Positions 1 through 64,000 of a DNA stretch of 64,000 bases are shown here, in pieces. Position numbers and translations under genes: made by a program. Below the pieces are notes generated by a model that was given only the letters and a program-made list of their open reading frames with translations, did no database searches and was not told the origin of the DNA. Origin of the DNA: Sphaerolaimus hirsutus. Its lineage: Eukaryota > Nematoda > Chromadorea > Monhysterida > Sphaerolaimidae. The stretch is from the NCBI GenBank assembly GCA_964036195.1, contig OZ038452.1:16486704-16550703 (forward strand), given 5' to 3'. Position 1 is the first letter of the stretch; each line of letters starts with the position of its first letter.

Positions 1-230
1 TCCAACTCATTGCCGTCCACCAGCAACACCTGGATGTCGTCGGGAAGTCCGTGCAATAGGTCGTCGGACACGAGCTGCCTGTGCGCGCAGTCGGCGACGC
101 GCAGCGGCGCCTGCCAGTGCGTCTCGAAGCGAGTGCCGCACCAGCACGAAGTAGGGCAACGAGATGCGGGCGACGCCACACTCGAGCCGGCCAGAATACA
201 TGCTGACGCTAGGGTCAAGTACAGCCACAT
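1..230 (-). CDS. Secreted leucine-rich-repeat protein, N-terminal part (cut by window edge)
   Basis: Reading the minus strand from the ATG at 228-230 gives 76 residues that stay open to the window edge. The start MWLYLTLASACILAG is a typical signal peptide. It is followed by a cysteine cluster C25-x3-C29-x-C31-x16-C48, the spacing of an LRR N-terminal cap (LRRNT). Next comes LPDDIQVLLVDGNEL (residues 62-76), which fits the first leucine-rich repeat (LxxLxLxxNxL). Such proteins are secreted or single-pass cell-surface receptors and adhesion molecules; which subfamily this is cannot be told from one repeat. The exon may begin at 250: a TTGCGCAG acceptor lies at 251-258 just upstream of the ATG, suggesting an intron in the 5' UTR. 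The coding part is GC-rich compared with its flank. The rest of the gene lies left of the window. Confidence 0.7.
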   Translation of the reverse strand, partial: MWLYLTLASACILAGSSVASPASRCPTSCWCGTRFETHWQAPLRVADCAHRQLVSDDLLHGLPDDIQVLLVDGNEL

Positions 231-880
231 AGTTGATTATTGTGATTGACCTGCGCAATGTGTGAGGGTATTTTTGTCGATTGCTTTGAATTCGCTTGAA
301 AATAGGTAAATAAATGCCTATGCATAGTTCAACGGCAGAAATCGCGGCCGGTGCGGGCGGCGGGGCGCAAAACAATCGGATTCAAAACGGCCAACAATGG
401 AACGACCTTGCGGAATTGCCGGCGTGGTGTGAAGGCAAACATGTTTGGCGAGGCAATAGCGACAGCGAAACGCGGAGAAAACGCAATATATCCATCCCAC
501 TGGTGCGCAACCTCAGCTACAAGCCATTTCATAGATCTTACGGTCCTCTGTGTATTGTTCGGCAGGGCTGCGCGCTGTACTTTGACATGACGCACGCGCG
601 CCGCCCCGCGCCCATGCGTTGCAAGCAGAATGGCACCGGGGGAATTTGGCCATTCCGCGCCACCGCTGAGTGTGCCGATACTGAGATTCACTACCGGCTC
701 GTTCTCAGTTTTGTTAGAATCAAATGGATGACTAAGATGTTGTTTTCATGGCCGTCTAGTTGGACACTTGAGATTAATACGTATCAACAAAGTCGGCACG
801 TGCTTACATGACGCACCTCATCGCTAGTTATCACTAATTGCAATGGCAATCAGTGGCACAAGACGAGCAATAACAGTACA
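231..880. other. Unassigned stretch upstream of the LRR gene
   Basis: This should hold the 5' UTR and promoter of the minus-strand LRR gene. It is CpG-rich around 330-660. Overlapping open frames on both strands here show no recognisable domain, so I do not call a gene. Confidence 0.4.
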
Positions 881-1141
881 CTCGGCGGACCGCAAAGTAT
901 GAGCCCAAAATTTATGTCTTAGTCGATAACGTGTGGGCGGGATACTTATGTAGACATGCACTTTCACAAATTTAAAAGCATTTCAAAAAAGAAAAAAGCG
1001 TAGTCGCGTATATGCGAGAAATGTTTTTTTCCTGAAAACTCCTTTCTTCCTTTGCTGGAACAATTTTGATTTTATTAATGATGACATCATGACAGAAAAT
1101 TCATTTTCAACAGAAAAATGCATAGCATGCGGTCCGCCGAG
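881..1141. repeat. Inverted-repeat element, CTCGGCGGACCGCA family, copy 1
   Basis: The left end CTCGGCGGACCGCA and the right end TGCGGTCCGCCGAG (with one inserted base) are inverted copies. The interior shares long stretches with 24175-24855 and 38470-38702, including the words ATGTCTTAGTCGATAACG and GATTTTATTAATGATGAC. Flanking TA dinucleotides suggest a 2-bp target site. About 260 bp, no coding capacity. Confidence 0.7.
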
Positions 1142-1329
1142 TATACATGAAAACTTCGAACTGCACAATTATTACCACCCTGGCAAGTTCACGAGAAACT
1201 CGGCATGCGAATGGCACTTTTGCTCGGCAATAAGCCGCTTTTGCCTTCTTGGTGAACAGTTTACTGCCGTTTGCATTCCTCAGTAGTTTGCAGACGCGCG
1301 CGGCAGAAGGTATTTATGTGGGTAACGAG

Positions 1330-2438
1330 CAGGGTTGGCAAAATCTCTGAAAAAAATAAAAATAAAATAAAAATAAAATGGAAAATTTAAGAATAAAATA
1401 AAATAAAATAAAATGGAAAATTTCAAAATAAAAATAAAAATTGTATAAAAATTCGAATTTTTGTAAAATTTTTGTAAAATTGTATAAAAATTCATATTTT
1501 TGTAAAATTGTATAAAAATTCATATTTTTTGTAAAATCTTTATCTTGTTGCTTGAGTTTCTACTTGTTTATTCGTGGGACTGGGGGAAGTCCCAAGCTTT
1601 GTAAAGTGTCAAATGTTATGTAAAATGCCATTCAAAGTGTCAATTGTCATGGCAAATGACTAGTGAAGTGTCAATTGTCATGGCAAATATATAGATTAAA
1701 GTGTAATGTATTGTATCCCAATTTTATGTTTTGTATCCAAATCTTGTTGTATCCAAATCTTATGTTCTGTATCCAAATCTTACATTTTGTATCTAAATCT
1801 TGTCCTTGAATCCAAATCTTATGTGAACATGCAAAGACAAAACATAAGATTTGGATACAAAACATAAGTTTTGGATACAAAAACCTAACATTTGGATATA
1901 CAATTTACACTTTCCATGACATTTGACATGTCACTTGACATTTGACATGACACTTGACATTTGACATGACACTCGACATTTGACATGACACTCGACATTT
2001 TGCATGACCATTGACACTACTTTACATTTGTCATGACAATTGACACTTATGAGATTTTACAAATGCGCCCAACACAGTCCAGTAGTCCTTCTTCTAAAAT
2101 TGCAAACTATTGTTATCAATAATTGTAAGTTTACACTTGCAGCTAGCTAACAATACCTACTGCATGCGACTTTTGTAAAGTAATGGGAAAATTTGTCACA
2201 GGTTACTCATGTTTAGGTCTCATGATAACATTTTTCTGGCCTTGCATGCATGATTCCGATTTTTTGTAAAAATTTTGTAAAATTAATTTATGTCGTAATT
2301 AATTATGGTGTCATTTTATTTTATTAACGACTTTTGGGAATAAAATAAAATAAAATAAAATGAAACAAGAATAAAATTAAAATAAAATACAATTTTTATA
2401 CAATTTTACTAAAATGAATTTTTATAAAACCAACCCTG
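1330..2438. mobile_element. hAT-like non-autonomous element, CAGGGTTGG family, copy 1
   Basis: The element begins CAGGGTTGGCAAAATCTC and ends AACCAACCCTG. An exact 8-bp duplication GTAACGAG flanks it (1322-1329 and 2439-2446), as expected for hAT transposons. Both subterminal regions are runs of AAAATAAAAT and TTTTGTAAAAT. The interior carries an array of TGTATCCAAATCTTA-like units (about 1715-1890, partly in inverted orientation) and an array of CATTTGACATGACAC units (about 1917-2050). No transposase frame is present. Confidence 0.85.
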
Positions 2439-2446
2439 GTAACGAG

Positions 2447-5269
2447 TACATATACACAGCGCTGCCTGATGATGCATGCTGTACTTGTAGCCCACTTGAA
2501 ATCATCGCTTATATTATAGCTAGAAACTACATGATGAAATTAAAAAGTAGATGGGTAATCATCTTTCAAGGATTCATATGTTGACACTTAGGTATGCTAA
2601 GAAGAAAATATTTATGCCTGAAATTTATAAATGAATTGGACGAACACCGCAATTATGTAAAGATGTCTGGAGAGGGAGGTACAGTAATCAAGTGGAAAAT
2701 AAACATGCATTTGCCCCAATATGTAGATAGGTAGTGGGAAGGAAAGTACCACTTGTAACGCATACAACAGATACATAGATACACGCACACAGAGCAAAAT
2801 GAATGAAAACCATGGTGAAAACGGCAGCAAGACAAACAGAGCAAACGACGCGGACAGGTTCACACGAGTCTCGTCCTACATGTGGTCAAATATTGAAGGC
2901 GACCGAAATCAATTCTGTTTGCGCAGCGTCGTCTTGCGATCTTGCGGGGTTACGGCACCAATGACCGTGAGCGGCGCAAAATAAACGCTATTTAAACGGT
3001 CGCTCAAACAACAAAGGCGTGTGCCGCGCGGCGACGCCCGCCGCCTAAGCGGCCCTAATGAAATGCGGGCCGACGCAAGGCGACACAACAATGCGGCTCT
3101 CGTGTCGCGATAAACATCTTTTATTTCGGGACCACTGTGGGAAAGTGTCGACCCCGCGGCAATAATGTTACTGATATGATTGGGAGATAGGCGGTCGCGT
3201 GGCGCGCCGCGGGTGGCCCTATTACTTGTCGACATTGATTCATGCCCGATAGCAGCTGATCGGATCTCATCAATCAGAGCCAGTGCGGCACGCTGCAGCG
3301 CAAGTTTCTGTGAGTGACGCAATATGCACGCGCGCGCGGGGGTTAGCCTAGGCCGGCGCCGGGGTGGCCCCCGCATTTATCATTGTTGCCACATGGCTGC
3401 GTTGCGTCATAAAGGACCGGATGGGGTTATCAATAGGTACTTGCATCTCGTCCCGCGATCTTTTCCATGGATCGGTATATGGCAGGAAAAAAGTCAATAT
3501 CCGTCTTTTATTTTTCTGCGTTCCGCGAACTAAGTAAATACTATGCCAAAAATACTTTCGGGCGGCAAACTGTGTGAGAAACTTACTCAAGGAAAGCTTT
3601 AAATGCACAATCATTAAAAAATAATTTCCCGCAATGCCTCTACCCTCCCGCTCCGTGTATACGGTAGTTAAGACTCAACGTTTTCGTTCTGTTTCGGAAC
3701 AGTGTTGCGGCTATCGGATGAAATCTCATGCCTTATGCATCAAGCTTAAGTAAAAAAATGGATGAGAAGGATAAGCAATGTGACACCCTCTCAGGGCGGC
3801 GGCAAGTGCGCCCTGAAATTGAAGCCGTTCACCGCCCCCGTGCTGTTTCTAGATTCAACTGAATTATGTAAATACCTCAAGTAACGCTCTGGAGTAGCGT
3901 AGAACATTTATGCAAAATCGTCGCTCCGATTTACGGCAATCGAATTCTCAAATAACCATGCACCAGACTTCGAAGGAAGCTTTTTGCTTATTCAGCACAT
4001 AAATCGACGGCGGGGAACGCGTGCCTGTGCCGGCGGTTACAGCGGCGCCTTCGCCGTGGGCATAAATTCTCCAGAAGAGCCCTATCTAATCCGATCGTAG
4101 GAGAAATCCAATTTAAAAGAAGCCCCCAAGACTGGTGTGCATTTTTGTCGCGGCACTACGTTGAGCGAAATTGAATTTCCCTTCGACGGCGCACATCGGC
4201 CGCAATAATGAGCGACGATTTAGAAAGTCGCTGACGCCGCACCGCGACCGACATGCTTACTTAATAAAATACTATTTATATTTTGCCAGTCGACTAAACT
4301 CCGCACTGGCGAGTTGTTGTTTCTATTTGAGCTCCATCCATTGCGGTCATTGAGTCACTGATCACATGGGTGAGCTATTTGTGTCAATGTCATCAAACTA
4401 AATATTTTAAAAAAGTAAATAGAAATGCATCGCTAGAAGTCCGTGGAATTGAGCAAACTTGCTGAGTTGAGTAAATAGCTTCTCGACGAGGGAATTAGCG
4501 TACATTATTAGCGAATAGAGAAGTCGATCACAAGTACAAGTTGTTCAACGCCACTTGAATTGAAGTTGACAACATACTTGAGGAAAATGATGATGATGAA
4601 AGAAATGAATACAAGTTTTTATAAATGAAAATAACAACAAGTGCAATTGACAAGCGTTGCAATCAACATTCCCATTTCATGCGGCCAGAATGAGTTAAAA
4701 TACCGCTCAGATGTCACATAAAATCTCTGCAAAATCAATCAAAATGAAACACGTTTTTCAAATTACAATTATTCCTGATGACAGTCACAGATTTCACATT
4801 TCACAGGACGGCCATTGTGAATAGTTTAGTGACTCTGTGTAGTTTTCAAACATTTTCGCATCCATAACTACAAAACTGTTTATATGCCTGCAACGTTTGA
4901 AATTATTTTCCAGTAACTACTTTTAGTTACTTATTCAGGATGTTACTTCAATAATATTTAGAAGTACTTTTACATGCCAATTGCACCATCTAATGCTAAA
5001 ATACTACACCGCATGTAATTTTCATCGCTTGTCAAATGTCGCAGACGAGTTACTAAGAATACTGAAGTGATGGCATCAAAACCGTAATTAATTAAACAAC
5101 TTTTCAACGGTGCAGTAAAAGGGCACTACTAATTAAACAACTTTAATTTGAGAAAGCAACATGTTTAAGTGCAAGTAAACACAGTAGAATACGAAGGCTG
5201 ATGATGATTAGCAATTACGCACTTGTGCACTACTTACAGCCCACTCAATTGGCGCGGCGCAGAGCAGTG
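2447..5269. other. Unassigned intergenic DNA
   Basis: No gene, RNA gene or clear element ends found. 2900-3400 is CpG-rich and has a 155-codon open frame on the minus strand (2909-3376) that is arginine-rich with no recognisable domain; probably composition-driven. The remainder is AT-rich. Confidence 0.4.
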
Positions 5270-5277
5270 CATCCACG

Positions 5278-5610
5278 CAGAGTTGTTAAAAGTACTGAAC
5301 TTTTTTCAAAGTAAACTTTTGCATAAAGTATTTTATTTGTACTCATCCCTGAGTACAAAAAACGTAAAGTAAATGTTTTTAGTTTTACGCCGCATAAAAA
5401 AGGTGAGTAAACGTAAATACCAGTATTTCACTAAGGGAGACGTAAAAGCAAGAATTCTTTCCTATTTTGTTCCTAGGAAGATGTAAAAGCAAGTAATTCC
5501 TTTGAGTAGTTTTTGCTTTTTATGCACACCGAGAAAATTTCAAATACGTTTTCTGTACTCGCGTACTTTCAAAAAGTACGCGAGAACGTAAATACTTTTT
5601 AACAACTATG
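5278..5610. mobile_element. hAT-like MITE, CAGAGTTG family, copy 1
   Basis: Termini are CAGAGTTGTTAAAAGTA and TACTTTTTAACAACTATG. The 8-bp duplication CATCCACG is exact at 5270-5277 and 5611-5618. The interior repeats GTAAA/TTTAC and AAAACGTAAA words and the core CGCGTACTTTCAAAAAGTACGCG shared by all copies. 333 bp, non-coding. The perfect TSD marks this as the youngest-looking of six copies in the window. Confidence 0.9.
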
Positions 5611-5618
5611 CATCCACG

Positions 5619-6625
5619 CGGGCGGAGCAAAGTATCTGATACGCAACCGCCCGACCGCATCGCTAGCTCCATTTCTTCGCAATTGCTCGCCGAGCAATTC
5701 GAATTGGAATTTGCAGTGAAATTGGCGAGCGGCTGCCTATATAATGATCTGGCCGAGCAACAAGTGCCCGCTGGTGGATGGTAATGATGCCGCTAATGCA
5801 TGCAAATGTTATGCATGGAACTGGCTTGCAGCCTGCCGCCTGCGACTGCCACAGTACAGTTGTAACCTTATAGCTGAGCTGATAAATCAACTCGCATGCT
5901 CGCTTACACGTCGTCAACGCGCTCGACTAAAACACAAATACATCTTGATAAAATAAGTATATGCAGTAAACAAATGTACAGCACCTTCACTTCACGTAAA
6001 AATATGCAAATGGCGTTGAACCGCTTTCACAGTATGCGCAGAAGTCTACATTTTTCACTTTTGTCCACTTTTTCCGCATGGCTTGAGCAATAAAATTCAT
6101 GGGGATGCAGTAGAAGGAAAGACAGGAAGAAGACATAACCGCGAAATCACCATCATCAGTCAAACTGGCATGGAGTGGAATTTTGAATAATGACAGGTTT
6201 GCAATAGATGCCATCTATACCTACTATCCATTAGCCGCGGCAGAAAGTGGCTGCACAAAGGGTGAAAGCAAAAAGACGCACACAAAAACTGACGCGCTTT
6301 ATGACGCCCTTGAAAACGCGATGGATACAAATCTTTCAAAGTGATTATACACATGCACAAATACACGCTCACACTGACAGATTCGAAACCTGTATGAAAT
6401 TTCACAGCGGAGTTTAAGATTTGAGTAGAACGCGAACAAAATTTAGGTAGCCCAACAAATTTTTTGGTCGCCAATCGAAATTATTTTGTATCGGGCAGCA
6501 AAAAAGTCATACAGGTAAAATGAACCGGAGTTCCCGAAATACATGTGGAACTACTAAAACCTGACCAACGTTCCTTTTGCATCTATACTCCAGTCACTTT
6601 ACACCTTGCACGCGTGGTTACCGCT
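5619..6625. other. Unassigned intergenic DNA
   Basis: No gene recognised. Short open frames on both strands lack domains. No repeat ends seen. Confidence 0.4.
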
Positions 6626-6765
6626 GGAAGCGTGCCAACGATATTTACGCATGCGATTTTCATAAAAATTGAGAAAAGTCATCTCTGTTATAACGCTTAT
6701 CCACAAAAATGCCTTTTCATCTTTTACACAAAAATCGCCTGCTTTATCATCATTGGCACGCTTCC
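6626..6765. repeat. Short inverted-repeat element (MITE)
   Basis: About 140 bp bounded by GGAAGCGTGCCAA and its inverted copy TTGGCACGCTTCC. The centre is AT-rich. Target duplication not clear. Confidence 0.55.
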
Positions 6766-6799
6766 AACGTGAGACATAAATGAGGCCGAGGGCAGAGTA

Positions 6800-7815
6800 T
6801 CACGTTCGGAGGCCAGGACACTTCTGATACTGGCCACTTTATATGCTGTAAAAAACGTCACTTTTCATGACAAAAAGTGACAAAAGAGCGACAGTTTATA
6901 TACTAGTATTTTTTTCCCTCATGCTGGTTAAACGCGACACTTCTGATACTGCGCTAGTGCGACACTTTCGATACTGGGGGATAATGGGATAGTTCAACGC
7001 TGTGATGTGATGAGTTACATTGTGATGACTCTATACGATCCATGCCTATGTATTTATTTACGTGGTATTTATTTACATTCAGCTTTTTTCTCTCATTTGT
7101 AAACATTTGACCCGCAATACCATATTTCTTCTAATAGAAGGGCAGGCCTCCAATAGAAGAGCGTCTCCCATAGAAGGTACACTTTCATTCTATGAACTTT
7201 CTGTGACATAACACTTTGAAAAATCTTGACAGAACTTGAAAAAGATTGGCTGAAAAGTTGACAAAAAATAGAAGGACAGTCTCCAATAGAAGGGCAGGTA
7301 AAAAGTTGATAAAAAGATAGAAGGATGCCCTTCTGTTAAAAGAAATACAGTAAATATGTATACTTGGCAGACCACAAATGACGCGTCCAAAATGACTTAT
7401 ATTATAGTCAATAACGCGCAAGCAGCAGGAGTGCAAGTGACAAATTTTTGAAGTTTGAAGTTCTCTTTTTTGATTGCCGCACAGAACGATAATACCCCAA
7501 CAAAAGTTCACCGCATGCCACACAGTAATTATCATCATATTTAGTTGTCACAATAATGCCAAACCCCTTGGCACGTCATTGAATGTTATGTGATGCGTCT
7601 CACCAATTACTAGCATGAGAGAACTTAATATGAGTATTTACAGTGGTGTATTTACCTGGCATGAGAGAGCATAATATGTGTATGTATATAAAGTGGCGCA
7701 TTTACCTGGCATGAGAGAACTTAACTTGGGTATATAAACTGTCGCTCTTGTGGCATGAAAAGTGGCACTTTTACACTTCATGAAAAGTGGCCATCATGAA
7801 AAGTGACGCGGACTC
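6800..7815. repeat. Region of CATGAAAAGTG-type dispersed repeats
   Basis: Contains repeated words such as CTTTTCATGACAAAAAGTG, GATACTGGCCACTTT, GGCATGAGAGAAC (about 7607, 7659 and 7710) and CATGAAAAGTGGC. It also contains a TTCTTCTAATAGAAGGGCAGGC block (about 7128-7330) shared with 9730-9785 and 10275-10350. Related material recurs at 9500-9730, 10360-10560 and 36300-36440. Element ends were not determined. Confidence 0.5.
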
Positions 7816-8296
7816 TCACGTTCGCCGAGTAAAATGTATTTATGTACTGTGGATGCAGTGGCCACGGCAACGGCACCGAGGCGCCCATCAACACGGTCGC
7901 ACACTGCCGCGCCAGGGGAGTCTGATCCCATTAGGGCTTGTAAATAAATACTACTAAATATAGGCGGAGCATGTGCTCGACTAGACCGGGATAATACGTT
8001 TACGCGAACGCGGGCGCTCCAAGTGCGATGCGATTAGTCACTTTCGCATGTAGGGCGGCGTGGGAAACTCGGTGCACTACTAATTGCCGGCAATTCTCAT
8101 GCGTTCGCTCCACGGCTCAAATACAAACACCGATACTCTATGTATGAATTTTACGGTGTACCTGCGCGTGCGGCCGACTATCGTAAAACACGGGCGCTGA
8201 TTTTTATTAGCTCCGGCAATAATTATAGGTCTGTGGGAATGTGAATAAATTGAGGGTTTGGGACAGCTCGCCTAAGATTCTGTTCTATGTAAATAC

Positions 8297-8735
8297 CAGA
8301 GTTGTTAAAAGTACCTCAATCTTTTAAAGTATGCGTAGACTAAAGTATTTAGTTTTTACTCACCCCCCCCCTGAGTGCAGAAAACGTAATGTAAATTTTT
8401 TTTTACGTTTTTCCCAGGAAATGTAAAAGTGATTATTTTTTAGAAATTTGGACTGAATATTCGCGAATTTTTGTACTTTTTTTTCCAATTTTCACTTTCA
8501 AATTCACTTGTTCATGTGCTTTATGTCTATTTTCAGCTATTTTTGGGTATATAAATATGTGCTTATTTACCAATTTTTTGGCTATCTTCATATTTTTGCT
8601 TTAGATTTCTCCATCTATAAAAGCGACATGTCAGCGACAAGCGAATGTAAGTAAAGGTACAGGTAAATGCATGTACTTATTGCATAGGTACATATTTTTC
8701 AAATAAACGTAAATTAATACATCTTAACAACTATG
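8297..8735. mobile_element. hAT-like MITE, CAGAGTTG family, copy 2
   Basis: Starts CAGAGTTGTTAAAAGTACC and ends CTTAACAACTATG. Flanks GTAAATAC (8289-8296) and GTGAATAC (8736-8743) match at 7 of 8 bases, an aged duplication. Confidence 0.8.
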
Positions 8736-8743
8736 GTGAATAC

Positions 8744-9849
8744 ATTGTAGATCGTAAATTGGATCATGAGTAGATGTTGATACGTAAATGTGAATATTTG
8801 GGCTGACATTTCATTCTGTTTCAATGATACGGGTCCATATATTTATTCGGGTCTATATTTTTCGGTCTACAACCGTCAGATTTCAACAGCTTAAGCAGAA
8901 GACGGGAGTAGAAATGGTGGTTTAACGCGATATTAGGTCCGAATAACAAGCCCAAAAATACGCAAAATTTCGTCAGACCGGAATCATATGGATTCGAAAG
9001 TTCTGATACCGAAAAGTATGGAACCGAATTATATTGTAACCGAATAATATGTCAACCGAATCTTTCTTGTTTGACTCTAGTGAAAAGTATTGATGCTTGA
9101 GTAATAGGTCTTAGTTTGATGCAGTAAAAATATCACACAGCATCAAACAAAATGTATACCTAATACATAAGTAAACACTTGGCGAATTTATGTGAAAAAG
9201 ACCGCATTGATTTATACCTATTTTGCACCCCTAAAAATTCATAAAATACACGTGACAATGTATTAGTTAATCGACTCAGAACAATTCCTGCCTGCTAGGA
9301 CACGAATACGGATTCGTGTAGGTGCAACATCTAAAATGAGGTGTAATTCATAATGCACGCTGCTTCGAGGCGTGTACTGAATGAAATTCATGTCAAATGG
9401 GCCCAATCAAGCTATAGAATAAACTATGTATTAAGGTGAAATGGCTTAATCTATATACCTATAACGATTCGCCTTGTGTGTTGCCATGACAAATCACTGG
9501 TCCCTTCAAGCGTTTTCCACTTTTCATCCCGTACGGTTGTCAAGCTCACGGTTTTCATGCTATTCTGTGTCACTTTACCAGCTAAGTATGACACTTTACT
9601 TGGTACTCTACTGTGTCAGTTTTCATCCAAAGTATGACACTTTACTTGCTATAAGTATTCCACTTTTCAAGCCGGAGTTGTGTGTTTTGTGTCAATTGAC
9701 TCTTTTACGTGAAGTGTGGCATACTGTATTCCTTCTAATAGAAGGCGGGTCTTCGATAAAATGGTGTCTCCAATGGAAAGTACATCATAAAACCGCTGGA
9801 AGAGATGATGTAAGACACTTCCATCATTTTGTATGATGAAACTTAGGAG
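8744..9849. other. Unassigned DNA with repeat fragments
   Basis: No gene recognised. 8820-9070 is rich in GGTCTATAT and CCGAATAATATG-like words. 9500-9790 shares CATGAAAAGTG and TTCTAATAGAAGG material with the repeats at 6.8-7.8 kb. Confidence 0.4.
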
Positions 9850-10015
9850 GGTGCACTGGTACGCACAAATGCCCAGTACGCACAAATGTCCGGTACACAC
9901 AAATGCCCGGTACGCACAAATGCCTGGTACACACAAATGCCCGGTACACACAAATGCCCGGTACACACAAAATTGAGCCCGCCACACACAAATTCCCGGT
10001 ATGCACAAGGCTGAT
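9850..10015. repeat. Tandem repeat, about 17-bp unit
   Basis: Roughly nine units of CGGTACACACAAATGCC with point differences (GTACGC/GTACAC, CCCGG/CCTGG/CCCAG). The array degenerates at the right end (AAATTGAGCCCGCC), next to the hAT-like end at 10033. Confidence 0.9.
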
Positions 10016-10032
10016 GCTCAGTGCGTACTGGG

Positions 10033-10215
10033 CAGGGTTGGCAAAATCTCAGAAAAAAATAAAAATAACATGGAAAGTTGAAGAATAAAATAAAATAAAA
10101 TGGAAAATTAATCAGATTATAATAAAATTTTACTAAAATTCAAATATTTGTACAATTTGAGTAAAATTTTACAAAAATTTGAATGTTTGTACAATTCCAT
10201 GTGATTTAAAAAAAT
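10033..10215. repeat. CAGGGTTGG family fragment, copy 2
   Basis: Begins CAGGGTTGGCAAAATCTC and continues with the family's AAAATAAAAT and TTTTACTAAAATT subterminal words. No matching right end or TSD was found, so it looks truncated. Confidence 0.65.
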
Positions 10216-11010
10216 CTATCCCATTGCTTACTATCTAACTTGAAAAAATGTCGAAAAGAATGAAGGAGAATTGATCGCTCCAATAGAATGGTGGGTAAAA
10301 GAGTTGATAAAAAAAATTGGAGGACGCGCTTCTATTAGAAGAAATACGGTATTTATTTGGCATGTCTGTGGCTTGTCAACCGTAATACTTTGGCACGTAA
10401 AGTTGTATACTCTGGCATGAAAAGTGACACATCAATTGGGCATGTGAAAACATGTCAGTGGCTTGAACACCGTACGTTTTAGCAAGTAAAACGGAGTACT
10501 TTACATGAAAAACGTGAGCTTGTAAACCGTGAGGGATGAAAAGTGGAACACACTCGTTCCTTCCAGCACACGCTGGAGCGGGACCGGGGAGGCGCGAAAA
10601 ACGCATTTCACGTCACGACGTCAGTAAAATCAACCCAGGTAAAATAAATATTCAGTAGTTTTTTAGATTAGCAGAATACATAAATATTTATTAGAAGTTA
10701 TTCGGACAGGTTTTAAATTTTTGGAGGCGCTGGCATTTTTGCTGAAACTGATAGAAGAAGATCTTTAGTGAAGAACTGATTCTTACTTTCAGTAACTAGG
10801 TAGTCCAGCCATTGTCAATACAGGTTTGAATGTACTGTACTGATGGTGAATACATACCATTGTCGTAACGTTCGAACCAAAAAATGCTGTAAAATTTTCA
10901 TACATTCGGTCTGGAAATATTGCATTAAAATTAATGAAAACACAAAAAATGACACACCCAAAATATAGTCAGCAAAATGTACTTTGTGTTCCGTATGCGT
11001 AAAGAACATA
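10216..11010. other. Unassigned DNA with repeat fragments
   Basis: 10275-10350 repeats the TTCTATTAGAAG words of 7.1 and 9.7 kb. 10360-10560 has the GGCATGAAAAGTGACAC words of 6.8-7.8 kb. The remainder shows nothing recognisable. Confidence 0.4.
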
Positions 11011-11339
11011 TACCGTATTTGCTCGAATAACCCCCTGGGGAATTATTATTTCGTCAGACTTTCGAGGGGGGGGGGGGTTTCAAGGGGGAAATTATTCCGT
11101 GGGAGTAATCATTTCGTCAAAATATTCCAGCATGTTTCTATCAACTCATTCCATAAAATATCCTTTCTTTAACACTGTTCAATTTTTGTTCAAATTAGAC
11201 GTAGGTAAGAAATTGATCATATGCTTTAAGGCGGGAATTATTGAAGGGGGGGGGGGGTATTTTTCCTCACTCATCTTACACAGGGGAATTATCTAAGGGG
11301 AGAATTATTCGAGGGGGGATTATTCAAGCAAATACGGTA
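11011..11339. mobile_element. G-run MITE, ACCGTATTT family, copy 1
   Basis: Terminal inverted repeats TACCGTATTTGCTCGAATAA and TTATTCAAGCAAATACGGTA differ at one position. Inside are runs of 9-10 G at 11069 and 11251 on the plus strand. Non-coding. The transposase superfamily cannot be decided from this copy. Confidence 0.8.
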
Positions 11340-12793
11340 AGTGGAAGAAACATGTAGAAGAAACACTTTTTCAAAATATCCACTAAATATTCACGATTTT
11401 TCTCCAAAATAAATGTGAATCAGCGTGAAAAATAACATTTTCTGATAGTTTGAATAAGTATACATAAAACCGAGTGAAAGAACTTTTTTGGATGGAAGTA
11501 TTTTGCCTACCCACACTAGTTTACTATTTGAATTTCAAAACAATAGTTTACTACCTATATTTCGAAACATGATGTTTTCCTCAGACGTGAGCAAGCTGCT
11601 ATTGAGGGAGGATGCTATTTATGTCATTATTCGCAACCATGTTTCTAGAAATTCTCATTTTTCGCCAAATCTAACACAACGAACTATTAATTTCACGGGA
11701 CGAGCCAAAGTTCAGATGTACCCCTCACCGTAAAATGCTACGACCCACATTTTTTAGAGTTGTCGAGATCCAGACAATCGCGGTTTCGCAGTTCACACAT
11801 TTTGACCAGTTTCAACGATTCGCATGAAATAGTTACGCATTTAAACAGAAATAAGTAAGTGAGAATGCATCTCCAAACATTTCGCGTTTCAGCGCGACTT
11901 TGAACTGAATGATCTCAACTCATCGCGTTATTCCTCCACTTTACAACAAACTCTCAGAAAGACGATTCTAGTTGAAATATGAGTGCTTGGCAATGCGCCA
12001 ACCGAACACCATGGGGAACTACACGTATCGAAAACTAGTACACAGCGCCATTTCTCTGGCGCATATCACACAGTAGCGACATGACACACGTCAATGTTTA
12101 CAATGCGTGCGACCGATCAATGCTCAGATTAGGTCTATTCAATTTCGCGTGTGCGCCGTCAGCGCGATCTGATTCGATTAGAGCGCGGCCGTTTTGTACG
12201 CTGAACTGACGCGGCGGCGACTCGATCGCAGTCGGCAGCCGCAGCCGGGCGACAGGTGGCCGCCTCGTGGGAAACTCGCCGCGACGGGCAGCCGTGAGAA
12301 AGCAACATCGAACGTAATTAATTTTACACCGTCCAGCTTGAGGTGGAGCCCTGTGACCGTGATCGATTGCGTATCGCAAATATAGCGACACGCACATTCG
12401 AAATACCAATGGATTCGGGAAGAGAAGCAATTCGCCAGATGTGACAAGTTCGGCTGAACATCAATCCTTGGAATGTGGAGTAAATTCGTCGTTTGACTTA
12501 AAAATACTCAAAATCTATCAATTCATGGGGCAGATGTTTTTACCTATGAAGCAATTTTTGCACAAGCCATCCCCAATTCAATGAAACTTATAGTTTGTGT
12601 TTCCATCTATCGTATTTTGTCACATTTAAAAACCTCATTTGCACATTGATAGCATCTGCACGTTCTCTGTTTTACGTAATCCCCGAACAACATCAAGTGT
12701 GAAAACAATATTGAACAGCAATCGAAAATGAAAATCCGTTCTGGATGCTATTTACAGACCGATTATTCTTCCAGCTTATCACTAAGATGCAAA
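11340..12793. other. Unassigned DNA with a CpG-rich patch
   Basis: 12090-12300 is GC- and CpG-rich and has open frames on both strands without recognisable domains. It could be a promoter region, but there is no direct evidence. The rest is featureless. Confidence 0.35.
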
Positions 12794-12801
12794 TGTTAGA
12801 T

Positions 12802-13312
12802 CAGAGTTGTAAAAGTACTGAACCTTTTTCAAAGGAAACATAAAGTATTTATTTTTTACTCATCACTGTGTACAGAAAACGTAAAGTACAAGTTTTTACT
12901 TTTACTGATAAGTAAACGCGAGTAAAATACTTTTTCATTGGAAAACGTAAAAGTGAGTATTTTTTAGAAATATTCACTCAAAATCCCTAATTTTTATACC
13001 TTTTTTGCCAATGTTTATCCTCAAATTCACTAAAAATTCAAATTGCAAATTTTCAGCTATTTTTGGCTTATATACCAAATAGTGAGTATTTTCCCCTACT
13101 TTTAGCTTTTTTTCTTACTTTCTCCCTTCATACGCCCTGAGAAAGTGATATAAAAGCTTATATGAAATACGTTTTCCGTTGTCGCGTACTTTCAAAAAGT
13201 ACGCGAGTAAGCGAGTACCGGTATTTTTTTCGGGAGGAAACGTAAACGTATTTACACAGTACTCGAGTATACATAATTATCGTCTAAACGTAAATATATT
13301 TTAACAACAATG
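12802..13312. mobile_element. hAT-like MITE, CAGAGTTG family, copy 3
   Basis: Starts CAGAGTTGTAAAAGTACTG and ends TTTTAACAACAATG. Flanks TGTTAGAT (12794-12801) and TGTAAGAT (13313-13320) match at 7 of 8 bases. It carries the core GCGTACTTTCAAAAAGTACG. Confidence 0.8.
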
Positions 13313-13696
13313 TGTAAGATGTGCATCGAGTATTTATGTTCTGTGTGGGTCCAGTCTCTCGTCGTTCGGCTTGTGAACCGAAGCAGGCAGTCTGGTCGTG
13401 GTCCTGGTCCACGAAACTCACGAAACTCCCTCACCAACGGAATCCTCAAGTCTCCACAGAACGCACGATGTATTTTTGTAAAAAGTTCACCAGTTCGGTG
13501 CGTTACAGTGCATGACGACCAACACATTCACACTCGCAGCTTCCAGTCGTCATTATTCGCCCATTTTTATGGCTCTCTGACTCGTATCAAATGTCACATT
13601 CCCATGCTAATGCGAATGCATTAGCGCCCGGAGTGTTTGATAACAATGCGCCGCGATGATATTCGAGGTTTCTCGCGCTGACGCGGCGCAGTTGCA

Positions 13697-14131
13697 TACC
13701 GTATTTCCTCGAAATACCCCCCGGGGAGTGATTGTTTCATAGTGGTCCCGAGAGGGGGGGGGGGGTTAAACGAGGGGGGGTATTACGAGGGGGGGGTTAT
13801 TATTTCGGTAGAAATTTTTTAAAATACTAGTACAAAATCGTCGTTTGTGATGTACACTGGGGTAGAAAAATGCATCAATAACTGACATGTATTGACTCCT
13901 GTAGACCAATAGTAGTACGTATTTAGATGGTATAAACACTGTTCTAACGTGATTACGACATTGTTTTAACGTGTGTTCTGCACTACGCAGAACACAAACT
14001 GCAGTATTTGTCATGTACGTTTTCTTTACACTCAATCCGGGGGGGGGGGTATTTCGAGGGGGGGTGATTGTTTCATAGTGGTCTCGAGAGGGGGTGGTCA
14101 AACGAGGGGGGTATTTCGAGGAAATACGGTA
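13697..14131. mobile_element. G-run MITE, ACCGTATTT family, copy 2
   Basis: Ends are TACCGTATTTCCTCGAAATA and TATTTCGAGGAAATACGGTA, perfect inverted repeats. The interior GATGGTATAAACACTGTTC to CTTTACACTCAAT is almost the same as in the copy at 24247. Several runs of 7-11 G. Confidence 0.9.
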
Positions 14132-14334
14132 TTTGGGTTTGCAGCGCAACGCGACACCTTTCGGCTGAGCCGCACTTGTCGTCAGTCCCGCTAACGACGG
14201 CAACGTGCTGGGAAAAGTTGGACGGCACCATGGCATTATTCGAAAATATGGTGTCAGGCAAGAGAAAGCGACAGAATAGGCGTCATTTGATCACTAATCG
14301 CTATAAGAATGTTTGAAATTTGCATATCGTATAT

Positions 14335-14701
14335 AGTTTATTAAGCACCCTTGAATAACCCCACCCTGTTAGCCGAGTGAAGCAAAAATCACTACACCCC
14401 CTCAACAACCTCCCCCTTGAAAAATTCCCACTTGAATAATCCCCCCTTGTAAGATGAGGGAGGAAAAATTAATTCCTTCCTTGAATAATCCCCCCCCCCT
14501 TAAGGCATATGACGAATTTGTTATGTTCAATTTGAACAAAAATGGCATGTTATCGTGTTAATAGCATGTTTTGTGGAATGAGTTGATAGAAACATGCTTG
14601 AAAATTTTGACAAAATAATAATTCCTCCCCTTGAATTCCGCCTCAAAAAAGTCTGATGAAGTAATAATCCCTATCAGGATTATTTGAGCAAATACAGTAT
14701 T
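14335..14701. repeat. G-run MITE family, degenerate copy
   Basis: Words CTTGAATAACCCC, TTGAATAATCCCCCC and the end TTTGAGCAAATACAGTA identify a diverged copy of the ACCGTATTT family in opposite G-run orientation. Left end eroded. Confidence 0.6.
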
Positions 14702-14799
14702 ACTTAGGCACAGACACATGCCAAGTAGCAGATAATTTCTATAACTGTTGCTTACAAATTAGGTATAGACTTTTGAAAATTGTAATTGGTTGTGTTAGC

Positions 14800-15360
14800 C
14801 CTGGTGCCAGTCCCAGACCCAGTAAAAGTCCCTGTAAATGCCTATTGTCAAGTAAAAGACCCTGGCCAACATTTTACAGGTTTTTTTAACATTACATTCG
14901 ACACTTTAGCAGGTCTTTTACATGACACCTAACATTTTACAGGGTGTATTTCATGACCAGGGTTGGTTTTAGTAAAATGCTTATTACTAACATTGTAGTA
15001 AAATTGTATAAAAATTGTATTTTATTTTTATTTTATTCTTCAATTTCCCATTTTATTTTTATTTTTTTTCTTCAATTTTCCATTTTTATTTATTTTTTAT
15101 TTTAGATCGTGACCAGAATTGTTTTTTTGTAAAATTCTTTTTACTAAAATTGGAGTAAAATTGTATAAAATTTTTATTTTTTTATTTTTATTCTTCAATA
15201 TTCCATTTTATTTTTATTTTTTTCTTCAATTTTCCATTTTATTTTTATTTTATTTTTTTTTCTCTGAGATTTTGCCAACCCTGTAGATGACACATGACAT
15301 TTTACACGGTCTTTTACACTTTACAGGGTCTTTTAGAGTGTCAGCGACTGCCCCCTAAAA
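14800..15360. repeat. CCCAGACC/CTGTAAA family element split by a hAT-like insertion
   Basis: Outer ends GGTGCCAGTCCCAGACCC and TTAGAGTGTCAGCGACTGCC recall other copies near 18690-19020, 35803-35940 and 43110-43270, which share words such as TGACATTTTACAGGGTCT. An insertion at 14958-15283 starts CAGGGTTGG and ends CCAACCCTG. Its flanks TTCATGAC and TAGATGAC match at 6 of 8 bases. The insertion itself looks partly duplicated: a second GACCAGAATTG-type end lies at about 15110. Confidence 0.65.
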
Positions 15361-15363
15361 CAG

Positions 15364-18297
15364 ATGATAAATTTTTTAGACGATTTGGAATAGTCATTGG
15401 TTGGGTGACTAGCAATATTTTGCCATTTAATCGTCACACACTTCATAAAACTTAAAAATTTAAGTGGTGTATTCAGGGTGTAGGCAGGGACAGGGGTATT
15501 TCGCGGGGGTATTTTTTCCTCAGCACCCTCAGACGTGGGGTTATTTCGAGGATGGATAATTCAAGGGCGGTATTTCGAGGGGTGGGGCTAATTCAAGGAG
15601 GCATTTCGATGAAATACTGTATATTTATAAATATTTACTGTTATCGCCATACCCGGGTTAGTGTAAAACCTATTGCCGACTGTTCTTTTCAGGATTTCTG
15701 CTGAATTGTGTCATAAACACCATCTGCACACATGAAATTCTCATTAGAAAGGACACCAAAAGTCCGCATAAATAAATATGACCATCACCGCCGTTTGAAA
15801 CCGATGACGCACACATACATATTGGTTGCAAAAAAAATTTTGCACCAAAATAAACAAAATATTTCGATGTCCAACTGGGATCCCATTCGAGGACAATAGC
15901 CGATTGTTTGTTCTCGGGGCAATCGAAACAGCCACTGAAACGAGCGAATCTGTAAAGCCCACATTTATACAGCATCCCTTCAAAGCTGGTTGTATCACTT
16001 TTCATGCTGGCGGCGCGGGAAATGCTTACGCGCGGGAAGGCGGGCGCCCGCGCACACCGCGCTCCAGAGGCACCTTTATTGGACACTGATGCCCCGGGCG
16101 CCATTTTCATTGGCCTGTGATAAAACATTGCATCACAATTACCAAGCTACCGCAATTGCCGAACATACCTATGTATTTACAATGATGTGAGAAAGCCCCC
16201 GTTGCTTTATAACTTTGCCGCTCGCGCGTAATCACGGATCCGCGGAAATATTTTATTGTATTTTATGAATTGAAACTCCTTAGACTTTCTTAATTTACAA
16301 ATGTAAATTGAGAAACCTCCTCCTCTATTTTCAATTACCTATTTCGTCCAGAGCATTATTTATATTTTAAACGCGTTTTAGTTAGCGGTGGCGAATCATT
16401 ACCGAATCTCCTACAGCGCCAGTAGATGGAGACCAAAAATTGAATGTCCATGTCAATTGCAAGCTACTTTACGGATTTTACCGCTGGTCATCTAGTGTTA
16501 TTGGGCACATTGAGGCCATGCGATAAGTTCTGTCCTCACTTATCAACATGAAAATGGTATATGATGAAAAAGATCTGCAACTTCAGTTTAGCAATTTGGT
16601 TAAATCCATTTTCAAAACTTCAATATAGGTAGCTATTTTGCTGCTGTAATATTCCGAAATTGAGCCCACATCTCAATTGTGATGAGTTTATAAAGATAAA
16701 AGAAATGTAAGAATCACGTGAGCGGCGGTAAATACACAGCTTGAAGAAGCTGTTCATTCATTGAGTCAAATGGCCATGCATTGCTTCATTTGTCATTTTT
16801 CTGAAATTACCATTAGCTTGATGACGTCTTCCATCACGGAGAAGAGCGTGCCCGCCGTTGGGACCCGCGCCGCCTGGAACCAATCGCTCACTGTGTCAAG
16901 GTCCCTTTCATGTTACAAAGTTTCAATTTTTCATTGTTTGTGACTTCAGTTTACAATGTAAATACATGGTCCGTGGAGCCCTTTCTGTATCGTGCTGTTA
17001 GAAACTGAAACTTTGTGACCTCGGACTTCTGACTTTGAGTTGAGCGGACATTTCATCGCGTGCCGCTTCGGTGCAGACCGCTAATGTCCACAGCCAAGAC
17101 AAAAACTATTCTGGAGGCGCGCCGCAGCACTGTTTTTATCAAGCGCGCAAATAGAATAAAATAGATCACCTCCAGCTGCGCGGCGAGCAAACTGCAGCCA
17201 CCGATCCCGCCGAAATACCCCACCAATGTAACCGCTTTAATTTCTCATGACTTTTTATTAAGCACATTTTGTCACCAGGTGAAGATTGTGAAATTTGCGG
17301 CATACACTTTCCACACACGGATTGTGACGAATCAGCGCAAGTGGTCGCTCGCCTCGCAAGTGCTTTATGTCCCATGTCAGGTGCAATCACAAAAATGAGC
17401 TCGTAGATGGCGCTAGGAACTCGGCATTCGCAGTGCGGGCGCGTGGCGCGTGCAGGGAGCTGAACTGCGCGCCGCTGCGACTGCACTGCCGCGAGCGCGG
17501 AGCTTGATTGATGTGCGGCCGCAGCGACGCGGCGGTGGCATTCTTGCGGCTGGAGCAACGAAGGGGCAAGCTGCCCGCTGATTGCGTATCCGGCCGCGGC
17601 GGCCGACCGGGCCGCGTTTGCCGCCCATGCGGCGCGGCCGCTGCGGCACAATATATAACGCGCGCCCCAGGCAGGTGTAGGTGAATGAGTGGCTAACCAC
17701 TCGCGCACGCCCCCGGCTTATCATATCATTCTGCGTGCGGCGCTTAAGCAGCGACAATCAAATGCTGCAGCGCCTATTGACCCCGCGGCGCTGGGCCACT
17801 TTGTTGTGCGTTAATGACGGCAGCACGCCCGATATATCACCCACCGTTGCCCATCTTTGAGCTTTGCCTGCATCTGACAAACGCTACGGTAGGCACTCAG
17901 TACGTAACCCGACGCAACCTGACATGTCAGAAACCTGTCCAAGGTGTCGTCGCCAAGGGGCCCTGCGTTGACTGACATCTGTATATGACTCAAGGCGACG
18001 CTGCTTCAGCTAATCTTGTAACAATCAGTTGATTGTCAATCAGACAAAGATTTCAATTAAGTATACCTATTTTATTTTTGAAACATTTTCTCAGGTTTCT
18101 CATAAAAATTTCATTTTCCGAAAAGTACACTTCTTGGAATGCTAATCCTACCTTCTTTTATTTATGGCCTTAAGGTATTTATGAACTGAAAAGGGAAGTC
18201 GATGTATCTAATGTAAAACATAGGTATATGGGATTAATCCACAATGAAATATGTATTACCGCTGTCAAATGTTGCTGTACATCACAAAGCACAATTC
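15364..18297. other. Unassigned DNA with CpG-rich patches
   Basis: 15480-15625 is a fragment of the G-run MITE family (ends GGCATTTCGATGAAATACTG). 16010-16100 and 17040-17780 are CpG-rich. A 152-codon open frame on the minus strand (15670-16128) has no recognisable domain. No exon could be supported. Confidence 0.4.
17400..17780. promoter_or_regulatory. CpG-rich block with a TATA-like motif
   Basis: A dense GC and CpG block contains CAATATATAACGCGC around 17648-17662, a TATATAA motif readable in both orientations. A promoter is possible, but no transcript or coding exon can be tied to it, so the call is tentative. Confidence 0.25.
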
Positions 18298-18690
18298 AGG
18301 CGTCCAATTCTAAAAGTCGACAAGTCAAAAATATGAAAATTTCCAGTTAGGCCTGGAAACGTCATCTGGGGCTACCCCGCACATTTTTCACTCTTTTCCA
18401 TAAATTATTTGACATCACATGTCTATATACGAGAGTGCCAAATTTGACATTTTTTGGGAATAATGCAAAAAAATTGTGCAAGAAGTCGACAAGTCCACTT
18501 AGTTTTGGTCAAAGTTGACAAGTCCATCCTCTGTCTCCTTTTTTGTTGGGAAAAAAGCAAGAAATGTGATAATTCCACTGTGGAACCTTTTGGCAGTTGG
18601 CTTGTGGACTGAACATGCATCACAAGCGAGCACAGTTGAGCACAGTTAGTACACATCCAAAACCTAAACATTGTGGGTTCAGGTTAAAAC
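18298..18690. repeat. AAAGTCGACAAGTCC family fragment
   Basis: Begins GGCGTCCAATTCTAAAAGTC and contains AGTCGACAAGTCCACTTAG and TTGACAAGTCCATCCTC. The full copy is at 57716-58353. This one lacks the right end. Confidence 0.65.
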
Positions 18691-19020
18691 TCTGGTGACA
18701 CTCCCACACCCTGGTAAAGACCCTGTAAAGTGTAAAAAACCCTCTAATGTGTCATGCGTATCAAATCTTTTTTTATCGAATCCAAATATTATGCTTTTGT
18801 ATCCAAATATCAAAAAGTAGGATTTGGATACAAAAGCATAAGATTTGGATACACATTACACATTGCATGGACTTTTACATGACATTTGACAGTTTACATG
18901 GTCTTTTACAGTACACTTGACATTTTACAGGGTCTTTTACATGACACATGATATTTTACAGGGAATTTTACACTTTACAGGGTCTTTTACAAGGTCTGGG
19001 AGTGCCCAAGGGTATTCTGC
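18691..19020. repeat. CTGTAAA/TTTACAGGGTC family element
   Basis: Ends TGACACTCCCACACCCTG and AGGTCTGGGAGTGCCC are imperfect inverted copies. The interior has TGACATTTTACAGGGTCTT repeats and an inverted pair of TTTGGATACAAAAGCATAA words, also found inside the hAT-like element at 1330. Confidence 0.65.
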
Positions 19021-19855
19021 TACTCAAACTGTATCCACAGTGTCAAAAATAATCTCACACAAAATGGAAAATTGGTTAAAAAAAATTAGCTGCCAGAAAA
19101 CAGAATATTGAAGGGTAATAATTTTTCAATTGCCACAAGATGAAAAGTAAACAGTTTTCAGCTACATTAAAATGAAAAACAGGAAGGTAAAAAATTTGCC
19201 ACAAAAATTTGCCACACTGATCTCGACCTTCCATAATTCAGTTTCGACACTTTACGAGTCCAAAAATATAAACGGTTGTGCACACGTTCTCCGGGAGACG
19301 GAGAGCCGGTATGTCCGCGAGGGTACTCTCCGATGGATATTTTGCCAGCATTTTCACATGTCCATGATTCATTTATTTATAATCAAAGGAATAAAATTGA
19401 AGCATTTTGAAATTTCAAATGATGTAAATCGCTATACAAACAGTCGCTATACAGTCGATGTGCCATTCCGCCGATGCAATTGCCAGAAATAGATAATGTA
19501 AGATACATATTTACATCGCGTATTTATACACTGCACTTTCGACGGCTTCATACACATTTTTGCATTTCTATTCATATTCAATGAATCGGCCCAGTCTGGG
19601 TGTAACTCATTGTTTTTTCTCTAATGTTTGATGTTCGTGTGCATTTAGATTCCACAAATTACAGTTTTCATCATTTAACGTTGAGGGACCAATATTTATT
19701 ATTGTACAAGATCGAAAAGTGTGTAGGTAGAAGTAAACATGACACAGTAGCAGGAAGTATTTAGATAAATATTATCTAAAGCCACAAAAAAATTATATCA
19801 TTCATCAAACCCTACATGCTGTAAATGTGAAACGACAGTCTCGACAAATTATAAA
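19021..19855. other. Unassigned DNA
   Basis: No gene or element recognised. A 106-codon frame at 19172-19492 has no recognisable domain. Confidence 0.4.
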
Positions 19856-21112
19856 CTGGTGGAACATTTAAATGAGAAATCAGGTACCTCATTTTTCATA
19901 ACAATCTCACAGGAAAACGTGCAGCCCAATATGGCTTCCATTTGTTGTGGGGGTGCCCACAACATTTGCCTACATATATGCCAAGTGGCACCCCATGGCA
20001 CCCCCCTGTTCTGCTGCTACAGATTGATGAAGATTTTTTTTGCCAATTTTTTCCCAGAAAATATAAATGAGAATTTTCAAAAAATCACACAAAATATGGC
20101 TATGGTGAAGTGTGCAGCCATGTTTTGATGTGGTGACAACACAAGTGTATGAATACACTTGTGTTGGTGCTTTTTCAAAAAATTAAAAGTCCTTGTGGCT
20201 TGCCCAAAGCCATCTTTTGACCCACTGGTAAGTAGGTGGTATATTTTGACCCCCTGCCTACTCCCCCACACAAAAATTACCCCCAATATACAGATATGTG
20301 CCACGGAGCCATGTCAACAATGATTTGAAACTTTGTGATTACCTAAATTGTGGTTGTGATGAAAAAACTGTGATTTTTGATTTTCTGGACATGACCTCTT
20401 TATTTGTCTGGCCCACTAACACTAGATACAGGGCACATTGCCCATTGGCCCCTATAGGTTTTTATCAGATAATTAGTGCCCACATTGAATGGGCACAAGT
20501 ATTTTGTAATTTGCATCATGCACTGCAGGTGCTGAACACGGTGTCACGTGAGTGCCATCTTTACACAGGGCTGTTTTTATTGTTTGCTATGAAAAAATAC
20601 TTAAGTGCAAAAACGGGGCCCAGGAGCAGCCATATGTTGCCCCTGCCACTGAGCGAGCCAATTCTGGCCCCCATGTGCTCCATGAATAGCTTGGGATAGT
20701 GGACTGTCCACTTTTTCAAACCTATGTTTTTCTCAAAAAAATTTTTTGGATTTGATCAACAACACCATCATTGTGTGGGGCTTCTGGGGGTTCTGAGGGG
20801 GTAGAAAAGTTGAACATACTTACAATCTACCAATGTTAAAAAAACTCTTTGGTCTCAAATGTCCAGACAAAAAGATATTAAAAATATAAATTTCTTCAGG
20901 AACAAAAATTTGTATGGATTCTCATTTATATTTTCCAGAGAAAATGTGGAAAAAAATTGTTTTCTGCACCAAGGGTGGCCTGAGGGGGGTGCCCCCTAGA
21001 GTATATATAGTAAATACTTGGGGGCACCCTTGCACAAGATGAGAGCTAACAGGTTGCATGTGGAATTTGTAAAATACAATAAAGTGATTTTCTCATTTAT
21101 ATTTTCCACCAG
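19856..21112. repeat. Inverted-terminal element of about 1.26 kb
   Basis: The left end CTGGTGGAACATTTAAATGA is mirrored by the right end TCATTTATATTTTCCACCAG. The phrase TTCTCATTTATATTTTCC also occurs internally near 20930, and GGGTGCCCACAAC / GGTGCCCCC words recur. A 133-codon plus-strand frame (20298-20699) lies inside but has no recognisable domain. Target duplication not found. Confidence 0.6.
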
Positions 21113-21169
21113 TTTACATGCATAAGAACGCTCAGAGATACCACTGAGCTTATATGAACGGTTAGAGAT

Positions 21170-21890
21170 ATCACTAAGTTTATTGTAATTACTCTATCAG
21201 TATGACCACCCTCCAATAAAGCGACCCCTCCAATAGTGCGACCCCTTTGGGCACGTTGTGTGAGTATAATGCGACCCCCTCCAATGATGCGACCCCCGAC
21301 CTCCAAAATCGCTGTTTCATTTGTCTAACTGCCAATTTACAGCTATTTTTTAGTACTATGGCTTCTTATATACCCACCGTATTTCTCGAATTACCCCCCA
21401 GGGGTTTATTGTTTTCAGAGTGAAAATTTTGAGAGAAAAACGTGAAAAATGTAACAATAACCACCATTTATAAGTTTTTACAGCCTTATAGAAGGATGTA
21501 GATGGTATAAACGATGTTCTAACGTAACACAGTATTTAAGTGTTTTGAATATCTGTTATGCATTTCCCGGACCACAAATTCATAGTGCCCATTTTGAGGG
21601 AGGGTATTTCGAGGGGGGGGGGGGGTATTTCGAGGAAATACGGCATATTAGCTATTTTTCACATAGGTAGTTTTGACGAGTTTTCTCCCTTTTCTTCCTT
21701 CTACACCATGAAAAAGCCTTTACAATGTCATGCTCACACTTGAGTTATGTAGACAGTTGAGTCGTTGAGTTGCCGCAAGATAAAAATGCGACCCCCTCTA
21801 TTAATGCGACCCCTCCAATAGTGCGACCCCCAAAAATGTGCTGAAAACAATAATGCGACAGTCGCATTAATAGAGTATTTACGGTATATG
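21170..21890. repeat. Two TGCGACCCCTCC repeats around a G-run MITE
   Basis: 21205-21300 and 21783-21870 carry CCCTCCAATAGTGCGACCCC words in the same sense. Between them is an ACCGTATTT-family copy (about 21376-21646; ends ACCGTATTTCTCGAATT and ATTTCGAGGAAATACGGC, run of 13 G at 21613). The layout fits an older element interrupted by a younger one. Confidence 0.6.
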
Positions 21891-22019
21891 AAAGCACTAA
21901 CTCATATCTATAGTGCGGACAAAAATTGTCCAACAGTCTCCAGTAATTCTCAAGAAATCTATGATGTGATATTAGGTTATATGAATTTTACAATCACAGC
22001 AAAAAATGGATGTTTGGAT

Positions 22020-22345
22020 GCGCGGTGAAGCATCGTGAAGTGTCTTCACGCCGACGCTTCACGAACTTGCTCTGCGCTTCCACACGCCTCACGAAATTTT
22101 GCGTGAAGACACTTCACGCTTCTTAACCTGGTGCTGGCACGCAAATCTATATGTGAGTGAAGCGTGTGGAAGCACCAAACGGCGTGAAGTGTCTTCCACA
22201 ATTTTTGGAAGCGCGTGAAGCTAGGTGAAGCGTGTGGAAGACACTTCACCACAAATTTAATGATTGTTGGTGAAGCGTGTGGAAGCGTGTGGAAGCGAGC
22301 CGCTTCACGCGCATCCAGCCCGCTTCCCGACGCATCACACCCCCA
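22020..22345. repeat. Array of GTGAAGCGTGTGGAAG and inverted units
   Basis: Dense direct and inverted copies of short words GTGAAG, GTGTGGAAG, CACTTCACGC and GACACTTCAC make this stretch strongly self-complementary. The short open frames here are by-products. No element ends found. Confidence 0.75.
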
Positions 22346-23579
22346 TTTTTTGCTGTGAATTTGTCCACAATTCCAACGAAAAACGTTGCCGGCAAATTGT
22401 GCAGGCTTGATGTCAAATATATATCTCGTAAACTACTGGAATTTTTTGGATAATTTGTGGACATGGTATAGGTCGATATCGGTCAGTAGTTTTCATTAGA
22501 AATTGATATCTTTAAGCGTTCTTGTGTGCTTGTAATTTGTTAAGACTGTCGTTTCACCTTTAATTTTTCATCAGGGTGTAACTAACAACGGCAAACAAAA
22601 ATTCAAAAGTTCGAAAACGTTTTTGAATTTTGCATTTTTTGGACTTTTCAAGTGTTTTTTAATCCCTAGAAAACTCATTATAAAGAAAAATATATTTTTC
22701 TAGACAAAAAAAGATTTTTGGAAATTCGAAATGTGTTTTCAAATTTTGCAGTAATTTTTGTTGAAAATACAGATTTCATATAAGGAAAATGTCAGTTTCA
22801 CGTGGATCTGTCTATAGCGACAGAACAAAGTCGTGCAAATGTATCTTTCAAATGTCAGTCAAATGTACGGTAACAGTAAAATATAAAGATGTAAATTAAC
22901 CATTTTAAATACCTATTTTAAATTCACGAGGAAACATTTAAAATGCAATAATTTAGTGGGAAATTTTTTTAAATTCATGTGTTAAAAAATTGAAAAAGTA
23001 TTGAAACATTTCGAAAATTTTAAAACTAAAATAAAATAATTTCAGATAAAATTTGATAAATCGATAAATCATTTTAGAAAAAAACACTTGAAAGTTTAAA
23101 CGCTTTTTCCAGAGGTTTTGCAATGATTAGCTGTAACTCCTACTTACAGCATAACAAAAAGGGCACTTACAGCACAGAAAAATGGAACTGAAACAAAAAA
23201 ATGTAGCTTCAACATAAAATTAATTTCATTGGAATGGATGAAATTTGCTCTGAAATTTGTCATGAAAATGTAGAATTGTAGAATAGGCTGAAATGACTGA
23301 AGAATCAAATCTCCAGAAAACACGGACCGTTCATACTGATTTTTGAGCACTATGAAGATGATGAGAAGAGATTAAAAGAAACATTTCCTTCATGAAAAAT
23401 TCCAAAGCAATATCTTCATCCATTATAATGTAATTAATTTTATGTTCAATTATTCGTTTCAGCTTTATTCTTCGTTTTCTGTAAACGCACTTAATAAACA
23501 AACTAATGTTGCAAAGTGCATCGCAAACTTTACTAGTTATTGAAGTGTTGATTGTCAAATGGTAAGCGAAACTTACATT
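22346..23579. other. Unassigned AT-rich DNA
   Basis: No gene or element recognised. The sequence is strongly AT-rich with many T and A homopolymers. Confidence 0.4.
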
Positions 23580-23999
23580 TACCGTATTACCTCGAAATAC
23601 CCCCATGGGGGTTTATTATTTCGCCAGCAAAATTTGAGGGGGGGTTAATTAGAGGGGGGGGGGTATTCGAGGGGGGGGGGTTTATTATTTCGTTAGAAAT
23701 TTTCATGAAATTCATAGTAAAGAATATGCTTTTTCATACACAAAAACGGTAATAAACGTGAGAAAGTAGGTAATATTTGGGCCATAGGTGTACATGTGTA
23801 CACAAATGAGCGTAAAAGTGTCACTGCAGTCCAAATTAGTAGTAATAAATACATCATGTACATTGCATACATGATGTCCATCATTCAGGAGGGGGGGTAT
23901 TTCGAGGGGGGGTTATTATTTCCCCAGCCCACTTTGAGGGGGGGTTAATTCGAGGGGGGGGGGTTAATTGAAGGGGGGATAATTCGAGGTAATACGGTA
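23580..23999. mobile_element. G-run MITE, ACCGTATTA variant, copy 3
   Basis: Ends are TACCGTATTACCTCGAAATA and TAATTCGAGGTAATACGGTA. Internal words ATGAAATTCATAGTAAAGAA and TACATCATGTACATTGCATA link it to the copies at 46906 and 54156. Runs of 7-9 G are frequent. Confidence 0.85.
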
Positions 24000-24174
24000 G
24001 TTGTTTCAAAAGATAACCAATTTTTTGCCTATGCTCTAAATGGCTGACATGTTTACAATTTACAATGATTTGGGTCCATAATATATGGCCCATATTTTTG
24101 GCCCTGCAGTAAACAATTGAATGTTTTATACAGTTGAAATGATTCTGGCACATTTTGTTGTATTTCGTGTATAG

Positions 24175-24855
24175 TCAGCGAACCGCAGAGTATGCGCCCA
24201 AAATTATTTATGTCTCGGTCTTAATCGCGCGAGCTGGATCTTTATGTACCGTATTTCCTCGAAATACCCCCCGGGGGGTGATTGTTTCATAGTGGTCCCG
24301 AGAGGGGGGGGGTCAAACGAGGGGGGGGGTATTTCAAGGGGGGGGGGGGTTATTATTTCACAAGAAAATTTTTGAAAACCAAGTACGAAATTGTCGTCTG
24401 AAACGTACGCAGACGTCGAAAAATGCAACAAAAACTGCCATTTATAAGGTTCTGTAGACTAATATTAGTACGTAGATGGTATAAACACTGTTCTAACGTG
24501 ATTCCGACATTGTTTTAACGTGTGTTCTGCACTACGCAGAACATAAACTGCCGTATTTGTCATGTACGTTCTCTTTACACTCAATTTGGGGGGGGGGGGT
24601 ATTTCGAGGGGGGGGTGATTGTTTCATAGTGGTCTCGAGAGGGGGGGGGGTCAAACGAGGGGGGGGGTATTTCGAGGAAATACGGTATGCACTTTCACAA
24701 AAAGAATTTTTTTTTTTTTAAAGGCGGAGTCGCGTGCAAACGAGGAATGTTTTTTTCCTGTCATGTTTTTTTTATGGAACTATTTTTATTTTATTAATGA
24801 TGACGTCATGATGGAGTGTTTCCTTCAGAAAAATGCGTAGCATGCGGTCCGTCGA
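24175..24855. mobile_element. CTCGGCGGACCGCA family, copy 2, interrupted
   Basis: Left part 24175-24246 (GTCAGCGAACCGCAGAG) and right part 24688-24855 (ends GCATGCGGTCCGTCGAG) are the halves of an element like the one at 881-1141. The G-run MITE at 24247 is inserted between them. Confidence 0.8.
24247..24687. mobile_element. G-run MITE, ACCGTATTT family, copy 4
   Basis: Perfect ends TACCGTATTTCCTCGAAATA and TATTTCGAGGAAATACGGTA. Interior nearly identical to 13697-14131. Inserted into the CTCGGCGG-family element. Runs of up to 11 G. Confidence 0.9.
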
Positions 24856-25052
24856 GTATATCTAATCCAATGTACTTTTTATTTTAATTCAAAGGTATGT
24901 ATTTCATTTCGAAAATCTGTCTCGTATTACTTACTGCAGCCAGGCAATCTAACGCAATTCAGGCTAACCCCCGCACAGCGCAGCGATATGTGCAGAGGTA
25001 ATCACGCTTATCTGCCAGCAGGTAAACAGTGAGATTATCTGGATTTGTCTCT

Positions 25053-25517
25053 CATAGCTATTAAAACGTATTTACGTTTACTTTATAAATACGTATACTC
25101 GAGAACTGCGTGGTAAATACGTTTCCTCCCGAAATAAATACCTGTATTCGCTTTCAAAAAGTACGCGAGTACTAAAAACGTACTTTGAGACGCAGAAAGT
25201 GACATTATGACAGACAGGGTGACAAAAATTTAATATTTTCCCAAGAAATACTTATCAGGAGAAATAGCCACATATTTGATGTATTCCAGGGTAAAGTTAG
25301 TAAAAATACTGACTATTACGTTTTCTGTGAGAGAAAATACTCCGGTTTCCAGAAATACTTCCGGAAAATACTACGTTTTCCCAGGAAAAATTATTTAATC
25401 ACGTTTTACGCGGTGTAAAAGTAAAAAATTTACTTTACGTTTTCTGTACTCAGCCGTGAGTAAAATAAAAATACCTTACGTTTACTTTTAAAAAGTTCAG
25501 TACTTTTCACAACTCTG
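25053..25517. mobile_element. hAT-like MITE, CAGAGTTG family, copy 4 (inverted)
   Basis: Left end CATAGCTATTAAAACGTATT and right end TACTTTTCACAACTCTG correspond to the family in reverse orientation. Flanks TTGTCTCT and CTGTCTCG match at 6 of 8 bases. Confidence 0.7.
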
Positions 25518-25525
25518 CTGTCTCG

Positions 25526-27772
25526 AAGCAAGGTGGCACTAGAGCCATAATGAAGGCATTTCAAAGCTTTTCTCCAATCCGACGCGAAGAAAGGGGGTTC
25601 AGCGCTGGATCGCATTACAGAGGCAATTTTGCGCTTCAAGGGTCCATTTGTCAAATTGATAAACTATACCTCACGTTTCATTGACTACAGTAAGTATTGT
25701 ATTTAGCATAGGCTCTACTGAAAATGGCAAACAAATATAATAATGCGTTTGAAAATTATCCATTATGGCACAAGTGTCCACTAGCTTTGAAAAGCTAAGA
25801 ACGCACATTGCTGCCGCTCTCTATTGAAAGGTTTTTTGCTGATTACGTTTCATATGCTTTTTCACCAAAATTACCGCGGTGTTCATTTACCTGTGCTCGT
25901 GTTGCAAATTGTCAACGCGCAACTTGTGGCAATATATCAGCCGAACACCTTTCTACGGGCACATCGACTCCCATTGTATTCCTACGAAATTATACGCCGC
26001 CCTGCCCAACAAATCCACATTTTATTGGGCAGCGTATAATTTCAGATGTATTGAATGTATCGGTCAGGCTGAAAAACGTGTCGGTAAAATTAAATCTAGC
26101 GACCGCAGTGCACTTCACCTGATTTGAGTTTAGCGCCACGCAGCGACAACGCAGGAAGGTAGACACAGAAAATTAGTGCCACTTCCTGCGTCTACACAGT
26201 GAAAGCTACAAGTGCAGCGCAAATAGGTACATCCAATCTTATCTAGCGATGAAAAATTCGCCAAGCTAATGGAACACGTTCTTTGACACGGTTCCATTGT
26301 TTCACAAATATTTTTTACTTTCACAAAATTTTTCCTTTCAAATATTTTCACATAATAAACCTACAGACCAAAGCTTCAGTGAATAATGCCACTTTGTTGC
26401 CTGTGTTCGTTCGGCAAACCGGCATTCAGAAATACGAAGAACTGAAAAACTTTTGTTTTTAGCATTTCAGGAAGACATCTGCATGCGCTTCTATGACTGA
26501 AAGAAAATGGAAACCCCGCCCCCATATTTTGTAGAACAGGAACGCCCTTCTATCACAATAAATAATTTGAGATGTCACAGTGTCGACATGAAAGGAGCAA
26601 AAACGACCACCAATTTCCAGTAATATTTCATTGCGTCGGTGGAACTTGTTGAAGCTTCCAGCTTTTCTGAAAATGCCACTATAATAATCGACAAGCGCTA
26701 AGGTGTGGCGAGTTCACCATGGCGCTCTTCAATAGCTAGTAAAATTGCTCTGATATAAATGATGTTCAAATTTGAGTTCAAATAGGGGTAATCAGAAAGC
26801 AGGTTGTGCTACTGGGTGCAGAAGTGAACGGAACCCTCATTACAATTTACTTTTTTCTCCTAAATATATGTGTAGCCTCCATCCAATCTTTTTACATTCA
26901 TTGTCATTTACAGCACTTCATCGTAGCAATGATTAATGTTACACACAAATATTTTGTCCGACAACAACAACCGGGTGATGAGCCCCGCACTCGTGCACGC
27001 CGATAGAGATTCACTCGAGCGCATTTGTGACTCCTTCACGGGGTGCACATAATTTTGGCTTGCGGCAGCCAAGCAACAGGAAATTTGGAGCTTCCGTTTC
27101 ACTACCGCGGTGCACTGGCCATTTGGTTAAGGCGTACACGCGTACTTTCCAGTAGCGGCATGTGCAACGTAGGCATGTACAAATTGCTCATGACAATTGC
27201 AGATGTTATTATAGTTCCCCTTTTTATCGATAGGACCGTTCGGATAGGGGAAAAATGCGTGAGGTGGGATCAGTCTGAGCTGTCTGGCAGTGTATTATGT
27301 TCAAACTTGACAAAATTAAACCCAGAAACTTCATCTCGGATCGAGGAAATTTCATCTAAGATCTAGGAAATTTCATCCCGCTTAGTCTTGATCACTTTCT
27401 ATCAATTTTACAATTCACTTGAATTCCACTTCTAAATTGGGTACTGATGAGATCTTAATTCTCTGTCATTTGTGACGCCCAGCACCAGGCCTCAGCGCCA
27501 TGAAGATTTTACATGGCTGTGAACCTTTGGGACGTTTATATTTAAGTTGCATCCGAGTCTAAATACGAGGAAAATTTCAGCTTCAGTTTTGTAAATCGGT
27601 CAGATCACCAGAAGCCACAACGAATATTTACAAACCACGCGGTTACAAAATGACCAAAACTGACTCGCTTAAGACCCCGCTTACCTACGCTAATCTGCAG
27701 GCCATCATTCGGCCGCGCAGGCTGAAATAACCCCCACCCCAAAATACAACTCCAGCCTACCCACTAGTCTCG
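25526..27772. other. Unassigned DNA upstream of the neuropeptide gene
   Basis: No gene recognised. Open frames at 25808-26122 and 27043-27366 lack domains. The last few hundred bases before 27773 should include the promoter of the peptide gene, but no clear TATA box is seen. Confidence 0.4.
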
Positions 27773-28722
27773 ATGGCTTGGCGTACGGTTGCCCTGGTGT
27801 CGTTGCTAATGTCGCTGATAATCGCGGCCGCTTATTGCGACGAGGCGCAGCACCACAAGGACGAGCAGGCGCACAGCAGTCGGTTTTCACGTTGCTCATG
27901 TTTGCACTGTACAAAAGATATAAATGGCGCTGCACACACTAGTTTATTAACAAAAGTAAACTCATTTTGGGTGCTCATAAATACGCTTTGAACGCATTTG
28001 AGTTTACCAGAATGAGGTGTCTGTAAACTACAGTTGACGAGGATGTAAAATAACGTATTCTGGTAAACTCAAATACGTTCAAAGCTGATGTATGGGCACC
28101 CAAATTGAGTTTACTTCTGTTACTAAACTAGTGTGTGCGGCCACATTATTTTGGAAATATGCTGATCGAAAGATGTCTGGCTACAAGAATGCGAGTGGGA
28201 GCATAAAAATTCACTGCTTTCCGATGTACTTTCGGATGAATTGATCGTACAGGGCTATCCTAACTTCTCTGGTCCAAAAGACCATCCTTTTACGCAACTG
28301 ATAGTACTTCACAGCACAAACACGAGCGCAGAGAAGCGGCGCGATGTGTCCGACGAGGAGGAGGGGATGTACGTGCCCGCCGACCAGCTGGAGCGCGCCA
28401 TCCGCAAGCCCGCCTTCGTGCGATTAGGTCCGCCTTTCAATCGTTTTTTTTCAATCTGAGTAGCCCACTTTAGGGCCGAGAAAACGTGAGCCCCCATTTC
28501 TGAGCAGGTAAAAGGAAGCCGGCATTCGTGCGCTTGGGCAAGAGGAAGCCGGCCTTCGTCCGGCTCGGCAAGAGATTTGGTAAGCGAAATCTCAGTGAAA
28601 AATGGCGTTGAAAAATCGGAACGTATAAACACCATCGATGACAGGTGAGCGCGAGCTATACTACGACGCGGACGACAGCGAGTTCGAGCGACACGCGCGC
28701 AAGCCCGCTTTCGTCAGATTAG
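27773..28722 (+). CDS. FVRL-amide neuropeptide precursor (exons 1-4; 3' end not found)
   Basis: Four exons join in frame: 27773-27882, 28315-28427, 28508-28579 and 28645-28722. Exon 1 encodes a signal peptide (MAWRTVALVSLLMSLIIAAA, cut near AYC). Exon 2 has an AEKRR processing site, an acidic spacer and the first IRKPAFVRLG. Exon 3 has two KPAFVRLGKR units, and exon 4 an acidic spacer and ARKPAFVRLG. Expected products are about four copies of KPAFVRL-amide, released at KR or R sites and amidated from the Gly: a secreted signalling peptide for a G-protein-coupled receptor. It resembles nematode FLP-9 type KPSFVRF-amides and lophotrochozoan FVRI-amides; the exact family is uncertain. The exon 1 donor (CG|GTTTTC) is weak; an alternative is A|GTCGGT joined to the acceptor before AGAAGCGG. 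Exon 4 ends in a donor, so more exons must exist; transposons fill the following 6 kb. Confidence 0.8.
27924..28146. mobile_element. Inverted-repeat MITE in intron 1 of the neuropeptide gene
   Basis: Ends AATGGCGCTGCACACACTAG and CTAGTGTGTGCGGCC are inverted copies. Longer inner arms (GGGTGCTCATAAATACG versus ATGTATGGGCACCC, AACTCAAATACGTTC versus GAACGCATTTGAGTT) make most of it a hairpin. Relatives lie at about 32960-33095 and about 43325-43500. Confidence 0.8.
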
Positions 28723-29591
28723 GTGAGCGATTAATACACGGTGGACGGAGAAGTCTACAACCCGTCCAAAGGGCCAGGGTGCAATTGCACGAATTGTAAA
28801 GTAACAAAGCGGCACGAGGTGATGCGAATACCCCCAGGTCCGAGTGAGCACTCAACCATTTGAAATAACCCCTTTGAAACTTTCCGGAGTGCACATAAAT
28901 ACAAACACCAGAATGCAGACAGACACGTATAAAACTAGTAAACCTGCACCATGAGTTCTGCCGATTCCGCAAGTGGACAAGTATTTACAATATATTTACG
29001 ATAAGTCATAAGTGGCCAGGGTCTTGTAGATTTGGACTCCCGCTGGGGTTCAGATTCGTATTTGGTAAAGTGGTCCTCCGGAGCAGGGTTGGCAAAATCT
29101 CAGAAAAAAATAGAAATAAAATAAAAATAAAATGGAAAATTGAAGAATAAAATAATATAAAATAAAATGGAAAATAAATGAAATAAAAATACAATTACTA
29201 AAATTTTACAAAAACTCAAGTGTCTGTAAAATTCTATAAAATTTTTCCATTATGTTGCTTAAGATTTTAGCTGTCAATTTGCAGAACTGGTGCCCTGTTG
29301 TTGCTTTCATTGTTGTGATTGAAAAATATTTTGGCTCAAAATTGCAAATTTTCACATCTTTAAATATATTTTCACCCAAAGAATCACTAATTTTTTCCCC
29401 ATTTTCTTCATTCCATACCTTGAAAACGCCTATATATGGAACTCTGCAACCCCCCCCCCAACCCCGCCCATATAACAAATTTTTAGCTATCTTCCCTCGG
29501 GTGGAGAAATTAGCTACATATCTATCCGGCCCCTGTGAGGGTCAAAATTCAATATTTTTACCTGCGTCGCAACTAGTGATGGAAAAGCGCC

Positions 29592-29868
29592 AGAAAAAAG
29601 GGCGCCAGGCGCCAATGGCGCCATGGCGCCATTCAGAAAGTGGGCGCCAAGCGCCAAGGGCGCCACAGAAAAAGGGCGCCAGGCGCCAAGGGCGCCACGG
29701 AAAGAGGGCGCCAAGCGCCAAGGGCGCCACAGAAAAAGGGCGCCAGGCGCCAAGGGCGCCATGGCGCCATTCGGAAAGCGGGCGCCAGGCGCCAAGGGCG
29801 CCACGGAAAGAGGGCGCCATGGCGCCATTTGAAAAATAGGGCGCCAGGCGCCAAGGGCGCCAGGATAA
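29592..29868. repeat. GGGCGCCAAGCGCCAAGGGCGCCAC array
   Basis: About a dozen GGCGCC palindromes are arranged in units near 33 bp (GGGCGCCAGGCGCCAAGG then GCGCCACAGAAAAA). This array creates arginine/proline/alanine-rich open frames on both strands, which are artefacts. A shorter matching array is at 31466-31600, and a fragment at about 56475-56525. Confidence 0.9.
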
Positions 29869-29920
29869 ATAAGTGCATGCAACACCCTGCGTGTGCTAAA
29901 AGTGTTTCTACAGCACCCTA

Positions 29921-31065
29921 GTAAACCCTTGTTTACCTCGATCCGGATGGTTGTGAATTTTTTAAAAACGTTTCGTTCACGCCACCCTGTAAAGTTTTCG
30001 GGAAAATTGACCCGACTCAAAATATAGCCCAAAGAATTGTCTACATGATGTACGGATTGCCCCCCAATATAACGCCGCGTGGGTCGTGCAAGCGGGCCAC
30101 GCATTTTTTTATACCAAAATGCAGTGTTTACCTCGGTCCGGATGGTGGCTCCAAACTTTATATAGTCTGTTTTTCAAGGCCAGAATTTGGCCGAAACATA
30201 GAACAGTGTCCTGGCTTAGTGCCAAATGCCATTTCCACGGCTTATTTACAGGCAGAAATAAGATTAGGATATTTTCAATTTGTACTGTTTTGTACTGCGG
30301 ATCACGATCAGCTGTGATTGTGATCATTTTATCGCCTCATCTTACATCTATTAACACAGAAAATGCTTCCAACAGAAAGAGAAATCATTCACGGTATTCT
30401 TAAAAACCTACTCCGCTTAAATACACCCTTCCCAAAAATGAGATATCGAGGGGTGAAATTTAAAAAAGTTAGTACATTTCGTCCGGGAAGGAAATTAGTA
30501 GTAAGTAAAGTTTAGCAATGTTTTTTAAATTTTGCCCCTTAAATTCTCATGTTTGGGTGGGTGAATTTAAGCGGTGTATGTTTTAAAAATACCGCCAAAG
30601 ATTTCTCTTTCTGGTGGAAGCATTTTCTATGTTAATAGATGTAAGATGAGGAGATAAAATGATCACAATCACAGCTGATCGTGATCCGCAGTACAAAACC
30701 GTGCAAATTGAAAATATCCTAATCTTATTTCTGCCTGTAAATAAGCCGTTGAAATGGCATTTGGCACTAAGCCAGGACTCTGTTCTATGTTTTGGCCAAA
30801 TTCTGGCCTTGAAAAACAGACTATATAAGATTTGGAGCCACCATCCGGACCGAGGTAAACACTGCATTTTGGTATAAAAAAATGTGTGGCCCGCTTACAC
30901 GGCCCACGCGGCGTTATATTGGGGGGCGATCCATACATCATGTAGACAACTCTTTGGGCTATTTTTTGAGTCGGGTCAATTTTCCCGAAAACTTGACAGG
31001 GGGGCGTGAACGAAACGTTTTTAAAAAATTCATAACCATCCGGATCGAGGTAAACAAGGGTTTAC
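29921..31065. repeat. Fold-back palindrome with arms of about 550 bp
   Basis: The left arm begins GTAAACCCTTGTTTACCTCG and the right arm ends with its inverse near 31065. Arms pair almost throughout (about 29921-30480 with 30510-31065) with scattered differences, e.g. CGCTTAAATACACCC against GGTGAATTTAAGCGG. Open frames in the two arms are mirror copies and not genes. Confidence 0.85.
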
Positions 31066-31876
31066 ATCCATTCACTACTTTATTTGCGTTCTCCAGGGTG
31101 TAATGAACAAAGACAACACTAGCAACAAAAAAATTCAAGTAAAATTCACATGACAATTCAAACACAATGGATATTGTCATTTGACAATAATCCATTCACT
31201 GCAAATTGACTTTTCCAATCATGTTTCCTCGAAATGGACAAAAAAACGGAATTGCAACGATTTGAATCCGTTGATTTATGATTTTGCAAGTTCAACGTTC
31301 GATCATTCTCGTCTTCTGATCTGTTAGACACATCTGATGAACCGTTGCACAAAAGATTTATACCCACTCACACCACTTCGTCCATTTTTCTGGCGAATTC
31401 AGATCATCCACGAATGCGTTTTTCATCTTTTTTCCATTTATACAGCACTTACCTTGAAACCCTGCTGGCGCCATTTTGGCGCCCTTTAAAAGCAGGGCGC
31501 CAGGCGCCAAGGGCGCCACAGAGGAAGGGCGCCAAGCGCCAATGGCGCCATGGCGCGGCGCCCTTTGGCGCCCTCAAATGGCGCCAGCGCCATGGCGCCA
31601 TTCCATCACTAGTCGCAACCCGTGTCACAAGTCTACATTAAATATTTTGTATTCATATGCATGTCTAGTGTGTACATTGTTTTATGGCCTTGCATCCAAG
31701 ATTCCGATTTTTTGTAAAAAGTTTGTAAAATATTTGTAAAAATTTTGTAAAATGGGTTCATTTTATTTTATTAATGACATTTCAGAATAAAATAAAATAA
31801 AATAAAACGAAACATGAACAAAATTAAAATAAAATACAATTTTATGAATTTTTCTAAAACCAACCATGCTCCGGAG

Positions 31877-32766
31877 GGATAGCTGGAACAATTTCTGGGA
31901 GGTTTACCTAAGGGGTTCATAGGGGCTTCAATATACAGGTTTTTCAAGGTGTAGAAGGCAGAAAAAGGGAGAAACTCCCAAAAAACGGGAGAATAGCTAT
32001 TGGTAGTATCACATACCGCAAATCCTTGAATAAGACCCCCATCGAATAACCCCCCTGAATAGCTATCCTCTGTTTACGAGGTGAGGAAAAAATTACTCAA
32101 CCCTCGAATAACGCACCCCCTTGAATAACTCCCCCCTCTGGATGAAAAGGATACAATACCAAAATACAAAACAATATTAGTCTACCACAGCGACAGCAAA
32201 TACATGATGTGTATGCGGTGTATACACATATTTTCGTCGTTGGACAGTTAAATCCCTTAATGACATGAGTTAACAGATCCATACAATGAATCAAGTCTAA
32301 GTTTTCTGAGGAAAATTAAGTCCCCCCTCGAAAACGTCTGTCAAAAATAACTCCCCTCGGGTCTTATTCGAGGATTTAGGGTATATAGTCAATAATAGCT
32401 GCAAATATGCAATGAGGCATGCGGACTAGTGATTTTGAAGGTGAAATATGGCAAAAAGTGTGCACAGTAATTCGCACGTGGGCCTTACTTTTTATCCTTT
32501 TTTTCTGTCTGCAAGATTTCTTATTTCCGCGTCTAAAGAAAAGTTCGGACATCTAGGTAACTCAAAAACTCAGAGTGCCTGGAGCCGTCGTTAAATTTTC
32601 GGTGTATTTCGAGAGAGGGGGGTATTTTTCCTTCCCTAAGCTCGCTCAGACCTGGCGGTATTTCGAGGGGGGTCAATTCAACGGGGGGGGGGGATAATTC
32701 GAGGAAATACGGTAAGTTTCAAATTCCCAGGAAAATGTTCTGCAAAAATCGTATCAGCAGCTGGAG
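31877..32766. repeat. G-run MITE relatives
   Basis: 32019-32383 is a diverged copy with CAAATCCTTGAATAAGACCC and TCTTATTCGAGGATTTAGGG ends. 32600-32713 is a second fragment ending AATTCGAGGAAATACGGTA with a run of 10 G. The remainder is unassigned. Confidence 0.55.
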
Positions 32767-34365
32767 ACATCAAACACCCCCGGACATCTGCGCTCATAGC
32801 ACATCAACATGCGCGCAGTGGGCCTGGACATCCGTGACGCCAAGCCACTGTCCATCGTTCGCCGCCGCGCGGGCTTGTCTTTGTTGACACCACATGACAT
32901 GACGCACCCTTTACCGTTTGCGGTCACGTATGGCGTGCCCTCTGCCAAGACACATGGTTGCTGCACACACGATTTTAGTAACATAAGTCAACATAATTTG
33001 AGCGCTCAGAAATAAGTTTTGAATGTATTTGAGTTTGAGTTTACAAAAATTGATGTTTATTGGCAGTAAACTAGTGTGTGCAGCGCCATTTACTGTGCCA
33101 TGTGGCAACTAGTGATGTAAAGGCACCGGGGCACCGGTGCCCCGTTGCTGGGGAGCGAAGGGCACCAGCACCGGTGCTGGTGCGGTGCCCTTTCGATTTT
33201 CAGAGGTGCCCTGCCGGTGCTGGTGCCATTTTTTTAGAATAGCACCGGTGCTGGTGCGGTGCGGTGCCAATTTTTGGCCGGTGCCCAAGGTGCTGGCACC
33301 GGCCGAAAAAACTGGGGCACCGGGAAAGGCACCGGCAGGGTTTCAAGGGTTCAAAAAATGTCACGTTTCAGACCATGTGTGTGTACACTTAAAAAGTGGC
33401 GCAATGTAATCGACATCAAAACATGCTTGCAAAGCCTTTTAACGACATTGTTCAAATATTTACATAGTTGAAAAAAGGAATGCGGGTCGGATATGAGTGA
33501 TTCCAACGTTTTGTGATGCCCCACTCTCGATATAAGCTCTATAAAAAGTTGTAATTTATGATATGGTAGGTATATGTTCAGACAAAACAAATTGGTGTTG
33601 GAAAACATGGTCAAATCGGCATACGGAATATAGGCATCACTAATCTGACCAATAAAAACGAATAGGTATACAGATTGCGCCGATTACTTGAAGTGTTCAA
33701 TGGTCTAAATCGGTCAAGATATGGCCAAGTTATTGAGCTTCAAAATCGATTGGCCATGTAAAACGATCACTTTTTATAGACCCCATTATCTTGGGACTGG
33801 GGATTTTTCCACGGGGATAACACAAACGTCTGGTGGACTCCCCTCCCAAAAAACCCACCCCATCTATCCTACGCACAGCAAAAGCTCCTTCATCGCACTA
33901 CCTAAAGCCGCATAGATTGACCATTTTTGTCATCTAATTGTTTTATAAAATATGACCCGGTGCAGTGCCTTTCAGTGCTAGCACCGGCGACCGGCCGGTG
34001 CCCTTCGGTGCCGGTGCCATTTTTTTCGGAATGGCACCGGTGCCGGTGCAGTGCGGTGCCATTTTTTGGCCGGTGCCCCAGGGTGCCAGGTGCCCTTTTC
34101 ATGACATGGGAGGGGTGCCGGTGCGGTTCGGTGCTATTTTTCCCAGTGCCTTTAACATCACTAGTGGCAACAACAGAGTGGGCACTTCCGCAAGGTGACA
34201 AGCGCAAGATTGCGCGGTGGAGGCAGTGTCAGCCAGGTGCGTCACGTGGCGGCAAACGATGGATAGTGGTGCAGGCTTGGCGCCATGCATGTCCAGGGTG
34301 TTTGCAACCCACTGCACACATGTAGATGTGCTATGAGTATGGATGTCCAGGGGTGTTTGATGCCC
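32767..34365. repeat. Fold-back element containing other insertions
   Basis: The left arm (about 32767-32910; TCAAACACCCCCGGACATC, CTCATAGCACATCAACATG) is inverted in the right arm (about 34195-34365; TAGATGTGCTATGAG, GGATGTCCAGGGGTGTTTGA). Between them lie a CACACACTAG-type MITE (about 32950-33095) and the TAGTGATGT element at 33110. The 68-76 codon frames here belong to the repeat. Confidence 0.7.
33110..34163. mobile_element. hAT-like element, TAGTGATGTAAAGGCAC family
   Basis: Ends TAGTGATGTAAAGGCAC and GTGCCTTTAACATCACTA are inverted repeats with one gap. An exact 8-bp duplication GTGGCAAC lies at 33102-33109 and 34164-34171. Both subterminal zones are packed with GCACCGGTGC palindromes (33120-33345 and 33955-34150). 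Non-coding. Confidence 0.9.
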
Positions 34366-35802
34366 AGAGGTTTTTACCACAAAAATCTAATGTCAATCCA
34401 GTGTTCAAATGACAAATAAACAGAGGGATTTGCTAACAGAGGCCTAGTAGGCATGTAAACCCGTTACACATGTAAATCTGCCAGCTACACATGTATACCA
34501 ATTACACAGCTATGAGGGTATACATGTGTAGTGGGCAGGTGCCAGGTAGATAATGTGTTGGGGCTGCTGTGCAGTATGTGGAAATGAGGTAGTGGTGCCT
34601 TTTTAAAGAATGGTGATGAAGCCATGCAGATTATCTCGCATTGTTGTGTTGTCAATTTTGTCACTCCCCCAATAGATGTGTACTGACTGGGTAGATTTAC
34701 ATGTGCAACGGGTCTACATGTGCATTGGGTTTACATGTGAACTGACACAGGGTCAGATTTGCCGTGGTTATTTTGCAGGGGTAAAGTATAAAGAACATAT
34801 GAAATTTGTGACTCTTGGTTGCGATCGGGTGCGCCATGCCCCAGCGGGCCGCACGTGGCTATAACTACTCGCACAGGTAAACTGATCGCTAAGGTCTTGC
34901 TGGTCTTGCGCAGGCTGAAGGATGACCGGCACCGGCGGCCAGTTCCAACCTCCATGTGACAATCTGACAAGAACCAGTCCCTTTTTACTTCCTGCCCTCT
35001 GCAGCCAGCCACGCGCCCATCCTAGTCTGTTCTGAAATATATTTTCACAAATACATATAAATAATAATCACCTATTCACACCCCACTGCTAAATACATAG
35101 CTTTACTGACTTATATTCTTCCTACAGTTTGTTCCTTTACTAATTTGTCTCGTTGCTTTCTTGTAATAATACGATGAAAACTTAGTACAATGAGAATAGA
35201 CATGGTAAATGAATAGTGGGGCATTGAAATGCGGTGAGCAGAAAACTGTGGCCTTTGAAAATACCAGAGGGATAATTGTTGTCTACTTCAGTCCAGGTAA
35301 ACGATTATGATAGAATTATGTCATGTTTATGCCATCAAGTGCCAAGTGTGGGTTACGGTATGTTTGATGACATCATGACTGGATACATATTTTTGGGATT
35401 GTAATTACGTGAAATGAGTGGGAATGTGACGAAAACTACCCCACTGGTAGGTTCAATGGCCCCTGTATTCTGCTGCGGTGATTACATTACACAAATGCAG
35501 GTGTAATGAATTCATGTAGTGTCATGTCATAATTGAGTGCGGTTGTGACTACTTTGACCACTTTATCCTGTACTGTTACTAATTTGCACATTTCCCTGTT
35601 GTGGCTTGAAACATTGAAGTATCGGCCTACTATAAACTCGTTTGTTGAGATGAACATCATTTGATTGGGCTCGTGTGCGTGCTTATCACCACAATATTTA
35701 CCATTTCCGCAGTCAGCCGTGAATCGATGAAAAAGTGGAGTCATCACCATATTGGTTGCATTCGATGTTCTGTGCAAAAAGCTAACTTACATAAACCATC
35801 TG
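34366..35802. other. Unassigned DNA
   Basis: 34440-34540 has several copies of ACACATGTATACC/GGTATACATGTGT, and 34690-34750 of ACATGTGCA words. No exon of the neuropeptide gene was recognised here. Confidence 0.4.
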
Positions 35803-35940
35803 GAGGCACTCCCAAACCCTGTAAAATGTCAAATGTAATGTAAACGAAGTTTGCCATTTTACACTAGATTTTACATTTTGACAGTTTTGACATTTTGCAT
35901 GACATTTGACATTTTACAGAGTCTGGGTGTGACACCTGAA
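35803..35940. repeat. CTGTAAAATGTCAAATG family element, short copy
   Basis: Starts GGCACTCCCAAACCCTGTAA and ends TTACAGAGTCTGGGTGTGAC, imperfect inverted repeats. About 140 bp with TGACATTTTGCATGACATTT inside. A sister copy is at 43108-43265. Confidence 0.7.
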
Positions 35941-37208
35941 ATTAATTACATTGGCTTTTAACGAGGGTGTTCTACTTTTCACCCCATATGGTTTTCATCG
36001 TAACAGTTTGCATCTGAAGTCTTCCATTTCAGATGCCGAAATGTACCATTTTACAAGCTCCAGACATGTTTTTGCTTGCGAAATCAATGTAACACTTTTA
36101 TAGTGAAGTAACTGTTTACACCGCTTGACATGCCTCAACATTACAGTTTACAATAACAGGCATAACAAAGGTGTTACAGAGTATTTTTGTGCTGCACTCA
36201 CAGGCTGCAGCAATGCTGGTTTACTTTGATTGGAAATTGTATTAAACCAATATTGTTCATGATTGATTTTACCAAAAGGTTCATTGGCAGGATTAAACCT
36301 CGTGTATAAAAACATACATAAGATGAAAAGTGAACCAGTGATTTAGCATGAAAAGTACTGGCACCTTTACCTAAATATGTGGAGAACTACACCACGTAAA
36401 CCGTAAGCACGTAAAGCATATTGGATGAAAAGTCGAAATCCCTCTTCTTAACAGCAGCAACGCAACTGGAACTGAACCGAGAAGGATCGAAACGACATGA
36501 GTTATAATAACCGTGGTTTTATTCCGATGGAAAATCGCCGGGAATAATGGCACCGGATGGTCTCACATTTTTACACCGCTATCTGTGCGAAAGCCGCACA
36601 ACAAAAGCGAACAGTCATTTTGCCGCTTTCAAACAATAAAGTACCATAAATCCTCGAATAAGTCCCTTTCGAATAACCCCCCTCGAATAAAACCCACCTG
36701 TTAGCGGACTGAGGAAGCTGTTAGCTGACTCGAAAATCTCCGCAACGTTCACGTTAATCCGCTGATAAATATTTGATAATCCTCAGCCTTCGGTGCAGTT
36801 GATAAAAAAGTACGGCCGCGCCCGGACCACAACATACTCGAAGGGAGCGTAAATGGGAGTAAAATGAAATGAGAAAACAGAAAAGTCTGCTCGACACAGA
36901 CCGCTGCAAGCAATGGCACTACCGGTGATGAAATGTTAAACTAGAGCGCTGGCAGTTCACGACTACACACCAAACAATATCGAAATCTTCACGTTTTGCA
37001 ATTTCACTGATTTTCGTTATCAGTAGTGAGAGGATAGCCAACCCGCATTCGAGTGACAGGGCGAAGGCAACAACGGTGAAGCAAGCGTACGGATAAACAT
37101 GAAATGCGCGTGTACTGGAATTATGATAATTACAAGTCACAGCTAAACTAGACGCTCGCAAGCAGATCTATATCCAATATATCGAATATAATTGTATAGA
37201 ATCACCAT
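35941..37208. other. Unassigned DNA downstream of the glycosyltransferase
   Basis: 36300-36440 has CATGAAAAGTG repeat words. 36642-36710 is a G-run MITE fragment (ATCCTCGAATAAGTCCC). The region next to 37209 should contain the 3' UTR of the minus-strand gene. Confidence 0.4.
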
Positions 37209-40200
37209 TCAATGCGTGTGTTGGGAAAGCAGCCCTCTGGCGGTGAGAACCTCTTTCCATAGTGAATATCTGCACAATTGGCACTTTGTAGCAATGGGAA
37301 AAGTTTTAAGCTGTTCACACAGTGACCTGCTCACCTTGAATTCATACTGCCTGGAATATGTCCAAATATGGCATAGCCATCGACTAGGCGTTCGTGCATT
37401 TCTGCCTTCTTTAGAACATACAAAGATGATAGCGAGATGTAGCTCGCATTCAGGGGTCGTATCAACAGACCAGTGACATAAAAATCGTCCACCTGCGTAC
37501 ACGTGAATACGTTGTAGCATTGAATTGTTGCGCGGTAATGGAATGCAAAATTGACAGCGTGTGTTAAAAATGGCAAACTTACCCAGAAAAACTTGGTGCG
37601 GAATGAATTTTCATACATTCCAGGTACCAAATCCCGTGTCAAAATGTAAGCGGAGCCGCTGCAATAGCGAGTAAAGTAGTCTTCTGCCCAATCGTCCTTG
37701 GATACAAACCACTTATTTTTTGGGTCGCGCTGCACCGGCATCCGAGTCCACAACAAGCACAGGACTGTGCGAGACCGACTGCCACCTGCAGCAGCAGAAA
37801 CTATTTTCAATGGATAGTAGTTCGAGTATCGATATAAAACTGGCAAAAAGTCAAACCTGTCACAGCCGCTGGTCTCTTGTAAATGGCACTCAAATGTGCG
37901 GCCAAGTTGAAAATATTAACGAAAATATCATCGTCCACTTTGAGAACATATCGCGCCTGTTTGCAGTGCTCGGCGGCCCATCCCAACCACATCACACCCT
38001 GAAACAAAATCCCTTTTGCGTGACTCCTTCAAATGACGTCATAAAAAAGGTCCCACCTTGTATGTGAGATTCTTGTACGAATCCTCAAAGTCCTCCTGTA
38101 TGATATCACCGAACCTGGCGCTCTCGGCGGCGACCATTTTCATCGCGGCTGGCTCGGCGGTGCGCGCGCCTAGCGCGAATAGCACGACGGTCTTGACCCG
38201 GTCGTAGTGCTCGTTGGACGCCCACGTGTCGCGCACCACCATGCGCCGTTTGATGTTGCTCGGAGCGGAGTGCACGATCGCCAGGATGAATACGTCCGAG
38301 CGCCGCCCGCTGCGATGCGTAGGAAAATGTGTTACACGTTTTACACGTTTATCATTGACTACAGTATCACATCGACTGACTTCCACTTTTGATAAACTCC
38401 ACAGTGGGAGACAATTGAAGATACATAGAACAAATCTCTACTAAATACATGGATCACAAAAAAAACAATTAGGTATACTGCGTATGCGTCCAAAATAACT
38501 TATGTCTTTGTCGATAACGCGCGAGGACGATACTTATGAACGCACTTTCACAAAAATAAAAAAGGCGGAGTCGCGTATGAGTGACGAACGTTTTGTCCTG
38601 AAGCGTTATTTTTTTAAACAACTTTGATTTTATTACCGATGGCGCCATGATGGAGTGTTCAATTCAGAAAAATGCATATTTACCGTGCGATCCGCGGAGT
38701 ATAATGGAATGAAGCCAAGAAGCTACCTATTTTACCAATTAAGCGTTGACCCAGTAAAGAAGGAATATTGACAACTCTCTCCCCCTAAAGCCGGAATTAG
38801 AGCTCAGCGTCTATTCGACGTGAAATGATGACGTGAAATGACGTCGTGAAATTAATTACACGAGTGTGGATCATGCTACGGGTCTACAATTTTCTAAGGA
38901 TAATATATGAATCAATACCTTAATCGTGTCCAATACTGAGTGTTATCAGCCACAACTAGAGCGAATTGAAAAATTCAATTTTTATCATTTCGCGTCATCA
39001 TCATTTCACGTCACAGTGTCAGGGAACAACTTGACATTTGACATCAGACTATTGCAAGCAAAAGTCTGACATGAAATGTCAAGTTGTTCCCTGACACTGT
39101 GACGTGAAATGATGATGACGTGAAATGATGATGACGTGAAATGATAAAAATTGAATTTTTCAATTCGCTCTAGTTGTGGCTGATAACACTCAGTATTGGA
39201 CACGATTAAGGTATTGATTCATATATTATCCTTGGAAAATTGTAGACCCGTAGCATGATCCACACTCGTGTAATTAATTTCACGACGTCATTTCACGTCA
39301 TCATTTCACGTCGAATCGACGCTGAGCTCTAATTCCCGCTTAAATGATTACCGAATGTAAATTTTGCAGTTACAGTGCATCATGAATCGTATCTTTTCAC
39401 TAACAAAATCTATGGTTGAGATTCGAGAAAATTATGATGACAGTGCAACTCGCTACTAAGTAAGTAATCGCTCGCTAAGTAATCAAGCAGTTAGAAAAGT
39501 GTGACCGAATTCTCGGTGTAGTCGATTATAGTAGTATAAAATGCGGTAATTGAAAACTTATTTTCCAAACCTGCATGCGCCTGACGGATTGTGTATCATC
39601 TTGAATGGGTGCGGGTTGATGACTTCATTTGATAAAGCTGTAGATGCCGTTTGGGCCGACTGCGTCAATTCTGCAAGTTAGGTAAGTCTTTTGAAACAGC
39701 ATTTCTCGTTCCCCGTTACAATTGACTACAGCAAAGGGAGCTCCGACAACAAGTTCATGCAGTGAAGAAAGATCATTGCAAAAGAGTGACACATTTCAAG
39801 TAGTATAAAATCTGGGGCGAAATTCAATTAGCCCAACACGCTTTTCGGTCGCCATTCGGCCAAGCAAAACCGCAATGGATCACAAAAAATAACAGCATGA
39901 ATTTCACACCCAATGAATCGGCTGCCCAAAATGCATGTCGGACTAATTAAACGAAGCACCTGTCGTCTGGATGGCGATTCCGCCGGGTTCAGAAAAAATG
40001 CTCATTGTTGACGTCACTGCCGTGGCCGCGGCAACTGGCTTCGATTTCGTTGTCGCCAACGCAGTTCCAGATGTGACTAGATCTGGCCCGAGCGTTTCTG
40101 TATGACAGAATTTAGAGAGGAAATGCGGAAGATAGGGCTTAATTGACTTAATTGACCCCGTCTTCACTGTGGCTACTCAAAAACGCTGTTAGACTGAAAT

Positions 40201-41106
40201 TGTCAGGAAATATGCCATTTTGTCAGTTTTAGTATTCTATCACTCAAAAGGTGGCCATAAAAGCAGCTGGTGGTTTTATAAATTTTGGTTTTATAAGTTT
40301 GTTTCGTTTCTAGAGCACAAGATTTTTCTTAGTTATAGTCATTTCATCCGAACGCTGGTACAGTGGTTCAGTAGAACTTGGACCTTTGAGTGGCCAACTG
40401 GAATAGCCATGCAAAAATGGAAGTATCCAATTTGAGCAATTTATGGACTGTTGTGAAATAATGCTCGAACAACCCGTGTATATCAATTGGATAGAGGACA
40501 CAAGGTTACAATTACCTATTCAAGTTCATATTGTCATTATATTTATATTTACACAGGCAGTGTACAATCGCAGCACTGACAATCTAAAGAAAGACATCAA
40601 GCTAAAACTTCCAGAAGCAATGAGCGACTCCGGTTAGATAGAACTAGCATGCAAACAGGCGGTCGCACTACACAATACACAGCCGACGAGCCACACGAAG
40701 TGAACCATGCGACAGACCATAGCGCACGCCAAACGTGTCGACCCATCGCGGCTGGCGCTGCTGCACCCGCTCCACGCCCTGCTCGTAGCCCTCCTCCAAC
40801 TGGTACTCGCCGCCGGACATCTGCGCGATGCGATCGCCACTCAGAGCAACAACGTTCAGCGCGTCAACGAGCGCCACTCACCGCGGACACGATGGCGAGC
40901 ATGAGGCCGGTGCCGGCGATGGACGCGCTCACCACCAGCGCCGACTTGAGCACCAGACGCACGCAGTAGGCGGGCCCGCAGCGCCGCCGACGCCGCCCCG
41001 ACGACATGTCGCCGGCCGCCGACGGCACGCAGGGGCTGCCCGCCGCGGTGCCGCACTTGCTTGGGACAGAGCTGCGAAAGCCGCCGCCGTCTGTCCACGC
41101 ACTCAT
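37209..41106 (-). CDS. Beta-1,3-galactosyltransferase (GT31), seven exons
   Basis: Exons on the minus strand: 40882-41106, 40681-40820, 38057-38309, 37857-37998, 37583-37764, 37335-37492 and 37209-37269. They join in frame to 386 residues. Exon 1 gives a type II Golgi anchor: basic RRRRR, then a membrane segment ALVVSASIAGTGLMLAIV. Exons 3-7 hold the catalytic domain. Its motifs are VFILAIVHSAPSNIKRRM, VRDTW, the DxD metal site in KVDDDIFVN, RYCSGSAYIL, VDDFYVTG (the family's EDVYVG) and a C-terminal YSLWKEV. The enzyme should transfer a hexose from a UDP-sugar in beta-1,3 linkage; donor and acceptor cannot be told. Exons 3-7 are firm. Exon 2 and its donor (CT|GTGTAT) are uncertain, since they were chosen to satisfy phase, and another exon could lie in the 2.4-kb intron 2. 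Intron 1 would be only 61 bp. Confidence 0.9.
38470..38702. repeat. CTCGGCGGACCGCA family, copy 3 (in glycosyltransferase intron)
   Basis: Shares TATGTCTTTGTCGATAACGC, AAGGCGGAGTCGCGTATGAG and GATTTTATTACCGATGGCGC words with 881-1141 and 24175-24855. Ends near CGATCCGCGGAG. The left end is eroded. Confidence 0.65.
38792..39336. repeat. Near-perfect fold-back in glycosyltransferase intron 2
   Basis: Arms 38792-39050 and 39063-39336 are near-perfect inverted copies around a 12-bp loop. The right arm is longer by about one 15-bp unit (GACGTGAAATGATGAT). The arms carry repeated ATGACGTGAAATG words. The high arm identity points to a recent origin. Confidence 0.85.
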
Positions 41107-41229
41107 CGGCGGGCGGTTCTACCGCTCGAGTCGATGATCACGGACGAATATGTATCAGTTATCGTAGATCCGCCTGTGAGTTAAAAGTTTGGTTGGACAC
41201 TGCAATGTTGTCGCGTGTGAGGAAATTGC

Positions 41230-41839
41230 CATAATTGTTAAAACGTATTTACATTTACTCAAAAAATATGTATACATGAGTCCTAAGTAAATATGTTTGT
41301 TTCCCCTAGCAAAAAAATACCAGTGGTAACTTTTACGCGTTCTTTGTGAAAGTACGTGAGTACAGAAAACGTAATTCAGAAAAAAATGGGAGCATAAAGA
41401 GAAAATACGACTCAAATGAATTGAAACAGCTGCGAAAATGGCAGCAGAAATGATTGAAGTTGCAATGGGTAGCAAAGCGACGACTCTCACTTTTACTTTT
41501 ACTCACTTACATGTGTTTCTGGGTAGAAAATCACAAAATCCTCGCTTTTACGTTTTCGCTGGGTAAAGATACCGGTGTTGTATTTTAGGGTTGAGTAGTT
41601 GTTTGTTGTTTGGTTTATTAGTATTGTTCTCACTATGACTGATGCCACAACTATATTTGATCAGATATGGTAGAAAGTTCACTGAACAATGCTATGCTAA
41701 GTTATGCTTACTCACCCTTTACGCAGTGTAAAAGTAAAAAATTTTACAATAAGTTTTCTGTACTCAGGGGTGAGTAAACATAAAATACTTTACGTTTACG
41801 TTTACTTTGAAAAAAGTTGAGTACCTTTTAACAGCAATG
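41230..41839. mobile_element. hAT-like MITE, CAGAGTTG family, copy 5 (inverted)
   Basis: Left end CATAATTGTTAAAACGTATT and right end CTTTTAACAGCAATG. Flanks GAAATTGC (41222-41229) and GAAATTTT (41840-41847) match at 6 of 8. It lies about 125 bp upstream of the glycosyltransferase start codon. 610 bp, longer than other copies. Confidence 0.7.
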
Positions 41840-41847
41840 GAAATTTT

Positions 41848-43107
41848 CGTCACGACATCATATTTCATGTTCCATTGAGTGTGGGAGGGCGGTGACTGAT
41901 AACACTCATTTATAAGGTCACGCTTATTGTGTGGCAACGTGATACCGGTTGGTGTTTGCATTGTCTTTTATCACGTTAACGCCACAATTCAATTAAACAA
42001 AAACTCATAAGTACAACATCAGTACACTAGTCTGCTACAATAAAAAATTCTATGCACTTACAAAAGCATCGACAACAATCAACGTACGTGTAGCAAGACC
42101 GACTTTGTATACAGCTGTGGATATGCGCAGAGAAAAGTACCTATGTAGATTGTGGTTTGCAGGAGTTTCACCCAAAAAGCTCGTTCGTTCGTTCCGTCTA
42201 CAAGGATTCCCAAAGGCCACCGCAATTTTGTATTCTGATTGTCGAGCCGCGGCAACCTAAAATTCCCACCGGAAAGCGGCAGGTTGTGTGCGACGCAGAT
42301 AAAAAGTGGTCGGCAATTCGTAAGACGGATTTTTATTACTATTTTCACTTTCGATGAATTTATTTGACGCTCTAATCAAGCAATAAAAGGCGCATGGATG
42401 GCATCGCATCAATAAATAACAGCCTAGATGAAGGAAGCGTCTTCAGTTGGACGCAGGAGCGGCAGCAATCTCACAACAAATGTATGCATGAGCATCGACG
42501 TTTGAAACGGTCGCCTACCGCTGGCTGCGAATCGGAATAAAATTTCATGTCAAGTGGAATAATTCTTTTGGAATGCTTGGTGGATTATAGTAATAAATTG
42601 GAATGAAATTTAATTAGCCAGACACGTTTTTCAGGCTGCTCGATTCATCATTGTATGGATATTTTGCGTTCGGATTTCGGAACTGTGACCACAACGAATC
42701 GGGCTGCACAAAAAATGGGTGGTGCTAATAAAATTTCAACTACCTAATCAACCAAAACGTTGTATAGAAATAATACCGCATTGGCGTTGAATAAATCTGT
42801 TTTATGCTCACAGTCACACCGTAATTCCAAAATTCAAATTGGAATTCCACCTCTTCCAAACCCGTTATAAAAATACCTACCAAAATACAAACGGTCCACT
42901 TTGAAAAATAGAGTATGAAGGATACACTTTTTTGGTCAAGAAACGAATGCATCCCACTATACAAATGCAAACCACTCTCCCACGATGAGCTACAAAAGCG
43001 AACGGGAGCCATTTTGAGGAAGCACAATCGTACAGACCTGAGCAGGAGTGCTTTGTGGGATTAGTCTGACTGCGAGCATTTGGTAGAAAAATGCGCGTGC
43101 AAGGCAG
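41848..43107. other. Unassigned DNA
   Basis: Apart from the possible exon at 42163-42357, nothing is recognised. Two stretches (39830-39930 and 42600-42720) share GAAATTCAATTAGCCCAACACG / GAAATTTAATTAGCCAGACACG words, so a dispersed repeat is likely. Confidence 0.35.
42163..42357 (+). CDS. Possible terminal exon of an unidentified plus-strand gene
   Basis: A TGTGGTTTGCAG acceptor precedes 65 codons open in phase 0 (EFHPKSSFVRSVYKDS to DFYYYFHFR) ending in TGA. An AATAAA signal follows at 42382-42387. The protein is not recognised. It contains a G-K-R (PTGKRQ). No preceding exon was identified, so this may be chance. Confidence 0.25.
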   Translation, partial: EFHPKSSFVRSVYKDSQRPPQFCILIVEPRQPKIPTGKRQVVCDADKKWSAIRKTDFYYYFHFR

Positions 43108-43265
43108 ATGCCAGTCCCGGACCTTGTAAAATGCCCTGTAAAATGTCAAATGCCATGCAAAGTGTCAAAAGTCTACGTACGTTTGCCATTCTACAGAGCA
43201 TGACCTTTGACATTTTGCACGACATTTGACATTTGACAGAGTATTTTACAGGGTCTGGGATTGCC
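43108..43265. repeat. CTGTAAAATGTCAAATG family element, second short copy
   Basis: Starts GATGCCAGTCCCGGACCTTG and ends ACAGGGTCTGGGATTGCCC. The interior shares TGACATTTTGCACGACATTT with the copy at 35803. Confidence 0.7.
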
Positions 43266-44279
43266 CCCAGGTGTTGCACTGCAATTTATTTTTCCGAGAA
43301 AGAACTGTTTGGCAGTTTTATGCTAAATGGCACCTACACACACTAGTTTTCACCGAAATTTCGACAAAATTGGAAGACTCATAAATCAGCCGTGTACGCA
43401 TCTGAGTTCACAAGAATGAGTTGTTTGTCAACTAACGTTTGTGAATATAAAAATGACCCTTTCCAGTAAACTGAAATGCGATCACAACTGATTTATGGTT
43501 TCAAATATTTTAAGTTCAAAGTTTCGGTGTATAGGAACAACAGGTGCACATGCAGATAAATAAGCCACCTATTTATTTTACAGTTTTGCGGGGGCACAAT
43601 GATTCCGTTGGCTTGTCATCTATGATAAATCAAGAGAAAATTTCAAGAAGACATGTTCCATCGAAATGAATAAAACAGGGCCCGGTTCCAGGTTGGGACA
43701 ACGCAGAAATTTGGTTCCAGTTTAAAACATACCTAAAGAAAATTATGAATTAATAATAATAATAATTACGGATGCGTATCCCTAAATGAATTTGTTTCTT
43801 TTGTAAATTTATACATTTGAAAACAGGTATTTATCTGCGTTTGCCTGAAGCTGGTACTAAACCCAGCTGATGCACTTTACGGAATGCGAAAACTTTTCAA
43901 ACGGAAAAAAACAACTTAACGAAAAACATTGGGACCTAGTTTAAAGTTACACGAGAACCGTGCCGGTTTTTCAGTCCAAATCATGCTATGACTGAGGTCT
44001 ATAAATATTTACACTACAAAAATACCTCACAAAGCCGGCGTATATACTAATACTTTTGAGCGGCCGGTGAAAAGCATTTATCATCCGCTACATGAACACT
44101 GCCAATATGGACATGTAGCCTGTGTAAGTGTGTGCTACACACGATTTCCAGAAAAAAGTTTTTGAGTGCTCGAGGGGCGGTTGTTCTGAAAACCAAATTA
44201 AAACATGCTGTGGCACACGGCGCATTAAATATATTTAATTTCTACCAAACCTATAGCCCAGGTCGCAATATGCATCCAG
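43266..44279. other. Unassigned DNA with a MITE fragment
   Basis: 43325-43500 has AAATGGCACCTACACACACTAG-type sequence related to the MITE at 27924. The rest shows nothing. Confidence 0.35.
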
Positions 44280-44488
44280 TCAGGGGAATAGATAGCTGAA
44301 AATTTTTTACCCTCCTCCCCTGAAAAATACCCCCCTCAAAATGGCCACTATGAATTTATAAACCTCCCCCTCGAAATACCCCCAAATTGAGTGTAAATTA
44401 CAATAACTGCGGTTTGTAGTCCGGGCAACGCAGAACACCCATTAAAAACAATGACTGTGTTATGTTAGAACAGGGTTTATACCATCTA

Positions 44489-45404
44489 CATGGTCGGGCT
44501 GAAAAGTCCCCGGGCAGTGCTCGCCATTCACGCTAGGGGTAAGCTACGGTTATAAAATTTTAACACGTTAATATATCGGTTGTTTTGAGTTTTCACCCAA
44601 AATTTCACCCATATAGCTCCACCCACTGCGGAACTGTGGGGGTTACAATTTCGGTCATTTTGTACTGATGTACAAATGGTGCTCTAGCTCAATGCTGATT
44701 TAAGTTGTGATCATGAAACTTTGGCTAGTGTAAGCCACCAGTGTTGGCAATGTGCTGACAGTATTCAACACTTTCATCAACATCATTGCTATTAAGGTAA
44801 AATTAATATGCAGATCAGGGTGATGTGCAAGAAACGTGGGAACTGTGATGGATGTTTTTGGTGATCATCTGAGATCGTGTTGTATTGCAGTATTTTTATG
44901 TTGTTTTAAAATGTGCAGTAAATTATTATGTCAATTAAATTTCATTTGTGTTTCATTACTAATCTGTAGTGGACACATTAATTGTGTTCAACAGCAGTGT
45001 TCATGAAAAACGCCTCCTGTATTAACCTGTATTGACCAACCGTAGAGGCAGAATGATGAATTTGGTAGTGAGAGTAGTGACAGTAATGGCAAAATGGACT
45101 ACGCTTATGATATCATAGCTAATGTCGGTTAGTGCTGGCACATTGCCAACACTGGTGGCTTACACTAGCCAAAGTTTCATGATCACAACGTAAAGCAGCG
45201 TTGAGCTAGAGCACCATTTGTACATCAGTACAAAATGACCGAAATTGTAACCCCCACAGTTCCGCAGTGGGTGAAGCTAGAGGGGCGAAATTTTGGGTGA
45301 AAACTCAAAACACCTGATATATTAACGTGCTAAAATTTTATAACCGTAGCTTACCCCTAGCGCGAATGGCGAGCACTGCCCGGGGACTTTTCAGCCCGAC
45401 CATG
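44489..45404. mobile_element. Mariner-like palindromic element flanked by TA
   Basis: Ends CATGGTCGGGCTGAAAAGTC and GACTTTTCAGCCCGACCATG are perfect inverted repeats and sit directly next to TA on both sides. The GGTCGGGCTGAAAAGTCCC start is typical of mariner termini. Arms of about 265 bp (44489-44755 and 45140-45404) pair closely; the 385-bp centre is unpaired and non-coding. Confidence 0.8.
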
Positions 45405-45446
45405 TATATACTTATTTATATAACTCTAAATATAGACTCATAAACA

Positions 45447-45727
45447 CCTTCCCGGTCACGTCCGGCACCAATTTTTTTATTTTACTTCTTACATCCTATC
45501 CCCAGTTCTAGGGCGCCCCAAAGGCTGAAACTTGGGGGAGATATTGGCGCAACCCCCCTCTACTTCGCATGAATTTGGGGGGTCGCCGCGACCCCCAAAA
45601 TTCATGCGAAGTAGAGGGGGGTTGCACCAATACCTACCCCAAGTTTCAGCTTCTGGCGCGCCCTAGAACTGGAGATAGGGTGTCACAAGTAAGATCAAAA
45701 ATAGGGTGCCGGACGTGACCGGGAAGG
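45447..45727. repeat. Hairpin element with arms of about 140 bp
   Basis: CACCTTCCCGGTCACGTCCG at the left is inverted at the right (CGGACGTGACCGGGAAGGTG). Arms are GC-rich near the centre (CCCCCAAAATTCATGCGAAG) and pair almost without a loop around 45588. Non-coding. Confidence 0.85.
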
Positions 45728-46240
45728 TGGTGATGTACATGGTGCTTAAAGTTACATTTTTCTACGTCTGTGTACGTTACAAGCAACAAATTAGTACTGA
45801 CAGTTCAAAAAATTTCTGACGAAATAAACGAAGTAGAACCCCCTCGAAATACCCCCTCAAAATTCTCACTCTGAAAAATAAACCCAATGGGGGTATTTCG
45901 ATAAAATAGAAAATTTTAAGGTGTAGAAGGAAGAACAGGAAGAAAAATTTATAAAAGTGGGTGAAAAATAGCTAAAAATAGATGTATTAGCACATTAGTA
46001 GAAAAATAGATGAAAGTAGGCAGGACGTGAACAAGTGATTTTGAAGGTGAAAATCTATAAAAAAGGTATTAAACTCATATATTAAGACCGCAATTAGGGG
46101 TAGCCGATGGATGTACAATGTTACTGTGTTATATTTACTTGTGTTATATTTGGCTTTAGAAGTCCGAGCCGAGTAAACTTTATTTATTATATATATATTA
46201 TATTCTCAAAAAGGGGTAAAAAATTTCAAAATGCGCTCCG

Positions 46241-46380
46241 GATATCTAAATAGATAGCTGGCCGATTTGTGGGTGGGGAGTTCAGAGGGTAGTAGCAAAA
46301 AAAATTTGCCCCCGGAATAGATCGATAGCTGGGCTGTTTGGTGGTTGGGGTTACCCCCATTTGAGACCCCTGCATCCAGT
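46241..46380. repeat. GATAGATAGCTG dispersed family
   Basis: Words AAATAGATAGCTGGCCGATT, GATCGATAGCTGGGCTGTTT and ACCCCTGCATCCAGTCA recur in related stretches at 51240-51440, 52220-52700, 54030-54150, 56555-56700 and 62045-62340, often with GGGGGTTGGGG runs. Ends of the full element were not fixed. Confidence 0.55.
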
Positions 46381-46905
46381 CAAGGGCCCAGACACAGATG
46401 GCAGCCTGCCTATGGAAACCACAGCTAGGTGCAATCTGCCAATGGTTTCTGCCATGGGTTTGGTGCCCCATGAGACCATACGTGCGATCGCAATTGAAAA
46501 AGATTTAATTGAGATTGAGCATCGATGGGATGGTCTCAGCTGCGTATTTAGTATCCTACAATGTGTTATTTGGCTAATTCATGATTTTTGAGTTGAGGTT
46601 GCCATAGTCATAGTCGAGGACCCACTGAGACAAGCGACGAATCTCAGACATGATCTCAATCATCCCAGACGATCCAGTTTGAATCATTGCCCATTTGGCG
46701 TATATCCTACGGCAGTGAGGCTGGTGCTCCGTCCGCAATTACGATTTGATTCGGTCCCCAATGAAAATACATCAGTTCCAAATGAAAGTGCATCGTTTCC
46801 CAAAGTCCCGCGGAATTAAGCAAACGGTTACAATCATTAAAAAGCAGCCTGGGCAGTTGTGCCATTGTATGCCATGTTGTTACATGCGGCATGAGTATTC
46901 ACTGT
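46381..46905. other. Unassigned DNA
   Basis: No gene or element recognised. Two CGATGGGATGGTCTCAG / AGACGATCCAG words hint at weak internal repetition. Confidence 0.3.
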
Positions 46906-47216
46906 ATATCGTTTTTCCTCGAAATACCCCCCCCCCCTCGAAATTCATGTATGCAATGTACATGATGTATTTTTGCTGCCAGTTTGCATCGCAGCTACAC
47001 ATATACTAGGTACATACTTTGTGTAGCGATGGAGGTTTATATGGCCAAATATATCATATTGAGACAGATTTATTGCTGGTTTTGTTTACTTAAAGGCATA
47101 TTCTTTTGCTATGAATTTCACGAAAATTTCTGGCGAAATAATAACCCCCCTCGAACCACCCTCAAAATTTCCACTCCGAAATAATCACCCCGGGGGGTAT
47201 TTCGAGGAAATACGGT
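46906..47216. mobile_element. G-run MITE, copy 5 (G-runs on minus strand)
   Basis: Ends CGTTTTTCCTCGAAATACC and GGTATTTCGAGGAAATACGG. The interior words TGTATGCAATGTACATGATG and GCTATGAATTTCACGAAAATT match 23580 and 54156. Confidence 0.75.
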
Positions 47217-47926
47217 GTCAGAAAATGATGCGCGTGTTTTGCTTCTATCTAGATGATCACTGGAATGAAGTAATTTTACCATGGCACAGCACACGCATCA
47301 AGCGTGCGGATGTGAATGGAATAAAGGCTTTAACTTATATTAAATTTAATTTAATTTAAATGCACTTGTTTATTGTTTAAAAGTTCAAAACAATTGTGCG
47401 TTACAAATTTTTTCCATAACTATCTTTGGGGGCTGTGAAGCGTCAATTTTTTCCTGTTTTGTACGAAGTCAGGCACATTTTAGACCCTCTACCTCAGCTT
47501 ATATTTTTGTGATGCATGGCATCACACATTTACAAATTATTTGAACTGGATGTGTATTTTGTTTACATATTTGCCTAGGTAGATATCGTTTGCTACAAAT
47601 GCCGCTTCACTTTCATAGGAAAAGAACGATCCCGATCCCAAATCTCAAGAAATTTCGGGTTTTGCAGTGTCGATCCCGACCCCAAAACCCCAATCCCGAT
47701 CCCGATCCCGAAATGTCAAAAAATTCAAACATCAAACAAAGTCAAACAAAAATTCAAATTCAACAGTCACAAACATCACACATCTCTTTGCACATTCACA
47801 TATTTTTTCGCTTGTCAGAAGGTACATTGTCAATTCGAACAGGCACACTGTTCATGGCGAACCGACCAGAAAACAAACGTCCTCAAATAAGCGAAGCGGA
47901 TGAGCATTGGGAATCGAGTTTTTTAA
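47217..47926. other. Unassigned DNA with CCCGATC repeats
   Basis: 47628-47712 holds repeated CCCGATCCC/CCAATCCCGATCCCGATCC words; the 140-codon frame across it is compositional. No gene recognised. Confidence 0.45.
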
Positions 47927-48329
47927 GGCCCCTTTTATACCTTTTTTTCTGTGACGACTCCGACAACATGAAAAAGTTCAATAATTCAAGTAAAAAGTTC
48001 CATATTCATTAGATAAAATGGCCAAGTATATATACCACCTAGGCGTATATGCATGTCAAATTGCAGATAAATCGTGCTTGTCGTTCAAGAGTTATAGACG
48101 TTTGAAAAAATTTTGCAATTGTCGCCATCTGTCGGGCTCCGACAATGGCAATTTTTTTCAAATGTCAATAACTCTTGAACGACAAGCACGATTCATCTGT
48201 ATTTTGACATGCATAGATTGTATGTATACTTGGCCATTTTATCTAATGAATATGGAATTTTTTACTTGACTTTTTGAACTTTTCCATGTTGTCGGAGTCG
48301 TCACTGAAAAAAGGTGTAAAAGGGGTCTA
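47927..48329. repeat. Fold-back element with arms of about 190 bp
   Basis: Left CCCCTTTTATACC and right GGTGTAAAAGGGG start an inverted repeat that continues inward (GTGACGACTCCGACAACATG, GTGCTTGTCGTTCAAGAGTT) to a centre near 48135. Arms are diverged by scattered changes. Confidence 0.8.
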
Positions 48330-49079
48330 AGGTGCGTCCTGGCAGCTACAATAACAATATTGACGCTATCGCGACTCGGTGACATGATTCTGAGATATGT
48401 ATATGGCATGGCACGCATGGCAAAATAAGCGGTGATGAATTATGCAATTTTCCCATAACCATCTGTCAGTGCGATGTAGCTTGTATTACAAATTTCAAAT
48501 CAGTAACGTGATTCAAGCAATGCTTCTTACGCAAGAAGAATCCCATTTTTGTAGCCAATGAACCGTAAAAAATGAGGCAATTTTTGTTGGGGAAAACATA
48601 AAACGAGGCATAAAATTTTATCTCATTCCAAGAAGGGTAGAATTATAGACGCAGGTAGAGGCAGGTGCATTCAGATGGTTTGAGAAATGCGAGTGAAACA
48701 AAAATTTTAAATATGAGCGCAAATAGGTGTGTGCACCTTTGTACAGCGATATTATTCGCAAACAAGGGTCGGTTCTGTACTGTATGATCGTTTCAGTATT
48801 TACTTATTTTTACTGAAACATTTCTGACGTGGGAATGCAATGGTATTTACTATTCATATGATGTAAAAGGAAGCATAATGAAATCGTAAATTTTAATAAA
48901 TGTCATATGCAAATGTGTGAAGCACGTGCGCATGTCGTCGCGCAGAACTGTGTCCTCGCCATCGCCAAAATGCAACTAAAACGAGGCTACATAAATAAAA
49001 CACGGCGCAAAAGTAGTGGGCAATCAGCGGCACGATATCACATCACATGCCATCCGTTCATTAGCGTTTGTCTCTAACT
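48330..49079. other. Unassigned DNA
   Basis: No gene or element recognised. Confidence 0.35.
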
Positions 49080-49700
49080 TGGAAAATGGTAAGACAAGAC
49101 GCGGGCGGCAGCGGCCGCTGTAAGCGGCTCGGCACAGTGCACTGAGCTAATGTAATGCGCTTTCCGCGGCGCCGGTTGCGAGCGGGCGCCCGGCCGCCCC
49201 GCCTCGCGGCAGCCAGATTAGAAGCTAGAAGGAAAATGAGTTAAAAGGCGCGTAATGTCAGCGGCTACGGGTGATGTGCACTAGCGAGCACATGGACAAT
49301 GCTCGCGCGCCGGGCGCAACTGCGTGTCATTTGCACGGCTTTGCGGCGCTAGTCGCCGCGGTGCACCGCGGATAGGGCGCGCCGGCGGGCGGCACTCTCG
49401 CTTCAGAGGCCCTCGCTGGACACTCGGTCGCCGTCGCCGCCGCCGCGGCAGGGAAATAGATCCAACGAGGCGGGCGGTGCGGCGGGCCTAAAAGCCATTC
49501 CTGCCGCGCATGTGATTTGTTCCCGTGTGACACGGCGCGGGCGGCGCGGCGGCCGGTCACGAGCCGGCTGGAATGGGCCGCGCGCCGCCGCCGCTCGAAC
49601 GAAGTGCGTGATGGGCACGCCGACCGGCTCGTCACGCCGCACAGTTCCAAGTAAGCATAATGGAGGTAGGTGCTGCGCGGGCGGCCAGACATGGCCAGCG
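49080..49700. promoter_or_regulatory. CpG-rich island, no coding exon assigned
   Basis: A sharply bounded GC- and CpG-dense block (GCGGCGCGGCGGCCGG-type sequence) inside AT-rich DNA. The 151- and 79-codon minus-strand frames are rich in R, P, A and S and show no domain, so they look compositional. A promoter or an unrecognised first exon is possible. Confidence 0.3.
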
Positions 49701-50200
49701 GGTCAGACGAGAGAAGTATTCTGAAGGAGCGAACAGTTTCTGAAATTTCCCAATGAATTGACCACGACCAGGCGCCAGGCAAATGGTGGTGTGAACGGTG
49801 AATATCGCCCCAACAAGGGGCAAGATTTTCTTCCTATGTCTTCTGAATCTTTTCACATCTGACAATGTGCCCGGGCAGCAAAAATCAGTCGCATTTGTCT
49901 TACCCCCGAGATTATGTATGCAAATGCTGGATCCATTAATCAGCCACCAATAGGAACTGTGCCCGATGGCCATATCTGAGCGTGCGTCCATCTACTGGGA
50001 GTGCATTGCGCGGCGGCGGGCTGCATTTTGTTGTTGAAGCAACCAGAATTGTTTGCAAAGCACCAATAGGCAGCTTGGTCTCTGTTTGGTTGGTCGTACA
50101 CGAAGATAGGTACGCTATTATCAGAATCGTACACGAAAAAGCATGCATTCTTGTAGACAAAACACGATACCTAGATGAGTAACGAACTAAATATGAGTAG
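49701..50200. other. Unassigned DNA
   Basis: No gene recognised. A 110-codon minus-strand frame (49936-50268) has no recognisable domain. Confidence 0.35.
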
Positions 50201-50208
50201 GCGGGTGT

Positions 50209-50801
50209 AGGGATGGAAAAATATTTTTTACCAACCTTGTCTTTTTTGGATTTTTGTATATCAGACAAGCGCCACTACTTTGGGATGCCAAATATAGCCT
50301 TATAATGGCTATGGGGCGATGGAATAGCATAATAAGTGATGTTTTCTGTCAAAAATATTCATTTTTATGTTGACTCGTTACGTATATCGCCTTTTGCTGA
50401 ACACTCATGACTTAAAGTGACGTCCAGCATGGAATAGTGCTCAAATAAGATTAAAATAGAAGGCTCATACAGTGACAGTGATGTTTCACACTGTAGAAGA
50501 TGTATGAGTGCATTGGCTTGATATTATATACTATTTACACTAAAATATCTCGGCTGATTATTACTCAATAGCATGAACAAATGGAAGCTTCTACATTAAA
50601 AATTCCCCAAAACCAATGAAAACGACCACCAATGGTAATGGGTACATGAAATTGCGCGCCTGTGCACAAAAAATGCAAAATACCTGATGAATAACTACTA
50701 AAAATTTTGGCTGATGTTTTTTTAAAAGACTGGTTTGATGCTTGTGTCTTTAAAAAAAAAGACATTTACAAAAGTGAGGTTAAAAACAATGGCCACCCCT
50801 A
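50209..50801. mobile_element. hAT-like element, TAGGGATGG family, copy 1
   Basis: Starts TAGGGATGG and ends CCACCCCTA. The 8-bp duplication GGCGGGTG is exact at 50201-50208 and 50802-50809. The interior (TGTTGACTCGTTACGTATATC, TGACAGTGATGTTTCACA, CCCCAAAACCAATGAAAAC) is shared with 60573-61030 and partly with 54530-54862. Confidence 0.85.
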
Positions 50802-50809
50802 GGCGGGTG

Positions 50810-52156
50810 ATATTGATATGAAAGTTTTTTCCAATTTATAACTGCAGCTGCACAAAACTTCTAATAGAATTCTTTGCATAAATATAAAAAGCCGTTGGAA
50901 GGATACGACATTTATACGAAAAAGTTACGAAACTTTCGGTGCACACGGGAAAGGGACTGAAGAACCAACTGATTTCCGCCGGCACATGCGAAGCGTTGTG
51001 TAAACGGACGGAAACAAAGCCACTAAAAATGGCACTCCCTGTATCGCGGCCAGTTGAAATCAAGTCAGTATTCGCATAGCACGCGCCCCCGCCAATTTCA
51101 GACAATACCTTAACGTCAAAATATCTTTCAGATGTCTCATTAAAATCACCATTCAACGAATGAATGTTTTTGATGGCTCTAAGTGTCATCAACACACACG
51201 GCTTTTTAAATTGAGGCAAATAGCACATTTTACTTTATGTCAGGGGTTTTGTAGATTTATACCCCCTGCGAGGGTATATTAGGGTGAAATTTCTCAAAAA
51301 TAGCTCCAGACGAGTCGATAGCCAGATGAGTCGGGGGGGGGCTACAGGGATAGATAGTATCCAAAAAATTTGCCTCTGGAATAGATAGATAGCAGGCGGA
51401 TTTGGGGTGGGGGCAACCCCTCCCCCCAACCCCCATACAAAACCTTTGCTTTAGGTGCATACATTAGACTTCATCATAGCATGTCATTAGAATGATTTTC
51501 CATATGGGTAAAATTTCCACATCCACTATTATGACAAAATTTCCTCAATTTTCAACATTGACGCAGTTTAATTAAGCACAGCAGTGTCACTGAATGCCGA
51601 ATCCACCACAAAACAGTTTCATTTACTATAAAACTCCATTTAAATCGGTTGATCTACAATAAATTGAAAGATACTTGTAAATTATATTAACACTGCCTGG
51701 CTTTTTTCTTGTCAAACTAAGTAATGGGGTAAATTAGCTGTAGGAGGTAAAACGAATCATGCGGGGTAGCCAGTTGCAAGAATGTTAGTGGATGTCAAGG
51801 TAACCAACCTATAGGTAAATTCGACACGAGCGCATCACTTTGAAACGGATACAAACCGTTTGAGCGTCGGCGTTGATACCATATTTTTCGAAAAACTGAA
51901 AAAACGGCAGTCAAATTTGTCAAATTTGTGAAATGTTAAATTCCCGGCAATATCGACCTTTATTTTTCCAGGAATATTACCTGACACTTGACAAATATTG
52001 CTTGACATTACTTAAGATCACACACTTTACACGAAAGTTTTCAAAGTGAGGACAGATTGGATAATTGAATATGCCTTAAGATTGTCGATAAACATTACAT
52101 TTGCTCGAATACGGTCATGCATGGAGCGGCGTCAACCAGACAACATGCGCACTAGT
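50810..52156. other. Unassigned DNA; one 130-codon frame and a dispersed repeat
   Basis: 50836-51228 (minus) is open for 130 codons with no recognisable domain. 51240-51440 belongs to the GATAGATAGC family. The rest is AT-rich and featureless. Confidence 0.35.
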
Positions 52157-52730
52157 CAGTGATGGCAAGACTTCACAACGCTGGCGCGAATGGACAAAAC
52201 GGACCGTATAAAAACCCCGTTCCCAGGGGTCTTGTAGATCTGGACCCTGCAGGTGTTCGGGTAAATAGTAAATCGCTCCCCCAAGGGGATCGATATGTTA
52301 AAAAATTCAGGGTTAGCGGGGTTTGGGGGAGGGGGTGTACTATAAAGGCTTCAAGGTGTACAAGGCAGAAATGGGAGAAAAATCGCTTTAAATACGAAAT
52401 AGCTTAAAAAAGCCATATTTATAAGAGGATATATATAGCCAAGAATAGCCAAAATAGGCAATAAGGCACGTGAGCTAGTAATGCCAAAGGTGTTAATGGG
52501 CAAAAAAGTATGAAAATTAATGATTTGGAGCAAAAATAAGGCGACTTTTTTGAAAAATCGCTAAAGATAGATCGATAGATGGCTGGCCCAGTTGGGGGGG
52601 GGGGATTCAGGGGATAGTAGCATAAAAATTTCATTAGGGTTGATAGATAACTGAGCAATATCTGGGATAGATAGATAGATAACAGGAGAGTACCCCAGCG
52701 CGCCACTAATAAATGGTCTTGCCATCACTA
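52157..52730. repeat. CAGTGATGGCAAGAC / GTCTTGCCATCACTA element
   Basis: The ends are inverted copies over about 14 bp and resemble the TAGTGATG hAT-like termini at 29574 and 33110. No clear TSD. The interior is GATAGATAGATAACAG-type dispersed repeat with a run of 10 G at about 52595. Confidence 0.6.
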
Positions 52731-53112
52731 CGTCCAATGTAACAAAAAAAGAAGAAATCCGTAGCAGATCAATAACGTCGGTAGTGACACACGGAGAAAT
52801 CGGATGTGTAGTTTGAGCACGCCACCGAAAATGTCAATTTTTCTACATAGAGAATTAGGGGGCGCCGACAAAGCGAGATGTTTAATTTAAAAGAAAATGA
52901 AATCTGAGTGACCGACGTGATTAAATAGCCAGCGTCAGTAAACACGGATCAAATTGATTTAAAAATTGAGCCGGTGTTGTGGACGGTACATACCTAGTGC
53001 AAGTATTCAGTCATCCGAGAAGAAAAATTATCACTTCTCGCTGCGAACATAAAAAACGTGTCGTCGACGATTTGGGTAAATGGCAAGTCAGCCATTACAG
53101 AATGGCGTATTG
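52731..53112. other. Unassigned DNA
   Basis: No gene or element recognised. Confidence 0.35.
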
Positions 53113-53120
53113 CCTGCCAG

Positions 53121-53602
53121 CAGAGTTGTTAAAAGTACTGATCTTTTTTCAAAGTAAACCTAAACGTAAAGTATTCTACCCATTTTACGAACCCTGAGAA
53201 CAGAAAACGTTAAGTAATTTTTTTACTTTTACGCTGCGTAAAAGGTGAGTAAACGTAAATACCGGAATTTTTACTCAGGGAAAACGTAAAAGTAAGGATA
53301 TCTTTCGATTTTGTAAATAGGAATACGTAAAAATGAGCAAAAGTGAAATCGACAGTTGCCGCTTTCCCTACAGATCGCAACAGCCATAATCTACGCTGCC
53401 ATCTTTACAGCAGTTTCAATTCATTTCATTGGTTTTTGCTCTTTATGTACCCTAATTTTTTCACAATTACGTTTTCTGTACTTTCAAAAAGTACGCGAGA
53501 AGTGAATACCGGTATTTTTTCGGGAGGAAACGTAAACGTATTTACGCATTACTCGAGTATACGTATTTACCAAGTAAACGTAAATACGTTTTAACAACTA
53601 TG
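53121..53602. mobile_element. hAT-like MITE, CAGAGTTG family, copy 6
   Basis: Starts CAGAGTTGTTAAAAGTACTG and ends CGTTTTAACAACTATG. Flanks CCTGCCAG (53113-53120) and CCCGCCAG (53603-53610) match at 7 of 8 bases. Confidence 0.8.
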
Positions 53603-53610
53603 CCCGCCAG

Positions 53611-54155
53611 CAGAGAGAGAAATGGGATGACCCGGTATCGTTGAACGCGTGGCCGCGCGCGAATGCCGGTAAAAAATAAAACGGCGCACTTTTGGACGGT
53701 ACGGGTTTGACGAATGACCTTTGCGAATGCACTGGGGCTTTCACTCCGATGGATGTGATAAGAATGCCGCGTGCATCGCATGCGTAAATACAAATAAATA
53801 TGTGCGTATTGCAATGTTGTTCATAGTTGGTCATATAAGTGAAGGTAGATAACGAAAAAGTGAGGGACTTTACGCAGACGCTATATTTGTATCGGAACAC
53901 CGCAGAAAACACGCTTCAGCTTGAATTTCTGTCATGACGAGATGGTCAGTTACAGTTGCGTCCAATGCCACACCCTATAAAGCTACAAAATTACCTACTT
54001 TAAACATCAAATTAAAAAGTACTGAACATCATGACAAGAGCGTATCGGGGGGAGTCGGGGGTTTGGGGGGTCAATGGGGATAAGATATATAAGCTTTTTC
54101 GAGGTGTAGAAGGAAGAAAAGGGAGAACAATCGCTAAAAGTAGGCAAGAAATAGG
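53611..54155. other. Unassigned DNA
   Basis: 53620-53940 has overlapping short frames without domains. 54030-54150 belongs to the GATAGATAGC/GGGGGTTTGGGG dispersed family. Confidence 0.35.
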
Positions 54156-54529
54156 TACCGTATTACCTACCCCCAAGGGGGTTTATTATTTCGCCAGCAA
54201 AATTTGAGGGGGGGGGGGTTAATTCGAGGGGGGTTATTATTTCGTCAGAAATTTTCGTAAGGATCGTAGTAAAAAGTGGGCATTTGCGTACCCAAAACTG
54301 GTAATAAATGTGTCCAAACGGGGTATATTTGGATTTAAAAACGTAGATAGCTACACAAACTAGTCTTTGTGTAGCTGTTATGCAAATTAGCAGTAATATA
54401 CATCATGTACACTGTATACATGACGTATGTATTACGTACATGACGTACATCATTCCGAGGGGGGGGGTATTTCGAGGGGGGTTAATTCGAGGGGGGTTAA
54501 TTCGAGGGGGATAATTCGAGGTAATACGC
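54156..54529. mobile_element. G-run MITE, ACCGTATTA variant, copy 6
   Basis: Starts TACCGTATTACCTACCCCC and ends ATAATTCGAGGTAATACG. The interior GTAGCTACACAAACTAG, ATACATCATGTACACTG matches 23580 and 46906. It directly abuts the next element at 54530. Confidence 0.8.
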
Positions 54530-54862
54530 TAGGGATGGCCAAAAAATGTTTTAACGACCCTGTTTTCTTATTTAATAAACGGGGTTTTTAAAGCTCCCAA
54601 ATATGGTTTTTGGTCAACATATACAGGTATATTAGAAAATTGCCAGTACTTTGTGATGCTAACAATAGCCATAGAATGGCTGTGGAACCATGAGACAGCA
54701 TTAGAAGTGGTGATTTCTGTGAAAAATATCCATTTTTGTCGACTTGTTACGTACATCGCAGCTGTTTTGAACAAAAAAACGGTTTCGATGCCTCTGGTTT
54801 TTTGAAATGAAAAACAACAACATTTTTTTAAAGGACGGTCAAAAAAACACCGGCCATCCCTA
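54530..54862. repeat. TAGGGATGGCC family, copy 2
   Basis: Starts TAGGGATGGCCAAAAAATG and ends ACACCGGCCATCCCTA. It sits at the very end of the preceding G-run MITE. Flanks TAATACGC and TAATATGT (if the terminal TA is counted outside the element) match at 6 of 8. Confidence 0.65.
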
Positions 54863-55396
54863 ATATGTATAATCACATATACTAAACACAAAAATATCTG
54901 AAAATGGGCAATAAACATTATAAAACACTATATCTATATTTTTCAAATCAAAATCAGCTTTATTTTACCTTAGCGTTCACGTTTACCTTAAATATACAAA
55001 ATATCGGAACATATTTACATGGCACAGATACGTAGATAGCATAGAACTTAATAAGAATCACACATAAATATCTACGGCTGTTAATATTATGACTTTATTA
55101 GGCAATAAGACACTATAAGATTAGGTAACCTCACCTAATATACTCGTTTTTTTACCCTAACAAAGTGACCCCAAAAGTTTTCAACAGGCGTAAAAATTTT
55201 TTTAGATAGGGGCCTTGGAAAGATGTACCTAATACAAGAATAAGGCTACAAGTTGAAACATACAAAAAATTCCAGGCATGGCTGTGACTGAAAGAGGTGC
55301 TATGAATTTTCACCAGCAAATATGCGAGGCAATTTCATGCATATAATCGATGGGTGAAAGTGTCAATGTCATGAAAACACCTAAAAGTAAATACCT
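54863..55396. other. Unassigned AT-rich DNA
   Basis: No gene or element recognised. Confidence 0.35.
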
Positions 55397-55402
55397 AGAG
55401 AT

Positions 55403-56342
55403 AGGGATGGCCGATCTTTTTTAAACCGTTTACGAAAGTTCGGGGTGTTAAAAAAATGCACGCATAGAAACCGTTTTTTTTCAAAGACAGCCGAAATTTT
55501 CGGTACTTATTCACTAGCTATTTAGCAAATTTTTGGCATGCAAGCTAAGAATTTTACATCAACATAAATAAACATTGGTAGTTATTTTCATTGGTTGTTT
55601 GGCAATTTTGATGTCAAAAGCAATATTTTGTAATAATTATTCATAACTTATTCTAGTAAATGAAATCCACCTTGTGCTTCCACATGAAGGGTGTGCTTCT
55701 AAAAGTACCGATCTACAAAAAATCGATTTTGAGATAATCGCGATTGAATGTTTGGAGTATGCAATACCCACACATGACATTGGTACCTTTAAAAGCACAA
55801 AATCAGATAGATGTAGATCGGTACTTTTACCCATGGTAAAAAAAGCACAAATTGAGTTTTTGCTGCTGATGCTGCCGATCTGACATCGGTACATTTCGAA
55901 GCACAAAAAATAAAGTGCAGATCGGTACCTTTAGAAGTACAATTCTGAAAAATGTGTGTAGATCGGTACTTTTAAAGATACAAAAGCTGAAAAAGCTTGT
56001 AGATCAGTACTTTTAAAATTTCCAAACTGTGTTTTGCGATTTTTTTTGCATTTTTCGACCCCCCATATCTCAAAATTGAATTTTGCACGCCCCACATATT
56101 ATATATTTTTTTTGAAGCGCATTTTTATGGGGACCCCATGCTGCGGAAACATGCTTCTTTTTTCAACTGCTGTTTGGAAAAAAGATGCTTTTTACGTACT
56201 TCAGCACCAGGTACTTTACAACTCTTTGGCACACGAGCATGCAATCCAAAGGTTTAAAAAAAACAGTTTCGATGGTCGGGTTTAAAAAAACGTGTTTATA
56301 ATATAATTAAAAAACATTTGAAAAAAACCCGGCCATCCCTAC
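55403..56342. repeat. TAGGGATGGCCGAT family, long copy 3
   Basis: Starts TAGGGATGGCCGATCTTTTT and ends AACCCGGCCATCCCTA. Between the ends lies an array of the word GATCGGTACTTTTAAAAG (listed separately). TSD not clear. Confidence 0.65.
55690..56025. repeat. Irregular array of GTAGATCGGTACTTTTAAAAG
   Basis: Seven or so copies of the core GATCGGTAC(T/C)TTTA(A/G)AA(G) at about 55709 (inverted), 55783, 55816, 55877, 55920, 55961 and 56004, spaced 30-60 bp, each followed by CACAAA or TACAAA. Spacer sequences differ, so the core alone is maintained. Confidence 0.7.
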
Positions 56343-57715
56343 TTGACATTGAAAAACCGCTTTTTCAATAAAAGATGGGCCTTCTTTCAATAAAAGAGGG
56401 GGGAATAAATAGCACTTCTTTCCACCCCTAATCAAAACGGGGGTGTGTCGGTGCACAAATAGCAAAAGTAGTAGAAGGGCGCCATGGTCTGGCGTACTTT
56501 GGCGCACTCAAATGGCGCTATTCCATCACTAATCATGTGTATATTTGTTGTTTTTGGAGGGGGGGTCGCAGGGGTTCAATATATGGGGGTTTTCAAGCTA
56601 TAGAAGGAAAAAAGGGAGAAAAATCGCTAGATACATATGTAGATAGCTGGAGCGTTTGGGGGTAACCAAACCCCCATACTGAACCCCTGCAGACCCAGTG
56701 CTCAATTATGGGGGCCGTACCTAAGCACTGGGTCTACATTGGCACCGGACATTGTTACTTGTGCACCGAGTTTACTTGTGCACTGGTACTGCGTCATCAA
56801 AACCATATTTGGGGGGCTTTAAAAAACAATTCGTTACAACAAAAAGTTTATTTCCATCGCCACCTAGATATAGTAGCGAATGACAGCATCCTAAATCAAG
56901 TAAACTGTGACAATGAAATAAAGTTTTTTTGTGCGTCTTTAGCGCGGGTGTGACATTCGCGGCGTGTCCGCGCCACACTCATGCGATATTATGCGCGGCG
57001 CACGCGGCCGCCAGGTATGCAACGCATGCGATTGTGTTTTGTTGACCCCATCTACTCTATTCAATAATACTGAACGTGACCAACAATTCATAAGTGGAGC
57101 CGCAGATGCAAACTTGCACGTGTCAACCATCGACAAAATTACTGCGGACGAGGCAAGTCTCGGGAAATAATGTCAATTTGATTTTACAACTTAAGTGCGC
57201 ATATGTACTTAGTCACTGTGAATGTGGACAATTTTCGGTGGCGAAATTTGGATGTTTCAAGGAGTCGCGATGGAGGGATGACACAACTGCCGCCAATACT
57301 TTTGTGGTATTTATTTTTCAAATTATATTTAAATGTTCAACGTGAAGACACGCGTGCTCCATGTAAAAGTGTGACCATTTAAAAAGATAGGAACGGCTTT
57401 TGTAATTGATTTAAGCTTAAAAGCAAAAAGTAAACCAAGCCTGACATATTTATACGGCGCGATGTAACCTTATGGATGAAAGAACGTTTTTTTGTGCTTT
57501 AGGTAAATAAAGCGAGAAATTTTGACGTCTAGAGAAGAATCTCATATTATGATAGTATAAAATTGCGAAGTTCGCGAAGTGACTCCATGAAGAGAGAATA
57601 TAACCAACCTACTGTAACCCGGATGATGCAAGTAACGTAACTGTTGCACAAGCGCAGTTCGATTGTTTATTCAAATCCGTTGCAGTTCAGTTGACAACCA
57701 CGCAGTGATCGAAAT
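56343..57715. other. Unassigned DNA with repeat fragments
   Basis: 56475-56525 is a GGCGCCATGG/TTCCATCACTA fragment of the 29574 family. 56555-56700 belongs to the GATAGCTG family. 56690-56780 repeats CCCAGTGCTCAATT / CACTGGGTCTACATT words. 56940-57150 is CpG-richer but without an exon. Confidence 0.4.
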
Positions 57716-58353
57716 GAGGCGTCTAATTCTAAAAGTCGACAAGTCCACAAAATGTGATTTTGAGTAAATCGCATTTTAAGTTTCAAACCCAATTCCAGGC
57801 CCGTGGTGCGTGTTCAATTTGGCTCTCTCATGCTTTCCATTAAGTTCCATATGTTGACAATAAAGTGTCAAATTTTCAGCCCCTAATCTCAACGTATATG
57901 TGAAAAATGGGGTGTCCATAAAATTCCATTCGGTCAGAGCAAAACTGTTTTTGGGAGGGAAATGGACTTGTCGCCTTCTTGCAGGCAAGAACATTTTTGT
58001 TCCCGCCCGTTGCGCCTCCCTTATGGGAAATTTATGTACTTGTCGGCTTTTAGAAATCGGTGCCCATAGTGGACTTATGACATTTCTTGCGTTTTTTTCA
58101 CATAAAAAAGGAAGCGGAGGATGGACTTGTCGCCTTTTAGCCCAAAACTAAGTGGAGTTGTCGACTTCTTGCCCAAATTTTTTGCATTTTTCCCCAAAAA
58201 TGTCAAATTGGCACTATGCCATATGGGCATGTGAGGTCAAAAAATTTATGGAAAATGATGAAAAATGTGCGGAAGTAGCCCCAGATGACGTTTCCGGGCC
58301 TAACTCGAAATTTTCATATTTTGGACTTGTCGACTTTTAGAATTGGCCGCCTC
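57716..58353. mobile_element. AAAGTCGACAAGTCC family, full copy
   Basis: Starts GAGGCGTCTAATTCTAAAAG and ends CTTTTAGAATTGGCCGCCTC, inverted repeats of about 30 bp with small differences. Both sides carry AAAT (57712-57715 and 58354-58357). The interior repeats GTCGACTTCTTGCCC / GGACTTGTCGCC words. It ends 51 bp from the PRPF18 stop codon, so it probably lies in its 3' UTR or just past it. Confidence 0.75.
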
Positions 58354-58404
58354 AAATCCATTCAGCGAAATCTCCACCTTCGCGCAAAAATTGCTCACGC
58401 TTGC

Positions 58405-61380
58405 TCAAGGTTCGCCGTCGACTTTTGCCTTGACGAAATTTAGAGAGCGGCTGGGATCCGTAGGGTAGTACTCCTGGCACCTGGTCATAAGGCGCTTTAT
58501 GCCACCCTGCGATTGAAGGCACCTTGTAGCACATCGGAATTCCATTGCGGGCTTGTCAATTGTTTTGGTTTAGCGGTTCAGAGTTACGCTTGAAGGCAGG
58601 TGACAGTCCCATTATAATGCTACCCCTGAGTGGTGGAAGACACAAACCTGCCCCAATTCACGCACCTGGATGTATTTCCTTTGTGTCTCATCATTGAGCA
58701 CATGTGCCACATTCGCGGCAGCTGAGCGGTTCTGCCCCGGCCGCAAATGAATGCCCGTTCGGCTAGTTCCAACGGGCCATGGGGCGTTGCCGATCGCAAG
58801 CTGGACATATGCCGCGTTGGCGACAATGTAGTTGCGCGTTACCAACCCCTTGACGATTTTCACCAGGTGAGTGCGGATGTCGGTCGCCACCGACTGCAAC
58901 GTGGTGGGCATTTACGGCTGAGACTCGCTCGGCAAATAAGCTCGCTCTGCGAGTAGTAATTATTACCGCTCTGCAAATGCAAGGTCAACTCCACCCAATG
59001 GCGCAGCGATTGGCTGGGGTGCATACTTGCAGAGAGAGCACATTTGCAGAGCCGTCATAAATCACTTGCAGGCCGCTACTACTTGCAGAGCGAGTTCATT
59101 TGCTGAGAGGCACATGGTCGGGGTCGACATTTACATATTATTGCGTCTGCGAACCCAGACTGTTTTTTCGCCATCTCACCGAATCTCTGAGGCTGTCCAT
59201 CAGTGGTTTGATGTACTCGGTGCACTGATAGTACTTCGCCGACGCCTGCTTGCCGTCATTGCTGCGCTTTTCATCCTCCGATCGGGCGTTCAGGTTGAAT
59301 CCCCACTTTTGCAAAAGAAACTGAAAAGGAAACGGATCATGGTGTGGGACGGACCACAAATATGTAGGAAGTTACCTGGAACAAATAACCATCAAGAAAA
59401 CGCGACACCAATCGACTCACATTGAAGCAATCATAAATGATCTGGCACTCTCGCTTAGCGCCAATGACCCCGCTGCCCAGCTCTTCGTTGGCCGCTTTGA
59501 TGATGTTGTCAAAATCCTGTAGTTTCTCCTCGGTCTTGACGTCGTGCTTGCCCTGGGCGCCGCTGGTGCCCGCCTTGGAGCTGGCGTCGCCCTCGATCAC
59601 CGCCTTCAGGTAATCCTGGTCGGCTTGTTCCAGGGCGTCTTGAAAGTCGTTGCGCCAACCCTGGGATTTGTGGAGGGTGTAGCGGCGGTAATGAAAACCC
59701 GGCCGTAATGAAAGCCTGGCCGTAATGTATTCCCACCCGGCCGTAATGAAAGCCTGGCCGTAATGTATTCCCACCCGGCCGTAATGAAAGCCTGGCCGTA
59801 ATGTAGGGGATGCTACATTCCGGCCGGGCAACATTCCGGCCGGTTTTACATTACGGCCGGGTCCTAGGGGGGGGGGGGGGGGAGGGGATGGGGACGTTTG
59901 GCACTAGTACCCGGGTCACTGTTCACAACGCTAGCACAAATATTTGCCGCGAATGAACAATGGTTAATGGTCTCAATAGAGGATATGCCCTTTCGGAAGC
60001 TGAAGCGTGTGCGAATTAGGCAACGAAAACGACCTTTTCTAACGACCACGTATTTCATGAAAATACTTTTTTTTACGAATTTTGCCATATTCGCCAAATG
60101 ACTTTTTTTGCACTGAGAAATGTGAATGGAAAACTCAAGTGTGCATTTTACGCCACTTCACTAATCCAAGCGTGTTTCTCTAAAATATCGAGAAAAACCC
60201 AGATTACAATAACTTTGTCCAAAAACTCTGAATCCGAAAATTTTAAAATGCCAATCCTAGGGTTGGCCGATGTTTTTTTTAAACGTTTTTTTATATTAAA
60301 AACGTTGTTTTTTTCAAAAAAACATGACGTCCGAAATGTTTTTTTTTTTTAAACATCAGCCGAAATTTTTAGTACTAAGCACTAGGTATTTTGCAAAATT
60401 TTTGCGCGCTTGCGCGCAAAAATTTTGCAAAATATTTAGTGCTTAGTACTAAAAATTTCGGCCGATGTTTTTTTTTAAAAAAAAACATTTCGGACGTCAT
60501 GTTTTTTTCATTTAAAAAAACGTTGTTTTTTTTAAAAAAACGTTTTAAAAAAAACATCGGCCAACCCTAGTCAAAAATATCTATTTTTGTCGACTTACGT
60601 ATATCGGCTTTTGTCAAATGTTCATTTGACTTCAAGTCAAGTTTTGCATGGAATAGTGCTTGAATAAGGTTATAAGAGAAGGCTAATACATTGACAGTGA
60701 TGTTTCACAATGTAGAAGTGGCTTGGAATGTGGGATCACATTGGCTGGATATTATATACTACACTAACATATCACGGCTTATTATTGCACAATAGCATGA
60801 ACAAATGGAAGCTTTCACACTAAAAATGCCCCAAAACCAATGAAAACAATCACCAATGGTAATGTGTGTGTGAAATCGCGCGCTTGCGCGCAAAAAAAAG
60901 CAAAATACCTAGTGCATAGTACAAAAAAATTTGCTGATGTTTTTTTAAACGGTTTCGATGCCTGTTTTTTTAATCAAAAAAACATTGTTTTTTAAAATGA
61001 CGGTTAAAAAAACATCGGCCATCCCTAGTCAATACCAGCACATTATGGGGAAAGTATCATTCAACAGGAAAAAAATTACCTCCACGTCTGGCTCCACGAT
61101 ATCATGCTTCTGTTTATATTTCTCCCAATATTCCTGCGTCTGCTTCGCGGCTAAATCGCTTCGCTTGAAGAACGATCGCTCAGCATCCTGTGATCCGGCG
61201 ACGATGCCGCTTTACACATTAGTTTACGGCCAAAATATCAGAAGTTTTAAGTAGGCTTTTAAGTCTACGCTGAACAGCAAATTACAAACAGCAAATATAT
61301 CAATACAAATGACATACCACGACACCTGACTCGTGTAATTTTTGTCTCTTGCGAGCTATTTCCGCCTTCAGGAAATCCAT
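58405..61380 (-). CDS. PRPF18: Pre-mRNA splicing factor 18 (Prp18), six exons found
   Basis: Exons on the minus strand: 61318-61380, 61080-61187, 59421-59660, 59180-59320, 58666-58893 and 58405-58506. All joins are phase 0 and together give 293 residues; known animal Prp18 is about 340. Prp18 acts in the second step of pre-mRNA splicing with Slu7 and the U5 snRNP. Exon 1 is MDFLKAEIARKRQKL and exon 2 has FFKRSDLAAKQ, both matching the family N-terminus. Exon 4 has FLLQKWGFNLNAR. Exon 5 has the invariant AIGNAPWPVG (residues 217-226) and AHVLNDETQRKYIQ. Exon 6 has GIKRLMTRCQEYYPTDPSR. The GTGAGT at 59420-59415 is taken as the exon 3 donor because it restores the family alignment; reading through would add 15 odd residues. 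The SFM (Prp4-like) motif expected between exons 2 and 3 was not found in the 1.4-kb, repeat-filled intron. Confidence 0.93.
59688..59866. repeat. GGCCGTAATG repeat array in a PRPF18 intron
   Basis: Units of GGCCGTAATGAAAGCCT and GGCCGTAATGTATTCCCACC alternate with a period near 38 bp. The right end carries inverted CATTACGGCCGG and CATTCCGGCCGG. A run of about 15 G follows at 59868. The array begins about 25 bp upstream of the exon 3 acceptor. Confidence 0.8.
60259..61030. repeat. TAGGGATGGCC family, copy 4, with a hairpin element at its left
   Basis: 60264-60571 is an almost perfect palindrome (TAGGGTTGGCCGATGTTTTT and its inverse; centre TTGCGCGCTTGCGCGCAA at about 60400-60417). 60572-61030 repeats the interior of the 50209 element (GACAGTGATGTTTCACAATG, CCCCAAAACCAATGAAAAC) and ends ACATCGGCCATCCCTA. 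All inside the PRPF18 intron 2. Confidence 0.75.
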
Positions 61381-61827
61381 TTTCTCTTTTCTTTTTCAAT
61401 TTTTTTCGTATTTTGCGTAGGAAGTATATCAGAGAAGTAACGAATTTATATGTAAAACGGATCAACAGGCCAGAAGAGACGCTGACCCAGGGATCGGGGA
61501 ACTTGGTTCACGTCCAATTCACCGTTTGCGTATTGTAGGAACAAGAGTGAAAGCCCCAATTATTGCTCAAAATCGCTAAAATTTCCTTCATTTGACAATT
61601 TTCACCTTTATAATCGCTATTTTCGTCTATATGCAGGTTATATACCTATGTTTAGCCATTTTGGCCTACTTTATTTATATTTATAGATATTTCGAAACTT
61701 TTGGCCGGTTGCCAAGTTGTTATAAATGGTATCTCCGTGACCCAGCTGTTCAACTTTTGCAAATGAAGGACAAAGAAGTCGGCTGGTCGACGGAACCCTC
61801 CTGTTTGGTTGCTGTTTGACTGCAAGC
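61381..61827. promoter_or_regulatory. Short divergent intergenic region of PRPF18 and PDCD10
   Basis: The two start codons (61380 minus, 61828 plus) face away from each other over 447 bp. Any promoters and 5' UTRs of both genes must fit here or be shared. No clear TATA box or TE was recognised in it. Confidence 0.6.
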
Positions 61828-63306
61828 ATGCACGCATCAGACATGGACGAGCCGTACCTAGGTGCTGCGGTGCACGGCGCCCTGTTTGCACCTGCGATAG
61901 AACGCGTGGAAGCTCGACTGCCAGCGCCAGTGGCCCACCAGCTGAAGAACGCCATGGCGGCGTTCGATCGGGCCGCGCCGGGCGCCCTGCTGCAAGTGGC
62001 AGGCGCTCTGGCCCAACACGCCGAGTTAGTGCATTGGTCAAGGGTTTTGTAGGAGGGGGTTGGGGTGGGTACCCCCAAATCCACCAGCTATCTACCTACC
62101 CCGGAGGCCGCTCAACAATCTCTATCCCGGTGGGGGAAGTTTATGGCTACTATCCCCTGAACCACCCCCCCCCCCCAACCGCCCAGCTATTTAGCTATCT
62201 GGAGCTTTTTTTGAGAAATTTTACGCAAATGTTTGCTCAAGATCATTCATTTTCAAACTTTTATAGATTTTTACCGTATAAATCACTATTTCATCTGTTT
62301 TATTGGCTTCTTTTAGCCCCTCCAACCCCCGACCCCAAAAATTTCGCAGACTGCCCGTCGACCTGCAGGAGTCTCTGCTGCGACTGCAGGCGGCCGGCGG
62401 CGGCGTGGAAGACGAGTCGTGCGCGGCCACGCTGAACGGCCGCGGCCCGCCGCACAGCGATCTGGCCGAGCGCGCGTCCAGTCTGCGCTCGGTGCTCGCC
62501 CGCGTTCCCGACGAGATTGCCGACAGACGCGCCTTTTTGGAGACTATTAAGGTGGGATAGATCGTGCTCTTGACTACTTGGGTTGGAAAAAAATGATTTT
62601 ATTTCAAACGCGTTGACAAAAAAATCTATTTAAAACAAATTGTTTTGTTTTTTAAATTGCAAAAACTTCAAAAAAAGTTTAAATTGCAAAGTGCAAAAGA
62701 ACTTCAAAATAGGTATATAGTGCCCTTTTGAAATTTCCCCTTTTGATTTTTTTGAAGATCATTTTCCACCCTGTGATTTTGAAAAAAAATCAGTTGGAAA
62801 AATAAAATCCCTACTATCAATTATCATACCTACTCTTGATCGATCGTGAGTTGAAGTGTGAATAAGGATCATAATTGGATACTTTTAAATTGTTGTCTGG
62901 TACTGTTTTTAATCTGATGTTTCACTGGATTTTTTCAAATTACCGGGTGGACCAAAAAATATTTGTTTCTGTTATCGATTCCAAAAGATCGAAATTGATG
63001 CGGATATTTTTAAATAGATATGTATCATCGTCGTCACGTTGCTTGCAGGAGATTGCTAGCTCAATCAAAAAACTGCTGGACGCCACAAACGCGGTGCACG
63101 CGGCCAGCATGAGCTCATCGTCGCAGCAGGGTCTGGCCGCCATGGAGCGCCGCAAGAAGGAGTTCGTGCACTACTCGAAGCGCTTCTCGAACACGCTCAA
63201 GGAGTACTTCAAAGGGGAGCCGACGCACAGCGTGTTCGCCGCGGCCAACCAGCTCGCCTTCCACACGGTGCTCATCGTGCGCACCGCCGCCCACAAGCTC
63301 GCGTAA
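61828..63306 (+). CDS. PDCD10: Programmed cell death 10 / CCM3
   Basis: Three exons: 61828-62024, 62350-62551 and 63049-63306, joined in frame to 218 residues (human protein about 212). PDCD10 is a small cytosolic adaptor that binds GCKIII kinases through its N-terminal dimerisation half and striatin/CCM2/paxillin LD motifs through a C-terminal FAT-like helical bundle, as part of the STRIPAK complex. Matches to the family: ESLLRL (73-78), RVPDEIADRRAFLETIK (about 117-133), IASSIKKLLD (135-144), KKEFVHYSKRFSNTLKEYF (169-187), then ANQLAFHTVLIVRT. Lysines of the LD-binding helices (IKK, YSK, TLK) are kept. The N-terminal third is GC-rich and more diverged. The exon 1 donor GA|GTTAGT and the acceptor CGCAG|A give the seamless join AELPVDLQESLL. 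The start could also be Met6. Intron 1 carries a GATAGCTG-type repeat. Confidence 0.95.
62041..62340. repeat. GATAGCTG family copy in PDCD10 intron 1
   Basis: AGGGTTTTGTAGGAGGGGGT, CCAGCTATCTACCTACCCC and CCCCTGAACCACCCCCC are inverted-sense versions of words at 46241 and 51240. It fills almost the whole intron. Confidence 0.6.
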
Positions 63307-63534
63307 TGGACGGCTGCCGTCGGTTCCCCGCTGCCGGTGGATATTGATGTCGTCTGGCAAATGTGCCTTTGCTGTGATTTCTGCACCATGTGGTAAAACA
63401 CGATTCTATGCATTTCGTGACAACCATTTCACTCATTTTTATTGGCTTTATTTGCATTTGTGCCCGAAATACCAGGTTAGTAGGGACGATCCACATTCTG
63501 TCAACTGACAAATTTGTTTTTTTATTGTCTCAAA

Positions 63535-63954
63535 CTGCGTTTACACTGCCACGTGTGGCGACAAATTTTTTTTTGCCCTCATGTCATGAAAATTGAATAA
63601 TTCTTGTATCGAACACCTAGATCACGATCACTCTTTTTGCCCAGGACAAACATATTTTCATATGTGACGTAATCATACACATTAAGATAACATTTTTTGT
63701 TGTCACACAGTTTCGGTTCCATTTCTTCTAGGTAGCCTCGTTAACGAGGTTACCTCGAAGAGATGGAAGATATTGGACCGACAACTTGTGACGACAAGAA
63801 AGAATGTTATTTTATTGTGTATAATTACGTTAAATATGAAAATTTATGTTTGTCCTAGGCAAAAAGGGTAATCGAGATCTAGGTGTCCGACAACAAATAT
63901 TCAATTCTGAAAGCCAAAAAAATGTTGTCGTCACACGTGACGGTGTAAACGCAG
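63535..63954. mobile_element. Inverted-repeat element just downstream of PDCD10
   Basis: Ends CTGCGTTTACACTGCCACGT and ACGTGACGGTGTAAACGCAG are inverted copies. Inner arms TCGAACACCTAGATC and GATCTAGGTGTCCGAC, and CCCAGGACAAAC with GTTTGTCCTAGG, continue the palindrome to a centre CCTCGTTAACGAGG at about 63738. 420 bp, non-coding. Confidence 0.8.
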
Positions 63955-64000
63955 CTTCAGTAAAGATTGACCGATGATCGAAATTTTACAATCTATCCAC

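Follow-up and report, generated by a model that had tools for sequence, protein, structure and literature searches.

A predicted KPAFVRL-amide neuropeptide gene and its putative paralogue in a nematode-like genome

A stretch of 64,000 nucleotides (C3:16486704-16550703), hereafter the window, very probably contains a protein-coding gene for a neuropeptide precursor, from a nematode or its very close kin, that would work in the manner of flp genes, yield RL-amide peptides and have a duplicate on contig C13. On our best reading of the sequences, the two RL genes are an FMRFamide-like precursor pair fixed for -RL-amide and lying outside the flp genes checked. Genome searches covered the eukaryotic assembly of 348 Mb in 762 contigs.

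Gene model of the KPAFVRL-amide precursor

The window gene is composed of a leader-like start and four KPAFVRLG units on 4 exons, joined in frame by GT-AG introns (Table 1). Starting from the ATG at 27773, the reading opens MAWRTVALVSLLMSLIIAAAYCDEAQHH..., with a hydropathy peak of 2.89 over 12 residues; the leader-like N-terminus read from this codon, MAWRTVALVSLLMSLIIAAAYCDEAQHHKDEQAHSS..., was judged from hydropathy alone. The spliced reading then runs MAWRTVALVSLLMSLIIAAAYCDEAQHHKDEQAHSSRTNTSAEKRRDVSDEEEGMYVPADQLERAIR-KPAFVRLG-KR-KPAFVRLG-KR-KPAFVRLG-KR-FGERELYYDADDSEFERHAR-KPAFVRLG..., in which two units are whole (28516-28539 and 28546-28569) and two have an intron-split glycine codon (28406-28427 and 28701-28722). 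The intron phases are 2, 1 and 1, then 1 after exon 4. The phase-1 introns cut glycine codons, either that of the would-be amide glycine (copies 1 and 4) or that of the spacer glycine in exon 3. Left unspliced, exon 3 would end its frame in KRFGKRNLSEKWR-stop. Donor 2 is weak (gtccgc), and the acceptors have short pyrimidine tracts as judged by eye. Only one R, not KR, precedes copies 1 and 4, and these two could therefore also yield PAFVRL-amide.

Exon 4, though not the gene, ends at position 28722, where the preliminary description stopped. Read without splicing, exon 4 continues as RLG-ERLIHGGRRS..., where no basic site adjoins the glycine, and copy 4 would thus not be amidated. We looked for a last exon among G-[KR][KR] acceptors (27700-44000 and 28000-60000) and among G-[KR] or G-stop acceptors (28724-36000). 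The candidate at 35297, which supplies GKRL-stop, has the best pyrimidine tract among the last-exon candidates listed (0.73). Simple arithmetic gives an expectation of about 1 G-[KR][KR] site per 4 kb, and the 31.5 kb from the start of exon 3 contain 8; because dibasic sites are as frequent as chance predicts, this last exon is tentative.

Table 1. Features of the KPAFVRL-amide locus, in window positions
Feature	Positions	Strand	Description
Exon 1	27773..27882	+	Start codon, leader-like MAWRTVALVSLLMSLIIAAAYC..., start of propeptide; phase 2 at end
Inverted-repeat element, intron 1	27923..28147		91-nt arms, 88% complementary, 43 nt apart; outside the coding gene
Exon 2	28315..28427	+	Acidic spacer and KPAFVRL copy 1 (28406-28426); phase-1 intron splits glycine codon
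Exon 3	28508..28579	+	GKR-KPAFVRLG-KR-KPAFVRLG-KR; copy 2 at 28516-28539, copy 3 at 28546-28569; phase 1 on either side
Exon 4	28645..28722	+	Acidic spacer ERELYYDADDSEFERHAR and KPAFVRL copy 4 (28701-28721); phase 1 at both ends; donor gtgagc
Tentative last exon	35297..35310	+	GT AAA CGA TTA TGA, giving ...RLG-KR-L-stop; weak, at chance frequency

Several observations argue for a coding gene. The joined exons have a GC content of 62% (GC3 81%), compared with 41% in the introns. Among the four KPAFVRL copies, 7 of the 21 nucleotide columns vary, every one synonymously, leaving the peptide identical; random placement of the same column patterns gave synonymous-only variation in 0 of 200,000 trials. 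The pattern KPx[FL][VI]R[LFI]G did not occur in 100 random 64-kb sequences with the dinucleotide steps of the window. Chance or artefact was rejected on the basis of the synonymous-only variation, the GC contrast and the random sequences. The four KPAFVRLG units, secretory leader and KR sites that the preliminary description had read here are borne out by the in-frame model, the hydropathy and the pattern of variation among copies.

A second predicted RL-amide gene on contig C13

The genome-wide KPAFVR pattern search located a second RL gene at C13:11351899 (11.351 Mb; locus L008), which encodes NKPMLVRLG, PKPAFVRLG and NKPALIRLG. It reads MKQSNLRMLGMLCALCAFAVLVAADDNSHSGEMEDNEGKVHRRQAR-NKPMLVRLG, an intron in the glycine codon, then GKR-PKPAFVRLG-RAQRSQYFEDEDEYERPAR-NKPALIRLG and a phase-1 donor, gtgagt. 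This plan, with a leader and phase-1 introns in glycine codons, matches that of the window gene, and the acidic spacers are alike (YFEDEDEYERPARNKPA versus YYDADDSEFERHARKPA). In a single BLASTP comparison of the two precursors, 31 of 55 residues are identical (E 1e-14), with part of the score coming from the repeated peptide units themselves. The RLG ending is common to all seven units of the two genes, four in the window and three on C13. Downstream of the second gene's last recognized exon, the next 8.6 kb hold no G-[KR][KR] acceptor, and G-stop candidates are present. We take the two genes as paralogues, and a small gene family comprising both is supported by this comparison.

Repeats and other features of the window

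Ends similar to those of the intron-1 inverted repeat, CACACTAGTT...AACTAGTGTG, were seen by eye upstream of the second RL gene (L008, about 1-230). Given similar ends at both RL loci, the intron-1 element may belong to a mobile-element family. At window 29570-29870 lies an array of GGCGCCAAGGGCGCCA-type units, whose translated motif RQAPRAPQKKGARRQGRHG also appears in L020; the motif of the array is thus dispersed in the genome. The string AAAACAGACTATATAAGATTTGG occurs at window 30813-30835 (C3:16517516) and genome-wide, for example at C1:3336406 and 3337069, and this string or a close variant accounts for most of the 100 places listed out of 104 in the KSAFVRFG-type pattern search. Its copies often lie in pairs of opposite orientation, in many cases at a distance of about 660 bases, a pattern that the ends of an inverted-repeat transposon would give. 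Elsewhere in the window, two beta-1,3-galactosyltransferase-type pieces lie on the minus strand at 37331-38437 (Pfam Galactosyl_T, E 8.3e-14 and 4e-10), and 62875-63306 on the plus strand gives a weak match to the PDCD10 C-terminal domain (Pfam, E 1.5e-4, below the curated cut-off).

Other FLP-type genes in the genome

The genome peptide-pattern search found four KHEYLRFG units in tandem on C2, a peptide that we take to be FLP-14/AF2, and clusters of KNEFIRFG (flp-8 type) on C7, with a related gene on C6. At C7:20.62-20.68 Mb (L042-L054) the KNEFIRFG blocks repeat about 32 kb apart with nearly identical readings, which points to recent duplication or to a duplicate made in assembly, and a further FLP gene at C6:9772436-9772734 (L040) has the units KHEFIRFG, GHEFIRFG, KNEFIRFG and KSEFIRFG. 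Contig C13 carries, together with the second RL gene, a complete-looking precursor with four KPNFIRFG units (15.204 Mb) and an FLP-17-type gene (C13:16663505-16664108; L075, about 5000-5610). The latter encodes two whole KSAFVRFG units and a KSSYVRFG before the stop, and its third KSAFV-RFG seems to be split by an intron. The KHEYLRFG, KNEFIRFG and KSAFVRFG patterns demanded a final F, which makes RL variants of those genes undetectable by them; around the matches inspected, the neighbouring unit copies are RF.

The mitochondrial contig, 14,754 bp long, matches COX1 and can be read with the invertebrate code. Its COX1 looks nematode-like in our judgement, and nad1 (genes other than COX1 were named by eye) lies on the opposite strand, an arrangement that presumably speaks against a chromadorean; no atp8 was noticed among the genes named. 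Among 50 candidates scored for SL1 (Rfam RF00198) there was no match, and the controls were likewise without one.

In the literature, KNEFIRFa is assigned to flp-8 and KSAFVRFa to flp-17, KPNFIRFamide is cited as PF4 and KSQYIRF-amide is given as another FLP-17 peptide (PMC4058706); PNFLRFG is listed as the FLP-1 motif (PMC11658156). With its FLP-14, FLP-8, PF4/FLP-1 and FLP-17 peptides, the host repertoire is nematode-like, and the organism is very probably a nematode.

Placement relative to known flp genes

The motif search for KPAFVR-type units gave 20 matches in the genome: 4 in the window gene, 3 in the second RL gene, 4 in the KPNFIRFG gene, 7 with one common KPPFIR-coding string (on C1, C6, C9 and C15) and 2 single matches, KPYLMRFG and KPRFMRFG. 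For the nine KPPFIR or single matches, six loci were inspected on one strand (L012, L013, L018, L019, L020 and L031, leaving out L021, L029 and L030). In L012, L013, L019 and L031 the match is visible without any series of units bounded by dibasic sites; in L018 it does not appear in the readings, and in L020 it is on the other strand. Since the KPPFIR string and its surroundings recur, and comparable readings stand at 21461 and 24441 of the window, we take the string to be an interspersed repeat.

The layout of the RL genes is that of flp genes, with a leader (by hydropathy), repeated short peptides at mono- or dibasic sites and an amidation glycine. A strict definition of flp genes rests on a C-terminal RF-amide, which is found in none of the four window units or the three second-gene units; as all of them end in RLG, the window gene is not a flp gene by that definition, its layout notwithstanding. 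At the curated cut-off, Pfam FARP (PF01581) reported neither of the two RL precursors and both of the two control precursors from the same genome; the KPNFIRFG precursor is reported by it. A TMV_coat match of the window precursor (Pfam, E 0.066, under the cut-off) was taken as chance. RL-amide variants are described in nematode FLP-6, -19, -20 and -25, among them KSAYMRLamide of Meloidogyne (PMC11658156), which places RL endings within the known range.

It is conceivable, though rather unlikely, that the RL genes are an offshoot of flp-17/flp-6 or flp-1 duplicated within the lineage. FLP-17 (KSAFVRF-amide) shares the core K-x-A-F-V-R with KPAFVRL and differs at two residues, with Ser for Pro and RF for RL. 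The PF4/FLP-1 type peptide KPNFIRF-amide, three residues away, shares the core K-P-x-F-[VI]-R, a multi-copy precursor and acidic spacers with the window gene, and differs in its RF ending and its separate gene at C13:15.204 Mb. Both of these genes lie on the contig of the second RL gene. Known RL variants of flp-6 in Meloidogyne also fit an offshoot: the ending of KSAYMRL-amide is that of the window gene, but 2 of the 4 encoded peptides are RL there (PMC11658156), as opposed to 7 of 7 units over two genes here. Against such an origin stands the presence of separate flp-17-type and KPNFIRF genes with canonical peptides. Identity with flp-17 or flp-1 themselves was rejected, both peptide types being encoded by other genes; no KSAFVRFG-type peptide occurs at the window locus.

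FLP-9 (KPSFVRF-amide) has the same length and the K-P-x-F-V-R core of KPAFVRL, with Ser for Ala and RF for RL, and its precursor, like the window gene, carries repeated copies cut at KR. Being one of the two closest peptides considered, it invites the idea of a divergent flp-9 orthologue in which KPSFVRF-amide became KPAFVRL-amide by two substitutions in the lineage. The slot is free, in that the window locus and the 20 genome-wide matches are without KPSFVRFG, a motif that the search would miss where an intron splits it; canonical flp-9 was rejected on the same result. However, the second RL gene encodes KPMLVRL and KPALIRL, unlike FLP-9, and the opposite-strand nad1 (named by eye) presumably indicates a non-chromadorean. 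In a survey of 109 species, moreover, flp-9 was reported from clade 9 nematodes only (PMC11658156). We regard the orthologue as improbable.

The -FVRL-amide ending, which the preliminary description did not recognize in combination with the KPA start, is not new: a schistosome AFVRL-amide has been predicted, and some FLPs of nematodes have RL-amide variants. AFVRLa is a predicted peptide of schistosome npp-1, and ASFVRLa is listed for planarian npp-1, with GFVRLa and GFVRIa in the same row (PMC2953531); in cercariae, AFVRL-NH2 from Sm-npp-1 is given as predicted and not detected (PMC9495596). RRCSNRNFVRLa is listed for a cockroach (PMC12035899). The myomodulin C-terminus MLRL/MLRM-amide (GMPMLRLamide and the like; PMC4200219) is absent from the RL units, which end in FVRL, LVRL or LIRL. 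KPAFVRL, KPMLVRL, KPALIRL, PAFVRL and KPSFVRL appear in none of the searched papers (open-licence main texts, without supplements). The putative KPAFVRL gene may plausibly be lineage-specific, as the preliminary description suggested.

Orthology of the window gene to the lophotrochozoan FVRI-amide or flatworm npp-1 system is very improbable. The AFVRL-amide end is letter-for-letter that of the predicted schistosome npp-1 peptide, and the lophotrochozoan FVRI-/FxRI-amide (S-Iamide) precursors, like the window gene, combine F-V-R and an aliphatic amide with multiple copies. Yet the Schistosoma and planarian npp-1 peptides belong to flatworms, are shorter and lack KP, and the FVRI-amides have Ile for Leu and often SS or SG before FVRI. 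The literature treats FVRIa as a family of lophotrochozoans (PMC3890597, PMC4200219), short motifs converge easily, among nematode FLPs too (PMC11658156), and the peptide content of this genome is nematode-like. Of the relatives first proposed, the RF-amide-like link holds in the form of a predicted secreted, amidated precursor; the lophotrochozoan FVRI-amides count as a resemblance only, in a nematode-like setting. That the gene has decayed, or that chance brought the KPAFVRLG units together, is scarcely credible: the last exon is weak and an inverted-repeat element sits within intron 1, but the copies vary only synonymously, four exon frames are open and a second gene has a like plan.

Discussion

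For the FMRFamide-like RL pair, we infer transcription, processing, amidation, release, duplication history and receptor type from the gene sequences. The leader would direct the precursor to the secretory pathway, where convertases would cut at KR and at single R, the basic residues would be trimmed and the C-terminal glycine would be converted to an amide. Each window precursor would give KPAFVRL-amide three times, or four times should a basic site be encoded by the missing exon, with PAFVRL-amide possibly released from copies 1 and 4. The released KPAFVRL-amide would most likely act on one or more G-protein-coupled receptors, by analogy probably of the FLP-receptor groups. Both RL genes would derive from one ancestor via duplication.

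In a brachiopod larva, replacing the last Phe of FLRF-amide by Leu nearly abolished receptor activation and behavioural activity (PMC5577450), and a pair whose units all end in Leu therefore points to a receptor of altered selectivity, able to accept Leu or even favouring it. Tentatively, the pair may represent an RL-amide system in an early-branching nematode beside the normal RF set, with two genes, RL in all seven units and a leucine-tuned receptor of its own. It would then correspond to none of flp-1 to flp-34, being either a flp gene of ancient origin that the crown clades have lost or a system confined to this lineage. The 109-species FLP survey drew on the crown clades together with clade 2 and a single species of clade 6; according to its authors, genomes from clades 1-5 and from Nematomorpha would help (PMC11658156).

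The RL pair is not categorically new; for the question of how nematode FLPs evolved it is of moderate interest. The presence of AF1, AF2, PF4 and FLP-17 type peptides together with the RL pair in one genome would, once the clade is fixed, bear on which flp genes are ancestral.
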